Origin: Methylotenera sp.
GTDB lineage: Bacteria; Pseudomonadota; Gammaproteobacteria; Burkholderiales; Methylophilaceae
Length of the DNA: 55,826 nt
Reading direction: 5' to 3'
NCBI GenBank assembly: GCA_030682715.1
Contig: JAUXNQ010000044.1
Coordinates: forward strand, 1-55,826
A program made the translations under genes and the position numbers. The notes under the pieces are model-generated. The model did no database searches and was not told the origin of the DNA. It saw only the letters and a program-made list of their open reading frames with translations. Positions 1 to 55,826 of this stretch are shown here, in pieces. Numbering within the stretch: the stretch's first letter is position 1; each line of letters begins with the position of its first letter.

Positions 1-141
1 GTAACATAATCGTCCAGCTGTTCCGGTAGCAACATCCCTTGGGTTCGGTCTTCACTTTGAATGAATCGCTTCATCTATATGCTCCAACAAATGCCGTTGC
101 ATAATTATATCAAATGTTACGTTTTTACACAGCCTGGACCC
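1..141 (-). mobile_element. 5' end of IS1182-like element, left copy (left arm of 141-bp inverted repeat)
   Basis: Positions 1-141 are the exact reverse complement of 55686-55826. On the minus strand a transposase start codon lies at 74-72 and the frame runs off the window edge at position 1. The encoded N-terminus starts MKRFIQSEDRTQG and resembles the start of IS1182-family transposases. The boundary at 141 (GGGTCC on the minus strand) looks like the outer tip of the element, because the two copies diverge just inside it. Only the first 24 codons are visible, so the family call rests on a short match. Confidence 0.7.
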
Positions 142-501
142 ATTAGAGACATTCAATATTTAATGTGATATGCCTGCAATTTTAAGGAAAATTAATGGTT
201 TTGTTCTTCGCATACGATGTGTACCATACTTGTAGGAGCAAGCCTTGCGCATCTTCAACTAAACTTAATACGCATTTGCAATCGTCCGCCCATTTCGCTA
301 CCAAGTAATTAAAATATCATTTAATTAAACTAGGTATGGGCTCGATGCGGATGTTTATCCAACATGGATGACCGACAACTATTGGAAAGATAAGCTGAAT
401 ATCACAATTGGATATGTATGCATAAAATAAAACCATAGATTTATTTGTGGTACATAAATTGCTTGGTATAAATTACGATAAACATTTTCGGACGTTATGT
501 C
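142..501. other. Intergenic region between IS end and nifA
   Basis: No convincing gene was found here. The stretch is AT-rich. Near nifA a possible sigma-70 promoter can be drawn: -35 TTGTGG at 445-450 and -10 TATAAA at 467-472, with a 16-nt spacer. No -24/-12 element or TGT-N10-ACA site was seen, so nifA does not look sigma-54 dependent from this sequence. Confidence 0.4.
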
Positions 502-2121
502 ATGTCTTCATTGCAAACATCCAGTAAAGTTGCGCTGATTACTATTTACGAAGTCGGCAAGATACTAAGCTCTTCACTTGATCTCAATAAGACTTTGAGA
601 CAAGTGTTGAATGTGATAGCCAACCATTTAAACATGCAGCGTGGAATGGTGTGCGTTCTTCAAGATGCAGAAGGTCTTGGCATCATTGCTTCCATTGGTT
701 TTACCCAAGAAGAAACGATTAGAGGCCGATTCGCAATTGGTGAAGGTGTTACGGGACGAATTTTTCAAACTGGATTTCCCGCTGTTATTCCCAATGTAGC
801 GCATGAACCCCTATTTTTGAACCGCACTGGTGCGAAAAGACTCATAAAAGATCAAGCAATTTCATTTTTAGGCGTGCCAATCAAGGTTGGTAGAGAGACA
901 ATTGGTGTGCTTTCATTTGAACGCAACGCCGCTGACCATTGGCATGGTTTTGAAGATGATCTACAACTTCTCTCTATGGTGGCAGGTTTAATTGGACAAA
1001 CTATCAGATTAAATCAACAAGTTACCAATGATAGAGAACAACTTTTACAAGAGAAATCCCGCTTACAAAAAGAGTTAGGCGGGAAATACAGTCTTGAAAA
1101 TGTTGTAGGCCAATCTAAGCGGATGAAAGAGGTCTTTGCCGATGTTCATATGGCCGCACCGGGTAAAAGTACAATTTTATTACGTGGTGAATCTGGCACT
1201 GGCAAAGAAGTTATTGCAAGATCAATCCACTTTCTATCCTCACGCAAGAACAAGCCTTTCATAAAGGTTAATTGTGCAGCACTTACCGAAAGCCTTTTGG
1301 AATCTGAATTATTTGGACACGAAAAAGGGGCTTTTACGGGGGCTATTCAAGATCGTATAGGACGATTCGAACAAGCACATGGTGGCACTTTATTTTTGGA
1401 TGAAATCGGTGATGTATCCCCTACTTTCCAAGTTAAATTATTACGTGTGTTACAAGAACGAGAATTTGAACGCGTGGGTGGAAATAACACAATTAAAGTG
1501 GATGTACGCTTGATTTGTGCAACAAATCGCAATCTAGAAGAGGCTGTGAATAAAGGTGATTTCCGGTCTGATTTGTATTTCCGAATTAATGTTATATCAA
1601 TACATTTACCACCATTACGTGAACGAAAAGATGACATTCCGCTATTAGTAGAAAAAATTATTGCTCGATTTAATCGAGACAATAGTGCAAAAATTGGCAT
1701 CACGCCAGAAGCGATGCACGTGTTAAGTAATTGTCATTGGCCGGGTAATGTGCGCGAGTTGGAAAACTGTGTGGAGCGCTTCGCAACCATGTCGCGTAGC
1801 AACTTAATACGTGAGGTCGACATCCCTTGCCAAACAAATCAATGCTTATCTTCTACATTGTGGAAATATCAACCCACTGGCGGGGTAATTCCTATTGCAC
1901 CAGTCGCATCTGCACCACTATATATTTCAAAGAATCAAGAGCCTGAATCTTCAAATATTGATGAAAATGAGTCTCTTTCACAAACAGAACGTGAACAACT
2001 AATCAATGCCATGGAAAAAAGTGGCTGGGTGCAGGCCAAAGCAGCTCGTTTACTCAATCTAACACCTCGGCAAATGGGTTATGCTTTAAGAAAATACAAT
2101 ATCGAAGTCAAAAGATTTTAG
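502..2121 (+). CDS. nifA: NifA, sigma-54-dependent nif transcriptional activator (oxygen-sensitive type)
   Basis: This 539-aa protein has an N-terminal GAF domain (about 20-170), an AAA+ sigma-54 interaction domain (about 200-430) and a C-terminal Fis-type helix-turn-helix (about 495-535). Walker A is GESGTGKE (229-236), the sigma-54 contact loop is GAFTGA (276-281) and Walker B is TLFLDE (296-301). Cys411, Cys423, Cys443 and Cys448 form C-X11-C-X19-C-X4-C, the motif that marks NifA proteins inactivated directly by oxygen. No nifL lies beside it. It should bind the TGT-N10-ACA sites found elsewhere in the window. It is transcribed on its own, ahead of the nifB operon. Confidence 0.97.
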   Translation: MSSLQTSSKVALITIYEVGKILSSSLDLNKTLRQVLNVIANHLNMQRGMVCVLQDAEGLGIIASIGFTQEETIRGRFAIGEGVTGRIFQTGFPAVIPNVAHEPLFLNRTGAKRLIKDQAISFLGVPIKVGRETIGVLSFERNAADHWHGFEDDLQLLSMVAGLIGQTIRLNQQVTNDREQLLQEKSRLQKELGGKYSLENVVGQSKRMKEVFADVHMAAPGKSTILLRGESGTGKEVIARSIHFLSSRKNKPFIKVNCAALTESLLESELFGHEKGAFTGAIQDRIGRFEQAHGGTLFLDEIGDVSPTFQVKLLRVLQEREFERVGGNNTIKVDVRLICATNRNLEEAVNKGDFRSDLYFRINVISIHLPPLRERKDDIPLLVEKIIARFNRDNSAKIGITPEAMHVLSNCHWPGNVRELENCVERFATMSRSNLIREVDIPCQTNQCLSSTLWKYQPTGGVIPIAPVASAPLYISKNQEPESSNIDENESLSQTEREQLINAMEKSGWVQAKAARLLNLTPRQMGYALRKYNIEVKRF

Positions 2122-2176
2122 GCAGCAACTTAGCCTTTTGACGCACATCACAAGCAAATAAACTCATATTTATCCC

Positions 2177-2221
2177 TGTACATTTCACGACAAATCCTAC
2201 TGTTTTGTCGTAATCACGACA
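2177..2221 (+). promoter_or_regulatory. Two NifA upstream activator sequences before nifB
   Basis: Two perfect TGT-N10-ACA sites are present: TGT-ACATTTCACG-ACA at 2177-2192 and TGT-CGTAATCACG-ACA at 2206-2221. They lie about 70 to 110 bp upstream of the nifB -24 element, the usual distance for NifA. Their spacing is 29 bp. Confidence 0.85.
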
Positions 2222-2288
2222 AGCTATCCACCTTATCAAACACCCCTGTAATCAACTGTTTATATGATAAATAAATAAAATATGCATG

Positions 2289-2304
2289 TGGCACGCGTTT
2301 TGCA
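2289..2304 (+). promoter_or_regulatory. Sigma-54 (-24/-12) promoter of the nifB operon
   Basis: TGGCAC-GCGTT-TTGCA matches the sigma-54 consensus, with GG at 2290-2291 and GC at 2302-2303. Transcription should start near 2315. This rules out the upstream in-frame ATG at 2286 and sets the nifB start at 2340. Confidence 0.9.
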
Positions 2305-2339
2305 ACGCTCTAGTCAAACTGACTATCAAGGATCTCATC

Positions 2340-3923
2340 ATGGCATCTGCATTAGAAAACATAACGCAAAGCGCATCACCGAGTTTAAGTCGTCTAAAAC
2401 CATTGACTGGCATCAAGGTTGAGGTGACAGGACAACCAGTATCATCTGGTTGCGAAACCACTGGTAGCGAAGGTAAAGCGAGTTGCGGCTCTTCAGATGG
2501 CCCAGATGATATGTCTCCAGAAGTTTGGGAAAAGGTTAAAAACCACCCATGTTATTCCGAAGAGGCACATCATCACTATGCTCGTATGCATGTTGCTGTA
2601 GCCCCTGCTTGCAATATCCAATGCAATTACTGTAATCGCAAATACGATTGCTCTAATGAATCACGTCCTGGTGTGGTATCACAAAAACTGACACCAGACC
2701 AAGCTGTTAAAAAAGTCATTGCTGTTGCAAGTGAAATTCCACAGATGACGGTATTAGGCATAGCTGGCCCTGGTGACGCGCTAGCTAGCCCACAAAAAAC
2801 CTTCGAGACTTTCCGTATGCTGCAAGAGCAAGCACCAGATATAAAACTCTGCCTCTCTACAAACGGATTGATGTTACCTGATTACGTAGATGAAATCTGC
2901 AAATACAACATTGACCATGTGACCATCACTATCAACATGATTGATGCCGAAGTTGGTGAGAAAATTTACCCTTGGATTTTCTATAACCATAAACGCTATT
3001 ACGGTCGTGAAGCTGCACAGATTTTAACTGACCGTCAAATGTTAGGTTTAGAAATGCTAACAGCACGCGGTGTGTTAACCAAAATCAATTCTGTATTGAT
3101 CCCAGGTATCAATGATAAGCATTTGTATGAAGTGAATCGTGCTGTTAAATCGCGTGGAGCGTTCCTACACAACATTATGCCGCTAATCTCAGAAGCTGAG
3201 CATGGCACAGTTTATGGTCTTACAGGCCAACGCGGCCCTTCAGCACAGGAATTGAAAGATGTACAGGATGCCTGTATGGGCGGTGCAAATTTAATGCGCC
3301 ATTGCCGCCAATGCCGCGCTGATGCAGTTGGCTTACTTGGTGAAGATAGAAGTGACGAGTTCACTTTAGACCAAATTGAGCAAATGGACGTGGTTTACGA
3401 CTTGGAAAAACGCCGTGCTTATCAAGAAGGTGTTGAAGCGGAACGTCAAGCGCAACAAAGTGCTAAACATGATGCACTTGCAACGGTTACAGCTGATGCC
3501 GATGACGATATGAAAGTGATGGTAGCCGTGGCTACAACTGGTGGCGGCAAGGTTAACGAACATTTTGGCCATGCAACAGAGTTCCAAATTTACGAAATCA
3601 CCACTTCTTCAACTACTTTTGTTGGTCATCGACGTGTTGATTTGTATTGCCAAGGTGGCTTTGGTGAAGATGAGCAACTACCTTCTATCGTCAATGCAAT
3701 CAATGATTGTCATGCCGTATTAGTCGCAAAAATAGGTGCCTGCCCACGTGATGAACTTTTAGCTGCAGGCATTGAACCAGTAGATGCTTATGCTCACGAG
3801 TTTATTGAAAAAGCAGCTTTGACCTGGTTTGCAGACTACCGTGCCCGTATTGCAAAAGGTGAAGTTACACATGTTGCACGTGGCGATGCAGCAATTCGTC
3901 AAGGCGCTTTCATGGCGGCATAA
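2340..3923 (+). CDS. nifB: NifB, radical SAM FeMo-cofactor core synthase
   Basis: NifB makes NifB-co, the Fe-S-carbide core of FeMo-co. The protein has 527 aa from the ATG at 2340. That start has an AAGGA at 2328-2332 and lies downstream of the sigma-54 promoter. The radical SAM cysteines are C91, C95 and C98 in CNIQCNYC. The C-terminal part (from about residue 380, [20 protein letters not shown]) is the NifX-like cofactor-binding domain usual in proteobacterial NifB. It is the first gene of a long operon that includes fdxN, hesB-like, nifZ and nifS. Confidence 0.97.
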
Positions 3924-3976
3924 GCTTTAAAAAGTTACTTAAACTTAGTATTAAATATTTAAAGAGGAGAAATAAA

Positions 3977-4198
3977 ATGGCATACAAAATCGTTGGTTCG
4001 CAGTGTACAGGTTGCTCAGCTTGTGAGCCTGAGTGTCCAAATGTCGCTATCTATGAAAAAAATGGTGTGTTCTTCATTAAGCCAGAAAAATGTACCGAAT
4101 GTATTGGTCACTTTGATGAGGCTCAATGTGTAGCTGCCTGCCCTGTTGATAACACCTGCATTATCGACACCGCTTATCCACGTTATCAAGCAGCTTAA
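3977..4198 (+). CDS. fdxN: 2[4Fe-4S] ferredoxin, nifB-associated (FdxN type)
   Basis: This 73-aa ferredoxin has two cysteine clusters. The first is [11 protein letters not shown]; the second is [18 protein letters not shown], with the insertion between its cysteines typical of FdxN-like ferredoxins. It is preceded by AGAGGAG at 3962-3968. It lies directly after nifB, where such proteins are known to support NifB-co synthesis by donating electrons. It probably acts in the cytoplasm with NifB. Confidence 0.92.
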
Positions 4199-4207
4199 GG
4201 ACAAATT

Positions 4208-4597
4208 ATGGCACTTTCTATCACACCAAAAGCTGAAAAATTTATCGGACGCATGATTCGCTTTAATGGCGGCACGCCTGAACATGGTTTTAGACTCGTA
4301 GTCAGCCCTGGTGGCTGCTCTGGCTTGAGCTCTGAATTCACGGTAGAAGCTGGTCCACTCGCCGGTGACGCTGTTGTTGAAGCTAGCGGTTTGAAGTTGT
4401 TCTTACCTGCTGAATCACGCATCCTGTTAGAAGGCGCAACGATTGATTTTAAAGATACACCGATGGAATCAGGTCTAACCTTCATTACAGCACAAGGTGG
4501 CAACTGTGGCTGCAGTAGCAGTAGCGATAGTCATGGTGACCATTCACATGCAGGCCCTGCAACTGTGAGCATTGAAAGCATTCAACGTAAGCATTAA
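4208..4597 (+). CDS. HesB/IscA-like A-type Fe-S carrier of the nif cluster
   Basis: This 129-aa A-type protein carries the three conserved cysteines, C37 (GGCSG), C100 and C102 (NCGC). Family members bind and transfer Fe-S clusters. After CGC the tail is unusually rich in serine and histidine (SSSSDSHGDHSHAG) and could bind metal, which is inference. It starts 9 nt after fdxN within the nifB operon. It differs from the two A-type proteins of the isc operon at the other end of the window. Confidence 0.88.
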   Translation: MALSITPKAEKFIGRMIRFNGGTPEHGFRLVVSPGGCSGLSSEFTVEAGPLAGDAVVEASGLKLFLPAESRILLEGATIDFKDTPMESGLTFITAQGGNCGCSSSSDSHGDHSHAGPATVSIESIQRKH

Positions 4598-4612
4598 TGC
4601 AATCAAGCCCTT

Positions 4613-5122
4613 ATGGACAATGAAGCTCTGGAGAATTTGTGGTTTGCGAATCGTTACCGTAATTTATCGCCGGTAGCTGAAGAGCAATTACGTCTTGCAA
4701 GCCATGCCTATTCTGACAGTGCTAAAGCCGAGATGCATTTGGCGCTAGCAAAAGCAATCTCTCCAGAGAATCCGGTTGTTCATATTGGTGAATACCGCTA
4801 TTACTTTTACAAAGGCCGCTTAGAAGAGGCACTTAAGGTTGCCGAATCATGCTTAGTTATTGTTGCAAAAGAGTTAGGCTTGCCAACGCAGTGGCAACAA
4901 GTCACACCAAACCATGCAAATTTTACCAGCGATGAAGCAGCTAATCGTTTTTATCTATTTTGCTTAAAAGCTTACGCTTATCTTTTACTTCGTTTGGAGA
5001 AAATAGAGTTAGGTTGGGCTGCAACAGAGAAGCTTTTACAGTTAGATAAAAACAACCAAGTTGGTGGACAAGTGTTATTGGACGTCTTATTACGCAAGGA
5101 TACGGACGATTATGACGACTGA
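4613..5122 (+). CDS. TPR-like nif-cluster protein, paralogue of the gene at 36488-36973
   Basis: This 169-aa all-helical protein has a repeat pattern like tetratricopeptides (ENPVVHIGEYRYYFYKGRLE, then FYLFCLKAYAYLLLRLEK). No catalytic motif was seen. The same layout, with the block FYLF-LKA-A-LRL, occurs in the protein at 36488-36973, so the two look paralogous. The end overlaps the LRV gene by 11 nt, suggesting translational coupling. It is probably a protein-interaction factor for Fe-S or nitrogenase assembly, but the function is unknown. Confidence 0.65.
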   Translation: MDNEALENLWFANRYRNLSPVAEEQLRLASHAYSDSAKAEMHLALAKAISPENPVVHIGEYRYYFYKGRLEEALKVAESCLVIVAKELGLPTQWQQVTPNHANFTSDEAANRFYLFCLKAYAYLLLRLEKIELGWAATEKLLQLDKNNQVGGQVLLDVLLRKDTDDYDD

Positions 5123-5903
5123 CTATAATCAATCTGCTAATGATATACCCAGTGTCGATTGGCAAGGCAATGCTATTAGCTGTGAGACTTGTACACATAC
5201 CGATAAATTGGCATTAGGCACTTGCGCCCCACTAAGTTCTTGCGTGCATGATCGCTATGCGAAGCGCATAGACCGCTTTTTTGGCACCAACCCAGGCTTA
5301 GCTAGCCAATATATAGGTCACCCATATTTTGAAGTGCGTGCGGTTGCCGCCAAGTATTTAGATTTATTCCAGTTGAATCGCTTGATAAGCGACCCTGATG
5401 AAACGGTGCGCTCAAGCGTGGCTTTACGTTTGCCTCCTAAATTATTAACAAAAATGATTCACGACGATGACAGGGAAGTTCGCATTCGCGTTGCCTTGCG
5501 TATGGAGTTGTCAGCCTTAAATACGATGCTCAATGACCCTGATTATTACGTAAGAGTTGTAATCGCACGCCGTATTGCGCCGAGTATGTTGTTTCATTTG
5601 GCGCGCGATACTGATGCTTCAGTTAGGCAAGAAGTTGCACGAAGAATCGGCACTGAATGGCTCACCATGCTAGCGAATGATGCTGAAGAGAGCGTGAGGC
5701 TAATTGCCATTCGTAGGTTACCAGCAGCCCTATTACCACCCTTCCGTTTTGACTCTGACTGGCGCGTACGCTTAGAAACGGCCGAACGTGTGCCCGTCGA
5801 GTTTCTCGCAGTTTTAACTAAAGATGATGATGAAATAGTGGCCGCAACAGCAATTAATCGCCTTAATCCTGATTTGCAAAGTGAGAACAAGCATGGGCAC
5901 TAA
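5112..5903 (+). CDS. LRV protein: 4Fe-4S cluster domain plus leucine-rich-variant/HEAT-like repeats
   Basis: This 263-aa protein starts at the ATG at 5112, inside the end of the preceding gene. The N-terminus has the cysteine set C-X2-C ... C ... C (CETC, GTC, SSC) that binds a [4Fe-4S] cluster in the Azotobacter LRV protein. About eight helical repeats of 24 aa follow, with the pattern D-VR--VA-R-. This matches the nif-linked LRV family. The role is not established; a redox- or cluster-sensing scaffold is plausible. Confidence 0.87.
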   Translation: MTTDYNQSANDIPSVDWQGNAISCETCTHTDKLALGTCAPLSSCVHDRYAKRIDRFFGTNPGLASQYIGHPYFEVRAVAAKYLDLFQLNRLISDPDETVRSSVALRLPPKLLTKMIHDDDREVRIRVALRMELSALNTMLNDPDYYVRVVIARRIAPSMLFHLARDTDASVRQEVARRIGTEWLTMLANDAEESVRLIAIRRLPAALLPPFRFDSDWRVRLETAERVPVEFLAVLTKDDDEIVAATAINRLNPDLQSENKHGH

Positions 5904-6234
5904 AATTAGCCGCGAAAGTGACATTGTTGAATTGGTGAGTCCACCAAAATTCGATTATGGAGAAAAGGTCTTTTCAAAAAAATATGTGCGTAATGACGGC
6001 ACTTTTCCCGGCAAAGAAGTTGGTGACATTTTAGTAAGTAAAGGCGACGTTGGTTATGTCACCAGCATTGGTACGTTCTTACAACAATTTTATATATATG
6101 GCGTTGATTTCTACGAACTAGGATACAGAGTTGGTATGCGCGGTAAGGAGTTAGAGGTATTTATAGAAGAAGATGAAACTGATAGTGAACCAGATAATGA
6201 AACGATGAAAGAAAGCGAGCAAGCACATGGCTGA
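5893..6234 (+). CDS. nifZ: NifZ
   Basis: NifZ takes part in maturing the second P-cluster pair of the MoFe protein. This copy has 113 aa from the ATG at 5893, overlapping the end of the LRV gene. The core DYGEKVFSKKYVRNDGTFPG and GDVGYVTSIGTFLQQFYIYG is typical of NifZ. An in-frame GTG at 5881 is an alternative start. The C-terminus is acidic. A second, shorter NifZ-like gene follows at once. Confidence 0.9.
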   Translation: MGTKISRESDIVELVSPPKFDYGEKVFSKKYVRNDGTFPGKEVGDILVSKGDVGYVTSIGTFLQQFYIYGVDFYELGYRVGMRGKELEVFIEEDETDSEPDNETMKESEQAHG

Positions 6235-6466
6235 AGCACAAATTGCAAAATACCAATGGGGTCAGACCATTAGCAGTCAAATTGACCTTATCAATGATGG
6301 AAGTTTTCCAGAAGTTGCGCCAGAAGCGGTGTTGGTTGAAAAGGGCACGCGCGGTGAAGTAGTCAACGTTGGTACTGTAGAAGAAACGGGCTTGTCAGTA
6401 TATCTCGTTGAATTCACAAATGGCAAAGTGGTTGGCGTGCTTGAAGATGAAATTGCACTTGCGTAG
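6227..6466 (+). CDS. Second, short NifZ-domain protein
   Basis: This 79-aa protein has the NifZ-type beta fold: QWGQTISSQIDLINDGSFPE, then EKGTRGEVVNVG and VYLVEFTNGKVVGVLEDEI. It overlaps nifZ by 8 nt. Adjacent long and short nifZ genes probably arose by duplication, and the two may work as a pair. A separate function has not been shown. Confidence 0.75.
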   Translation: MAEAQIAKYQWGQTISSQIDLINDGSFPEVAPEAVLVEKGTRGEVVNVGTVEETGLSVYLVEFTNGKVVGVLEDEIALA

Positions 6467-6476
6467 GTGATTCAGA

Positions 6477-6824
6477 ATGATGGTCGCGCACATTCAAACT
6501 GATATTTGCCCTCATCCAAACGAGGTGGATCGCAAACGCATCGAAAAAACTTTGGCTGAGCGTGAGCGCTATAAATATGTGGCGCCCAAGGTTTTTCCTG
6601 ACATCGAAGGTTATCTAGTGCGTAGCCCATGCTGTTCAAGAAGTGTTGATCCTGAGGGCGGTGAAATTGATATTGCGCGCATTGAGTATCAATCTGGCGA
6701 TTTTTGGCGCCTATATCAGAAAGACGATGAAAATAATCGCTGGAAACCACATTCAGAATACCTAAGCCTCTCTCCCCTACTAGCTAGATTAATTGCTGAC
6801 CCTAAAAAGGAGTTTTGGCGTTGA
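6477..6824 (+). CDS. Conserved nif-cluster protein (DUF3024-like)
   Basis: This 115-aa protein has a central block reading SPCCSRSVDPEGGEIDIARI, followed by WRLY and a C-terminal PKKEFW. The order of motifs recalls DUF3024 proteins, from memory only. The vicinal cysteines could bind metal. Its stop codon overlaps the TTG start of nifS (TTGA), so expression is probably coupled to nifS. No function is known. Confidence 0.6.
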   Translation: MMVAHIQTDICPHPNEVDRKRIEKTLAERERYKYVAPKVFPDIEGYLVRSPCCSRSVDPEGGEIDIARIEYQSGDFWRLYQKDDENNRWKPHSEYLSLSPLLARLIADPKKEFWR

Positions 6825-7963
6825 CTAGCTATTACTTCGATAATAACGCAACAACACGGGTATTGCCCGAAGTGTTGAATGCTATGTTGCCTTGGTTTTC
6901 TGAGCATTATGGCAATGCTTCTAGCAGCCATCAATTTGGGCAGTTTGCGAAAGAAGCGCTAATGACTGCACGTGGCGCAATAGCTAAGTTTTTGTACGCC
7001 AGCCCAGCAGAGATTGTATTTACTAGCGGAGCAACAGAATCTAACCATATGGCGATTATGAGTGCGTTGGCTATGTACCCTACTCGCCACCGCATTGTAA
7101 CAAGCACTGTAGAACACTCATCGACATTACGATTGCTATATGAACTCGCTAAAACTGGCATAGAGGTCATTCAAGTCCCAGTCAATGCAAAGGGTGAGTT
7201 GGATTTAGCACAGTTAAAAGCGGCAGTAACAGCAGACACTGCACTTGTAACTTTAATGCATGCCAATAACGAAACAGGCGTGATATTTCCAATCGCTGAA
7301 GTTGCGAGAATTGCCCATGAGAAAGGCGCTTTATTTCATACCGATGCTGCTCAATCTGCTGGAAAAATTTCTATAGATGTGACGCAATTAGCTTGTGACT
7401 TTTTGTCGTTTTCAGGTCATAAAATTCATGCACCTAAAGGCATTGGTGTGCTGTTTGTGAAAAAAGGCATTTCAGCAAAACCGCTAATTTACGGGCATCA
7501 AGAACGTAATCGTCGCGGTGGTACAGAGAATCAAACTGGCATTATTGGGCTAGGTGTTGCCTGTCAACTTGCTCAACAAACTATTAATAACGCCAATTCT
7601 GCAATTTCAAATTTTCGTAATGAAATAGAACAAACCTTGGTTAAAGCACTGCCATTTGTCAGCGTGAATGGTGCTGAACCACGCGTACCGAATACTACAA
7701 ACCTGTGCTTTACAGGGCTTCATGGCGAAGAGTTACTCCATAAACTAAACAAAGCTGGTGTGATGGCGTCGCTCGGTAGCGCTTGCACTGCTGGCGGCAC
7801 TGATCCATCACATGTATTACTCGCAATGGGGCTGAATCGTGAGGATGCATTAAGTTCTTTACGCTTATCGCTTTCAAAAGAAACTACAGCAGATGATGTG
7901 AAAAAGTTGGTCGGCATTCTTACCCAAATCGCAACAGAAATGCGCTCACCAATCACAGCATGA
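6821..7963 (+). CDS. nifS: NifS cysteine desulfurase (TTG start)
   Basis: NifS is a PLP enzyme that takes sulfur from cysteine for nitrogenase clusters. This copy has 380 aa. The PLP lysine lies in SFSGHKIHAPKG and the mobile catalytic cysteine in GSACTAGG. The start is the TTG at 6821: AAGGAG at 6807-6812 lies 8 nt upstream of it, whereas the in-frame TTG at 6815 is too close. No nifU precedes it, which is unusual. The scaffold may come from the isc operon at 50146-55347. Confidence 0.95.
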   Translation: MTSYYFDNNATTRVLPEVLNAMLPWFSEHYGNASSSHQFGQFAKEALMTARGAIAKFLYASPAEIVFTSGATESNHMAIMSALAMYPTRHRIVTSTVEHSSTLRLLYELAKTGIEVIQVPVNAKGELDLAQLKAAVTADTALVTLMHANNETGVIFPIAEVARIAHEKGALFHTDAAQSAGKISIDVTQLACDFLSFSGHKIHAPKGIGVLFVKKGISAKPLIYGHQERNRRGGTENQTGIIGLGVACQLAQQTINNANSAISNFRNEIEQTLVKALPFVSVNGAEPRVPNTTNLCFTGLHGEELLHKLNKAGVMASLGSACTAGGTDPSHVLLAMGLNREDALSSLRLSLSKETTADDVKKLVGILTQIATEMRSPITA

Positions 7964-8016
7964 ACAAGTGACTAAATGAATAAATCGTCGTTTAACAATA
8001 TAGAAAAGGCTTAACA

Positions 8017-8229
8017 ATGAAAATTATGATTAGACGTAACGAAAAGGGCGAACTCTCTGCTTACGTACCAAAGAAAGACTTAGAAGAACCGATTGTCTCG
8101 CATGAAATGCCAGACTTATTTGGCGGCATTATTACCTTAGCAAATGGCTGGCAATTAGCTTTACCAGAAATGCCTGAAGGCACTCGCCTACCCATTACCA
8201 TTGAAGCAAAACGTTTAAGTGAAGATTAG
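8017..8229 (+). CDS. nifT: NifT/FixU
   Basis: This 70-aa protein begins MKIMIRRNEKGELSAYVPKK and contains GGIITLANGWQLALP, as in NifT/FixU. The family is small and nif-specific, and mutants show little phenotype. It is preceded by AAAAGG and lies in the nifB operon after nifS. Confidence 0.92.
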   Translation: MKIMIRRNEKGELSAYVPKKDLEEPIVSHEMPDLFGGIITLANGWQLALPEMPEGTRLPITIEAKRLSED

Positions 8230-8238
8230 GAGCTATCT

Positions 8239-8499
8239 ATGTGCATCTCGAATGAAACCATGAATGAAATCGAGTCATATCTGGTTGAGTTTCATCAACT
8301 TTCAAACAACCCACTGCCCATGCTCAAAGACTGCTTCCCAGAGACATCTTTTTTACGCATGTCAGCTTCAGATATTGATGAGGCACCGTTTCGCTCCCTA
8401 ACCAACTACAATTTATATTTGTTGGATGGTCGTGAGCATTGCGTGCAATTAACAAATGACCTGAGTACTGCAACCGCAATTGTTGTTGCGCAAAAATGA
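8239..8499 (+). CDS. Small conserved nif-cluster protein, unknown function
   Basis: This 86-aa protein was not recognised with certainty. It follows nifT by 9 nt, has TAGGAG before the ATG, and ends just before the DegT-like gene. It has no signal peptide, membrane segment or metal motif apart from two scattered cysteines. Position and operon membership make a nif role likely. Confidence 0.55.
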   Translation: MCISNETMNEIESYLVEFHQLSNNPLPMLKDCFPETSFLRMSASDIDEAPFRSLTNYNLYLLDGREHCVQLTNDLSTATAIVVAQK

Positions 8500-8506
8500 G
8501 CCATTT

Positions 8507-9691
8507 ATGACTGATGAAAAAACCAATTCAGAAAACACTGGCACGGAAACTTGGATTTCGCTTACAGATCCGGATTATTCTGCAAGCGAACTAGCTGCGA
8601 TTGAAACTGTACTCAATCGAGCATCACAAATTGATGGGCATATCACCAAGGCATTTGAAATGGCTTTTGCCTCCTACATTGGGCGTCGCCATGCGATTGC
8701 GGTGAGTAGTGGCACGATTGGTATTTTATTAGCGCTAAAGGCGTCTGGTATTGGCGATGACGATGAAGTCATCACTTCAGGCTATAGCTGGCGACAAAGC
8801 GCTCAAGCAATTTCATGGGTGGGCGCTAGGCCAGTTCTAGCTGAGATTGATTACTGGTCACAAACACTCTCTCCCGACAAAGCGGCTGATAAAATTACGC
8901 CTAAGACCCGTGCAATTATTGCCACCAATGTAAATGGTCACCCTGCTGATTGGGATAAATTGCAAGATTTAGCTAAGAAGTCTTCAGTTCTGTTGATTGA
9001 AGACTCCACTGAAGCGATAGGCTCAAGCTACCAAGGTAAAACGGTGGGTAACTTTGGTGACGTATCTATTTTCGATTTTTCACAACTTTCACCATTATGT
9101 TGTGGGCAAGCAGGCATAATAGTCACCGATGATGACACGCTTGCGCTTAAATTACGTCATTACAGAAACCGTCAAAGACAAGACCGCAGCTCACTTACAG
9201 CCACACTACGCCCTCCATTAGAAGCTGGAATTTCAGACATCACTGCTGCACTAGGTTTAGCTCAATTACAACGCTTACCTGAAACTTTAGCAAAACGTAA
9301 ACAGGTTGAAGCTTGGTATCAGGCACAGATTTCTAGCTTTGAAGGCATCAAACCTCCTTACATAGCGCCTGGCGTTGATGAAGTACATTGGTTTCTATAC
9401 ACAGTACATTTAGGCACGCGCTTTAGTGCAAGTAGCCGCGATGCTTTGGTCGATGACTTGGAAACAGAGTTGGTTGAAGCTTCGGCATATTGCCAACCGC
9501 TTCATTTGCAACGCGCTTATATCGAACTTTATGGCTACAGAAAAGGTGATCTAAAAGTCACCGAAAAAGTTGCAGACCGGGCAATCGCTCTACCTTTCCA
9601 TGGACAGATCACTGAAGGCCAAGTGGCCTTTATCGTTAAAACAGCTAAAGACGCCTCTATTAATGTCGGCGCTGGCGCGGCTATTTATTAG
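8507..9691 (+). CDS. DegT/DnrJ/EryC1/StrS-like PLP-fold protein lacking the catalytic lysine
   Basis: This 394-aa protein has the fold-type I architecture of sugar aminotransferases: AVSSGTIGILLALKASGIG (about 65-83), the cofactor aspartate in LIEDSTEAIG (163-172) and GNFGD (181-185). In family members the next block is FSFHxxKN, where the Lys holds PLP. Here it reads FDFSQLSPLCCG (189-200), with Ser195 at the Lys position. The protein may be a non-aminotransferase variant, a dehydratase-like enzyme or a non-catalytic partner. The start at 8507 is the first ATG. It is embedded in the nifB operon between nifT and a SIR2-like gene. Confidence 0.8.
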   Translation: MTDEKTNSENTGTETWISLTDPDYSASELAAIETVLNRASQIDGHITKAFEMAFASYIGRRHAIAVSSGTIGILLALKASGIGDDDEVITSGYSWRQSAQAISWVGARPVLAEIDYWSQTLSPDKAADKITPKTRAIIATNVNGHPADWDKLQDLAKKSSVLLIEDSTEAIGSSYQGKTVGNFGDVSIFDFSQLSPLCCGQAGIIVTDDDTLALKLRHYRNRQRQDRSSLTATLRPPLEAGISDITAALGLAQLQRLPETLAKRKQVEAWYQAQISSFEGIKPPYIAPGVDEVHWFLYTVHLGTRFSASSRDALVDDLETELVEASAYCQPLHLQRAYIELYGYRKGDLKVTEKVADRAIALPFHGQITEGQVAFIVKTAKDASINVGAGAAIY

Positions 9692-9722
9692 TCATTCAAT
9701 TATTAAGTTAAGGACATTCAAA

Positions 9723-10577
9723 ATGATCAGCTCCAAACTACAAGAAATATCACTAGCGCTAGCCACTGGCTCAGCAGTGCCTTACTTGGGCCCTAGTGTA
9801 CTTTCATTAGATGCCGCTACTTGTTATGTGCCAGCAACACCTGAAGAGTTGGTGAAATTACTTACATCCAAAGTGAGCGTGCCACACAAAATTCGCAACA
9901 ACCTCACAGCGGCAGCCCAGTTTATTGAGAATTTTAAGCATCGCAAATCAGTTGTCAGTTTAATGTCGGATGCTTATACGCCAAGCGTTGAGCCTAACGC
10001 ACTGCATGGATATATAGCAGAGATTAGCAAGAAACCATTGTTGATAGTAGATACTTGGTACGATGATGCCATGTCAAAAGCACTTACTGGGCATGCTAAT
10101 TGGGGGCAAATCCAAGGTCTATCTCAATCTGAGCATTTTGGTCATTGGGTAAATTATTTTGATGATCATGGCAACGAGACACAAGCTTCAGAAGCTGATG
10201 CATGGTCTGTTGTGTTATATAAACCGCTAGGTTCAATTGCACCAGCTAAAAATTTCATTATTTCAGATTCTGACTTCGTTGAAGTGCTTACGGAAATAGA
10301 CATTCAGACGCCTATCCCACCTCGCGTTCAAGAGTTAAGAACTGGGGCTAATTTTTTGTTCTTGGGTTGCCGGTTTAACAACCAACTCGCACGCACCTAC
10401 GCAAGACAAATTATGAAACGATCATCTGATATACATTGGGCGGTAATTGAAGGTCCGTTAACACGTATGGAGAAGAAATTCATTGCAGAACAAAATATTA
10501 CACAGATTGATATGCCATTAGATGAATTTGTTAAATGGCTTAAATCTGGAAAAATTACCCAAGCACTTGCCGCTTAA
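9723..10577 (+). CDS. SIR2-like domain protein of the nif cluster
   Basis: This 284-aa protein starts at the ATG at 9723, after AAGGA. The N-terminus ALATGSAVPYLGPSVL resembles the nucleotide-binding entry of SIR2-like proteins. The later segment GANFLFLGCRFNNQLARTYA resembles the typical SIR2_2 'FLGYSFxD' block. NAD binding or cleavage is possible but not demonstrated. It lies in the nifB operon, away from the second NAD-using system (draTG) on the other strand. The assignment rests on motif resemblance. Confidence 0.65.
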   Translation: MISSKLQEISLALATGSAVPYLGPSVLSLDAATCYVPATPEELVKLLTSKVSVPHKIRNNLTAAAQFIENFKHRKSVVSLMSDAYTPSVEPNALHGYIAEISKKPLLIVDTWYDDAMSKALTGHANWGQIQGLSQSEHFGHWVNYFDDHGNETQASEADAWSVVLYKPLGSIAPAKNFIISDSDFVEVLTEIDIQTPIPPRVQELRTGANFLFLGCRFNNQLARTYARQIMKRSSDIHWAVIEGPLTRMEKKFIAEQNITQIDMPLDEFVKWLKSGKITQALAA

Positions 10578-10600
10578 AATTAAATTAAAAGGAATTTTTT

Positions 10601-10831
10601 ATGCCATTATTTGATTTTCATTGTGCCAAGTGCAATAAAACTTTTGAGTTATTGATAAAAGCTTCTAGCACACCAAGCTGCCCAGAATGTGGTGGTGAGG
10701 TAGCCAAGCAGGTTTCATGCCCTGTCGCGCCCGGTCAAAGTGCGGGCATCATTGCCAATGCCCGTAAACGCGCTGCCAGTGAAGGACACTTTAGTAATTA
10801 CAAGCCTTTGGAACGTCCGAAAACTAGATAA
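10601..10831 (+). CDS. FmdB-type zinc-ribbon protein
   Basis: This 76-aa protein begins MPLFDFHCAKCNKTFELL and has CxxC pairs at C8-C11 and CPEC further on, the FmdB/zinc-ribbon pattern. It is the last gene of the nifB operon, 23 nt after the SIR2-like gene. Family members are putative regulatory or metal-binding proteins; its role here is unknown. Confidence 0.8.
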   Translation: MPLFDFHCAKCNKTFELLIKASSTPSCPECGGEVAKQVSCPVAPGQSAGIIANARKRAASEGHFSNYKPLERPKTR

Positions 10832-10936
10832 AAAATAATTAAAGGGTATATCAATAATACATTTGAAGAAATATCCTAAAGTAAGTTATCTATCGTACGG
10901 CTTGCCCTACGCAAACTTTTTATCTTTACGGTGAAA

Positions 10937-11134
10937 TCAGGCAGCAACTGGCATGATGCCAGTTGAACAGCCCTCATGCGCATCACGCAAACACTGCTTG
11001 GCGCAACTTGCGCAACGACCACATTCCATCGTTACTCCCAGTTGGCTACGCAAATCCTTGAGAGTCTTAGCGCCTTGATGTGCTGCCTGATGGATTTGTC
11101 GCTCTGTTACGGCCTGGCAAACGCAAACATACAT
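10937..11134 (-). CDS. bfd: Bacterioferritin-associated ferredoxin
   Basis: This 65-aa [2Fe-2S] protein has the Bfd cysteine pattern CVC near the N-terminus and CGRCASC in the middle. Bfd reduces the iron core of bacterioferritin to release iron. It lies downstream of two bacterioferritin genes on the same strand, with about 115 nt between, so it may have its own promoter. It could supply iron for nitrogenase metalloclusters. Confidence 0.92.
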   Translation of the reverse strand: MYVCVCQAVTERQIHQAAHQGAKTLKDLRSQLGVTMECGRCASCAKQCLRDAHEGCSTGIMPVAA

Positions 11135-11172
11135 TTAAGTACACCTCTTTATATTAGAAACATCACTTATAT

Positions 11173-11191
11173 AGGAATGATTCTTATTTAT
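11173..11191 (-). promoter_or_regulatory. Possible Fur box upstream of bfd
   Basis: Read on the minus strand, this 19-nt stretch contains AAGAATCATT and matches the 19-bp Fur consensus at about 11 positions. It lies about 40 nt upstream of the bfd start. The match is weak. Confidence 0.3.
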
Positions 11192-11248
11192 ATTTGGTTT
11201 GATGTCAAGTGTGTTAAGAAAATACCCAATAACAAGTCCATCAGTCCA

Positions 11249-11731
11249 TCAGCCCTCTTCAGACTGCATATGGGATTGTAGGTAATTGGGCAGGGTAACG
11301 TCCACAATCAACGTTTGCTGGGTTTCGAGCCAGTCAATCGCTTCTTCACATTGTTCCAGCAACTCCTCAAGTAAGTCACGGCTGACGTAATCTTGGAGCG
11401 CTTCGCACAGCGCAACAGCCTCAATTAGTAAAGGACGCTGGATATCCTTCTCGTACTTCAAGTCACCATTCAGGCATTCGATGACATGCTCGCCAATCAT
11501 TAACTTACCTAAGTTCTGCAGATTAGGTAGCCCTTCCAGAAACAGAACACGCTCAATCACTTCGTCGGCTTCTTTCATCACCCGAATCGACTGTTTGTAT
11601 TGGTAATCATTGAGTTTCTCTAGCCCCCAGTTGCGAAACATGCGGGCATGCAGAAAATATTGGTTGATAGCTGTCAGCTCGTTCGTGAGTACTTTATTAA
11701 GAATATCAATAACTTTTTTTTCGCCTTTCAT
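11249..11731 (-). CDS. bfr: Bacterioferritin subunit, haem-binding, ferroxidase-deficient
   Basis: This 160-aa subunit keeps the haem ligand Met52 and Glu18 and Glu94. The other di-iron ferroxidase ligands are changed: position 51 is Val, 54 is Glu, and the E127/H130 equivalents (128 and 131 here) are Cys and Ala. By itself it should not oxidise iron efficiently. It lies 11 nt downstream of the second bfr gene, which has the opposite defect, so a mixed 24-mer is likely. Confidence 0.9.
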
Positions 11732-11742
11732 GGTTTTTTCTC

Positions 11743-12222
11743 CTAGAGTCCTGGCTTCATCTGGCTTTGTTGGTAATTGGCCAGGCCGACCAGATCAATC
11801 AAGCGAACCTGCTGCTCCAGCCAGTAGGCATGGTCCATTTCCGTATCATCCAGTTGCACTTTCAGCATGTCGCGCGACACGTAATCCTGAGCGATTTCAC
11901 ATGCAGCAATGGCTTTCTTTAGCTCGTCGACAACATGATATTCCACCGCCAGATCGGCCTTGAGCATTTCCGGCACCGTCTCGCCCACTGTGATAGGCAG
12001 GCGCTTGACTACGTTAGGCGCGCCTTCCAAAAAAAGAATACGCTGAATCAAGGCGCGCGCATGCAAACGCTCATGTTCAGACTCATGCAGAGATTTTTCT
12101 GCGAGATGCGCGAAGCCGAAGTTGGCGTACATTTCTCCATGGATTAGATATTGATCTACTGCGGCAAGCTCCCCGGCCAACAAATCGTTGAGTATTCCTA
12201 TGATATTTTTATCGCCTTGCAT
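11743..12222 (-). CDS. bfr: Bacterioferritin subunit, ferroxidase-competent, lacking haem ligand
   Basis: This 159-aa subunit has all the ferroxidase ligands: Glu18, Glu51, His54, Glu94 and the ExxH pair (Glu128, His131, offset by one). The haem Met52 is replaced by Arg. It is preceded by a strong GGAGG and is the first gene of the pair. It probably co-assembles with the neighbouring haem-type subunit. Confidence 0.9.
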
Positions 12223-12360
12223 GATGCCTCCTTGTATGTGAATAGCCGAAGCTATATAAAAACGGAATATTAGGATCGTACTCCAGATAGCAGTCGATAT
12301 TAAGTACAGCCCTAAAAATTATTCTAATTACCATGTGCAGAAGTATGTGACTTTGCCTCT

Positions 12361-12753
12361 TTACCCACACAAATAATGCTCTAAATTGCTTTCTTTCGTT
12401 TTGTTTAAACCTAACCAAGCACCCACCACCTCATGTTCAAAACCTACTTCGAATCGACCATTAGCGGCAATAAGCGGACGTCGTATCAATATTGGTTCTG
12501 CAAGCATCATCTCAAGCGCTTTCTCAGCTTGAATCTGCTCAGGAACCACTTTTCCTGACTTTACTTTCGGTGCGGCTCGATTGAACCATTCAGCCACAGG
12601 TCGGTTTCCAAAGAATGTAAGCAACCGTTCATTCGTCCAAGCTTCTGTTAGTATGCTTTTAGCCCATACTGTATGACCAGCAGCGGCTAACATCATTTTT
12701 TGTTTAGTATTGTTAGCGCAACCAGGTTTCTCATAAAAAAGTATCATAGTCAT
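12361..12753 (-). CDS. nifO: Nitrogenase-associated ArsC/Spx-like protein (NifO)
   Basis: This 130-aa thioredoxin-fold protein of the ArsC family has ILFYEKPGCANNTKQKMML at the N-terminus, with a single Cys at the ArsC position. The segment LIRRPLIAANGRFEVGFE is typical of the family. Nif-linked members are called NifO. The gene overlaps the end of draG by 4 nt, so it is the last member of the gnd-draTG operon. Confidence 0.85.
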   Translation of the reverse strand: MTMILFYEKPGCANNTKQKMMLAAAGHTVWAKSILTEAWTNERLLTFFGNRPVAEWFNRAAPKVKSGKVVPEQIQAEKALEMMLAEPILIRRPLIAANGRFEVGFEHEVVGAWLGLNKTKESNLEHYLCG

Positions 12754-13658
12754 TTTATAACTCCTTTCATTAACTCGTTTGTCTGATATTCAATTTCTGT
12801 TTTTACTTTTGTATCAAGCTTATCCAGCCAACGCTGCGGAATCGCTGATACGCCATATAATGCACCTGCCAACATGCCAACAATAGCGCCTGTAGTATCT
12901 GCATCCTCACCACAATTTACTGTGGCAACGACGCAATCTTCAAAATTGTTGGTACTAAAAAATTGATGCATCACTGTTTGCATGGTGTCCACAATATATC
13001 CGCTGGCACGACCTGGATATGGGAAATAGCGAAATTGCGGGTGCCTAGCAATTAAATTATTTACTAAGGTCAGGCAGGATTCTATGCCCTGCCCGGCTAA
13101 CAAAACATGCACCATGCGGCCTAATGTTAAAGTTGCGGCATCAGAAAGTGGGCTGTAATGCGTAATATGAGCTTGCTCGATAGCAGCAATCTCAAAGGCT
13201 GAATCGTCACCATAAGTTGCTAAGGCAATGGGTAAAATGCGCATTGCAGCGCCATTGCCACCATCTGCCTCACTCTCTACACCATGCAATGATCCATCCA
13301 ACATAAAACGTCGAATGCCTCGGCGACAGGTGTTGCCTACATCAATCGGATAATGTTTTAGCCATTCAGCAAATTGCGTAGCCGCTGTGTTTGCGTTCCA
13401 TCCACCTGCCTCAATCCACGCACGGCCAAGATAAAGCGACATTTCTGTATCATCAGTCACCTGCCCAGGCTTGAGCTTAAGCCAACCGCCGCCTGTCATT
13501 TCTTTATGTCCACCACGATGGGCGATTTCTCGCTTGGTTAGAAACTCTATGGGTGCCCCTAAAGCATCGCCCACGGCCAAACCTAAATACGCTCCTAGCG
13601 CTCGACTTTTTAGGTCTGGTGAAACGTGGTATTTAACATTATTCGTACTGTTAGGCAT
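12750..13658 (-). CDS. draG: DraG, dinitrogenase reductase-activating ADP-ribosylglycohydrolase
   Basis: DraG removes ADP-ribose from an arginine of NifH and restores activity. The 302-aa protein shows the di-metal motifs GLAVGDALGAPIEF near the N-terminus, TDDTEMS in the middle and GEDADTTGAIVG near the C-terminus. It overlaps draT by 8 nt. Substrate Arg102 is present in the NifH encoded at 16961-17836. Confidence 0.94.
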   Translation of the reverse strand: MPNSTNNVKYHVSPDLKSRALGAYLGLAVGDALGAPIEFLTKREIAHRGGHKEMTGGGWLKLKPGQVTDDTEMSLYLGRAWIEAGGWNANTAATQFAEWLKHYPIDVGNTCRRGIRRFMLDGSLHGVESEADGGNGAAMRILPIALATYGDDSAFEIAAIEQAHITHYSPLSDAATLTLGRMVHVLLAGQGIESCLTLVNNLIARHPQFRYFPYPGRASGYIVDTMQTVMHQFFSTNNFEDCVVATVNCGEDADTTGAIVGMLAGALYGVSAIPQRWLDKLDTKVKTEIEYQTNELMKGVIK

Positions 13659-14478
13659 AACTTGCTTTCACCCTATAATCACCACCCAATGCTAAAACTT
13701 CACCTTCACCACTAAGTACTGGCTTCTCTAGTAAATCAGGAAAAAATAGCAACTTAACTACTGGTACTTTAACTTCAAGTATCCAGTCACCAAACTCATC
13801 TGCGCGTTCGCGTGATGATGTAAACGAAACAAGATTATTCAATCTAAGAATACAATCACCTTTTTCCAACTTGGTTTTGGTCATGGTTGGTTCGTCATTA
13901 CTATTAACGCCTCTCCACAAAGTAATCCAGTCACGTGCTGGAAAGCCGTATTTATTAATCACGAATTGGCAGTATTCATACAATAAATCTAATTGCATAT
14001 GAATGCTGTTGTTATGAAAGCGACTTGAGTATTTTTCTTCCAAATAATGCACCCACGCTTCTGATGGATACTGGTGTAATGGGGCTTTATGAAAAGTGGG
14101 CGTGAGTCCAAAACGACTTTCTACCCAACCTTTTAACACCGCACCTTGAGGGCTATTGGAATCAAAACCCCAGCCTTCCAATAATTTGAGATAGCTAGGA
14201 CGAAAGCGTCTAACTTCTGCATGTTCAATCTCATACTCACTAGGCTTTAATTGAAACACAATGTCAAGATAACGACGGAATTTCTCAGCACATTCCTTAC
14301 GGCTAACTGCATCTTCGAGTAATCGAAACAAACCTCGATGTGTCTCTCGTGCACCTGCGATTCTTAATGTTTGTGGGTAATCATTAAATTCTGTTGAAGC
14401 CAGTAACCACGAGGGGATTCCAACTAGATTTGTTGAATACCAATCTCGCGGGTTACTATACTTATCAGTTTCAGCCAT
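13651..14478 (-). CDS. draT: DraT, NAD+-dinitrogenase-reductase ADP-ribosyltransferase
   Basis: DraT inactivates NifH by ADP-ribosylation, normally after ammonium or energy limitation. The 275-aa protein starts MAETDKYSNPRDWYSTNLVG. It contains the R-S-E triad seen in this ADP-ribosyltransferase class: TLWRGVN, SFTSSRERA and GEGEVLALGG. Its neighbours are draG and an unknown 196-aa gene. The operon's sigma-54 promoter lies upstream of gnd. Confidence 0.94.
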   Translation of the reverse strand: MAETDKYSNPRDWYSTNLVGIPSWLLASTEFNDYPQTLRIAGARETHRGLFRLLEDAVSRKECAEKFRRYLDIVFQLKPSEYEIEHAEVRRFRPSYLKLLEGWGFDSNSPQGAVLKGWVESRFGLTPTFHKAPLHQYPSEAWVHYLEEKYSSRFHNNSIHMQLDLLYEYCQFVINKYGFPARDWITLWRGVNSNDEPTMTKTKLEKGDCILRLNNLVSFTSSRERADEFGDWILEVKVPVVKLLFFPDLLEKPVLSGEGEVLALGGDYRVKASYA

Positions 14479-14537
14479 AAGATTTCACTTCAGACCTATG
14501 GCCTTGGCTTTAAACCTTGCTCTTAATAGCAAGCCGC

Positions 14538-15128
14538 CTAAACTGGGCGATTTTCATTTGGATTACGTACAGGACCCATTAATTTTAGGCCCTCCTCATA
14601 GGTAATCACTGGGTAATTTGCTGTGAATTTAAGTGCTTTATCCGCAATAATATCTAGCTTAGTTGCGGTGTCTAGTTTTTTAAGATCTACTTTTTCTATA
14701 CGTAAAAGTTCAAGCAATTCGTTATAAACCGTAGCTTCATCAAGTGGATAAATAAAGAACGTAGCACCACCTAAATTCACCTGGTATTTTTTCAACAAAT
14801 CAATGTTGTTGCAGAACACAAAATACTTGCCATCTGCTTGCAAAGTGTCACCTAAGGCTTCAGCCAACATATTTAAATAACCGAAAGATAACAGATAGCC
14901 TGCAAAAAATGGGATGCCTTTTTCACCTTCTGTAGCTATCGCCATCACTTGATCTGCAGTGACCTCTGGAGGCCTAGCTTCATCTGCTAGTTGCTCCGCA
15001 AACTTAAGGGCAATTTCACCACGAAAACCAAAGCGGCCTTTTGTGGGAGTAGCAGCTTTTAGTACTGGGTTTTGTAGGCGTTTTTCGGCCTCTAATCTAG
15101 CAAAAGCGGTTTGTTCTAACGTGGTCAT
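14538..15128 (-). CDS. Unknown protein of the draTG operon
   Basis: This 196-aa protein was not recognised. It is soluble and mostly helical, with no signal peptide and one cysteine (FVFCNN). It lies between the truncated haemoglobin and draT genes, 15 nt and 59 nt away, in the same orientation, so it is probably co-transcribed. A role in nitrogenase control is inferred only from location. Confidence 0.55.
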   Translation of the reverse strand: MTTLEQTAFARLEAEKRLQNPVLKAATPTKGRFGFRGEIALKFAEQLADEARPPEVTADQVMAIATEGEKGIPFFAGYLLSFGYLNMLAEALGDTLQADGKYFVFCNNIDLLKKYQVNLGGATFFIYPLDEATVYNELLELLRIEKVDLKKLDTATKLDIIADKALKFTANYPVITYEEGLKLMGPVRNPNENRPV

Positions 15129-15143
15129 ACTTGGTTACTCCCT

Positions 15144-15578
15144 TTATTGATTGTTACGTATAAAATCTGCGGTTTTAAAAAAAGACTGCTCTAGTTGCTG
15201 GCGTAGTGTGGCATCTGTGACAATATCTTCCATTGCATGTCGCATGCACAAAATCCAAGCGTCACGCTCGGCTTCACCTATAGGAAAATTCATATGTTTC
15301 TTGCGTAAACTAGGGTGTCCTCGCTCAGCAGAATATATTTTTGGCCCACCTAGCCATTCAGTCAAAAATTTCACTAACACTTGCTTGGTATGGCTGAGAT
15401 CAGCATCGTGCATTGCCCTAATCAGAATAGCTTCAGGTAATGTTTCCATGTAGTAGTAAAACTTATCGACCAATTGAGTAATCGCAGTTTCCCCACCAAT
15501 AGATGTAAAATGTGGATTGGTCATTATCTGAGTCACAGGTTTAAGTGATGCGTATGGATTAGGGTTATCAGCGTTCAT
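15144..15578 (-). CDS. Group II truncated haemoglobin
   Basis: This 144-aa globin has the group II pattern: FTSIGGETAITQLVDKFY at the start, the proximal His95 in RKKHMNFPI and Trp108 (G8). An N-terminal extension of about 22 aa precedes the globin fold. Such proteins bind O2 or NO. It lies between gnd and the dra genes behind a sigma-54 promoter, so it may buffer O2 or NO during N2 fixation (inference). Confidence 0.88.
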   Translation of the reverse strand: MNADNPNPYASLKPVTQIMTNPHFTSIGGETAITQLVDKFYYYMETLPEAILIRAMHDADLSHTKQVLVKFLTEWLGGPKIYSAERGHPSLRKKHMNFPIGEAERDAWILCMRHAMEDIVTDATLRQQLEQSFFKTADFIRNNQ

Positions 15579-15593
15579 TCAAGTAGCCAGAAT

Positions 15594-16502
15594 TTAAGAC
15601 ATCTTGACTGCGTGGCCACCAAAACCATTACGCATCATAGATAGTAGTTTGTAACTATAACCAGTGGCATCTTGGCTTCTGAAACGAGCTTGTAATGCCA
15701 ATGTGAGTACTGGTGCAGCGACCCCCTGTTCTACAGACTCCATCACAGTCCAACGTCCTTCGCCAGAGTCTGCAACATAAGGAGCAATACCAGTGAGTTC
15801 TTGGTCGTCTTTCAATGCGTCTGCTGTCAGGTCGAGCAACCAGCTGCGTACTACTGAGCCATGGCGCCACAATTCGGTGATTTCCGCAAGGTTTAGATTG
15901 AACTCTTCTTTACCTTTAATGAGGTCTAAGCCTTCAGCCATCGCCTGCATCATGCCGTACTCAATACCGTTATGGATCATTTTGGTAAAGTGACCAGAAC
16001 CAACTGGTCCTACGTGTGCCCAACCTCTATTTTCTGCTGGTGCTAATGCTTTTAATATTGGTGTAACTACTGCCGCAACTTCTTTAGTTCCTCCTACCAT
16101 GAGACAGTAACCATTTTCCAAGCCCCAAACACCACCTGAAGTACCAGAATCCATGAAGCCAATACCATGTTCCGCAAGCATTGCACCTCGGCGTTGGCTA
16201 TCTTTATAGTTAGAGTTTCCACCGTCAATAATAATGTCGCCTTTATTAAGTATAGGAATTAAATCTTTGATTTGATTTTCAGTGATGTCTCCAGCTGGCA
16301 ACATCATCCAAACAATTTTTTGTCCTGATAATTTAGACACTGCATCAGCTACAGAACCTGCAGCAATCAAGCCTTCTTCTTTCGCTAACTTATTGACTGT
16401 ATCGGCATTAAAGTCAAAACCAACGACTTCTATCTTATGTCGTAGCAAACGTGTAGCCATATTACCGCCCATTTTTCCCAAACCTATCATTGCTAATTTC
16501 AT
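15594..16502 (-). CDS. gnd: 6-phosphogluconate dehydrogenase, decarboxylating (short type)
   Basis: This enzyme converts 6-phosphogluconate to ribulose 5-phosphate and CO2, with NAD(P)H. The 302-aa short form shows the Rossmann motif GLGKMGGN, then DGGNSNYKDS, SGTSGGVWGLENG and KMIHNGIEYGMM. GGAG precedes the ATG. It heads the trHb-draTG-nifO operon with its own -24/-12 promoter, so it appears to belong to the nif regulon and could supply reductant. It is central to sugar-phosphate oxidation in methylotrophs, which is a weak hint about the host. Confidence 0.93.
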   Translation of the reverse strand: MKLAMIGLGKMGGNMATRLLRHKIEVVGFDFNADTVNKLAKEEGLIAAGSVADAVSKLSGQKIVWMMLPAGDITENQIKDLIPILNKGDIIIDGGNSNYKDSQRRGAMLAEHGIGFMDSGTSGGVWGLENGYCLMVGGTKEVAAVVTPILKALAPAENRGWAHVGPVGSGHFTKMIHNGIEYGMMQAMAEGLDLIKGKEEFNLNLAEITELWRHGSVVRSWLLDLTADALKDDQELTGIAPYVADSGEGRWTVMESVEQGVAAPVLTLALQARFRSQDATGYSYKLLSMMRNGFGGHAVKMS

Positions 16503-16565
16503 TTCATCACTCCTATTGATTCAGCTTATTTGCTGTATTTTGTTGTAATCACATATAGGCTAATA

Positions 16566-16581
16566 AGCAAAGGTGATGCCA
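16566..16581 (-). promoter_or_regulatory. Sigma-54 promoter of the gnd-trHb-draTG-nifO operon
   Basis: On the minus strand the sequence reads TGGCAT-CACCT-TTGCT, keeping GG and GC at the correct spacing. Transcription should start near 16554, about 50 nt before gnd. The TGT-N10-ACA site at 16725-16740 lies about 150 bp upstream and could serve this promoter and nifH. Confidence 0.75.
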
Positions 16582-16724
16582 ACAACCATTAACAGGCATA
16601 ACAATCAAAATAAAATCAATGAAAACAATATGTTGATTAACTACCAATGTCAGCCAGTATGATTCAAACAATATATTTTCCGTTGATTAGATTTTGTTCA
16701 ATACAACACCAAGACGTATGCATT

Positions 16725-16740
16725 TGTAAGGTTTACGACA
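16725..16740. promoter_or_regulatory. NifA upstream activator sequence between gnd and nifH
   Basis: TGT-AAGGTTTACG-ACA is a perfect NifA site. Its distance to the nifH -24 element is about 80 bp. A weaker partner, TGT-TCAATACAAC-ACC, lies at 16695-16710. Both could act in both directions. Confidence 0.85.
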
Positions 16741-16820
16741 GAAACCTGAATTGCTTCAAAAGCCGACATATCTCAAAAAATACATATATATTTCAATGAC
16801 TTAAATTTAATAAAATGCGT

Positions 16821-16836
16821 TGGCACGCACTTTGCT
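16821..16836 (+). promoter_or_regulatory. Sigma-54 promoter of nifHDK
   Basis: TGGCAC-GCACT-TTGCT is a near-consensus -24/-12 element. It predicts a start near 16848 and an untranslated leader of about 113 nt before nifH. Confidence 0.92.
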
Positions 16837-16888
16837 GTGTCTACTTTGCGTGACCGACAAACCATCCGACGGCAGATAAGAAGAGTGA

Positions 16889-17836
<948 letters not shown>

Positions 17837-17848
17837 GTTGTAGTTAAT

Positions 17849-17895
17849 CTAGCGGGGGGTTATGGTTTGTTTTTAAGCCCTGATCTCCCCGCTAG
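17849..17895 (+). other. Stem-loop 1 between nifH and nifD
   Basis: CTAGCGGGG at 17849-17857 pairs perfectly with CCCCGCTAG at 17887-17895 around a 29-nt loop; a G-U and a G-C pair extend the stem. No T-run follows, so it is more likely an mRNA-stabilising or processing element than a full terminator. Confidence 0.65.
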
Positions 17896-17906
17896 CCCTT
17901 TGGCAA

Positions 17907-17995
17907 GTTGTTTCAAAAATTGCTGGGGCTAAAAATTAAAGTACCCAAGTTTTAGAGTACGAGAAAATTAAAGTACAAGCAATTTTTGAAGCAAC
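17907..17995 (+). other. Stem-loop 2 between nifH and nifD
   Basis: An 18-nt arm at 17907-17924 is complementary to 17978-17995 with one mismatch (17 of 18). The loop is about 53 nt. Together with stem-loop 1 it could raise nifH transcript levels over nifDK. Confidence 0.6.
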
Positions 17996-18034
17996 TTTAT
18001 TGTGAAATGTAGATTGTGAAATTAGGAGAAAGAA

Positions 18035-19492
18035 ATGACTTATACCGTTGATTTAGGCGTGAATGGCGCAGAACTAATTGAGGAGGTATTAAAAGCCTAC
18101 CCAGAAAAATCTGCCAAACGTCGCGCAAAACATTTGGGCGTGCATGAAGAAGGTAAATCTGACTGTGACGTAAAATCTAACATTAAATCATTACCAGGCG
18201 TGATGACGATTCGCGGCTGCGCCTACGCAGGCTCTAAAGGCGTGGTATGGGGTCCAATTAAGGATATGATTCATATTTCGCATGGCCCTGTCGGCTGTGG
18301 TCAATATTCTTGGGCATCACGTCGTAATTACTACATTGGTACTACAGGCGTTGATAGCTTTGGCACTATGCAGTTTACTTCTGATTTCCAAGAAAAAGAT
18401 ATTGTGTTTGGTGGCGATAAGAAACTGGAAAAAATCATGGATGAAATCCAAGTATTATTTCCGTTGAATAAAGGCATTACCATTCAATCTGAGTGCCCAA
18501 TTGGCTTAATTGGTGATGACATTGAAGCCGTTGCTAAGAAAAAATCTAAAGAATATGAAGGCAAAACGATTGTTCCAGTACGTTGCGAAGGCTTTCGTGG
18601 TGTATCACAATCATTAGGACACCACATCGCGAACGATGCGATACGTGACTTCATTTTCGACAAAACTGATCCAAACAAAAATGAATTCACTGGCACCCCT
18701 TATGATGTTGCGATTATCGGTGACTACAACATTGGTGGTGATGCTTGGTCAAGCCGTATTTTGCTTGAAGAAATGGGCTTACGTGTGATTGCACAATGGT
18801 CAGGCGATGGTTCTATTGCTGAGTTAGAAAACTCACCAAAAGCTAAATTAAATATTCTTCATTGCTACCGTTCAATGAACTACATCAGCCGCCACATGGA
18901 AGAAAAATACGGCATCCCCTGGGTAGAGTATAACTTCTTCGGCCCTTCAAAAATTGAAGAAAGTTTACGCAAAATTGCGGGCTTCTTTGATGATTCTATC
19001 AAAGAAAAAACTGAAGAAGTGATTGCTAAATACAAAGTACTGACTGATGCAGTGATTGCTAAATACAAACCACGTTTGCAAGGCAAAAGAGTCATGCTAT
19101 TTGTTGGTGGCTTACGTCCTCGTCACGTGATTGGTGCTTATGAAGATTTAGGCATGGAAGTAGTGGGTACTGGCTATGAGTTTGGTCATAACGATGACTA
19201 CCAACGCACCACACATTACGTGAAAGACGGCACGTTGATTTACGATGATGTGACAGGTTACGAATTTGAAAAATTTGTAGAAGCTGTACAGCCAGATTTA
19301 GTCGGTTCAGGCATCAAGGAAAAATACGTATTCCAGAAAATGGGCGTACCTTTCCGTCAAATGCACAGTTGGGATTACTCAGGCCCCTATCACGGTTATG
19401 ACGGCTTCGCCATCTTTGCCCGTGACATGGATATGGCAATTAACAACCCAGTATGGGCGTTGACTAAAACCCCATGGAAAAAAGCAGCTTAA
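18035..19492 (+). CDS. nifD: NifD, nitrogenase MoFe protein alpha subunit
   Basis: NifD holds FeMo-co and half of the P-cluster. The 485-aa protein shows [27 protein letters not shown] and [11 protein letters not shown], which supply P-cluster cysteines, and [15 protein letters not shown], with the FeMo-co histidine. It is preceded by TTAGGAGAAAG. nifK follows after 27 nt. The length matches the Mo-type family; no vnf or anf sequences were seen. Confidence 0.99.
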
Positions 19493-19519
19493 CCGCTTCT
19501 TAATTAAAGGAGAAATGAA

Positions 19520-21079
19520 ATGAGCCAGAGTGCTGAAAAAGTATTAGACCACTTTAAACTGTTCCGTGAGCCAGAATATGAGGAAATGTTCGCGAAAAAG
19601 AAAGCGGAATTTGAATATCCAGTTCCAAATGAAGCCTTGCAACACACCATTGAGTGGACCAAGACTGAAGATTATCGCGAAAAGAACTTTGCGCGTGAAG
19701 CCTTAACAGTGAACCCAGCAAAAGCCTGTCAACCATTGGGCGCGGTGTTTGCTGCCAACGGCTTTGAAGGCACCTTACCCTTTGTACACGGCTCACAAGG
19801 CTGCGTGGCTTATTACCGCTCGCATTTTAGCCGTCACTTTAAAGAGCCTACCTCATGCGTATCTTCGTCAATGACTGAAGACGCTGCGGTGTTTGGTGGC
19901 TTGAACAATATGATAGATGGGTTAGCTAACTCATACAGCTTGTACAAACCAAAAATGATTGCGGTTTCAACCACTTGTATGGCAGAGGTAATTGGGGATG
20001 ACTTAAATGCGTTCATCAAAACCTCTAAAGAAAAAGGCTCAGTACCCGCTGAATATGACGTACCCTTTGCCCATACACCAGCCTTTGTAGGTAGCCATAT
20101 TACGGGTTATGACAACGCATTACACGGTGTACTTAAACATTTTTGGGATGGTAAAGCTGGCACAGTGCCACCGCTTGTACGTAAAGAAAATGATAGTATC
20201 AACTTCATTGGCGGCTTTGATGGTTACGTAGTCGGTAATAACCGTGAAATCAAACGTATATTCAAAGAATTTGGCATTAACCACACCATGCTTTGCGACC
20301 CATCAGATGCTTGGGACACCCCAACTGATGGTGAGTTCCGTATGTATGACGGCGGCACAACCTTAGAAGATGCAGCTAATGCAATTCATGCCAAAGCCAC
20401 TATTGCCATGCAAACCATCAGCACGGAAAAAACCGTTAAATTCATTGAAGAACACGGTCAAGAAGTGATTAAACTACACCACCCTGTCGGTGTGGGCGCC
20501 ACTGATGAATTCATCATGGAGCTATCACGCATTACTGGCAAAGCCATTCCAGACTCAATCACCTTAGAGCGCGGTCGCTTAGTGGATGCAATTGCTGACT
20601 CAAGCGCGCACATCCATGGTAAGAAATTCGCGCTGTATGGCGACCCAGACACCATGTTGGGCTTGACTGCATTCTTGCTAGAATTGGGTGCAGAACCAGT
20701 GACGGTATTGTCAACCAATGGCGACAAAGCATGGGCAGAGAAAGTACAAGCCTTGTTTGACGCCAGCCCATTTGGTACAAATTGTAAAGTGTATCCGAAA
20801 AAAGATTTATGGCACATGCGCTCACTGCTGTTCACAGACCCAGTAGACTTCTTAATCGGCAACACCTACGGTAAATACTTAGATCGTGATACTAAAACGC
20901 CATTGATTCGCATCGGCTTCCCGATTTTTGATCGCCATCATAAACATCGTTATCCAGTGTGGGGCTATCAAGGAGCGATGAATGTATTGGTAACTATACT
21001 CGATAAGATTTTTGATGAGATGGATGCAGATACCAATGGCATCGGCACCACCGACTATAGTTTTGATATTATTCGCTAG
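19520..21079 (+). CDS. nifK: NifK, nitrogenase MoFe protein beta subunit
   Basis: NifK is the P-cluster partner of NifD. The 519-aa protein has [20 protein letters not shown] and [20 protein letters not shown], with P-cluster cysteines, and [13 protein letters not shown]. The C-terminus ends in the usual YSFDIIR. AAAGGAGAAA precedes the start. A ferredoxin gene follows after 64 nt. Confidence 0.99.
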
Positions 21080-21143
21080 CAAACACGTACTTGGCAATCT
21101 GCTTAAAATGGATTACCAAGCACTTAATGATTAAGGAAAAATC

Positions 21144-21491
21144 ATGGCAAACGTAACATTTAGTTCACCCAAGATCAAAAAAGACATTACAGTTTACGCC
21201 ACTGCAGGCGATTGCAGCACATTGCTAGCATTAGCTAAAACACACAAAGTGCCTGTGGAATTCGAGTGCGAAAATGGTGAGTGTGGCTCATGCGCGGTTG
21301 AAGTTGCTATTTTAGGCAATAAGCAACCAATGGGCGTACATCTTACCGAAAAGGAAAAAACTGTACTCAAGCTTGCTGGCAAAATCACCAAGCAACAGAT
21401 TGCAGATTCAGAGGTGACTGACATTCCACCTCCATGGCGTTTGGCTTGCCAGTTTATCGTACGTAACGAAGATATTTTGGTTAAGTTTTAA
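21144..21491 (+). CDS. [2Fe-2S] ferredoxin of the nifHDK operon
   Basis: This 115-aa plant/adrenodoxin-like ferredoxin has FECENGECGSCAVEV, with three ligands, and RLACQFIV, with the fourth. A 25-residue helical insertion separates the two parts, as in the ferredoxin at 37632-37991. Its place after nifK suggests electron supply to NifH or cluster repair. A terminator follows. Confidence 0.9.
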   Translation: MANVTFSSPKIKKDITVYATAGDCSTLLALAKTHKVPVEFECENGECGSCAVEVAILGNKQPMGVHLTEKEKTVLKLAGKITKQQIADSEVTDIPPPWRLACQFIVRNEDILVKF

Positions 21492-21536
21492 ACGTATTAA
21501 TTAACTCTTCCCTTCGGTGTAAATCCGAAACCTTTA

Positions 21537-21562
21537 CAGCCTCCTTTTTGGAGGCTTTTTTA
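21537..21562 (+). terminator. Rho-independent terminator of nifHDK-fdx
   Basis: GCCTCC (21539-21544) and GGAGGC (21550-21555) form a stem with a T5 loop, followed by a run of T. It lies about 50 nt after the ferredoxin stop. Confidence 0.88.
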
Positions 21563-21598
21563 TCATAATGTATCTTTTCCTACGTAAGCATTTGTAAT

Positions 21599-21614
21599 TG
21601 TCGCATTTACGACG
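21599..21614 (+). promoter_or_regulatory. Degenerate NifA site upstream of nifE
   Basis: TGT-CGCATTTACG-ACG differs from the NifA consensus only in the last base. It lies about 56 bp upstream of the nifE -24 element. Confidence 0.5.
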
Positions 21615-21669
21615 TGAATTACTATATGTTTTATTGATATAAATCATATAGTTAAAATTTAAATACTAT

Positions 21670-21685
21670 TGGCATGTTGTTTGCT
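21670..21685 (+). promoter_or_regulatory. Sigma-54 promoter of the nifE operon
   Basis: TGGCAT-GTTGT-TTGCT keeps the GG and GC pairs with the correct spacing. Transcription should start near 21697, 27 nt before nifE. Confidence 0.88.
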
Positions 21686-21723
21686 AAAGATTAAATGACA
21701 ACAAAAGATAAAGGCATACCGTC

Positions 21724-23139
21724 ATGGCATCGCTCAACGAAAAGGTACAAGACGTTTTTAACGAACCTGCTTGTGATAAAAATCAGGCCAAAGGTGAGAA
21801 AGAGCGTAAAAAAGGTTGTACCAAACAGCTCACTCCAGGAGCAGCTGCTGGCGGTTGCGCTTTTGATGGGGCGAAGATTGCCTTACAGCCAATCACTGAT
21901 GTCGCACATTTAGTTCACGGCCCTATCGCTTGCGAAGGCAATGGCTGGGACAATCGTGGTTCTAAATCATCTGATTCAAAACTGTATCGTACAGGTTTTA
22001 CCACCGACATTAGCGAGCTAGACGTAATTTATGGTGGTGAAAAACGCTTGTATAAATCAATTAGAGAAATTATCGAAAAATACGATCCTCCAGCAGTATT
22101 TGTTTATCAAACCTGCGTTACCGCACTGATTGGCGATGATATTGAAGCTGTGTGTAAAGCCGCCACTACCAAATTTTGCAAACCGATTATTCCGATTAAC
22201 GCACCAGGCTTTGTAGGCGCCAAGAATTTAGGCAATAAACTTGCTGGTGAAGCGCTACTTGAATATGTTATTGGTACGCAAGAGCCAGAATTCACAACAC
22301 CTTACGACATCAACATCATTGGTGAATATAATTTGGCAGGTGAATTATGGCAAATCAAACCATTGCTAGATGAGCTCGGTATTCGCATTTTGTCTTGTAT
22401 TTCTGGCGATGCTAAATACAAAGAAGTGGCTTATTCACATCGCGCTAAAGCAGCGATGATGGTCTGTTCTAAAGCCATGATTAACGTGGCACGTAAAATG
22501 GAAGAGCGCTACAACATCCCATTCTTTGAAGGTTCATTCTACGGTATTACAGATACTAGTGAGAGCCTACGCCAAATTGCCAAATTATTAGTGCAACAGG
22601 GTGCCTCTGAAGAATTACTATCTCGTACTGAGAAACTCATTTTCCGTGAAGAAACTCGCGCTTGGAAAGGCATCAATCGCTATAGACCTAAACTTCAAGG
22701 CAAAAAAGTCTTGCTGATTACTGGTGGCGTTAAATCTTGGTCTGTCGTTTCAGCCTTGCAAGAAGGTGGCATGGAGATTGTTGGCACTAGCGTTAAAAAA
22801 TCTACCGATGAAGATAAAGATAAAATCAAAGAACTGATGGGCGAAGATGCGCATATGTTCGACGATATGCGCCCACGTGATATGTACGCCATGCTTAAAG
22901 AATGTCGAGCTGACATTATGCTTTCAGGTGGTCGTAGTCAATTTGTTGCACTAAAAGTCAAAATGCCGTGGTTGGACATCAACCAAGAGCGTCACCACGC
23001 TTATGCAGGTTATGTTGGCATGGTAGAACTAGTGAAGCAAATAGAACAAGCGCTTTATCATCCTGTATGGGCGCAAGTACGTAAACCTGCGCCATGGGAA
23101 GCTGAACTCTCAGATATTACTGAAGCAAAGGCTGCATGA
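21724..23139 (+). CDS. nifE: NifE, FeMo-cofactor scaffold
   Basis: NifEN is the scaffold on which NifB-co becomes FeMo-co. NifE has 471 aa and resembles NifD. It shows CAFDGAKIALQPI, HGPIACEGNGWDNRGS and [15 protein letters not shown]. Its last bases overlap the nifN start (ATGA). It heads an operon through nifN, nifX, DUF269, CCE_0567, fdxB, nifQ, SagB-like, rhodanese-ankyrin and a 109-aa gene. Confidence 0.98.
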   Translation: MASLNEKVQDVFNEPACDKNQAKGEKERKKGCTKQLTPGAAAGGCAFDGAKIALQPITDVAHLVHGPIACEGNGWDNRGSKSSDSKLYRTGFTTDISELDVIYGGEKRLYKSIREIIEKYDPPAVFVYQTCVTALIGDDIEAVCKAATTKFCKPIIPINAPGFVGAKNLGNKLAGEALLEYVIGTQEPEFTTPYDINIIGEYNLAGELWQIKPLLDELGIRILSCISGDAKYKEVAYSHRAKAAMMVCSKAMINVARKMEERYNIPFFEGSFYGITDTSESLRQIAKLLVQQGASEELLSRTEKLIFREETRAWKGINRYRPKLQGKKVLLITGGVKSWSVVSALQEGGMEIVGTSVKKSTDEDKDKIKELMGEDAHMFDDMRPRDMYAMLKECRADIMLSGGRSQFVALKVKMPWLDINQERHHAYAGYVGMVELVKQIEQALYHPVWAQVRKPAPWEAELSDITEAKAA

Positions 23140-24539
23140 TGGCTGTAGTTAACACCAATCATAAATCCTGCACAGTCAATCCACTCAAAATGAGTCAGCC
23201 GATTGGTGCGGCCCTAGCCTTTATGGGTTTAAATAATTGCATGCCGACTTTACACGGTTCACAAGGTTGCACATCATTTGGCCTAGTGCTGTTTGTACGT
23301 CATTTCCGCGAAATGATTCCCATGCAAACCACCGCCATGAATGAGGTGAACACAATACTTGGTGGTATGGACAATATTGAACAAGCCATCATGAATATTT
23401 GGGAACGCACCAAGCCAGATGTTATTGGTTTAGCCTCTACAGGGCTCACAGAGACCAAAGGTGATGATGTGGATGCCTACATCAAGTTAATCCGCGGAAA
23501 ACATCCTGAACTGGCTGAAACAGTCATTATTTATGCATCTACACCAGATTATGTAGGCGCGTTTCAAGATGGCTGGAGCAAAGCTGCTGTGCGTATTATT
23601 GAAGAAACTGCTGTGCCATGTCAGGTGAAACAAGTTAATCGCGTCAACGTATTGCCTGGCTCACACCTTACACCTGCTGATATTGATGAGATTCGCGAAA
23701 TCATCGAGTCATTTGGATTGTTTGCAGTATTTATTCCTGACATTTCAGGCTCATTAGATGGGCATATTCCTGAAGACTTTACCCCTACTACCTTAGGCGG
23801 AACGACGCTTGTAGAGCTCCGCACGATGGGAGCAGCTCGTGCGACGATTGCAATTGGTGAACAGATACACGCCGCAGCAATTGAGCTGGAGATGAAGACT
23901 GGCGTGCCCTACACTATATTTGACCGACTAACTGGTTTAGATGCAAACGATAATTTTTTACAGTTTCTATCCAATCTTTCTGGCAAGCCAGTGGCTTTAA
24001 AATATCGCCGCCAGCGTAGCCAATTACAAGATGCCATGCTCGATGCGCACTTCTTCACCGGCGGTAAAAAAATCGCTATCGGCGCTGAGCCAGATTTGCT
24101 CTGGTCACTAGGGAATTTTCTGACAGAAATGGGCTGTGAATTAAGTGCCGTCGTGACGACTACTCAGTCACCTTTACTAGAAAAAATACCTGCACAAGAA
24201 GTCTTAATTGGTGATTTGGAAGACTTAGAAATGCGCGCCAAAGACTGTGATTTACTCATCACACATTCGCATGGCAGACAAATGGCAGAACGATTGCATT
24301 TGCCTTTCTTACGCTTCGGTATACCAAACTTTGACCGCCTAGGTGCGGCTCATAAATTATCAGTTGGCTATCGCGGTACCAAAGAGTTGGTATTTGAATT
24401 AGCGAATACCTTTTTGGCGGAAGACCATGAAGCAACGCCTGATAGCTGGCGAGAAAGTTTTCAAGAAATAGGCACTGAATTATCTAGCGAAGCCCACTCA
24501 ACTTGCGCCTCAAACGGCAGTTGTTCTAGTTGCAATTAA
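23136..24539 (+). CDS. nifN: NifN, FeMo-cofactor scaffold
   Basis: This 467-aa NifK-like partner of NifE has NPLKMSQPIGAALAFMG and HGSQGCTSFGLVLFVRHFRE. The start overlaps nifE by 4 nt; a second ATG follows immediately. The C-terminus is unusual, ending in a cysteine- and serine-rich tail, TCASNGSCSSCN. The tail may bind a cluster or metal (inference). Confidence 0.98.
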   Translation: MMAVVNTNHKSCTVNPLKMSQPIGAALAFMGLNNCMPTLHGSQGCTSFGLVLFVRHFREMIPMQTTAMNEVNTILGGMDNIEQAIMNIWERTKPDVIGLASTGLTETKGDDVDAYIKLIRGKHPELAETVIIYASTPDYVGAFQDGWSKAAVRIIEETAVPCQVKQVNRVNVLPGSHLTPADIDEIREIIESFGLFAVFIPDISGSLDGHIPEDFTPTTLGGTTLVELRTMGAARATIAIGEQIHAAAIELEMKTGVPYTIFDRLTGLDANDNFLQFLSNLSGKPVALKYRRQRSQLQDAMLDAHFFTGGKKIAIGAEPDLLWSLGNFLTEMGCELSAVVTTTQSPLLEKIPAQEVLIGDLEDLEMRAKDCDLLITHSHGRQMAERLHLPFLRFGIPNFDRLGAAHKLSVGYRGTKELVFELANTFLAEDHEATPDSWRESFQEIGTELSSEAHSTCASNGSCSSCN

Positions 24540-24557
24540 ATTTATTAGGAGACACAC

Positions 24558-24962
24558 ATGAAAGTCGCATTTTCTACACAAGATCTCAAACGCGTGGATG
24601 CCCACTTTGGTTGGGCTAAGAATATTTCCATCTACGAGCTGACACAAAAAGATTGGACATTTATTGAAACCGTGCAATTTGATGGCGATTTAAAAGAAGA
24701 TGGTGACGAAGACAAGCTAGCTCCAAAACTAGAAGCCATTAAAGATTGTGCTTTGCTTTATGTGGCAGCCATTGGCGGCTCTGCCGCTGCTAGAGTCGTT
24801 GCACATAAGATTCATCCAATCAAGGTATCAGAACCAGAAGTGATTGAAGAAGTATTAGCTAAATTACGTGACGTGCTGAATGGCACACCACCACCATTCT
24901 TAAGAAAAGCCATGATGCGTGATCAAGAGCGCACTTTTGAGTTTGATGAAGAAACTATTTAA
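24558..24962 (+). CDS. nifX: NifX, FeMo-co/NifB-co carrier
   Basis: This 134-aa protein begins [20 protein letters not shown] and shows the NifX/NafY fold that binds NifB-co in transit to NifEN. It lies 18 nt after nifN with AGGAGA before the ATG. The same domain type forms the C-terminus of NifB. Confidence 0.95.
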
Positions 24963-24984
24963 TTGTAAGTTTCAGGAGAAAAAC

Positions 24985-25476
24985 ATGACATCTACCGCTG
25001 CCGCAGTTGCAGAATCACCTACAGTAGCATCATCTGACCCATGGAAATCGCCCTTTGTATTGGAGTTAATCAAACAATGGCGTGCTCAAGATACACACGG
25101 CGCATGGGAAGGCAAAGATGATGCAACTTTACTTGCGCCTTACATCATCACCAAAGAACAACGTAAAGAAATGCCAATTATTGGCGACCCAGACCCAGAA
25201 ACCATTTGGCGTTTAGAGCTTTTTTACAATGCAGTTGGTCTTGCTATTGAGCGTGAAACTAAAAACATGGTATCGCCAATGATGAAAATGCATCACGAAG
25301 GTTTCGGCAAAATGATTTTAACTGCTGGACGCTTGGTGGTGGTGAATAAGCAACTACGCGACGTGCATAGATTTGGATTTGAAACCGTAGAAAAACTAGC
25401 AGCTGAAGGTGAGAAGTTTGTATCTGCAGCGGTTGAAATGATACATAAATTCCCTGAAGTAGCGAACTATAGTTAA
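24985..25476 (+). CDS. NifX-associated protein (DUF269)
   Basis: This 163-aa protein starts at the ATG at 24985 after AGGAGA. The sequences [31 protein letters not shown] and [19 protein letters not shown] are typical of DUF269 nif proteins. They always sit beside nifX. Their biochemical role is unproven, though cofactor assembly is likely. Confidence 0.92.
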
Positions 25477-25503
25477 GAGAAAAATAGTTAAGGAGCAAAA
25501 GTA

Positions 25504-25710
25504 ATGACTGAAGTAGAAGCAATTGACGTGATTAAAGCTGAAATTAAAAAGCTAAATGGGCAAGCAACTCAGTTAAAAATGGACTTGCATGATTTATCTG
25601 AAGATTTGCCGATAGGCTGGGAAAAAATTCCAGAAATCGCCGAAAAAACCTTTAAAGCATATGAACAATTAACAGACGCACGTAAAAGACTTGCAGGCGT
25701 AGGAGGCTAA
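25504..25710 (+). CDS. CCE_0567-type small metalloprotein
   Basis: This 68-aa protein has two helices ([20 protein letters not shown] and [18 protein letters not shown]) and matches the CCE_0567 (DUF683) family, known from nif clusters and reported to bind metal. AAGGAG precedes the ATG. It lies 1 nt before fdxB. Confidence 0.9.
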
Positions 25711-25711
25711 C

Positions 25712-26014
25712 ATGGCATACAGCGTAACATTACCTAGTGGCGTGGAATGGATACCACAATTTGCTCAAGAGATTGAGGAAGAAAAATGCATTGGCTGTGG
25801 CAGATGCTTTAAAGTCTGTGGCCGTGATGTGCTACAGTTAGTTGGTATTGATGAAGATGGCGAACGTATTGCAGTGGCTTCAGAAGACGATGAAGATGCC
25901 GACGAATATGTGAGAATGATTATGACGATTGCGCACCCAGAGAATTGCGTAGGTTGTGAAGCCTGTTCTAAGATCTGTCCGAAAAAATGCTACACACATG
26001 GCCCTGCTGCATAA
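25712..26014 (+). CDS. fdxB: Ferredoxin III, nif-specific (FdxB)
   Basis: This 100-aa 2[4Fe-4S] ferredoxin has [14 protein letters not shown] and [14 protein letters not shown], separated by an acidic insertion (EDDEDADEY). FdxB proteins accompany nifENX and probably serve cofactor synthesis or electron supply. It is the fourth gene after nifN. Confidence 0.93.
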
Positions 26015-26026
26015 ATAAACGTTCCC

Positions 26027-26422
26027 ATGCTACAGCAGCCCATTCATATTTTAAGTAAAGCTAGTCAGGTGCATCAGCATCCTGAACATCAACATGAGGA
26101 TGAATACGATGACATCGTACTGTTGCTAAAAGATCATGGACGTGATGATAGCGATGAAACACTGCATGTCGTGGCTTACGTGGCTGATGCCTGTATGGGA
26201 AGCAATCATTTATGGCAAGACATGCAGCTGCCAAATCGCAAAGCGTTGTCGGAATTAATGCAGCATTTTTTCCCAACACTTGCCGCTAAAAATACTGGCG
26301 ATATGAAATGGAAGAAGTTTTTTTACAAGCAATTATGTGAACGTGAAGACATCTTTATCTGCAAATCACCTTCTTGTGGTGATTGTGTCGATTACAATAA
26401 ATGCTTTGGTGCTGAGGACTAG
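26027..26422 (+). CDS. nifQ: NifQ, molybdenum donor for FeMo-co
   Basis: NifQ carries a Mo-Fe-S cluster and gives molybdenum to NifEN. This 131-aa copy ends in the defining C-X4-C-X2-C-X5-C motif (C112, C117, C120, C126). It is shorter than many NifQ proteins, and its N-terminus is rich in histidine (HQHPEHQHE). The upstream gene is fdxB. Confidence 0.93.
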   Translation: MLQQPIHILSKASQVHQHPEHQHEDEYDDIVLLLKDHGRDDSDETLHVVAYVADACMGSNHLWQDMQLPNRKALSELMQHFFPTLAAKNTGDMKWKKFFYKQLCEREDIFICKSPSCGDCVDYNKCFGAED

Positions 26423-26435
26423 TCCGTGTGATGCT

Positions 26436-28121
26436 ATGAAGCCAGAGCCTGACGCAACAAATTCAGCCGTAAATACTTCCGTAGCAACTGTCCGTACCTA
26501 CCATCAGCGTACAAAACACAATTTTGCAGCTTACGCACAAGGTCCAGACACGCTGGATTGGGATGCACAACCAGCCTCTTTTCGGCATTTTGAAAACATC
26601 CCCGACATTCAATTGCCAAACTTTAGTGAAAGCCTGCAAGACCCTGACTTATTTGCTGCTCTAACACGCCCGTTCGCCGTACTTTGCAAAACCATTCAAC
26701 CATTACCATACTCTCTAAGCACACTAGGTGCACTACTACATTTGTCGCTAGGCATTACTGCTTGGAAGTCGTACGGGCCAGATCGCTGGGCAGTGCGTGC
26801 GAACCCTTCTAGCGGCAATCTACATCCGATCGAAGCTTATGTGCTTGTGCAAGGTTTGCATGGTTTACCAAATGGCGTTTATCATTATTGCCCTGACAGT
26901 CATGCCTTGGAACGTCGCGCCGATATTGCTTGTGAGCAAGATAGTATACCCATGCTTCAAATCGGACTAAGCTCGGCAATGTGGCGCGAGGCTTGGAAAT
27001 ATGGCGAACGCGCGTTTCGCTACTGCCAGCTAGATACAGGGCATGCGATTGGCGCTCTCAGTTATGCAGCGCAAGCATTAGGCTGGTCATTAGCAGAACA
27101 AAAAGACATCACCTCTGACAAATTGGCGCATCTACTAGGCGTGGATAGAAATGCAGATTTCCCCGCACGACGTCATCCTGAAACCGAACGTGAAGAAGCA
27201 GAAATATTACTAAGCGTGTCATTTAATAGTGCCGCGACTAGTATCTCTCAGCAGATCACACCCGCCTTCTGGCAAGGCACAGCCTCCACCATAGATGCAC
27301 ACCCAATATACCGCTGGCCTGTAATTGAAGAAGTGGCGCTTGCATCCAGACAAACCGCTGCAAGAGTTAACGATACCGCTGTGCGACCCACAAGCAATAT
27401 CTATGTAACCGAAAAAAACAACCAAATTAGCACTGCCAGCGTGATACTAGGCCGCCGTAGCGCGCAACGTTTTAATGCCACTCACGTGATGCCAGCGCAA
27501 GATTTTATTAATATGCTGGATGCGTTATTACCCAAAGCCTCCACACCGTGGAATGCCTTATCATCGCCGCCAAGCATCAATATCCTGTTGTTTGTGCATC
27601 GGGTAGAGAGCTTTAAATCAGGGCTTTATCTGCTCACTCGCGTACCACGCCTTGCCGCGCAACTCGACGCCAAGTTAAGTCAACCGTTTTTACGTGAGCC
27701 TATAGCCAACGTGCCGGCACATTTGAACCTGCAATTTCTCACACCAGCCCCAATGGGTGATTTACACCGTATTGCACGTAGTATGCACTGCCATCAGGAT
27801 ATTGCCGCCAATGCCTGCTTTGCGCTAGGCATGCTGGCTGAATATGATGGTGTGATTGCCGACAATCCTGCCGCATATCGTGACATGCACCGCGAAGCTG
27901 GCTTAATCGGCCAAGTGCTTTATCTACAAGCCGAAATGGTTGGCTTACGTGGCACAGGCATCGGCTGTTTTTTTGACGATCCAATCCATGAGTTGCTCGG
28001 GTTGAGCGACGAAACATTCCAAACCATTTACCACTTCACCGTGGGTTTAGCGCTGGACGACACGCGCATTGAAAACATTCCAACTTCCTCTTTAACCATC
28101 ATGCAAGCGAGAATATTATGA
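26436..28121 (+). CDS. SagB-type (nitroreductase-fold) flavoprotein, two-domain
   Basis: This 561-aa protein starts at the ATG at 26436, 14 nt after nifQ. The first half (SSGNLHPIEAYVLVQGL and GALSYAAQALGWSLAEQKDI) matches SagB/ThcOx dehydrogenases, which bind FMN. The second half (RRSAQRFNATHVMPAQDF and GLIGQVLYLQAEMVGLRGTG) repeats the fold. SagB enzymes oxidise azolines in peptides, but no cyclodehydratase lies here, so the substrate is unknown. It overlaps the rhodanese-ankyrin gene by 4 nt. Confidence 0.8.
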   Translation: MKPEPDATNSAVNTSVATVRTYHQRTKHNFAAYAQGPDTLDWDAQPASFRHFENIPDIQLPNFSESLQDPDLFAALTRPFAVLCKTIQPLPYSLSTLGALLHLSLGITAWKSYGPDRWAVRANPSSGNLHPIEAYVLVQGLHGLPNGVYHYCPDSHALERRADIACEQDSIPMLQIGLSSAMWREAWKYGERAFRYCQLDTGHAIGALSYAAQALGWSLAEQKDITSDKLAHLLGVDRNADFPARRHPETEREEAEILLSVSFNSAATSISQQITPAFWQGTASTIDAHPIYRWPVIEEVALASRQTAARVNDTAVRPTSNIYVTEKNNQISTASVILGRRSAQRFNATHVMPAQDFINMLDALLPKASTPWNALSSPPSINILLFVHRVESFKSGLYLLTRVPRLAAQLDAKLSQPFLREPIANVPAHLNLQFLTPAPMGDLHRIARSMHCHQDIAANACFALGMLAEYDGVIADNPAAYRDMHREAGLIGQVLYLQAEMVGLRGTGIGCFFDDPIHELLGLSDETFQTIYHFTVGLALDDTRIENIPTSSLTIMQARIL

Positions 28122-28903
28122 GAACCGCATTCCAACGCATTTCACCTCAACATGCATCTGACTTGATTCTTCGCGCCAGAGCTGGCATTAAGCCACTGGC
28201 ACTGTTTGATTCACGCGATGCAGCAAGTTTTCAAAAATCTCACATTTTGGGAACTGACCATCTCACCGAGTGTGATTTTGGCGAGGTGATAGCAAATTTA
28301 CCCAAAAGCGTGCCAGTGATGATTTATTGCTACCATGGCAATGCTAGCCAAGTGTATGCCAGCATGTTTGCAGACTTTCAATACAATGAAGTTTATAGTG
28401 TAGATGGCGGTTACGAAGCTCTTGTGCCAGCGTTCTCGGAGGTGCCTGCATTGAACGCACAATCGAGCTATGCTTTGGCTGAATTCATTGCTGAACATCA
28501 TTTTGAACCAGAAGACCTTAATTCGCCTTGGCATCATGCTTTAACACCACTCATGCGCGCAGCCCTGTTTGGCCGTGAAGATTTAGTAGCAGAACTCCTA
28601 ACTTTAGGCGTTAACATTCATATGCGCAACCTAGATGGCAACAACGCCTTATGGCTAGCATGCGTATCCGGCAATACTGCGATTGTTAAATTGCTGCTTG
28701 AAGCTGGTATTGATATTGATAACCGCAACGTCACAGGTGCCACTACTTTGATGTATACCGCATCTAGCGGCAAGCATGATTTGGCGAAGGTGTTGCTAGA
28801 CAACGGAGCGGATCCATTTATTCGCAATGACGATGATTTTCTTGCAATAGAGTTAGCAGCAAGCGAAGAATGCCTTAGATTGTTAAGGCATACAGCGTCT
28901 TAA
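28118..28903 (+). CDS. Rhodanese-ankyrin repeat protein
   Basis: This 261-aa protein has an N-terminal rhodanese domain (about 10-110) with catalytic Cys71 in CYHGNAS, followed by ankyrin repeats (about 145-255; TPLMRAALFGREDLVAELL, NALWLACVSGNTAIVKLLL). Rhodaneses carry persulfide sulfur. Nif-linked rhodaneses such as Azotobacter RhdN are known. The ATG overlaps the SagB-like stop, suggesting joint function. Confidence 0.88.
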   Translation: MRTAFQRISPQHASDLILRARAGIKPLALFDSRDAASFQKSHILGTDHLTECDFGEVIANLPKSVPVMIYCYHGNASQVYASMFADFQYNEVYSVDGGYEALVPAFSEVPALNAQSSYALAEFIAEHHFEPEDLNSPWHHALTPLMRAALFGREDLVAELLTLGVNIHMRNLDGNNALWLACVSGNTAIVKLLLEAGIDIDNRNVTGATTLMYTASSGKHDLAKVLLDNGADPFIRNDDDFLAIELAASEECLRLLRHTAS

Positions 28904-28941
28904 TTGCAATTCATCTCCACCCAACCAGTCACCCAATATCC

Positions 28942-29271
28942 ATGCGCAAACCCTCACTACTAGAACGTCTACGTGCTAAAAAACGCATTCAATCTATGAT
29001 AGTAGGCGTCACTTGGTACACTGCTGAAACCTGGGCACAAGTAAAAACCGCTGCCGTAGATCCAGAGCGTTTCGAAAATTCATTTTCAGAATGGGAAACA
29101 ATGGCTGTTTCAACCCGGAGAGAACTGCAACGCTCTGGCGCTCGCGCATTAGAGTTTTACATCATTCCACAAGAGCTGTTTGATTGGTGCGCGCTGAATA
29201 GCAAGGTTAATAATGCCGAATCTAGAGCTGAGTTCGTGTCAGAAAAATTGACGGTTGCGCATAACTCCTGA
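28942..29271 (+). CDS. Unknown small nif-cluster protein
   Basis: This 109-aa protein was not recognised. It is basic at the N-terminus (MRKPSLLERLRAKKR) and contains WETMAVSTRRELQRSGARAL. It ends the nifE operon, 38 nt after the rhodanese-ankyrin gene. It has no signal peptide. A nif role is inferred from position. Confidence 0.5.
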   Translation: MRKPSLLERLRAKKRIQSMIVGVTWYTAETWAQVKTAAVDPERFENSFSEWETMAVSTRRELQRSGARALEFYIIPQELFDWCALNSKVNNAESRAEFVSEKLTVAHNS

Positions 29272-29421
29272 ACTTTGTCGTCTGCACTAGCAATTGCTGA
29301 TCGGGTAAAGAATCACCATTTCAATTGCAGCCTATTTCGGTCTAGTAGTTGAATATGATTAACAAGCATAAGGCACAATAACTAAAAGGCATTGCTCCAT
29401 AACTATTGATTTAATAGCTGC

Positions 29422-29449
29422 CATACCCGTGTACGCTTACACGGGTATG
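29422..29449. terminator. Perfect hairpin between convergent genes
   Basis: A 12-bp stem (29422-29433 with 29438-29449) and a CGCT loop lie between the end of the nifE operon and the convergent ferredoxin gene. No T-run flanks it, but a shared transcript-end structure is likely. Confidence 0.6.
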
Positions 29450-29472
29450 ACAATGATGATACTAATCAAACC

Positions 29473-29763
29473 TTATGCAAGCACCTCTATCGAGAGGTCT
29501 TCTTCACCCACAATTGATTGGCAAGCTAAGCGAGATTTAGTGCCAACGCCGATAGTGGCATCGAGCATCTCGTTTTCCGCCCGCTGTATTTTAGATAAGC
29601 TTTTGCGCCCTTCTAATACTGAGATATGGCAAGTACCACATTCCGCTTTTCCATCACACTTATGTGCGATATTTTCGCCACCAGCCAGTAATGCAGAAAG
29701 AATACTGCTACCAGTAGCAGCTTGATAAGTTTTGCCAGATGGCTGAACGGTAAGGACGGGCAT
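29473..29763 (-). CDS. [2Fe-2S] ferredoxin, sigma-54 controlled
   Basis: This 96-aa plant-type ferredoxin has CDGKAECGTC and RLACQSIVG. It is a single-gene unit with its own -24/-12 promoter at 29856-29871. The gene is convergent with the nifE operon. It probably donates electrons in N2 fixation. Confidence 0.9.
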   Translation of the reverse strand: MPVLTVQPSGKTYQAATGSSILSALLAGGENIAHKCDGKAECGTCHISVLEGRKSLSKIQRAENEMLDATIGVGTKSRLACQSIVGEEDLSIEVLA

Positions 29764-29855
29764 GAATTAACTCCTAAAATATTGTTAGATTATTTTGTCG
29801 GTTTTGTCGCAAAAATAACGCGAAAGCACGCAAAATTGAGTGCGTATTGTTTAAT

Positions 29856-29871
29856 AGCAAACTGCGTGCCA
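29856..29871 (-). promoter_or_regulatory. Sigma-54 promoter of the ferredoxin gene
   Basis: On the minus strand TGGCAC-GCAGT-TTGCT matches the consensus well. No TGT-N10-ACA site was seen within about 150 bp upstream, so activation by a distant site or another activator is possible. Confidence 0.82.
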
Positions 29872-29938
29872 ATTTTGTTGTTCTTTTTAATAAACTCGGT
29901 TTAATAAAACCAGTGTGAATGAAAAATTAAAAAGCGTT

Positions 29939-30733
29939 TTAATGCTTAAAAACTTTAACCGCCGAAATCAGCAACACTAAACCTAACAGCAATATCAGCG
30001 CATCGGTAGGCATTATGCCTAGCAATAGCCCACCCAGTGCTGTACCTACTAGCGAACCCAATGTCATCCACGTTAAGAAATATCGCTCGCGGCGCACTAC
30101 AGCGAACGCGCCACTCTGGCTGTAGCGAGTGAAAGCCACCAGCATGGTTGGCAGGCTTATGCACAGCGACAAGCTACCTGCCAATTTGATGTCGATGCCG
30201 TACAATAAAACCAGTGTTGGTATAATTAACTCGCCACCTGCCACGCCTAGCAAGGCTGCCACCAAACCAATACCTACGCCACAAATGACTCCAAATAACA
30301 TTCTAATTGGGATTAGTGAAAATTCTCCTACGCTAGTAACCAGCATAGTATGACCTAACAACATCCCCACCGCCAACATTACTAATAACACCATGATAAT
30401 ACGGTTAAGCCATTCTACTTTAAGCCGAGTTGCATAATGTGCGCCGATACATGCCCCCACTAAACTGCCTGCTAATATGTTAAGAATAACAGGCCAATGA
30501 ATTGCCACTTGCCCCCAAGGAATACTGACGCTACGAAATGGAATGGCGGAAGTCACCACGACCAAGCTCATCAACTTATTGATAATGACCGCTTCTAGCG
30601 TAGCGAAACCAAACATCCCCACTAATACAGGCAAACGAAACTCTGCGCCACCCAGGCCGATTAAGCCACCCAGCAAGCCAATAACAGCGCCAGTGACAAA
30701 TGCAAAATATTTTCTCTGCCAAAAACGCTTCAT
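29939..30733 (-). CDS. TSUP-family (TauE/SafE) membrane transporter
   Basis: This 264-aa hydrophobic protein has about eight membrane segments and the motif GLLGGLIGLGG. TSUP proteins move anions such as sulfite or sulfoacetate. It overlaps modC by 4 nt and ends the mod operon, so it may carry sulfate, or export an oxyanion competing with molybdate. The substrate is inferred. Confidence 0.85.
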   Translation of the reverse strand: MKRFWQRKYFAFVTGAVIGLLGGLIGLGGAEFRLPVLVGMFGFATLEAVIINKLMSLVVVTSAIPFRSVSIPWGQVAIHWPVILNILAGSLVGACIGAHYATRLKVEWLNRIIMVLLVMLAVGMLLGHTMLVTSVGEFSLIPIRMLFGVICGVGIGLVAALLGVAGGELIIPTLVLLYGIDIKLAGSLSLCISLPTMLVAFTRYSQSGAFAVVRRERYFLTWMTLGSLVGTALGGLLLGIMPTDALILLLGLVLLISAVKVFKH

Positions 30734-31620
30734 TTTTCCAGTTTCAACACCATCGGATTAAACGCTTTAGAAACCAACAACACGCTGTCGCCAACATGAA
30801 GTAGTGTCGCCTCATCGCCCGTTGCCACCACGCGCACTATTTGGTTACCGACTAATACCGTCAAGGCATGTAGTACATCCATCGCTTCAATGGCTAAAAT
30901 TTTTCCTGTAAAGCGAAATTTTCCGCTGGTTTGCCCTTTACTAAATACTTCTGCTGGGCTGCCTTGTATTACAATTTGCCCTGCTTCCATCAGCATGACG
31001 CGGTTTGCGAGTTTATATACCTCGCCTACATCGTGACTGACCATGATGGCGGTCATGCCATCATGCTGTTGCAAGCGCAAAACTTCGTCATGCAGGTGGC
31101 TACGCATGGCATCATCGAGTGCTGAAAATGGCTCATCAAGCAACAATAATTGTGGCTCTGATGCCAAGGCGCGTGCGAGTGCCACGCGCTGCTTTTGTCC
31201 GCCAGACAGCGTTTCAGGTTTGCGGTGTTGCAATTCGCCCAAAGACATCATGGCCAGTAGTTCATCCACTCGTTTTTTATCAGAGCCCTTTCTTAATGCG
31301 AATTCTAAATTCTCGCGCACGGTCATGTTGGGAAACAAAGCGTAATCTTGAAACATATAGCCAACGTGCCGTTGTTGTGGTGGTAAATTGAAAGGTATTG
31401 TTTTTTGATGAAATGATTTGAACCAAGTTTGATTGTTGACTGTTAAACACCCTTGTTCAGGCATCTCCAAGCCCGCCAAACAGCGCAATAAGGTGGTTTT
31501 ACCAACGCCAGAATCTCCGAATAAAGCCAACAATTCACCTTCAGCCACGGCGAAATTCACATCCAAGTTAAACTCGCCATTTACGCCGTGCAAGCGTTTT
31601 TTGAGGTGTGCTTGTATCAT
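30730..31620 (-). CDS. modC: ModC, molybdate ABC transporter ATPase
   Basis: This 296-aa ATPase has Walker A GDSGVGKTT, signature LSGGQKQRVALARAL and Walker B LLLLDEP, then a C-terminal TOBE domain. It energises molybdate import with ModB. It overlaps modB and the TSUP gene by 4 nt each, which shows a tight operon. Confidence 0.94.
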   Translation of the reverse strand: MIQAHLKKRLHGVNGEFNLDVNFAVAEGELLALFGDSGVGKTTLLRCLAGLEMPEQGCLTVNNQTWFKSFHQKTIPFNLPPQQRHVGYMFQDYALFPNMTVRENLEFALRKGSDKKRVDELLAMMSLGELQHRKPETLSGGQKQRVALARALASEPQLLLLDEPFSALDDAMRSHLHDEVLRLQQHDGMTAIMVSHDVGEVYKLANRVMLMEAGQIVIQGSPAEVFSKGQTSGKFRFTGKILAIEAMDVLHALTVLVGNQIVRVVATGDEATLLHVGDSVLLVSKAFNPMVLKLEK

Positions 31621-32312
31621 TTTGGCATCCCCTGATGTAGAGCCATCTGATTTTGCTTTTTGCGATTGATAAAATAAACTGCCAATAAAATCAAAAACGA
31701 CAGCACAAACAACACACCCGCGTAAAAATTGGCGGCAGCATAGTTGAGCGATTCCACTTCATCGTAAATGGCAATCGATGCCACACGGGTTTCATTGGGC
31801 AGGTTGCCACCTATCATCAACACCACGCCGAATTCACCGATGGTATGGGCAAACGCCAACACCGTGCCAGATAGCAGCGCAGGTTTGATGTTAGGTAATA
31901 GCACGCGGAAGAAAGTCTGCCTGTTCGATTTACCCAACACTCGCGCGGCATCGGTAAGTGAATGCGGCAGGCTTTGGAAAGCCGCCTGAATAGGGTGAAC
32001 CATGAACGGAAAACTGGAAATAACCGAGGCAATCACCAAGCCCTCAAAGCTAAATGCCAACCGTATTCCGGCGATACGATCCAACCCTTGTCCGAACCAG
32101 TGCGTCGGACTAAAAGCAAGCAACAGGTAAAACCCCAGCACCGAAGGCGGCAATACCAGCGGCATGCTCACCATTGCCTCAACCGCAGGCTTGAAGCGTA
32201 TTCGCGTATTGGCCAGCCACCAGGCGAACGGCACGCCAATACTAAACAAAATAGCCGTAGTTACCGATGCCAATTTGAATGTCAGCAATAATGGACTCAG
32301 ATCATAGGTCAT
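31617..32312 (-). CDS. modB: ModB, molybdate ABC transporter permease
   Basis: This 231-aa inner-membrane permease has about five to six helices and the EAA-type loop AARVLGKSNRQTFFRVLLP. The natural start seems to be MTYDLSPLLLTFKLA at 32312. An in-frame ATG six codons upstream (32330) is possible. It overlaps the TOBE gene. Confidence 0.93.
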   Translation of the reverse strand: MTYDLSPLLLTFKLASVTTAILFSIGVPFAWWLANTRIRFKPAVEAMVSMPLVLPPSVLGFYLLLAFSPTHWFGQGLDRIAGIRLAFSFEGLVIASVISSFPFMVHPIQAAFQSLPHSLTDAARVLGKSNRQTFFRVLLPNIKPALLSGTVLAFAHTIGEFGVVLMIGGNLPNETRVASIAIYDEVESLNYAAANFYAGVLFVLSFLILLAVYFINRKKQNQMALHQGMPK

Positions 32313-32706
32313 AAGATAGCGCCATTTCATTCGCCTTTACCAATGCCTCAACTTCGTCGCCAATAGCCAGTTGTAACCTGTCCATGCCGCGCGTGGTGAT
32401 CACAGCAGTCAGTGTCTTGCCTGCATAATCCAAAACTACCGCACTAAGGATGTCGCCGCGTTCAATACTGCGCACCGTAACGGCAAAACGGTTACGCAAA
32501 CTAATCAGGCCTGTGAGATTTTTCGCCAGTGACACTTCAGTTTCTTTGAACAGCAACGAGACTCGGTTGCCAATCTTAAGGTACTCCGCAACCTCTGGTG
32601 TTTCCAGTAGCGTGGCACTCAATGTATCACTACCAATCACCACATCTACCAGTGACATGTGACTATTACACTGAATAGCGGCAATTCGGCCTGTTAATTT
32701 GTTCAT
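32302..32706 (-). CDS. Molbindin-like protein with two TOBE (Mop) domains
   Basis: This 134-aa protein consists of two tandem Mop/TOBE repeats (about 1-65 and 68-134). It resembles molbindins, which bind molybdate in the cytoplasm. Its ATG overlaps the modA stop (ATGA). It probably stores or buffers molybdate for nitrogenase. Confidence 0.87.
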   Translation of the reverse strand: MNKLTGRIAAIQCNSHMSLVDVVIGSDTLSATLLETPEVAEYLKIGNRVSLLFKETEVSLAKNLTGLISLRNRFAVTVRSIERGDILSAVVLDYAGKTLTAVITTRGMDRLQLAIGDEVEALVKANEMALSYDL

Positions 32707-33464
32707 TGCTCCCCCGGTAAGCGAAAACCAAATTTCTTAAAAATAACCCTAGCCTCGGCAGATGCAATATAAACGCTGAATTTAGCGGCATCCGGGTTGG
32801 CTTGTGCTTGTTTAAGCACCACGTAGCCTTGTTCTAGCGGTGGATGGCTACGCTCGTCAATCAGAAAATACTGGCCTTTACCTTTCATGGTCGGTGCTGT
32901 CACCAGCGAGAGTGCGATAATAGCGCCCTCTGCGGCACCGGTTTGGGCAAACTGCGCCGCTTGGGACACATTCTCGCCGAACACCAGTTTTGGAGCGACC
33001 TTATCCAGCAAGCCATAATAAGTCAGGCTAGCCTTCGCGGCCTTGCCATAAGGCGCGTGCTCAGGGTTGGCAATGGCCACCTTGATAAATTTGTCGTCTG
33101 TCAGTGCAGCCAGACCTGCGCTCACTGGTAGCGCGGCACTCCATAATACCAGCCGACCAAAGGCATAGGGTTTGACTTCCGAAGCAGCTAAACCGTTTTC
33201 CCTCAGCTTGCGAGGATATTCAATATCCGCAGAAAAATATAAGTCAAACGGCGCACCATTGGCAATTTGCTGATAAAACTTGCCCGATGAACCGCTGACC
33301 GTTTCGATATGAATGCCAGGGTTAGCTTTCTCAAACGTAGCCGCCATCTCGGCCATGGCAAATTGCAAGTCGGAAGCCACCGCTACGAGCAGGTTTCCGG
33401 CCGAGGCGACATGGCTGTAAGCGCCCAACAAAGTTATTAGAAAAAAGTGTGTTATTCGTTTCAT
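32703..33464 (-). CDS. modA: ModA, periplasmic molybdate-binding protein
   Basis: This 253-aa protein has a signal peptide (MKRITHFFLITLLGAYSHVA, cleavage near SAG). The mature part shows SDLQFAMAEMA and SGSSGKFYQQIANGAPFDLY, as in ModA. GGAG precedes the ATG at 33464; an upstream in-frame start would add an implausible extension of 56 residues. Confidence 0.94.
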   Translation of the reverse strand: MKRITHFFLITLLGAYSHVASAGNLLVAVASDLQFAMAEMAATFEKANPGIHIETVSGSSGKFYQQIANGAPFDLYFSADIEYPRKLRENGLAASEVKPYAFGRLVLWSAALPVSAGLAALTDDKFIKVAIANPEHAPYGKAAKASLTYYGLLDKVAPKLVFGENVSQAAQFAQTGAAEGAIIALSLVTAPTMKGKGQYFLIDERSHPPLEQGYVVLKQAQANPDAAKFSVYIASAEARVIFKKFGFRLPGEQ

Positions 33465-33519
33465 TTTAAGACTCCTGAATGGTAATGGTTTTGCGGAACA
33501 AGTTGCTGGTGTAGTATTT

Positions 33520-35109
33520 CTAAAAAGCACTTGCCGATATTTCCACATAGAGAAAATCAGAGTGATCTCTTCGGCCAGGGTCAACGCGCTGCGAAGTGAC
33601 TTTAGTAAAATCTCCCGCCCGGAAATAGGCATAACCTATATTGGCACCCACATACTTGTTGAGTGGAAAGCGCACGCGTACATCCAACTCTTCACCAACA
33701 TTTTTACCGCTTCTACCCGTCGCATCACGTAAGTTACCACCTGCATTCCATCTGTCGGTCGCGCTGTCCAGGCGATACCAGCTATATCCCGCATCCACCT
33801 TCAGTGATTCTAATAAAGATTGCGGCGACTCAAACTCCACACGGATTTTAGACGTGCTGATGTTTTCCATTTGTATGTAATCATTATTCGACCAGGGACG
33901 CGCAAAGCCAAATAGGCGTTCAAAACGATGATTACTGGTGTCATCTGAATTTTTATCACCACTGGCAAACCCATAGAAAGCGCTGATACGTGGCTTCCAT
34001 GCGTGCTTGAAGGTATAGCCCAGTTCTGCGTTGTAAGCATAAGCATCATGATCAAGCTGTGCGATAAAATGCCCTTGATTATTTAATCGATCTTGATGTC
34101 CCCATTGTCTGGCATAGCTTGCATCGTAATCCCAGCCTGATTTACCAACAACGCCATACGCGCGTAAACCGGCGGTATGAATTTCACGGTCAATACGATT
34201 ATTGAGCGCGGCGGCGTTACCGTTGGCGTCATATTTCACTTGATGGCCATCTTGCTTCAGCAAGAAATAATAGGGTTGCAGGGTGACATGTTCTGACCAG
34301 CGACGCCAATCGCCAATCACTCCATAAAAATCCTGTGCGTGATCGACTTCATCTAACTGAATAGTGAGCCGTTGCACAGGCTTTAGCGCCAGTAAATCAA
34401 TCTGCCAGTCATTCTTTTGTTGACCGATGCTGGCACGCACTCCTTGAAAGGAATTAGTAGTATTGCGCCATTCATTTCGCGCCAGTAAGCGTCTATCAAG
34501 ATATTCAAACGCATGCCGCCCCGCTTTGATGCTAATGGGCCTGTCATTGCCCAAATCATCTTTGCCTAACGGGGTTTCTTTGAAATACAACTCAAGATAG
34601 GCCTGGATAGGTTCAACCTGGTTAATGTCGCGTGTATCAAAGCTTTTTGAGAACTCACTGTGAATTCGCCTTGCATCTTCTACTTCAAGGGTGAACCTTA
34701 GCGGGTCTAAAATATGCTTAATCGCCACAAATCCACGTGTGCGCAGCAGATAAGGCTCATCAAAAGTATCTTCGGCGCGCCGGAAGTCGTTATCTCGATA
34801 CTCATAACGGAAACGATAATCCAAGCCTATATCCAGCCAATCCACATCAGCCAGTGCATCAAAGTTTTTTAGCCAGGTTTTATTGAGCTGCTTTACGTAA
34901 CGCGGCGGCTCGGCTTCACGCCCTGTGCCATAGCTTTTACGTTCAACATAGTAAGTATTAGTCGCTTTGGTCACAGGCAACATCTCTTCCGCCGCATCAG
35001 CATGGCTAACAACCGCGCCTAACAATAGGTTTAAAATACCAAAAACCATTAAAGTGCTTCTCAACCATTTAAATTTGAGTGCTACTTGTATTTGTCTTCG
35101 GAGTTTCAT
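33520..35109 (-). CDS. Alginate-export-family outer-membrane porin, mod-linked
   Basis: This 529-aa protein begins with a signal peptide and has many alternating beta strands; it ends in Phe, as outer-membrane barrels do. It resembles the AlgE-like 'alginate export' family. It lies between modE and modA in one operon, so it is a candidate outer-membrane channel for molybdate. The ATG at 35109 is preferred over the TTG at 35121. Confidence 0.82.
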   Translation of the reverse strand: MKLRRQIQVALKFKWLRSTLMVFGILNLLLGAVVSHADAAEEMLPVTKATNTYYVERKSYGTGREAEPPRYVKQLNKTWLKNFDALADVDWLDIGLDYRFRYEYRDNDFRRAEDTFDEPYLLRTRGFVAIKHILDPLRFTLEVEDARRIHSEFSKSFDTRDINQVEPIQAYLELYFKETPLGKDDLGNDRPISIKAGRHAFEYLDRRLLARNEWRNTTNSFQGVRASIGQQKNDWQIDLLALKPVQRLTIQLDEVDHAQDFYGVIGDWRRWSEHVTLQPYYFLLKQDGHQVKYDANGNAAALNNRIDREIHTAGLRAYGVVGKSGWDYDASYARQWGHQDRLNNQGHFIAQLDHDAYAYNAELGYTFKHAWKPRISAFYGFASGDKNSDDTSNHRFERLFGFARPWSNNDYIQMENISTSKIRVEFESPQSLLESLKVDAGYSWYRLDSATDRWNAGGNLRDATGRSGKNVGEELDVRVRFPLNKYVGANIGYAYFRAGDFTKVTSQRVDPGRRDHSDFLYVEISASAF

Positions 35110-35143
35110 ACTATTTTCCAATAATAATCACTAAAAGTATCGT

Positions 35144-35950
35144 TCAATCAGTGATACCAAGAATCACATTACTAGCTTTAAATACTGCATAGACGGCCAC
35201 TCCTACAGCAAGCTTTAGGCTAGTGACACTATCGTTGGTAATAATAACACTCACTGAATTGCCACCATCCAATTGCATGAGCACTTCGGTATTTACGCCA
35301 CCTTGAGTGATTCTAGAAATTTTTCCCATCAGCTTGTTCCGAGCGCTCACTCCCGCTACCGCTTCAGGCATCACCAGAATAACCCAGCTAGCTTTCACTA
35401 ATGCCCAAGCTTCGCACCCCACTTTCAAACTCAAATTATCGAGCCCATCATGCGTGATGACAGAATGAATCTTATCTCCTCCAGTAAGCGTCAACTCTAC
35501 CTCAACATTTACTGGACCTTGCTTGATGGCTGTCACTTTGCCAAAGAATTGATTACGCGCGCTAGTTTTCACAGAAAGCTTCCTTATCATTTGATAAATA
35601 TTTTCAAAATTTTCAATACCATTACTTGCCGCCGCCATAAATCGCTGATGCTCTCGTAATAGCGCCTTATAAGTGTCCACAATACGAATACCCGTAACAG
35701 TAAGCTGCGTTCCGCCGCCGCCTTTGCCACCAGTCATGGTTTCGACTAATGGTTCACCAAACATGCCATTCATGGTGTCGACGGCATCCCATGCGCCCTT
35801 GTAACTTAATCTCAAGCCTTTTGCCGCTTGAGTAATTGAACCGCACTCACCTATCTTTTCTAAAAGTGCAATGCGTTTATCACTCAGTAAGTTTTGTGCA
35901 TCAATGCCTAGTGATAGTGAACCTACTATTTTAAAATCGTTTTTTTGCAT
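35144..35950 (-). CDS. modE: ModE, molybdate-dependent regulator
   Basis: This 268-aa protein has a LysR-like winged helix-turn-helix (ALLEKIGECGSITQAAKGLR and SYKGAWDAVDTMN) and two C-terminal TOBE domains that bind molybdate. The start is the ATG at 35950, since the upstream ATG at 35986 lies inside the operator. It is the first gene of the mod operon. Confidence 0.93.
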   Translation of the reverse strand: MQKNDFKIVGSLSLGIDAQNLLSDKRIALLEKIGECGSITQAAKGLRLSYKGAWDAVDTMNGMFGEPLVETMTGGKGGGGTQLTVTGIRIVDTYKALLREHQRFMAAASNGIENFENIYQMIRKLSVKTSARNQFFGKVTAIKQGPVNVEVELTLTGGDKIHSVITHDGLDNLSLKVGCEAWALVKASWVILVMPEAVAGVSARNKLMGKISRITQGGVNTEVLMQLDGGNSVSVIITNDSVTSLKLAVGVAVYAVFKASNVILGITD

Positions 35951-35972
35951 TATGCTTAAACCTAAAGATTGT

Positions 35973-35996
35973 CGTAATATATACATGTATATATCG
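35973..35996. promoter_or_regulatory. ModE operator (molybdate box) of the mod operon
   Basis: The palindrome has half-sites CGTAATATATA and TATATATCG, close to the ModE consensus of CG-TATAT halves. It lies 23 nt upstream of modE, so it probably mediates autorepression of the whole operon. Confidence 0.75.
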
Positions 35997-36131
35997 ATGC
36001 AATCAGTAATGCAGATTTCATGCCAATAATTTAAATCTTATAAATACATAGACTTACTGAAATATTCATATGGAGCTGACCATGACACAATGAAGCTTTG
36101 TCATGTTTGCTACATAATATTTTTCATATAT

Positions 36132-36491
36132 TTAAGCAACAAATGAGAATATTTCTGGCGCACTTTTATGGAAAACTCTGAGCCATAACAAAGTCGCTGG
36201 TACTAATGAACGCACTGCGAACCAAACTGCCTCCTGCATAGATTCATCTGTTTTAGTGAATTGCATGCCTAATGCTGACCAGGCCTCCCAATCAATTTCC
36301 AACATTCTCTGCTTAAGTTCGTAAGGTAAATTAAACGTGGTATCTGTCATTACTTGAAGTTGCCTGAGTACCTCATGTTGGGTAATACGGCTACTGAAAA
36401 ACTCATCGTACTCAAGCCCTTCAGTCATAATGAGAATTGAATTACCCGCTTCTTGCAAAATTCCCAGCATTGCACCAGAAACAATGGTCAT
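36132..36491 (-). CDS. HepT-like (DUF86) protein without catalytic motif
   Basis: This 119-aa helical protein resembles HepT toxins in LQEAGNSILIMTEGLEYDEF, TQHEVLRQLQVM and MLEIDWEAW. The catalytic R-X4-6-H motif expected after the IDW block is missing (here ALGMQFTKTDESMQEAVW). No MNT antitoxin gene is nearby. It ends the fixABCX operon, overlapping the TPR-like gene by 4 nt. A repurposed binding protein is likely; the family call rests on motif resemblance. Confidence 0.6.
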   Translation of the reverse strand: MTIVSGAMLGILQEAGNSILIMTEGLEYDEFFSSRITQHEVLRQLQVMTDTTFNLPYELKQRMLEIDWEAWSALGMQFTKTDESMQEAVWFAVRSLVPATLLWLRVFHKSAPEIFSFVA

Positions 36492-36973
36492 GCTAAGGCT
36501 CCTTTAGCATATGAGTCAATGACGGATGCCCCAACGGAATCATCAGGATCAATTTCGCGAAGCTTAGCTAAAATCAAGGCCGCATCTGCATCACGCAATT
36601 GGCGTAAGCGAATAAAAGCTAACGCCTTAAGACTAAATAAATAAAAATGCTGAGGGGAACTCACATTAGACCAATCACAACTGTCTTTGCGTTGTAAGCG
36701 CCAATCTGCAGCAATATTGGCCAATCTTGCTGAAGCATCTAGCGCCAGACATGTAGCACGTTCAGCATCACCTAAGCGCTTATGATTAAAGTAGAACTTA
36801 TAAAGCGTATAGTAAACTTGTAAGCAATCATGATCTGTTGCCTGAGCTCGCCAAAGCAGCGATTCAGCCTCACGCCAGTCATGTGCAGAAGCTGCTGCAT
36901 TTAGATAACCTATGATGCGAGGTGGTAGGTCATCTATGGCAACAAACCCTTTTAATGATGGATTACCAGACAC
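36488..36973 (-). CDS. TPR-like nif-cluster protein, paralogue of 4613-5122
   Basis: This 161-aa helical protein shares the layout of the protein at 4613-5122, including HFYLFSLKALAFIRLRQL near the C-terminus. It overlaps the thioredoxin-like ferredoxin gene by 11 nt and the HepT-like gene by 4 nt. The function is unknown; a scaffold for Fe-S enzymes is possible. Confidence 0.62.
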   Translation of the reverse strand: MSGNPSLKGFVAIDDLPPRIIGYLNAAASAHDWREAESLLWRAQATDHDCLQVYYTLYKFYFNHKRLGDAERATCLALDASARLANIAADWRLQRKDSCDWSNVSSPQHFYLFSLKALAFIRLRQLRDADAALILAKLREIDPDDSVGASVIDSYAKGALA

Positions 36974-37286
36974 TCTCAGGTACTTTTAAGCGTTCAACCA
37001 CTTTATCACCTAGCAAATGCTCATCGATGATAGCAGTGACATCTTCTTTAGTAACACCGCCATACATAATGCCCTCTGGGTAAACCAGCACATTTGGCCC
37101 TGTATCACATGGACCTAGACAGCCAGAATAAGTCACAGAAAATTTATCCCATAAATTTCGTGCTTGAACTTGCCCCCAAAAGGCCTGCAAAATATCGTTG
37201 CCACCTTTGCCTTGGCAAGAACCACGTGGATGATTAGGCGGGCGAGCTTGATTGCAAATGAATACATGTTTAGGTGGTTTTGGCAT
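36963..37286 (-). CDS. Thioredoxin-like [2Fe-2S] ferredoxin
   Basis: This 107-aa protein has ligands Cys11, Cys24, Cys56 and Cys60 in the order of thioredoxin-like [2Fe-2S] ferredoxins (VFICNQ, RGSCQGKG, SGCLGPCDTG). Azotobacter FeSII and FdIV are related in style. It may protect or feed nitrogenase; this one lies in the fix operon. Confidence 0.9.
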   Translation of the reverse strand: MPKPPKHVFICNQARPPNHPRGSCQGKGGNDILQAFWGQVQARNLWDKFSVTYSGCLGPCDTGPNVLVYPEGIMYGGVTKEDVTAIIDEHLLGDKVVERLKVPESVW

Positions 37287-37337
37287 CTGGCTTCCTTTAG
37301 CAATTTAATTGAATTTATTTATGCGGGCTGGCTTTAT

Positions 37338-37622
37338 TTAAGCTGGTTTTACTGTGACATCACCTAACACCATTGCTTGGCAAGCAAGGCGGTTGTTAGG
37401 TTTACCAAACTTCTGTTTAAGCAACTCTATTTCCAACGCAGAAGGTGCTGATAGGTTTGCAGCGCCATCAAGCACATCTATCATGCAATCACCACAGTCA
37501 TTTTCTTTGCAACCAAACGGAATACTAGCGCCAACTTTCTCAGCAACTTCTACGATACGCGTGCCTCTTGGCACAGAAACAGTAGTGTTTATATCAGCAA
37601 AAGTAATATTGTATTTAGACAT
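37338..37622 (-). CDS. [2Fe-2S] ferredoxin
   Basis: This 94-aa ferredoxin has CKENDCGDC and RLACQAMV. It is the shorter member of a tandem pair with the next gene and shares TTVSVPRGTRIVEVAEKVG with it. It belongs to the fix operon. Confidence 0.9.
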   Translation of the reverse strand: MSKYNITFADINTTVSVPRGTRIVEVAEKVGASIPFGCKENDCGDCMIDVLDGAANLSAPSALEIELLKQKFGKPNNRLACQAMVLGDVTVKPA

Positions 37623-37631
37623 GATTATTCC

Positions 37632-37991
37632 TTACAAAGGCGCGACAACAACGTCACCAAATACTTGCGTTTGGCAAGCTAGACGGCAATTTTTGCCGAT
37701 AAAATTTTCACGCTGCATTTTTGCTTGCAAAGCATCAATATCAGTCGTAGCACGCCATCCATCCATGATTTCTTGATAGCGAGCAAGCAGCACAGCTTTC
37801 TCCTCTTTAGAAATCGCCGACATATTTTCTTTACCTTTGATGACTTCGAATAAGCAAACTCCACAATCGCCTTCGCGACAGTTGTAAGCGATATAAGATC
37901 CTACCGCCTCTGATATTTCGATAATACGCGTGCCAACTGGCACATTAACCGTCACGTTGACGTCAGAGAATGTAACTTTTGCTTTGGCCAT
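37632..37991 (-). CDS. [2Fe-2S] ferredoxin with helical insertion
   Basis: This 119-aa ferredoxin has CREGDCGVC and RLACQTQV. It resembles its neighbour but carries an insertion of about 25 aa between the cluster halves, as in the ferredoxin at 21144-21491. The tandem pair probably arose by duplication. Confidence 0.9.
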   Translation of the reverse strand: MAKAKVTFSDVNVTVNVPVGTRIIEISEAVGSYIAYNCREGDCGVCLFEVIKGKENMSAISKEEKAVLLARYQEIMDGWRATTDIDALQAKMQRENFIGKNCRLACQTQVFGDVVVAPL

Positions 37992-38033
37992 AATTAAGTT
38001 CCTAGATTTATTTTATTAACTAGTTGTATTACA

Positions 38034-39308
38034 TTAATTTGATATTTGCTTGCGAGAAGCTAGTAAATCCGCCATGTCTAAAACACGTGGTGCATTGACG
38101 CCCATCAAATGCTCACCCGCCTCTTGGCCATAACGACGGCATTGCTCTAACTCATCTGATGACGGGATTAACTTGATTCGAACACCTTCAAGCGGCAGGC
38201 GCATCTTTAAGCCACGCATTCTGTCTTCTAACATACGCACCGCCTCACCAGACCAGCCGAATGAGCCAAAAGCACCGGCCAGCTTGCCCTTCACATTGAT
38301 TTTGGCGAATGAAGAAACTAAATCCCAAGCTGGTTTAACTGCATCACCATTAATCGTAGGCGAGCCAATTAAAATACCGTCAGCATCTTCAACTAAGTCA
38401 ACAAATAGGTCAGAATCGCCGCCTTCCATGTCATACAATGAAGCGCGTACGCCAGGCACTTGTTCAGCACCATCTCGTATCATTTGTGCCATTTGCGTGG
38501 TGCTGCCATAAGCGCTGATGTAGAAAATCAACAGCGTCTTTTCATCGGCATTTACTTCACTCTGCAAACGTTGACCGCTCAACTCACGGTAGCGTTGTAT
38601 ATAGCTGGTCGGCTTGTCGCGTAATATCGGCCCATGCGTTGGCGCGATAATGTTTATTGGCAAAGGCGAAATTAGCTCTAAAGCATTAATAACATGCTCG
38701 CGGAAAGGCCGCATGATATGCGCATAGTAGTACTCAAAGGCAAAACGAAAGTCGCCAACTTTGTCGTTAAACAAGCGTTCATCACAGAAATGACAGCCAA
38801 ACACATCGCCAGAAAACAAGATGCATTCTTCTTCCAAATAAGTGCATTGCGTATCAGGCCAATGTAAATATGGTGTGTGCAAGAACTTAAGCGTACGATC
38901 TCCCAAGCTAATTGTGTCACCAGTGCCTACTGAAATAAAATCAATATCCTGCTGATTCAGCAAAGCTTTAATCATTAATTGTGCGGATTGAGAGATATAC
39001 AACTTAGCTTGTGGCGCACGACGCATTAACTCTGGCAATGCGCCTGTGTGGTCAGGCTCTAAATGATTCAGTACGATAACTTTAATTTCATCGTAACAAG
39101 CAATCGCTTCTAAATGCTCAAAAAACTGATCAGCGCATTCGGCTTTTACAGTATCTATCACCGCTACACCCTCGCTACCACGCACTGCATAGGCATTGTA
39201 CGTGGTGCCATTTGGTGTTTTGAGTATGATGTCAAAGCTACGCATGGTAGGATCTAAGGCCCCTATCCATTGCACACGCTCTGAAAGCCATACTGGCGAT
39301 TTGGTCAT
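38034..39308 (-). CDS. Flavodiiron protein (FprA/Flv type)
   Basis: This 424-aa protein has a metallo-beta-lactamase-like di-iron domain with the HxExDH ligands His82, Glu84, Asp86 and His87, and further ligand blocks SGDVFGCHF and PTHGP. The C-terminal flavodoxin domain begins FYISAYGSTTQMAQ. Flavodiiron proteins reduce O2 or NO. It lies directly downstream of fixX, so it may accept electrons from ferredoxins and protect nitrogenase. No rubredoxin domain is attached. Confidence 0.92.
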   Translation of the reverse strand: MTKSPVWLSERVQWIGALDPTMRSFDIILKTPNGTTYNAYAVRGSEGVAVIDTVKAECADQFFEHLEAIACYDEIKVIVLNHLEPDHTGALPELMRRAPQAKLYISQSAQLMIKALLNQQDIDFISVGTGDTISLGDRTLKFLHTPYLHWPDTQCTYLEEECILFSGDVFGCHFCDERLFNDKVGDFRFAFEYYYAHIMRPFREHVINALELISPLPINIIAPTHGPILRDKPTSYIQRYRELSGQRLQSEVNADEKTLLIFYISAYGSTTQMAQMIRDGAEQVPGVRASLYDMEGGDSDLFVDLVEDADGILIGSPTINGDAVKPAWDLVSSFAKINVKGKLAGAFGSFGWSGEAVRMLEDRMRGLKMRLPLEGVRIKLIPSSDELEQCRRYGQEAGEHLMGVNAPRVLDMADLLASRKQISN

Positions 39309-39320
39309 AGCGTTAAATAT

Positions 39321-39632
39321 CTAACCGAATTTAAACAATATGCCGTAACCGCCCCTTGGATATTCCCAAGCGACGTTACGATGCTCATCGCACACAATGC
39401 GACAAGTGCCACATTCCAAGCAACCATCACTAATTACGGTCACTTGGCCGTTTGCTTCTGCTGTCCAGCAAGCTGCAGGGCAGCAAACGGTGCAAGCCTG
39501 GGCTTCGCAATGATTGCGGCATTTATCTTCATCAATAATGCTGATGTGTGGACGGCCAGAATCAACTTTATAGCGATTCTGAAACAGTTTTTCCTCAACC
39601 TTAACGGCAGGGACTTTTACGACTACACTCAT
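39321..39632 (-). CDS. fixX: FixX ferredoxin-like protein
   Basis: This 103-aa protein has [19 protein letters not shown] and [12 protein letters not shown], as in FixX. The ATG at 39632 overlaps the fixC stop (ATGA), which is more natural than the in-frame start at 39647. It is the electron-accepting part of the FixABCX complex. Confidence 0.93.
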
Positions 39633-40927
39633 TCGAATGCCCTCCATAACTTAAATGCATCGCCCATTAAGCCGAATAGTGAGCGACGCTGACGGAAACT
39701 CTTACGAATTTCTTTTTCTTTGGTCTTTTTATCCACGCCATCAACAGTTAACATGGTACGGGCGGCTTGTGAAATCAAATCTGGATAATCGTTAAAGAAT
39801 TGTGGATTTGTATGGAACACATCAGGCATATTTTTATACTTCTTCATATCTTTCATCACAAAGCTTTCATCTAGGCGCGCTTTGTAACGTTTCAAGTTGG
39901 CCGAAGTAAATTCCTTGCCTTCACTCCTAAGCTCAATCAAAGTGTCAGCCGCATGCATCCCTGTTGTCATGGCTAAGTTAGAGCCTTCACGATGAACGGC
40001 ATTCACAAACATGCCAGCATCTCCAACAATCATCCAGCCATCACCATACAGATTTGGAATGGCGTTAAAGCCGCCTTCTGGAATCAAATGTGCGGTGTAT
40101 TCTTTCATCTCGCCACCTTCTAACATTGGTTGTATTGAAGGATGCGCTTTCATTTGTTCTAGCAACTCATAAGGCGTAATTTTTTGATTTTTAAAATCGG
40201 ACAACATGCAGCCTACGCCTATCGCAATGGATTCACGATTGGTGTATAGAAAGCCTGTGCCCATCATGCCTTTGGTGATTTTCCCTACCATTTCAATCAC
40301 TACGCCTTCATCACCTTTCACACCAAAGCGCTGCTCAATCATTTCTTGCGGCATAAAGTGAATTTCTTTTACTGCAAGCGCTACGTTTTTGGGCTTTAAC
40401 TCTGGGTGAAAGCCAGCTTTCTTGGCTAACAAGGAATTAACGCCATCTGCTAGAATCACCGCATCGGCGTAGATTTCACCACCTTGGCGGTCTGTCATTA
40501 CGCCAATCACACGCTGTCCATCTAGCAGTAAATGTGATACCGTAGTTTCACAAATCAACAAGGCACCAGCCTTTTGCACACGCTCTGAAAACCATTTATC
40601 AAACTGAGCACGTATCATGGTGTAGCGGTTATACGGTTCTTTATTGAAGCTGTCTGAGCGGTAATGCGAGCCGACAAATGAATTATCATCTAGCACCCAC
40701 ATGCGTTGTTCTATCACGTGACGCTCTAACGGTGCATCATCACGAAAGTCTGGTATTAATTTTTCAAGTGCATCTGAGTAAAGAATCGCGCCTTGCACAT
40801 TCTTAGAGCCTGGTGATTCACCACGCTCGATTTGCAGCACGCTTAAGCCTGCTTCGGCTAATCTCAGCGCTGCTGCATTGCCAGATGGCCCTGCACCAAC
40901 AACGATGACGTCAAATTTTTCAGACAT
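39629..40927 (-). CDS. fixC: FixC, electron-transfer flavoprotein dehydrogenase
   Basis: This 432-aa FAD protein starts with the dinucleotide fold [19 protein letters not shown]. It resembles ETF-quinone oxidoreductases. In the FixABCX complex it takes part in electron bifurcation from NADH to quinone and ferredoxin or flavodoxin. Confidence 0.94.
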
Positions 40928-40929
40928 GA

Positions 40930-42021
40930 TTAGCCTGCCTTTCTTGCGGTTGCTAAATGTGCTCTAAACGCTTCGGTCAGCATCGGTAATATCGTCATGG
41001 CGTTTCCTACAATCCCGTAATGGGCAAAGTCAAAAATCGGTGCATTTGGGTCGCTATTGATGGCAATAATTACATCGGAAGCATCCATACCAACACGATG
41101 TTGAATCGCGCCAGAAATACCTGCCGCAATATAAAGTTTAGGGCGCACCGTTTTGCCTGATTGACCTACCTGACGCTCTAAATCAACCCAGCCTGCTTGA
41201 CACACCGGTCTAGTTGCACCTACTTCTGCGCCTAATACTTTGGCTAAATCCCAAATCAATTTAAAGTTTTCTGGCTTTTTCATACCGCGACCACCAGAAA
41301 TAATGATGTCAGCAAATGGCAGTTGCGGCTTATCTTGCATAGCGTCTGGGATAAATTCCAACACCTTGGTGATAATATCTTTCTCAAACATGCCCAAAGT
41401 ATCTTCAATAATGCGGCCAGTTCGCGCAGTGTCTGCATCAGGCATCGGCATCACGCGAGGGCGTACCGTCGCCATTTGTGGGCGATAATTGAGCGTTTGA
41501 ATCGTACATAGCAGACTACCGCCAAATGTTGGACGTGTTGCCAACAAACTACGTGCATCCAAATCCACATTTAATTCTGTACAGTCTGCGGTTAGACCAG
41601 TTTTTAAGGTGGTTGCCACGCTGCCAGCCAAGTCACGACCTAAAGTCGTCGCACCTAACAGCAAAATCTCAGGCTGATATTTGTTAACCAAGTCGGTCAA
41701 GCCTTTGGTGAATGGCTCGTTACGGTAATCAGTCAACAAGGCATCTTCCATTAAGTAACATAAATCGGCACCATGGAAAAATGCTTCGTGGCAAAAACTG
41801 CGTGTCACTTCGCCAGGCAATCCCATCACAACACCCGCCAACTCAACGCCTAAGCTATCAGCCAGCTTTCTACCCTCACCCAACAACTCCAGCGATACTG
41901 GATGAATTTTGCCGCGTTCATGTTCAACGAATACCCAAACGCCCTTATACGCCTTTAATCTATCGTCAAGCTCAATGCGCTTTTTGCCCATTGGCTTTTT
42001 AACTTCTGGAGCTTCACTCAT
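40930..42021 (-). CDS. fixB: FixB, electron-transfer flavoprotein alpha subunit
   Basis: This 363-aa protein has the ETF-alpha C-terminal FAD block ([40 protein letters not shown]). It pairs with FixA. It lies 12 nt after fixA. Confidence 0.95.
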
Positions 42022-42033
42022 GACTTAACCTTT

Positions 42034-42879
42034 CTATACTGCACGTTTAGCGATTTCTTTTTCTAGCTTCGGATATTTAGCAAACACCTTAGCAAGCAAA
42101 GTCACACTCAATTCTTTAGGATCATCCCCTACACACTGGATTATTTCTGCTTTAACCGCTCTTGGCGTTGGCGCAAACACCTTAGAAACCACTGTGGGAG
42201 AGCCTTTTAAACCAACTGAGGTGACATCTTCAATCCCCGCTTGCTCACGATTCCACACTTTGATTTGATAGCGTGAAGCTCTAAACATATTGGTCATTGT
42301 GGCGAAGCGCATTTCATTGGTGCCTTCCAACACAGTAATCAAGCTTGGAGTGCTGGTTTTTAACAATTGCACACCACCTTCTGAACGGCGTTCTACAGTG
42401 ATTTCATGATTTTCTAAATCAACTGAGCGCACTTTCGAAACATAAGTCAGTAGCTGCATATTTAAGCGTTTTGCAATTCCAGGCCCCACTTGCGCAGTAT
42501 CACCATCAATCGTTTGCTTGCCTGTAAACACCAAATCTACAGGCATATCTTTATGAATTTGTGTAATTGCTGAAGCCAGAGCGCAACTGGTTGCTAATGT
42601 GTCAGACCCAGCAAAAGCGCGGTCTGTCACTAACACAGCATCGTCTGCGCCATATGAAATCGCCTTGCGTAGCGCCGCTTCTGCCATTGGCGGTCCCATG
42701 GTGAGTACAGTCACTCGACCACCATATTTATCTTTTAGCTTCAAGGCTTCTTCAAGTGCGAATAGATCATACGGATTCACAATCGCAGGCACACCTTGAC
42801 GCATAATCGTATTGGTCACTGGATGCACGCGAATTTGCGCGCTATCAGGTACTTGCTTGATACAAACTACAATATGCAT
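42034..42879 (-). CDS. fixA: FixA, electron-transfer flavoprotein beta subunit
   Basis: This 281-aa protein begins MHIVVCIKQVPDSAQIRV. The ATG at 42879 is preferred because it has GGAG upstream and lies downstream of the sigma-54 promoter; the longer frame would begin at 42948, inside the promoter. It is the first gene of the fix operon. Confidence 0.95.
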   Translation of the reverse strand: MHIVVCIKQVPDSAQIRVHPVTNTIMRQGVPAIVNPYDLFALEEALKLKDKYGGRVTVLTMGPPMAEAALRKAISYGADDAVLVTDRAFAGSDTLATSCALASAITQIHKDMPVDLVFTGKQTIDGDTAQVGPGIAKRLNMQLLTYVSKVRSVDLENHEITVERRSEGGVQLLKTSTPSLITVLEGTNEMRFATMTNMFRASRYQIKVWNREQAGIEDVTSVGLKGSPTVVSKVFAPTPRAVKAEIIQCVGDDPKELSVTLLAKVFAKYPKLEKEIAKRAV

Positions 42880-42931
42880 ATCAACTCCGTTTGTTTGCCA
42901 GTGACTTTTAGCCACATTACAATTTACTATC

Positions 42932-42947
42932 AGCAACCTTTGTGCCA
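42932..42947 (-). promoter_or_regulatory. Sigma-54 promoter of the fixABCX operon
   Basis: On the minus strand TGGCAC-AAAGG-TTGCT matches the consensus. It sits 53 nt upstream of the fixA ATG and defines that start. Confidence 0.9.
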
Positions 42948-43016
42948 ATCCATATAAATACTTATTTTCACTTTATATACATATACTTAACGAAACACTA
43001 ACCGCGCATTATGTTT

Positions 43017-43032
43017 TGTAGCAAACCTGACA
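43017..43032 (-). promoter_or_regulatory. NifA site upstream of fixA
   Basis: TGT-AGCAAACCTG-ACA is a perfect NifA site about 70 bp upstream of the fixA -24 element. It ends 2 nt past the nifW stop. Confidence 0.85.
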
Positions 43033-43034
43033 AT

Positions 43035-43373
43035 TTAGGCTACTCCACGTTCAACCAATGTCTGTTTTAGCTTATTCACGCTCACGGTTTGCACGCCAGC
43101 TTTGTCTTGAAAAACTTTGAAAACTTTTTCTGCGACTGAATTTGAATCCACAAAATCTTGGTAGGATTTTTGTAGTTTTACTTTGTAAGCTTCACGCTCA
43201 GCTGCTTCTGGTAAGCCTTCTGGCACGGGGTCGCGACCAATATATTGCTGAAAGCGTTTTAGAATATGTAAGCGGTTTACTTGCACCACTTGTGAAACAT
43301 AATCCACGCCTAAAAAATCGAAAAACTCTTCGGCAGCTGAAAACTTTTGCATTGCATCTAATAACTGGCTCAT
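43035..43373 (-). CDS. nifW: NifW
   Basis: This 112-aa protein has the NifW sequence FSAAEEFFDFLGVDY and VVQVNRLHILKRFQQYI. NifW helps stabilise or protect the MoFe protein. It is 16 nt downstream of nifV. Confidence 0.94.
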   Translation of the reverse strand: MSQLLDAMQKFSAAEEFFDFLGVDYVSQVVQVNRLHILKRFQQYIGRDPVPEGLPEAAEREAYKVKLQKSYQDFVDSNSVAEKVFKVFQDKAGVQTVSVNKLKQTLVERGVA

Positions 43374-43389
43374 GGTGGCTCCAAAAAAA

Positions 43390-44526
43390 TTAATGTTGAG
43401 TGGTCTGAAATATTTTTAAGTACATTTGCCGCAATTCATCGGCTTGCGGAATGCGTTTAGTGTTATTAGCAAACTGGCGAATCTGCGCCAGCAACATTGC
43501 TGCTTCGTTTTCTAATAAATGAATGCCTAATTGCGCGTAGGCGTATTTCAAGCCATGTCCGCCAGAATGCTTACCCAGCACCAGTTGGCGGTCACGTCCG
43601 ACATCTGCGGGGTCGAAGCTTTCATAAGTGCTAGGATCTTTTAGCAAACCATCCACATGCAAGCCAGACTCGTGTGTAAAAACCGCCTCTCCTACAATGC
43701 TCTTATTGGCTGCAACAACACGACCAGACGCCTCTGCCACCAGTTTAGAAATTGATGGGAAACCATGCATATCAATGCCCATATCTACGCCATGAATCCG
43801 CCACAAGGCCATCACCACCTCTTCAAGTGGAGCATTGCCTGCTCGCTCGCCTAAGCCATTCACAGTGGTATTCACATGGCTGGCGCCAGCCATAATGGCG
43901 GCAATAGAGTTAGCAGTCGCCAGACCTAAATCGTCATGCGCATGAATCTCAATTTCCATATCAGTCGCAACGACTAGCGTTTCAATTCTTGAATGTGTCA
44001 CAAACGGGTCTAGCACGCCCAAGGTATCCGCATAACGAAAACGGCTTGCACCTGAGCGCTGAGCAATATCTAAAAGCTGTAACACAAAGGATTGGTCTGC
44101 ACGAGAAGCATCTTCACCACCCACGGAAACCTGCAAACCTAAATCACAGGCTTTTTGCACAAAATACGATACTTGTTCAAGTACCCAATCACGGTTTTTC
44201 CGCAATTTGCGTTCAATATGTAAATCAGAAACTGGAATGGATAAATTAACCATATTCACGCCAGTTTTCAGGCAAGCGGCTAAATCGCTCTCTGTCATCC
44301 GCCCCCACACCATCAGGCGGCTGTTTAAATTCAAATCCACAATAGACTGAATATCTTCAATCTCCGCAGCACCCATGGCAGGAATGCCAATTTCAAGTTC
44401 CTGCACACCGATGTTATCCAGCGAAAGTGCAATTAATTGCTTTTCTGCACGAGTAAACGCCACGCCTGCGGTCTGCTCACCGTCACGTAAGGTCGTATCA
44501 TTCACAATTGGCGTAATCGTTTGCAC
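43390..44526 (-). CDS. nifV: NifV homocitrate synthase
   Basis: NifV makes homocitrate, the organic part of FeMo-co. The 378-aa protein has [16 protein letters not shown] and the metal-binding [13 protein letters not shown], and ends within the usual length. It has its own promoter and pairs with nifW. Confidence 0.96.
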
Positions 44527-44558
44527 AATGGCATCCTTTAAAACACTTAAATGAATTA

Positions 44559-44574
44559 AGCATCAAACATGCCA
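44559..44574 (-). promoter_or_regulatory. Sigma-54 promoter of nifVW
   Basis: On the minus strand TGGCAT-GTTTG-ATGCT has the conserved GG and GC but one changed base in the -12 box. Two NifA sites lie upstream. Confidence 0.65.
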
Positions 44575-44628
44575 ATGAAAAATCTGTTTATTTTCAACTA
44601 GTTATATATATTTATAGTTTGTATGGTT

Positions 44629-44662
44629 TGTAACAGTTACTACAAATGTAAGATAATTTACA
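44629..44662. promoter_or_regulatory. Two NifA sites between nifV and DUF4202
   Basis: TGT-AACAGTTACT-ACA (44629-44644) and TGT-AAGATAATTT-ACA (44647-44662) are perfect sites 18 bp apart. Those at nifB are 29 bp apart. They can serve nifV; no clear sigma-54 element was seen for the divergent DUF4202 gene. Confidence 0.75.
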
Positions 44663-44735
44663 TTGATTACGTTAATACTGTCTGTTACTGTTTTCATGAG
44701 AGTAAACGCCACTTTAAAATAAACGAGAAATACCA

Positions 44736-45341
44736 ATGACTCAACAACGCTACCAATCCGCTATCGCGGCATTTGACAAAACCAATGCAGAAGACCCTAA
44801 CATCGAAATATTTAACGGTAAGGAATATCCAAAAGAACTGCTCTATGCAATGCGCATGACTGAGATGCAAGAGATTTATGCACCAGAAGCGTCAGAAACA
44901 TTAAAGCTGGCGGTACGTGCGCAACATATTCAGCGTTGGAAAAGTCCACGCAGTGACTTTTCTATGAATAGGCAAGGTTATTTGCAATGGCGCACTGGCT
45001 TGTATAAATTTCACGCGGAAACAGCTGGTAATTTAATGAAATCGGGGGGCTATGACGATGCGACCATTGAGCGCGTTCAAGCGAACATCGGCAAAAAAGG
45101 CCTGAAAATCAATCCAGAAACACAATTGACTGAAGACGTAGCGGGCTTGGTATTTATCCAATATTATATGTTTGGATTCGCTTCTAACCACCCTGAGTAT
45201 GACGAAGAAAAATGGATAAAAATCATCAAGAAAACATGGCTAAAGATGTCGCCACGAGCGCATGAGTTTGCCTTAGCTGGAAAAATACAACTGCCAGAAG
45301 CCTTGGTACCGCTCATACTAAAAGCGATTCAACCCGCATAG
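44736..45341 (+). CDS. DUF4202 protein
   Basis: This 201-aa protein has the family signature YPKELLYAMRMTEM, AVRAQHIQRWKSPRSDF and GYLQWRTGLYKFHAETAG. DUF4202 proteins are of unknown function, with an HD-like pattern of His residues. It is divergent from nifV and shares its regulatory region. Confidence 0.85.
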   Translation: MTQQRYQSAIAAFDKTNAEDPNIEIFNGKEYPKELLYAMRMTEMQEIYAPEASETLKLAVRAQHIQRWKSPRSDFSMNRQGYLQWRTGLYKFHAETAGNLMKSGGYDDATIERVQANIGKKGLKINPETQLTEDVAGLVFIQYYMFGFASNHPEYDEEKWIKIIKKTWLKMSPRAHEFALAGKIQLPEALVPLILKAIQPA

Positions 45342-45356
45342 TTTAAGCGTAATAAA

Positions 45357-45374
45357 CTAGTCTTTCGAGACTAG
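45357..45374 (+). terminator. UUCG-loop hairpin after DUF4202
   Basis: CTAGTCT (45357-45363) pairs with AGACTAG (45368-45374) around a TTCG loop. No T-run follows. It may end or stabilise the DUF4202 transcript. Confidence 0.5.
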
Positions 45375-45385
45375 CTTCAAAACAC

Positions 45386-45401
45386 TGGCACACCTAATGC
45401 T
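45386..45401 (+). promoter_or_regulatory. Possible sigma-54 promoter of GST
   Basis: TGGCAC-ACCTA-ATGCT has the conserved GG and GC but one altered base in the -12 box, like the nifV promoter. It lies 60 nt before the GST start. No NifA site was seen nearby. Confidence 0.5.
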
Positions 45402-45460
45402 TACCCTGTTGTTACCGACCCATTTTGTCGGCAATACAACATAGTCCGGAAAGCAACCCC

Positions 45461-46078
45461 ATGAAATTTCACATGACGCCAGGTTCATGCTCCACTGGCA
45501 TTCACATTCTGCTCGAAACGCTGGAACTGCCATTCGAGGTTTATTTAGTCAACCTGATGGCTGGCGATCAATTTAAGCAGGAATACCTGGCGATTAACTC
45601 CAAAGCTACGGTTCCGACACTGGTACGCGATGACGGAACATCTATCACCGAGTTTCAGGCCATTGCCTGGTGGTTGGCGCGGCGTTACCCCAAAGCCAAG
45701 CTGTTACCTGATGATATTGATGGCGAAACGCGCGTGCTGGAAACCATGAATTACGCTGTCGGCACGATACACGGGCAAGGTTATACGCGCATTTTCACTA
45801 CATCCAACTACAGCGCTAACGTGGCTGATCACGCAGCTATTCAAGCGCGAGGTCGCGAGATTGTCGAACAAGGTTTTGCTGTGATGAATGAAGTGCTAGC
45901 AGGTAAAGACTATGTGATCGGTAATTTCAGCATTGCTGATGCAGCCTTGTTTTACGTTGAATTCTGGGCTGACAAAATCAAACTTACGTTGCCGCCAAAC
46001 TGCCAAGCGCATTACCAGCGCATGCTGCAACGGCCTGTGGTGAGACAAGTGCTACTGGAGGAAGGTTATCGGATGTAA
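45461..46078 (+). CDS. Glutathione S-transferase-like protein
   Basis: This 205-aa protein begins MKFHMTPGSCSTGIHILLET and has the thioredoxin-like segment ATVPTLVRDDGTSITEFQAI followed by a helical domain (VIGNFSIADAALFYVEFW). It may conjugate glutathione or reduce disulfides. The ATG at 45461 follows a weak GGAAAG. Its link to N2 fixation is positional. Confidence 0.88.
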   Translation: MKFHMTPGSCSTGIHILLETLELPFEVYLVNLMAGDQFKQEYLAINSKATVPTLVRDDGTSITEFQAIAWWLARRYPKAKLLPDDIDGETRVLETMNYAVGTIHGQGYTRIFTTSNYSANVADHAAIQARGREIVEQGFAVMNEVLAGKDYVIGNFSIADAALFYVEFWADKIKLTLPPNCQAHYQRMLQRPVVRQVLLEEGYRM

Positions 46079-46088
46079 TGAAAGGCAC

Positions 46089-46109
46089 TTAAGCATGATT
46101 TTTGCTTAA
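46089..46109 (+). terminator. Hairpin after GST
   Basis: TTAAGCA (46089-46095) pairs with TGCTTAA (46103-46109). There is no long T-run, so this is only a possible transcript end. Confidence 0.35.
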
Positions 46110-46159
46110 ACAGTATTAATTGCCATAAAACCCTACATTCACGACAAACGAGACAATTC

Positions 46160-47050
46160 ATGAGCATCATCGCAATTGCAAGTCGCGCGCATCCTTACTT
46201 TCCACTGATCGTGCTAATGAACCATGAAGGTCAGCATGACCACGCCACAACGGCCGCCGCATGGTGGCCTGATGCGCCCCATTGTTTTGCTGGGCGCGAT
46301 GAACCCAATGATGGCACTTGGTTTGGCATCACACGTGAAGGCCGTTTTGCGGCGGTAACGTCTTTTCGTGACAATCAGCCTATTGACCCTAGCCTACCCC
46401 CAATTGAACAACTCACGCTAGATTTTTTGGCTTCAGAAGATGCGCCAGTAACGCACGTGCGGCAGTTTCAACGTAACCGTGGCACTCACCCGCCGTTTAA
46501 CTTACTGGTCGGTACAACACGCCAAGTGTATTACGCTGGCACCAACACGCGCCTGCCGCTGGCGGTAACGCATGGCGTGCATACGATTTCTAACGGTTTA
46601 TTAGACGAGCGCTGGCCGAAAAACGCAGAACTCGAACAATTGCTAGGCGCGTATTTGCTTAGTAATGGCGGTTTTAGCATTCCGCTTGCTGCTTTTCCTA
46701 GACTGGATTCATCCCCAGCACGCGGCGCTAGTGCTTTACCAAAACCAAGCACTAGCGAACTCAGTGTAGACGATATTATCGCCGCAGGCTTTGCCATGTT
46801 GGCAGACCGCACTACTTATAGCAGTGGCTTGCCTAATACTGGCGTGGATAAAGATGAAGAAGCGCGCCTTTCAGCCTGTTTTGTATTGGGTAAAGAGCAT
46901 GGCACGCGTTCAAGCGCTGTGCTGATTATGGAACGTGACGGTAGTGTGCGGTTTGAAGAGCGTAGCTACGATGTGGCTGGCAATGAGACCAATCGCGTGC
47001 TTGAAAACTGGAACATGGACGCATCGGTATTTTCTGGCGGTGCCGATTAA
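46160..47050 (+). CDS. NRDE/TANGO2-family protein
   Basis: This 296-aa protein resembles the NRDE family in length, in GTWFGITREGRFAAVTSFRD and in HTISNGLLDERWPKNAELEQ. The usual N-terminal MC is MS here, and the NRDE block reads NHEG. The family is linked to haem handling in animals, with unknown function in bacteria. It lies 9 nt before an AAA+ gene. The block is more GC-rich than its neighbours. Confidence 0.75.
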   Translation: MSIIAIASRAHPYFPLIVLMNHEGQHDHATTAAAWWPDAPHCFAGRDEPNDGTWFGITREGRFAAVTSFRDNQPIDPSLPPIEQLTLDFLASEDAPVTHVRQFQRNRGTHPPFNLLVGTTRQVYYAGTNTRLPLAVTHGVHTISNGLLDERWPKNAELEQLLGAYLLSNGGFSIPLAAFPRLDSSPARGASALPKPSTSELSVDDIIAAGFAMLADRTTYSSGLPNTGVDKDEEARLSACFVLGKEHGTRSSAVLIMERDGSVRFEERSYDVAGNETNRVLENWNMDASVFSGGAD

Positions 47051-47059
47051 GCGGAGTCG

Positions 47060-48760
47060 ATGATGAAACTTCAAATCGAGCGACCTTATGCGGAAGCCAT
47101 TGTAGATAAGTTCCCTGCGCTCATTGCGTTGAAGGAACAATTGCGGTTTGGCAATCATATCGAGATTCCAGTGAGTCAGCTCACCAAACCAGAGCTGGAC
47201 TTTCTGGTTGGTCTGTATCAACTGGCAGGGCCAGAAATGCGTGGTCGTGCCGCACAGTTGCTCACTTTGCAACGTGCGGTGGACGATGATGGCGTACGCT
47301 TTAAGGCTGATTATTTAGAAGCGATAGTGCCAGCAATAGCGGGCTATTTGCTAGTCGATGCGATACGCGGCTGGCTGTTTAATGTGAATGCGGCTGGTAA
47401 GCCACTGGCGTATTTGGTGACGCGGCTAGACTACACACCGCAGTCCAACGATGAAACTGGTAAGGTATATATCGAGCTAAAAGCCAATGCCAAGGCGGCG
47501 CTAGCGAATGTAACGCTACGAATATCTGCCGTAGACATTGTCGGCAAAACCATCAGCGAGATTTTTGCCGACAAAGGTTACCTGAAAGAAACCCCCGAAT
47601 TAATCGCCAGTTACGACACCACCGTAGAACATTATTTTGACTGGCGTGCACAGTATGGCGCGCAGTTTTCCGCCAGCGGCACAGGCTTTTATGCTGAAGA
47701 CCCAACTTCCAGCCATCGCAACACGGATTGGGCGCGCAAGGATGTGATCGTGCTATCAGCCAATGGCATGGCGGCACGGCTGGTGAATGATGAAAGTATT
47801 ATCGCCAACCGTGCAACTACATTGGATGCGACTGGCGACATTCTCGGCCAATACTTAAGCAAAGCCGCCAAGAGCAATAAATACGATGCTGAAGATGAAG
47901 TCAAGCAATCGCAAGCCGCAATCCCCAAAGGCATGTTCACGCAACTGCCTGTGCATGGCTACATTTTGATGTTCCACCTCGATTTGCATCACTATTTATG
48001 GGTGCATGTGGATGATATGCAGCCTTATGAGTATCAGCCTGATCTCAAACAAAAGCTGATATTGCCACCCGAACAAACCGACCTGATAGACATACTCACC
48101 GCCGAGATGGACGTGCTGATGGATGACATTGTTGCAGGCAAATCAGGCGGCACTACGGTGTTGTGCGCTGGACCTGCTGGTGTGGGTAAAACCCTCACGG
48201 CTGAAGTGTATTCTGAAATTATCCGCAGGCCTTTATACCGTGTACATTCCGGCCAATTAGGGCTGAACGTGGCGGCAATGGAAACCGCGCTTAAAGATGT
48301 GCTGACCCGCGCCCAGCGCTGGGGTGCAGTCATGCTGATTGATGAGGCCGATGTGTATATCAAACGCCGCGATGACGACATGACCATGAATGCCGTGGTT
48401 GGCGTGTTTTTGCGCGTGCTGGAGTATTTCAACGGCCTGCTGTTTCTCACCACCAATCGCGTGGATGACATCGACGAAGCCATTGTTTCGCGCTGCATTG
48501 CCATGATTAAGTTTTACCCGCCAGATGCCGAAGCCCGCGCCAAAATCTGGCGCGTAATGACAGATCAGTTTGGCTTGAATGTGGAAGATGCGCTCATTTC
48601 CGAACTCGCCACGACTTTCCCACTAGCCAGTGGTAGAGACATTAAGGGCTTAACCAAACTCACAGCAAAATTCTGCAGCCATAAATCTGTGTCGCCGACC
48701 ATAGACGTATTCAAGCGCTGCTCGGTGTTTCGCGGCATGGATTTGGAGCGTGTAGCTTGA
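47060..48760 (+). CDS. AAA+ ATPase (CDC48/FtsH-like single AAA module)
   Basis: This 566-aa protein has an unrecognised N-terminal region of about 340 aa and a C-terminal AAA domain. Walker A is GPAGVGKTLT (371-380), Walker B VMLIDEAD (424-431) and an arginine-finger region follows (DEAIVSRC). It probably remodels proteins. It may form an operon with the NRDE gene and the chimeric gene. Confidence 0.85.
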   Translation: MMKLQIERPYAEAIVDKFPALIALKEQLRFGNHIEIPVSQLTKPELDFLVGLYQLAGPEMRGRAAQLLTLQRAVDDDGVRFKADYLEAIVPAIAGYLLVDAIRGWLFNVNAAGKPLAYLVTRLDYTPQSNDETGKVYIELKANAKAALANVTLRISAVDIVGKTISEIFADKGYLKETPELIASYDTTVEHYFDWRAQYGAQFSASGTGFYAEDPTSSHRNTDWARKDVIVLSANGMAARLVNDESIIANRATTLDATGDILGQYLSKAAKSNKYDAEDEVKQSQAAIPKGMFTQLPVHGYILMFHLDLHHYLWVHVDDMQPYEYQPDLKQKLILPPEQTDLIDILTAEMDVLMDDIVAGKSGGTTVLCAGPAGVGKTLTAEVYSEIIRRPLYRVHSGQLGLNVAAMETALKDVLTRAQRWGAVMLIDEADVYIKRRDDDMTMNAVVGVFLRVLEYFNGLLFLTTNRVDDIDEAIVSRCIAMIKFYPPDAEARAKIWRVMTDQFGLNVEDALISELATTFPLASGRDIKGLTKLTAKFCSHKSVSPTIDVFKRCSVFRGMDLERVA

Positions 48761-48773
48761 GGCTAACTAGCAC

Positions 48774-49604
48774 ATGAAAAACAAACTAGACTGGTCAGCC
48801 TACGATAGCTACGGTGAAGGAGACGCCTACGCGCAGATTCCAGCCGAAGGTGGCGCTTACGGCAAGGCAGCCTCATTGTGCATAGGCAGCCGCCAGTGCC
48901 AGCGCACGGACATCGGCGTGATGTGCCCAAGCTTTCGTATAACACACGACGATGCGCACTCCACACGGCACAGAGCAGCCACACTCAAAGCTGCACTTAA
49001 CGGCGAATATGGTAAGAATCCTTTTTTAGCCCAATTATTTGGCATTCAAGCGCAGGATGGCGAACTTCATTATCAAGATTGGGCAAAGGAAAATTATACT
49101 TGTTCCGCACTTGATCAAATACCGCCAAGCAGTCAGCCAATTTACGGTAGCCGCCATCTGCGTGATTCATACTGGAACGGTAAATTATTTTTAGGCGGTG
49201 CAGAAACAGCCACACATGCAGGTGGATATTTGGAAGGTGCGCTAGATGCCGCTACTAGACTAGTTCGTATGTTATCGCCTAACGACTTGCTAAAAACGCT
49301 TAACGCAGACAATAACGCCAGTCTGAGCCATTTTGGAAGCTGGTTATCCACGAAACGCAGCCATGTATTGGCACACTACCGTAGCCACCTAAACCGTTAC
49401 ATGACCTTGCAATTAAAAGAGCAATTAACCCAGCGCGCATTGCTGGACACCGTTGAGCAGATTTATAGCGAAGCCATAGAAAAACTGAATAGCCTACCAC
49501 TCAATACGCGTGATGTCACCATAGACAAAGGCCGCTCAGCACTGACGCCAGTCGTGCTATCACACTTCAATGGAATCAATCAGGACTTGGTAGAAACTGC
49601 TTAG
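48774..49604 (+). CDS. Chimeric protein: 4Fe-4S oxidoreductase segment plus flavin-amine-oxidase C-terminus
   Basis: This 276-aa protein has Cys36, Cys42 and Cys51 in CIGSRQCQRTDIGVMCPSF, then HSTRHRAATLKAALNGE, as in [Fe-S]/FAD oxidoreductases. Residues about 100-167 (DWAKENYTC, GKLFLGGAETATHAGGYLEG) match the C-terminal end of flavin amine oxidases. The FAD-binding N-terminus of both families is missing. It looks like a fusion of two gene fragments or a degenerate gene; expression is uncertain. Confidence 0.6.
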   Translation: MKNKLDWSAYDSYGEGDAYAQIPAEGGAYGKAASLCIGSRQCQRTDIGVMCPSFRITHDDAHSTRHRAATLKAALNGEYGKNPFLAQLFGIQAQDGELHYQDWAKENYTCSALDQIPPSSQPIYGSRHLRDSYWNGKLFLGGAETATHAGGYLEGALDAATRLVRMLSPNDLLKTLNADNNASLSHFGSWLSTKRSHVLAHYRSHLNRYMTLQLKEQLTQRALLDTVEQIYSEAIEKLNSLPLNTRDVTIDKGRSALTPVVLSHFNGINQDLVETA

Positions 49605-49751
49605 GAGTTTAACCGTAACTCATGCGCTATTTCCAACTTTCCAGAAGAAAATGAACCTGCGGAAGAGTATCAAGAGGCGATTCGACTTGATCTGCTTGTT
49701 GCCTGGCGAGAGTTCGCACTATCTGTAAATGATACGTTGCTGACACGCTAG
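49605..49751 (+). pseudogene. In-frame open stretch after the TAG stop of the chimeric gene
   Basis: The reading frame continues for 48 more codons past the TAG at 49602-49604 to a second TAG at 49749-49751. The peptide looks protein-like, for example EYQEAIRLDLLVAWREFAL. No ATG start precedes it. It may be a remnant, or the gene may once have been longer. Confidence 0.3.
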
Positions 49752-49782
49752 TTGTTGATAAAACTGTATTCAGGAGAAATAT

Positions 49783-50100
49783 ATGAGCTATATCACGTTA
49801 TGCAAACACAAAAACATGATGGAAGGCGAACTAGCCGCATTCAGCACCGATGATGGTGAAGTGATGCTAGTCTGGCCTGATGGTGGTGAGCTAAAAGCCT
49901 TTCAAGGCACTTGCCCGCATCAAGACGTGCCGCTATGGAGTACATTCAATGGTCGCATCGTCACCTGCCAATTTCACAATTGGGTATTCGATGGTCGTAC
50001 AGGTAAAGGTTTAAGCCCTACTGGCTGCGAATTAAAACAATATCCGCTTCGCATAGAGGATGGCATGGTACAAGTTAATCTAATGAGTGGTGAACCTTAG
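49783..50100 (+). CDS. Rieske [2Fe-2S] ferredoxin
   Basis: This 105-aa protein has the Rieske ligands CPH (Cys44, His46) and CQFH (Cys62, His65) in TCPHQDVPL and CQFHNWVFDG. It is soluble, with no oxygenase partner nearby, and is the type found near nif genes. AGGAGA precedes the start. Confidence 0.9.
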   Translation: MSYITLCKHKNMMEGELAAFSTDDGEVMLVWPDGGELKAFQGTCPHQDVPLWSTFNGRIVTCQFHNWVFDGRTGKGLSPTGCELKQYPLRIEDGMVQVNLMSGEP

Positions 50101-50145
50101 TTGTTTGAATCCAAAAAAGACCTCCACTAAGTTGTGGCAGGTGCC

Positions 50146-50499
50146 CTATTCATGCTCACGTGCATGATTGAGGCTGTATCGAGGTAATTCCACCACTAAA
50201 TGCGTCTGCCCTACCTTCACTTGGCAAGATAAGCGAGAAGTTGGAGTTAAGCCCCAAGCTTTGTCTAACTGGTCTTCTTCTTCATCTGTAGCGGCATTTA
50301 GTGATTTGTAGCCTTCACGAATGATGATATGACAGGTGCTGCATGCGCTTACGCCATCGCAGGCGTGTTCAATTTCAACTCCAGCATTTAGCAAGGCATC
50401 GCAAAGCACTTTGCCAGGCTTAATTTGCAACTCCATACCATCGGGGCAAGTGTCTGGATTTGGCAATACAGTGACTTTAGTTAGACTGATTTGACTCAT
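50146..50499 (-). CDS. fdx: [2Fe-2S] ferredoxin of the isc operon
   Basis: This 117-aa ISC-type ferredoxin has [11 protein letters not shown] and RLSCQVKV and ends the isc operon, overlapping hscA by 4 nt. ISC ferredoxin donates electrons for cluster assembly on IscU. Confidence 0.92.
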
Positions 50500-52388
50500 A
50501 TATTAATGCTTTCAATTTGTTTGCCTGAGAGTGCGTTGTTTATCGAAAGGTCCATACGGCGGTTTGCAAAGGTTGTGGTGGCTTCATTTAACTCAGTAGT
50601 GGCTTGGCGTAGCGTTTGTAAGCTATTAGCGTCACCAAGAATAAGCAGTTCTGCCAACTCATAAATTTTCACCCAAACCACATCCCATTCAGCTTTGCTT
50701 AAAAGCTCATGTCCGCTTTCGGCCATTGCAGTTTCAGTAGCATCTAATAACTGACGGGCTTCAACCTGCGCCTCACGCAAGGCTCGCATGTCTTTATCGT
50801 GTGCGGCGTTGGCAATACCCGCTGAAAGCATTTGGGTGATTTCAGTATCAGTCAAGCCATAAGAAGGTTTTACGGTGATTTGCGATTCATGCCCTGTCGT
50901 TTGTTCGCGCGCAGAGACTGACAACAAGCCATCCGCATCCACTTGAAAAGTCACGCGTATACGTGCTGCACCAGCCACCATTGGCGGAATGCCACGTAAT
51001 TCAAAACTAGCTAATGAACGGCATTCTGAAACCAGCTCGCGCTCACCCTGCACCACATGAAAGCTCATGGCAGTTTGGCCGTCTTTAAAGGTGGTAAAGT
51101 CTTGCGCACGTGCTGCGGGAATCGTGACATTGCGCGGAATAATCTTTTCGCTTAAGCCGCCCATCGTTTCAATACCCAATGAAAGTGGAATGACATCCAG
51201 TAGTAGTAATTCGTTACCATCGTGATTACCTGCCAGCGCATTGGCTTGTATAGCTGCGCCTAGCGCCACGACTTTATCTGGATCTAGGTTAGTCAGTGGT
51301 TCACGATAAAAGAACTCGCCTACTGCTACTCTTAAATGCGGCATACGTGTTGCACCGCCCACCAGCACCACGCCTTGTACGTCTTCCATTTGCAGATCAG
51401 CATCGCGCAAGGCTCGGCGCACAGGGCTGAATGTTTTGCTTAATAATGACTTAGTCAGCGCAATAAATATTTCACGGCTAAGTATGGCATTTACAGTCGA
51501 TTTATCAGCCAAAGCGCATGAAATCTCAGTCACAGCATCATCCGTCAAGCGCTCTTTAGCGAGGCGAGATTCAGTTAACAATAAACGAGTATCTTCTGCA
51601 CTCAAGTTGCTCAACTTAAGCGTGCTCATCAACCAATCAAAAATTGCACGGTCAAAATCATCACCACCAAGCGCAGAATCGCCACTGGTTGCCAGCACTT
51701 CAAACACGCCGCGCGTTAAACGTAGAATCGAAAAGTCAAAAGTACCGCCACCTAAATCATATACACAGTAAATACCTTCAGAGGCATTATCCAAGCCATA
51801 AGCAATTGCGGCGGCAGTTGGCTCATTGAGCAACCTTAAAACGGATATACCCGCTAAACGGGCAGCATCTTTGGTTGCTTGGCGCTGGGCATCATCAAAA
51901 TAGGCAGGCACTGTAATAACCGCGCCAGATAGCTCGCCACCTAAGCTTTCTTCTGCGCGTAAACGCAATACTTTTAGAATTTCAGCAGAAATCTCAACAG
52001 GGCTTAGTTCACCTATCACTGTCTTCAGTTTGACCATGCCTTTGGATTCGGCACCTGTAGATTCTACAAATTGATATGGCATGCTGGCAGCGTCAGCAAT
52101 GTCTTCTATGCCACGCCCCATAAAGCGTTTTACCGAAACTATAGTGTTATGTGGATCTTTAGCAGCATTGCTACGTGCATCCCAGCCTACATCCACCACG
52201 CCATCTGCCTGATAATGCACGACTGACGGTAGCAATGTACGTCCTGCATCATCTGGCAACGCAACAGCTATGCCGCTACGTACAGAGGCCACTAGTGAAT
52301 GGGTTGTACCTAAGTCTATACCAACCGCCAACCTATGCTGATGCGGTGCGGCGCTTTGACCTGGTTCAGTAATCTGTAAAAATGCCAT
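50496..52388 (-). CDS. hscA: HscA, Hsp70-type chaperone for IscU
   Basis: This 630-aa Hsp70 has [29 protein letters not shown] and [10 protein letters not shown]. It recognises the LPPVK motif of IscU, present here (residues 99-103). It lies 5 nt after hscB. Confidence 0.95.
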
Positions 52389-52393
52389 TTATT

Positions 52394-52924
52394 TTAGCTA
52401 CTAATCTTATCTAATGCTTCGCCAATTTCTAAGCGTAGTTTTTCATAAAAACGTAATTCATTCACGCGTAATTCTGCTGCTGCAAAATCACCCTGCAAAT
52501 CTAAAGTTGCGGCTAACTCGTTTACTTGCAGTGTAATCTTATGTTTTAAGCGTTTTGATAATGCTTCTAAAACAACCACATCTCGACAAGCTGTAGCTTC
52601 TTCAATCGCCTCCCGCCATTCCATTTGCGCCATTAAAAAGCTGTTAGAAAGGGCTTGGGCAGTTTCTGTTTTACCTGATAGGTTAATCAAAAATTGCGCG
52701 CGGCTAGTCGGGTTACGCAAAGTTTGATAGCCATCGTTAATTAAAGTAGATTGTTGTAAAGCAATGCGTTGTTCTGATTGCGTGTTGCTTGCGTGTTTAT
52801 CTGGGTGTGCTTCAGACTGCAACTGGCGGAAAGCACGCTCTAAGCTATTTAAATCGATACTAAAGCGAGGCGCCAAGCCAAACAGTTCGAAATAATTAGT
52901 TTCAGTCAAGGTTTGCATATCCAT
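52394..52924 (-). CDS. hscB: HscB, J-domain co-chaperone
   Basis: This 176-aa protein has an N-terminal J domain with HPD (SEAHPDKH) and a helical C-terminal domain that binds IscU. The ATG at 52924 overlaps the iscA stop (TAATG), which argues against longer starts. Confidence 0.93.
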   Translation of the reverse strand: MDMQTLTETNYFELFGLAPRFSIDLNSLERAFRQLQSEAHPDKHASNTQSEQRIALQQSTLINDGYQTLRNPTSRAQFLINLSGKTETAQALSNSFLMAQMEWREAIEEATACRDVVVLEALSKRLKHKITLQVNELAATLDLQGDFAAAELRVNELRFYEKLRLEIGEALDKISS

Positions 52925-53247
52925 TAAACGGTAAAACTCTCTCCACAACCGCAGTTAGCCGTGGCATTCGGATTGTTAAACTTAAAACCTTCGTTTAGCC
53001 CTTCTTTGGCATAATCCAGCTCAGTGCCATCCATGTATACCAAGCTTGTTGGGTCAACTAACACCTTAACCCCATTGCTTTCAAAAATCATATCTTCTGG
53101 AGCAGCTTCATCCACAAACTCTAAGGTATAAGCCATGCCTGAGCAGCCTGAAGTTTTAACGCCTAAACGCAAACCAATGCCTTTGCCACGGCTATCTAAA
53201 AATTTTTGCACGCGTGCTGCAGCAACTGTCGTTAAAGTAACGGCCAT
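52924..53247 (-). CDS. iscA: IscA, A-type Fe-S carrier
   Basis: This 107-aa protein has the conserved cysteines in SGCSGMAY and NCGCGESF. The length and order suit IscA. It is followed at once by hscB. Confidence 0.93.
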
Positions 53248-53256
53248 ACTAATCTC

Positions 53257-53634
53257 CTAAACCGAAAATGAACTACCACAGCCACAAGTAGCTGTAGCAT
53301 TGGGGTTGGTTATCACGAAACGTGAGCCTTCCAAGCCTTCTTGATAATCAATCGTAGCACCTACTAAATATTGATAGCTCATTGCATCTACCAATAAAGT
53401 AACGCCTTCTTTTTCTAATGCCAAATCATCTTCTGCCACTTGGTCGTCAAAAGCAAAACTGTATTGAAAACCTGAGCATCCGCCACCCGTTACGTAGACT
53501 CGTAATTTGAGTGATGCATCACCTTCTTCAATAAGCATTTCACTTACTTTACCAGCAGCATTTGTAGTAAAAATTATCGGTGCCAGAGCCGAATCAGCAA
53601 GCTCGGTTGTTTCGATTGTAGCGGTATCAGACAT
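53257..53634 (-). CDS. Second A-type carrier (ErpA-like)
   Basis: This 125-aa protein has [10 protein letters not shown] and [10 protein letters not shown]. It has an N-terminal extension of about 20 aa and a long middle. It lies between iscU and iscA, so the operon carries two A-type genes. Confidence 0.88.
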
Positions 53635-53659
53635 GTCTATACTCCATCAAGATTAAGGT

Positions 53660-54079
53660 TTAAGCAGCAGATTTACAGGCGTTGTAGCCATCGGCTTCAG
53701 TCATATTTTTACTACGATAATCAGAGATAGCTGCGCGAATCGCATCTTCAGCCAACACTGAACAGTGGATTTTTACAGGCGGTAAAGCGAGCTCTTCTGC
53801 TATATGTGTATTTTTAATATCCAAGGCTTGGTCTAGCGTTTTGCCTTTTAGCATCTCAGTCACCAATGATGATGAAGCAATCGCAGAGCCACAGCCGTAC
53901 GTTTTGAACTTGGCATCTTCAATAAAACCTGCGTCATTCACCTTGATTTGCAGTTTCATTACATCGCCACAAGCTGGCGCACCAACCATGCCAGTGCCAA
54001 CATCTTGGTCTTCTGCATCAAACGCACCAACATTGCGTGGATTTTCGTAGTGATCTAATACTTTATCGCTATATGCCAT
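53660..54079 (-). CDS. iscU: IscU scaffold
   Basis: This 139-aa scaffold has Cys37, Cys63 and Cys106 and the LPPVK motif (99-103) for HscA. It is IscU-type and lacks the ferredoxin-like and Nfu domains of NifU. It lies 21 nt after iscS. Confidence 0.95.
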   Translation of the reverse strand: MAYSDKVLDHYENPRNVGAFDAEDQDVGTGMVGAPACGDVMKLQIKVNDAGFIEDAKFKTYGCGSAIASSSLVTEMLKGKTLDQALDIKNTHIAEELALPPVKIHCSVLAEDAIRAAISDYRSKNMTEADGYNACKSAA

Positions 54080-54099
54080 TTTGTTCTCCTAAATATGAA

Positions 54100-55347
54100 T
54101 TACGCTACAACAGCTTCAGGTTCGCGGTGCGACTCTGTGCCATGGACCCAACTCACAGAGGCAATATCAATGCCTGCTTTGAACATGTCCCATAACGGCG
54201 ATAAGTCCCGCAACTGCCCTACTTTATTCTTGATAAGATCGATCGCGTAATCAATGTCAGCTTCCGTGGTGTAGCGACCAATTGAAAAGCGTATGGATGA
54301 ATGCGCCAACTCGTCTTCTCGACCTATCGCACGAAGCACGTAAGATGGCTCTAAGCTAGATGAAGTACAAGCAGAGCCGCTGGAAACCGCAATGCCTTTA
54401 ACCGCCATCATGAGAGATTCCCCTTCAACGTAGTTAAAACTTACGTTGAGGTTGTGCGGTACGCGCTGAGCTAAATCACCATTAAGATAAGCTTCTTCAA
54501 CAGTAGAGAGACCCGCCCAAAGCTTATCTCGCAAGATTCTGATACGCGCGTTTTCTTCAGCCATTTCAGCTTTAGCGATGCTAAAGGCTTCACCCATGCC
54601 AACGATTTGATGTACAGGCAATGTGCCAGAACGGAAGCCGCGTTCATGTCCACCACCATGCATCTGTGCTTCAAGACGAATACGTGGCTTACGACAAACA
54701 TACAATGCTCCGATGCCTTTTGGACCATAAGTTTTATGAGCGGAAAAACTCATTAAATCGACGGGAAGTTTTTCAAGGTCAATTTCAACTTTACCAGTGG
54801 CTTGGGCTGCATCCACATGAAAAATGATGCCTTTTTCACGGCAGATATTGCCGATGGTAATAATGTCTTGAATAACGCCAATTTCGTTATTCACCAACAT
54901 CACAGAAACCACAATCGTATCTGGCTGAATGGCAGCTTTAAAAACTTCTATATCAACTAGGCCATTTTCTAACGGTGAAAGATAGGTAGCAGTAAAACCT
55001 TCACGCTCAAGTTCGCGAACGGTGTCTAACACAGCCTTGTGTTCAGTTTTTATGGTAATTAAATGCTTACCATTGGCTGCATAAAAATGCGCAGCACCTT
55101 TAATCGCCAGATTGTTTGACTCTGTAGCACCTGATGTCCAAACGATCTCTTTAGGGTCGCAATTAACTAACGAGGCCACCTGTTCGCGCGCCAAATCTAC
55201 CGCCGCTTCGGCATTCCAACCATATGCATGGCTGCGCGATGCAGGATTGCCATAAACCTCAGTTAAGTACGGAAACATTTTATTTGCCACGCGTAAATCG
55301 ACTGGTGTGGTGGCTGAATAATCAAGATAAATTGGCAAGTCAGTCAT
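54100..55347 (-). CDS. iscS: IscS cysteine desulfurase
   Basis: This 415-aa PLP enzyme has the Lys motif [12 protein letters not shown] and catalytic Cys in [10 protein letters not shown]. The ATG at 55347 has GGAG upstream. The C-terminus is a little longer than in E. coli IscS. It heads the isc operon under a sigma-54 promoter. No iscR precedes it. Confidence 0.94.
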
Positions 55348-55387
55348 GTGACACACTCCGTAATAGTTTGCTAGTTAAAACATAACT

Positions 55388-55403
55388 AGCAATCCGCATG
55401 CCA
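55388..55403 (-). promoter_or_regulatory. Sigma-54 promoter of the isc operon
   Basis: On the minus strand TGGCAT-GCGGA-TTGCT matches the -24/-12 consensus, with transcription expected near 55376. It implies NifA-dependent expression of iscS to fdx. Confidence 0.8.
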
Positions 55404-55486
55404 ATCAGAGCGAGGTGCGTAACTTAATGATTTTATTTAAATAAATATTTAAAACAAAATCCATGTAACAAATATATTGTAGGAAT

Positions 55487-55502
55487 TGTCGTGTTACTTA
55501 CA
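55487..55502. promoter_or_regulatory. NifA site upstream of iscS
   Basis: TGT-CGTGTTACTT-ACA is a perfect NifA site about 85 bp upstream of the isc -24 element, the usual distance. Confidence 0.82.
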
Positions 55503-55503
55503 A

Positions 55504-55685
55504 TAGTTTTACTTAGTGATAACACTCATACTATCGTTCAAAGCTGTAAAAATATTATTAACTAGCAACATTATTGTAACTAAATTATATAGAACGTTAA
55601 TTTTAGTAGGTGAATCTACACCAAATGCTAAGTTGCAAAATGGGTTATTTCAGTCACTCATTAAAAATATACAAATGTCAGCTTA
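55504..55685. other. AT-rich intergenic region before the right IS end
   Basis: No gene was found between the NifA site of the isc operon and the right IS copy. The stretch is AT-rich. Together with 55348-55503 the iscS upstream region is 338 nt long. Confidence 0.5.
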
Positions 55686-55826
55686 GGGTCCAGGCTGTGT
55701 AAAAACGTAACATTTGATATAATTATGCAACGGCATTTGTTGGAGCATATAGATGAAGCGATTCATTCAAAGTGAAGACCGAACCCAAGGGATGTTGCTA
55801 CCGGAACAGCTGGACGATTATGTTAC
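55686..55826 (+). mobile_element. 5' end of IS1182-like element, right copy (right arm of inverted repeat)
   Basis: This is the reverse complement of 1-141. The transposase start codon lies at 55753-55755, with TTGGAG upstream at 55739-55744 and a possible -10 TATAAT at 55718-55723. The 24 visible codons read MKRFIQSEDRTQG and onward, and the frame is cut by the window end. The element points outward. Confidence 0.7.

Follow-up and report, generated by a model that had tools for sequence, protein, structure and literature searches.

A complete ISC system has probably been captured into the nif regulon of a Methylotenera sp., where it would stand in for NifU. NifU is usually viewed as the dedicated Fe-S scaffold of nitrogenase and as a part to transplant in nitrogen-fixation engineering. 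The window analyzed here was the whole of contig JAUXNQ010000044.1 (55,826 nt) of assembly GCA_030682715.1 (G000; 67 contigs, 95.12% complete). A complete iscS-iscU-erpA-iscA-hscB-hscA-fdx operon was found on its minus strand at positions 50146-55356. Family assignment was based on NCBIfam profile scores relative to the cut-off of each model. All seven proteins scored above a cut-off of their own family, which confirmed the gene order and identities given in a first-pass annotation of the window; with second, narrower family models HscB and IscA scored below the cut-off.

The first gene, iscS (54100-55356; TIGR02006, 708 bits, cut-off 643), encodes a cysteine desulfurase and starts at GTG 55356 or ATG 55347. 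It is followed by iscU (53660-54079; TIGR01999, 226 bits, cut-off 192), encoding a scaffold of 139 aa in which the LPPVK motif is retained, by the gene for an ErpA-type A-type carrier (53257-53634; NF010147, 183 bits, cut-off 117) and by iscA (52924-53247; TIGR02011, 178.5 bits, cut-off 150.6). hscB (52394-52924; TIGR00714, 103 bits, cut-off 46.75) overlaps the stop of iscA, and a longer start at TTG 52948 is possible. The operon ends with hscA (50496-52388; TIGR01991, 861 bits, cut-off 708.55) and fdx, for an ISC-type 2Fe-2S ferredoxin (50146-50499; TIGR02007, 157 bits, cut-off 132.1). The ErpA of the operon is the second of the genome, another being encoded at G000:C24.

The operon had been described as lying next to nif genes. 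It is near them, but not contiguous with them; the nearest, nifV (43390-44526, minus strand; named by eye, its relatives matched by tblastn), starts 5.6 kb away and plus-strand genes intervene. The presumed activator gene nifA is located at 502-2121 on the plus strand (TIGR01817, 716 bits, cut-off 529). A nifS gene had also been reported. A plus-strand gene in the nifB region (6815-7963) indeed matched the NifS family TIGR03402 best, but at 472.8 bits, below the cut-off of 530.75, and is better called nifS-like. It has been kept although nifU is absent. NifQ is encoded at 26027-26422.

A perfect match to the -24/-12 element of sigma-54 promoters, TGGCATgcggaTTGCT, with the invariant GG and GC, was found upstream of iscS at 55388-55403 on the minus strand. 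It is one of seven perfect matches in the window, where 0.06 were expected from single-base shuffles. The sequence TGT-N10-ACA, which we take to be the consensus of NifA activator sites, usually some 80-150 bp upstream, was matched perfectly by a palindromic putative site at 55487-55502, 99 bp before the -24 element. Between the two lies an IHF-like site, AATCATTAAGTTA (55420-55432, minus strand), with one mismatch to WATCAANNNNTTR, presumably the IHF consensus.

In total 26 nif-type isc operons were collected, and upstream DNA was available for 25 of them (L106 was dropped at a contig end). The -24/-12 element was present with at most two mismatches in all 25 and with at most one in 23. In 22 of the 25 an activator site preceded the -24 element by 82-104 bp; the other three, among them L019 (Hydrogenophaga flava), lacked the canonical site. 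IHF-like sites with at most one mismatch were seen in 16 operons compared to 4.1 expected from shuffles, and were perfect in L007 and in the same-genus loci L087 and L089. For the window site alone the shuffle chance was 0.355, and the evidence for it is therefore its conservation across operons. Among housekeeping controls, a -24/-12 element with at most one mismatch was found in none of 99 iscR and 3 of 105 iscS upstream regions, and in NifU genomes in 0/16 of either kind. Both the promoter and the NifA site of the first-pass annotation were thus recovered as perfect matches with a conserved layout, which supports a predicted NifA/sigma-54 control of the nif-linked isc genes. NifA would bind at the window site, and the seven genes would be transcribed as a single operon.

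No iscR was found in the 470 bases between iscS and the contig end (55357-55826), and an IscR query gave no match in the upstream DNA of L087 and L089, in accordance with its earlier reported absence. A separate isc operon with iscR, which had been suggested as a check, is present elsewhere in the same genome. NifU was defined as PF01592 and PF01106 together in one frame. In the assembly PF01592 matched just two IscU proteins and PF01106 gave nothing over the cut-off, so the absence of nifU noted for the window holds for the assembly. The IscU of the operon scored 146 bits against the NifU_proper model (cut-off 273) and aligned with positions 3-130 of its 290 alone.

The nif-type isc arrangement recurs in many related bacteria. 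Among 62 nif genomes, defined by a NifD match, NifU was present in 16 and the nif-type isc operon in 19, and no genome had both (Fisher p 0.0013, not corrected for phylogeny; the counts are not independent because the genomes are related to each other). Two strong IscU proteins were encoded in 16 of 59 nif genomes and in at most 3 of 340 others (Fisher 5e-12); G030 was not counted because its second PF01592 match was partial and weak. Within the genus the numbers were three of four nif genomes and 0/48 others, and in the same-genus nif genome G429 no nif-type isc operon was seen. In all 16 NifU genomes the single strong IscU, read in its context, sits in an iscR-headed operon without erpA. nifV-nifW follow the nif-type isc operon in 18/26 loci, with nifV located beyond fdx in the same orientation, and elsewhere these two genes hold that same place after nifU-nifS.

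In the phylogeny no nif copy grouped with the housekeeping copy of its own genome, and the window's copy grouped with the same-genus and L007 nif copies. On these grounds we rejected the idea that the housekeeping operon of the genome had recently been duplicated, and the phylogenetic comparison proposed earlier came out in favor of a separate ancestry. Of the 22 nif rows in a free quick tree, five were placed among housekeeping rows, on weak forks. The A-type carrier of the operon grouped with ErpA (fork support 93; few columns, no star) and not with IscA or with the ATC-III/IscAnif carriers. An origin from a nifU-linked carrier was consequently not supported, in a tree of few columns with many unresolved forks. 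Another A-type gene of the window, at 4208-4597, did group with the nifU-linked carriers (support 94; few columns, no star).

The second isc operon could instead boost the general Fe-S capacity, housekeeping ISC serving nitrogenase equally well and no specific substitute for NifU being involved. We regard this dosage explanation as improbable, if worth serious consideration. Nif and housekeeping IscU are distinguished by one weakly discriminating position (122, R/K), and for A. vinelandii a partial replacement of NifU by IscU has been stated, with regulation named as the main basis of the division of labour (PMC10669500). Moreover, 15 of the 62 nif genomes lacked NifU, yielded no nif-type isc operon and contained one housekeeping-type isc operon only. 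Some of these are near complete, namely G182 (one contig, 100%), G062, G106, G306 and G278 (99-100%), and others are fragmented; a dedicated operon is therefore not obligatory. A further 12 of the 62 had no NifU, no nif-type isc operon and no strong IscU. Arguing against extra dosage are the mutual exclusion with NifU, the operon's occupation of nifU's place before nifV and the separation of nif and resident copies in the tree. G591, G605, G705 and G716, which do not belong to the order, encode no strong IscU other than the nif-linked one, and there is therefore no extra dose there. G605 has sufBCDSU.

It is quite unlikely that the NifS-like desulfurase and the housekeeping IscU supply nitrogenase, leaving the nif-linked operon to other Fe-S proteins of the nif cluster such as ferredoxins and FixABCX. 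Retention of the nifS-like gene would fit, as would the several further Fe-S proteins apparently encoded in the window, but the operon contains its own IscS, IscS and NifS are reported as not interchangeable in A. vinelandii (PMC10669500), and the operon's exclusion is with NifU. That NifU was missed in a 67-contig, 95%-complete assembly whose window contig stops 470 bp upstream of iscS, the operon merely accompanying it, is very improbable given that NifU occurred in 0/19 genomes with the operon and that its C-terminal domain was not found in the same-genus, operon-bearing G408 (99% complete) and G417 (100%).

The first-pass proposal of a dedicated ISC system in place of NifU thus agreed with the genomic tests (second isc operon, no nifU, phylogeny). 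For its functional step, the building of nitrogenase clusters, we infer a role from the mutual exclusion, gene position and regulation, and the distribution suggests that the operon may be required for nitrogenase maturation. When fixed nitrogen is scarce, NifA would occupy 55487-55502 and, with the help of a DNA bend at the IHF-like site, would activate sigma-54 RNA polymerase at 55388-55403, so that the seven genes are transcribed together with the nif genes. IscS of the operon would then donate sulfur to its IscU, and the ISC ferredoxin electrons. HscA, with HscB, would release the clusters to ErpA and IscA, which may hand them on to nitrogenase proteins, with NifH, NifB and NifQ among the likely clients. 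NifU is reported to load NifQ in A. vinelandii (PMC11605450). Separate proteins would replace the three domains of NifU (scaffold, ferredoxin and Nfu carrier), and the IscR-linked operon would serve the remainder of the cell. A wider account, towards which we incline slightly, is that a widespread nif-ISC machine of single origin, with its own ErpA, was captured once under NifA/sigma-54 and replaced NifU as dedicated scaffold in several proteobacterial lineages, the fused domains of NifU being supplied separately and specificity being set by expression and not by the scaffold.

The nif-linked operon shares machinery and gene order with the housekeeping ISC operon (iscR-iscSUA-hscBA-fdx), encoding IscS, IscU, IscA, HscB, HscA and Fdx together. 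It differs in having no iscR at its head, a sigma-54/NifA-type promoter, erpA added between iscU and iscA, and linkage to nif; moreover, hscB was found in 11/26 nif-type operons, the window included, and not found in 15/26. With the NIF system (A-type carrier, NifU, NifS) it has in common the position before nifV-nifW, a NifA-type promoter and the presumed nitrogenase clients. In contrast to that system, it encodes as scaffold an IscU that stands alone and lacks both the central ferredoxin domain and the Nfu domain, and its carrier is of the ErpA type and not of the nifU-linked type.

In the nif cluster of Rhodoferax antarcticus, nifU was reported missing and iscU and two iscA genes were reported, the authors stating that the significance would need more study (PMC5374385); as far as the available part of that account extends, it is without promoter, phylogenetic or distribution analysis. 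Paenibacillus polymyxa WLY78 likewise fixes nitrogen without nifU by means of a different Fe-S system, but it is reported to use SUF components and not ISC, and its nifS-like and nifU-like genes are described as having no association with the nif cluster (PMC8038749). A literature search covering few subscription journals returned no description of a NifA-regulated isc operon. A recurring ISC-built alternative would point to a scaffold that can be exchanged provided it is co-regulated with nif, and would offer an alternative parts list for engineering nitrogen fixation. The reason for the fused architecture of NifU becomes testable by swapping, and diazotrophs can be missed by screens that demand nifU.

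Sequence signatures of the nif-linked proteins were also considered. Residue differences between nif and housekeeping proteins were weak (one position in IscU, four in IscS), and the idea of specific residues in either protein was dropped. An extra C-terminal Cys, near the position of the first central-domain Cys of NifU, was observed in the nif IscU of 22/26 operons, but 11 of 39 other IscU sequences had a tail Cys as well. A second comparison showed it in 8/16 IscU of NifU genomes, in all three f15 genomes without nif, in 1/20 other genomes without nif, in 6 of the 77 named housekeeping IscU proteins and in the IscU of G668. The tail Cys was accordingly rejected as a nif signature and is partly a lineage trait.

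The operon read in the first-pass annotation was recovered at 55356-50146, minus strand. Its seven products (IscS, IscU, an ErpA-type carrier, IscA, HscB, HscA and an ISC ferredoxin) each scored above an NCBIfam cut-off of the respective family. The -24/-12 element reported upstream of iscS (TGGCATgcggaTTGCT, 55403-55388) and the activator-type site TGT-N10-ACA in the intergenic region (55487-55502) were both found as described. Perfect matches to TGGCAY-N5-TTGCW numbered seven in the window, versus 0.06 expected from single-base shuffles, and a chance origin of the element is therefore very unlikely. At 55753-55826, upstream of the operon, an open frame resembling a transposase start by eye is cut by the contig end.

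The window is a complete contig (C37, 55,826 bases) of an assembly of 2.45 Mb in 67 contigs, 95.12% complete. The reported lack of nifU held for the whole assembly, in which PF01592 matched two IscU genes only and no PF01106 match was over the cut-off. A second isc operon with iscR, whose presence had been raised as a check, was located on contig C48 and is of the housekeeping type. Its order, named by homology and by eye, is cysE, iscR, an additional desulfurase, iscS, iscU, iscA, hscB, hscA, fdx, with no erpA between iscU and iscA. Four A-type genes (PF01521) were present: two IscA, an ErpA on contig C24 and the ErpA of the nif-type operon. Only two A-type genes were found in each of two genomes of the genus that do not appear among those with nifD.

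The distribution of nif-type isc operons, recognised by erpA between iscU and iscA, was analyzed in a sample of 399 genomes of the order, a nif genome being one with a NifD (TIGR01282) match. NifD was matched in 59 (over the cut-off in 56; G373 counted only via a NifE-like match), and three further same-genus genomes gave 62 nif genomes. Loci were read for all 50 strong IscU copies outside the window organism, whose own two copies were read separately, and for 4 of the 16 NifU loci. True NifU, defined as strong PF01592 and PF01106 within one open frame, was found in 16/62 nif genomes and the nif-type isc operon in 19/62. Linkage to nif genes was visible within the window or fetched region for 17 of these 19; the G417 operon shares a contig with its nifD, 33 kb apart, and the G122 copy, on a 3-kb contig, was assigned by gene order alone. 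The sole strong IscU of every NifU genome (16/16, read in context) sits in an iscR-headed operon without erpA, and NifU and a nif-type isc operon thus occurred together in 0/62 nif genomes. With kinship of the genomes ignored, Fisher p for this exclusion was 0.0013 for all 62 and 9e-5 for the 50 with strong IscU. The remaining 27 nif genomes comprise 15 with one housekeeping-type isc operon and 12 without strong IscU, some of which carry SufU-like proteins. G062, G106, G182 and G306 belong to those 15, having housekeeping-type isc only. Additions from a named collection, among the 80 best loci for the window IscU, were HGW-Betaproteobacteria-1 (L007), Hydrogenophaga flava (L019) and Pseudacidovorax (L042).

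Two strong IscU copies, NifU not counted, were found in 16/59 nif genomes of the order sample versus at most 3/340 genomes without nifD (G159, G201 and G344, counted by strong PF01592 matches; Fisher 5e-12). The nif-linked IscU of G030 is its only strong IscU. Within the genus, nif was present in 4/52 genomes, three of which have two IscU; the other 48 have one (44) or none detected (4). No nif-type isc operon was detected in the 380-contig assembly of the fourth, G429.

Operons were picked by gene content and neighbourhood, the promoter not being a criterion. In the 25 of 26 with upstream DNA (L106 was dropped; L161/L162 and L115/L120 are near-duplicates), a -24/-12 element was present in 25/25, perfect in 13, with one mismatch in 10 and with two in 2. 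TGT-N10-ACA started 82-104 bp before it in 22/25, and was not found at that distance in L019, L042 and L125. An IHF-like site (at most one mismatch, either strand) lay between the two in 16/25, versus 4.1 expected from shuffles, and the promoter elements were visibly conserved in the four closest sequences. Among housekeeping controls, an element with at most one mismatch was observed upstream of iscR in 0/99 and of iscS in 3/105; a further 4 iscR and 14 iscS regions held a two-mismatch element, and contig ends may shorten some regions. In NifU genomes, none with at most one mismatch was found in 16 iscR and 16 iscS upstream regions.

NifU gene order, known from 4/16 loci, was A-type, nifU, nifS, nifV, cysE, nifW in L137 and L138, the same minus a cysE match in L139, and A-type, nifU, nifS only in L140. 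Downstream of fdx, nifV and then nifW follow on the same strand in 18/26 nif-type isc loci, with fixA next in 17; in the other eight the fetched DNA stops short or nifV was unmatched. Some of these loci have just a few hundred bases between fdx and nifV, others up to about 5.6 kb. The window's fdx and nifV are separated by plus-strand genes, and this nifV has a near-consensus -24/-12 element (44574, minus, one mismatch) and TGT-N10-ACA at 44620, 44629 and 44647. The intervening genes (44736-50100) are DUF4202, TANGO2-domain, AAA ATPase, Rieske and uncharacterised genes; several were matched in the same-genus locus L089, and only the DUF4202 gene in L087.

The IscU phylogeny proposed as a check placed no nif copy beside the housekeeping copy of the same genome. 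This quick tree of joined IscS, IscU, IscA, HscA and Fdx had 58 rows (22 nif, 36 housekeeping), the G591, G605, G705 and G716 operons being left out. The label changed twice, versus 18 times when shuffled, and five nif rows fell among housekeeping rows on weak forks. Constraining nif copies to one clade gave a likelihood 8.8 units above the free tree (p-AU 0.643). A single origin is compatible with these sequences but not proven. The window organism's housekeeping operon grouped with that of Methylophilus, the sole family member included, and the nif-type operon's ErpA clustered with ErpA, apart from nifU-linked carriers.

Elsewhere in the class, 18 of 30 nif genomes have a frame of at least 300 aa with strong PF01592, judged without the C-terminal domain. 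Of the 12 without one, G469, G513, G524, G649 and G722 were left out of context reading and G668 gave a short piece only. Seven class-level regions were read (G591, G662, G705, G605, G716, G776, G580), and four (G591, G605, G705, G716) hold a nif-type isc operon whose IscU is the sole strong one, alongside SufU-like matches of 92-99 bits. A suf scan of G605 alone among these found sufB, sufC, sufD, sufS and sufU at a separate locus. These four genomes (loci L158, L161, L160 and L162) offer a natural test of dedication. The G776 region is a housekeeping operon, and the extra IscU of G580 lacks isc neighbours. In G662 (L159, about 9939) a lone IscU-type gene lies beside nifV, with iscS and other isc genes not in the fetched region; it is perhaps a reduced form of the nif-type arrangement.

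According to PMC10669500, the NifU of A. vinelandii unites an IscU-like, a ferredoxin and an Nfu domain; IscU could partly replace it, the division between them being attributed to regulation, whereas IscS cannot be exchanged for NifS or the reverse. PMC11605450 reports that in A. vinelandii NifU loads NifQ better than IscU; NifQ is encoded in the window (26027-26422). A NifA-driven ISC operon would fit this picture, with scaffold, ferredoxin and carriers supplied as separate proteins at nif levels. LPPVK, the HscA recognition site of IscU, is retained in 26/26 nif IscU. No hscB was found in 15/26 operons, for which HscB may come from the housekeeping copy. For the nif cluster of Rhodoferax antarcticus, PMC5374385 reports a missing nifU together with iscU and two iscA, and leaves their significance open. 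No comparative or regulatory account of nif-linked isc operons was found in the literature searched.

The C-terminal tail of nif IscU (window 53660-53700 and relatives) carries an extra Cys in 22/26 operons, rejected as a nif-specific mark because some housekeeping lineages share it. Two further perfect -24/-12 elements on the minus strand precede genes named by eye: one (16581) a 6-phosphogluconate-dehydrogenase-like gene (15594-16502), and one (29871) a 96-aa 2Fe-2S-ferredoxin-like ORF (29473-29763), with no TGT-N10-ACA found close to the latter. The former gene is divergently oriented to nifH, the space between the two holding a TGT-N10-ACA site at 16725, and it is followed by a globin-like gene. 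Two bacterioferritin-like genes in the nif region (11249-12222; Ferritin domain confirmed for 11743-12222, the other by eye) may store iron for building the clusters.
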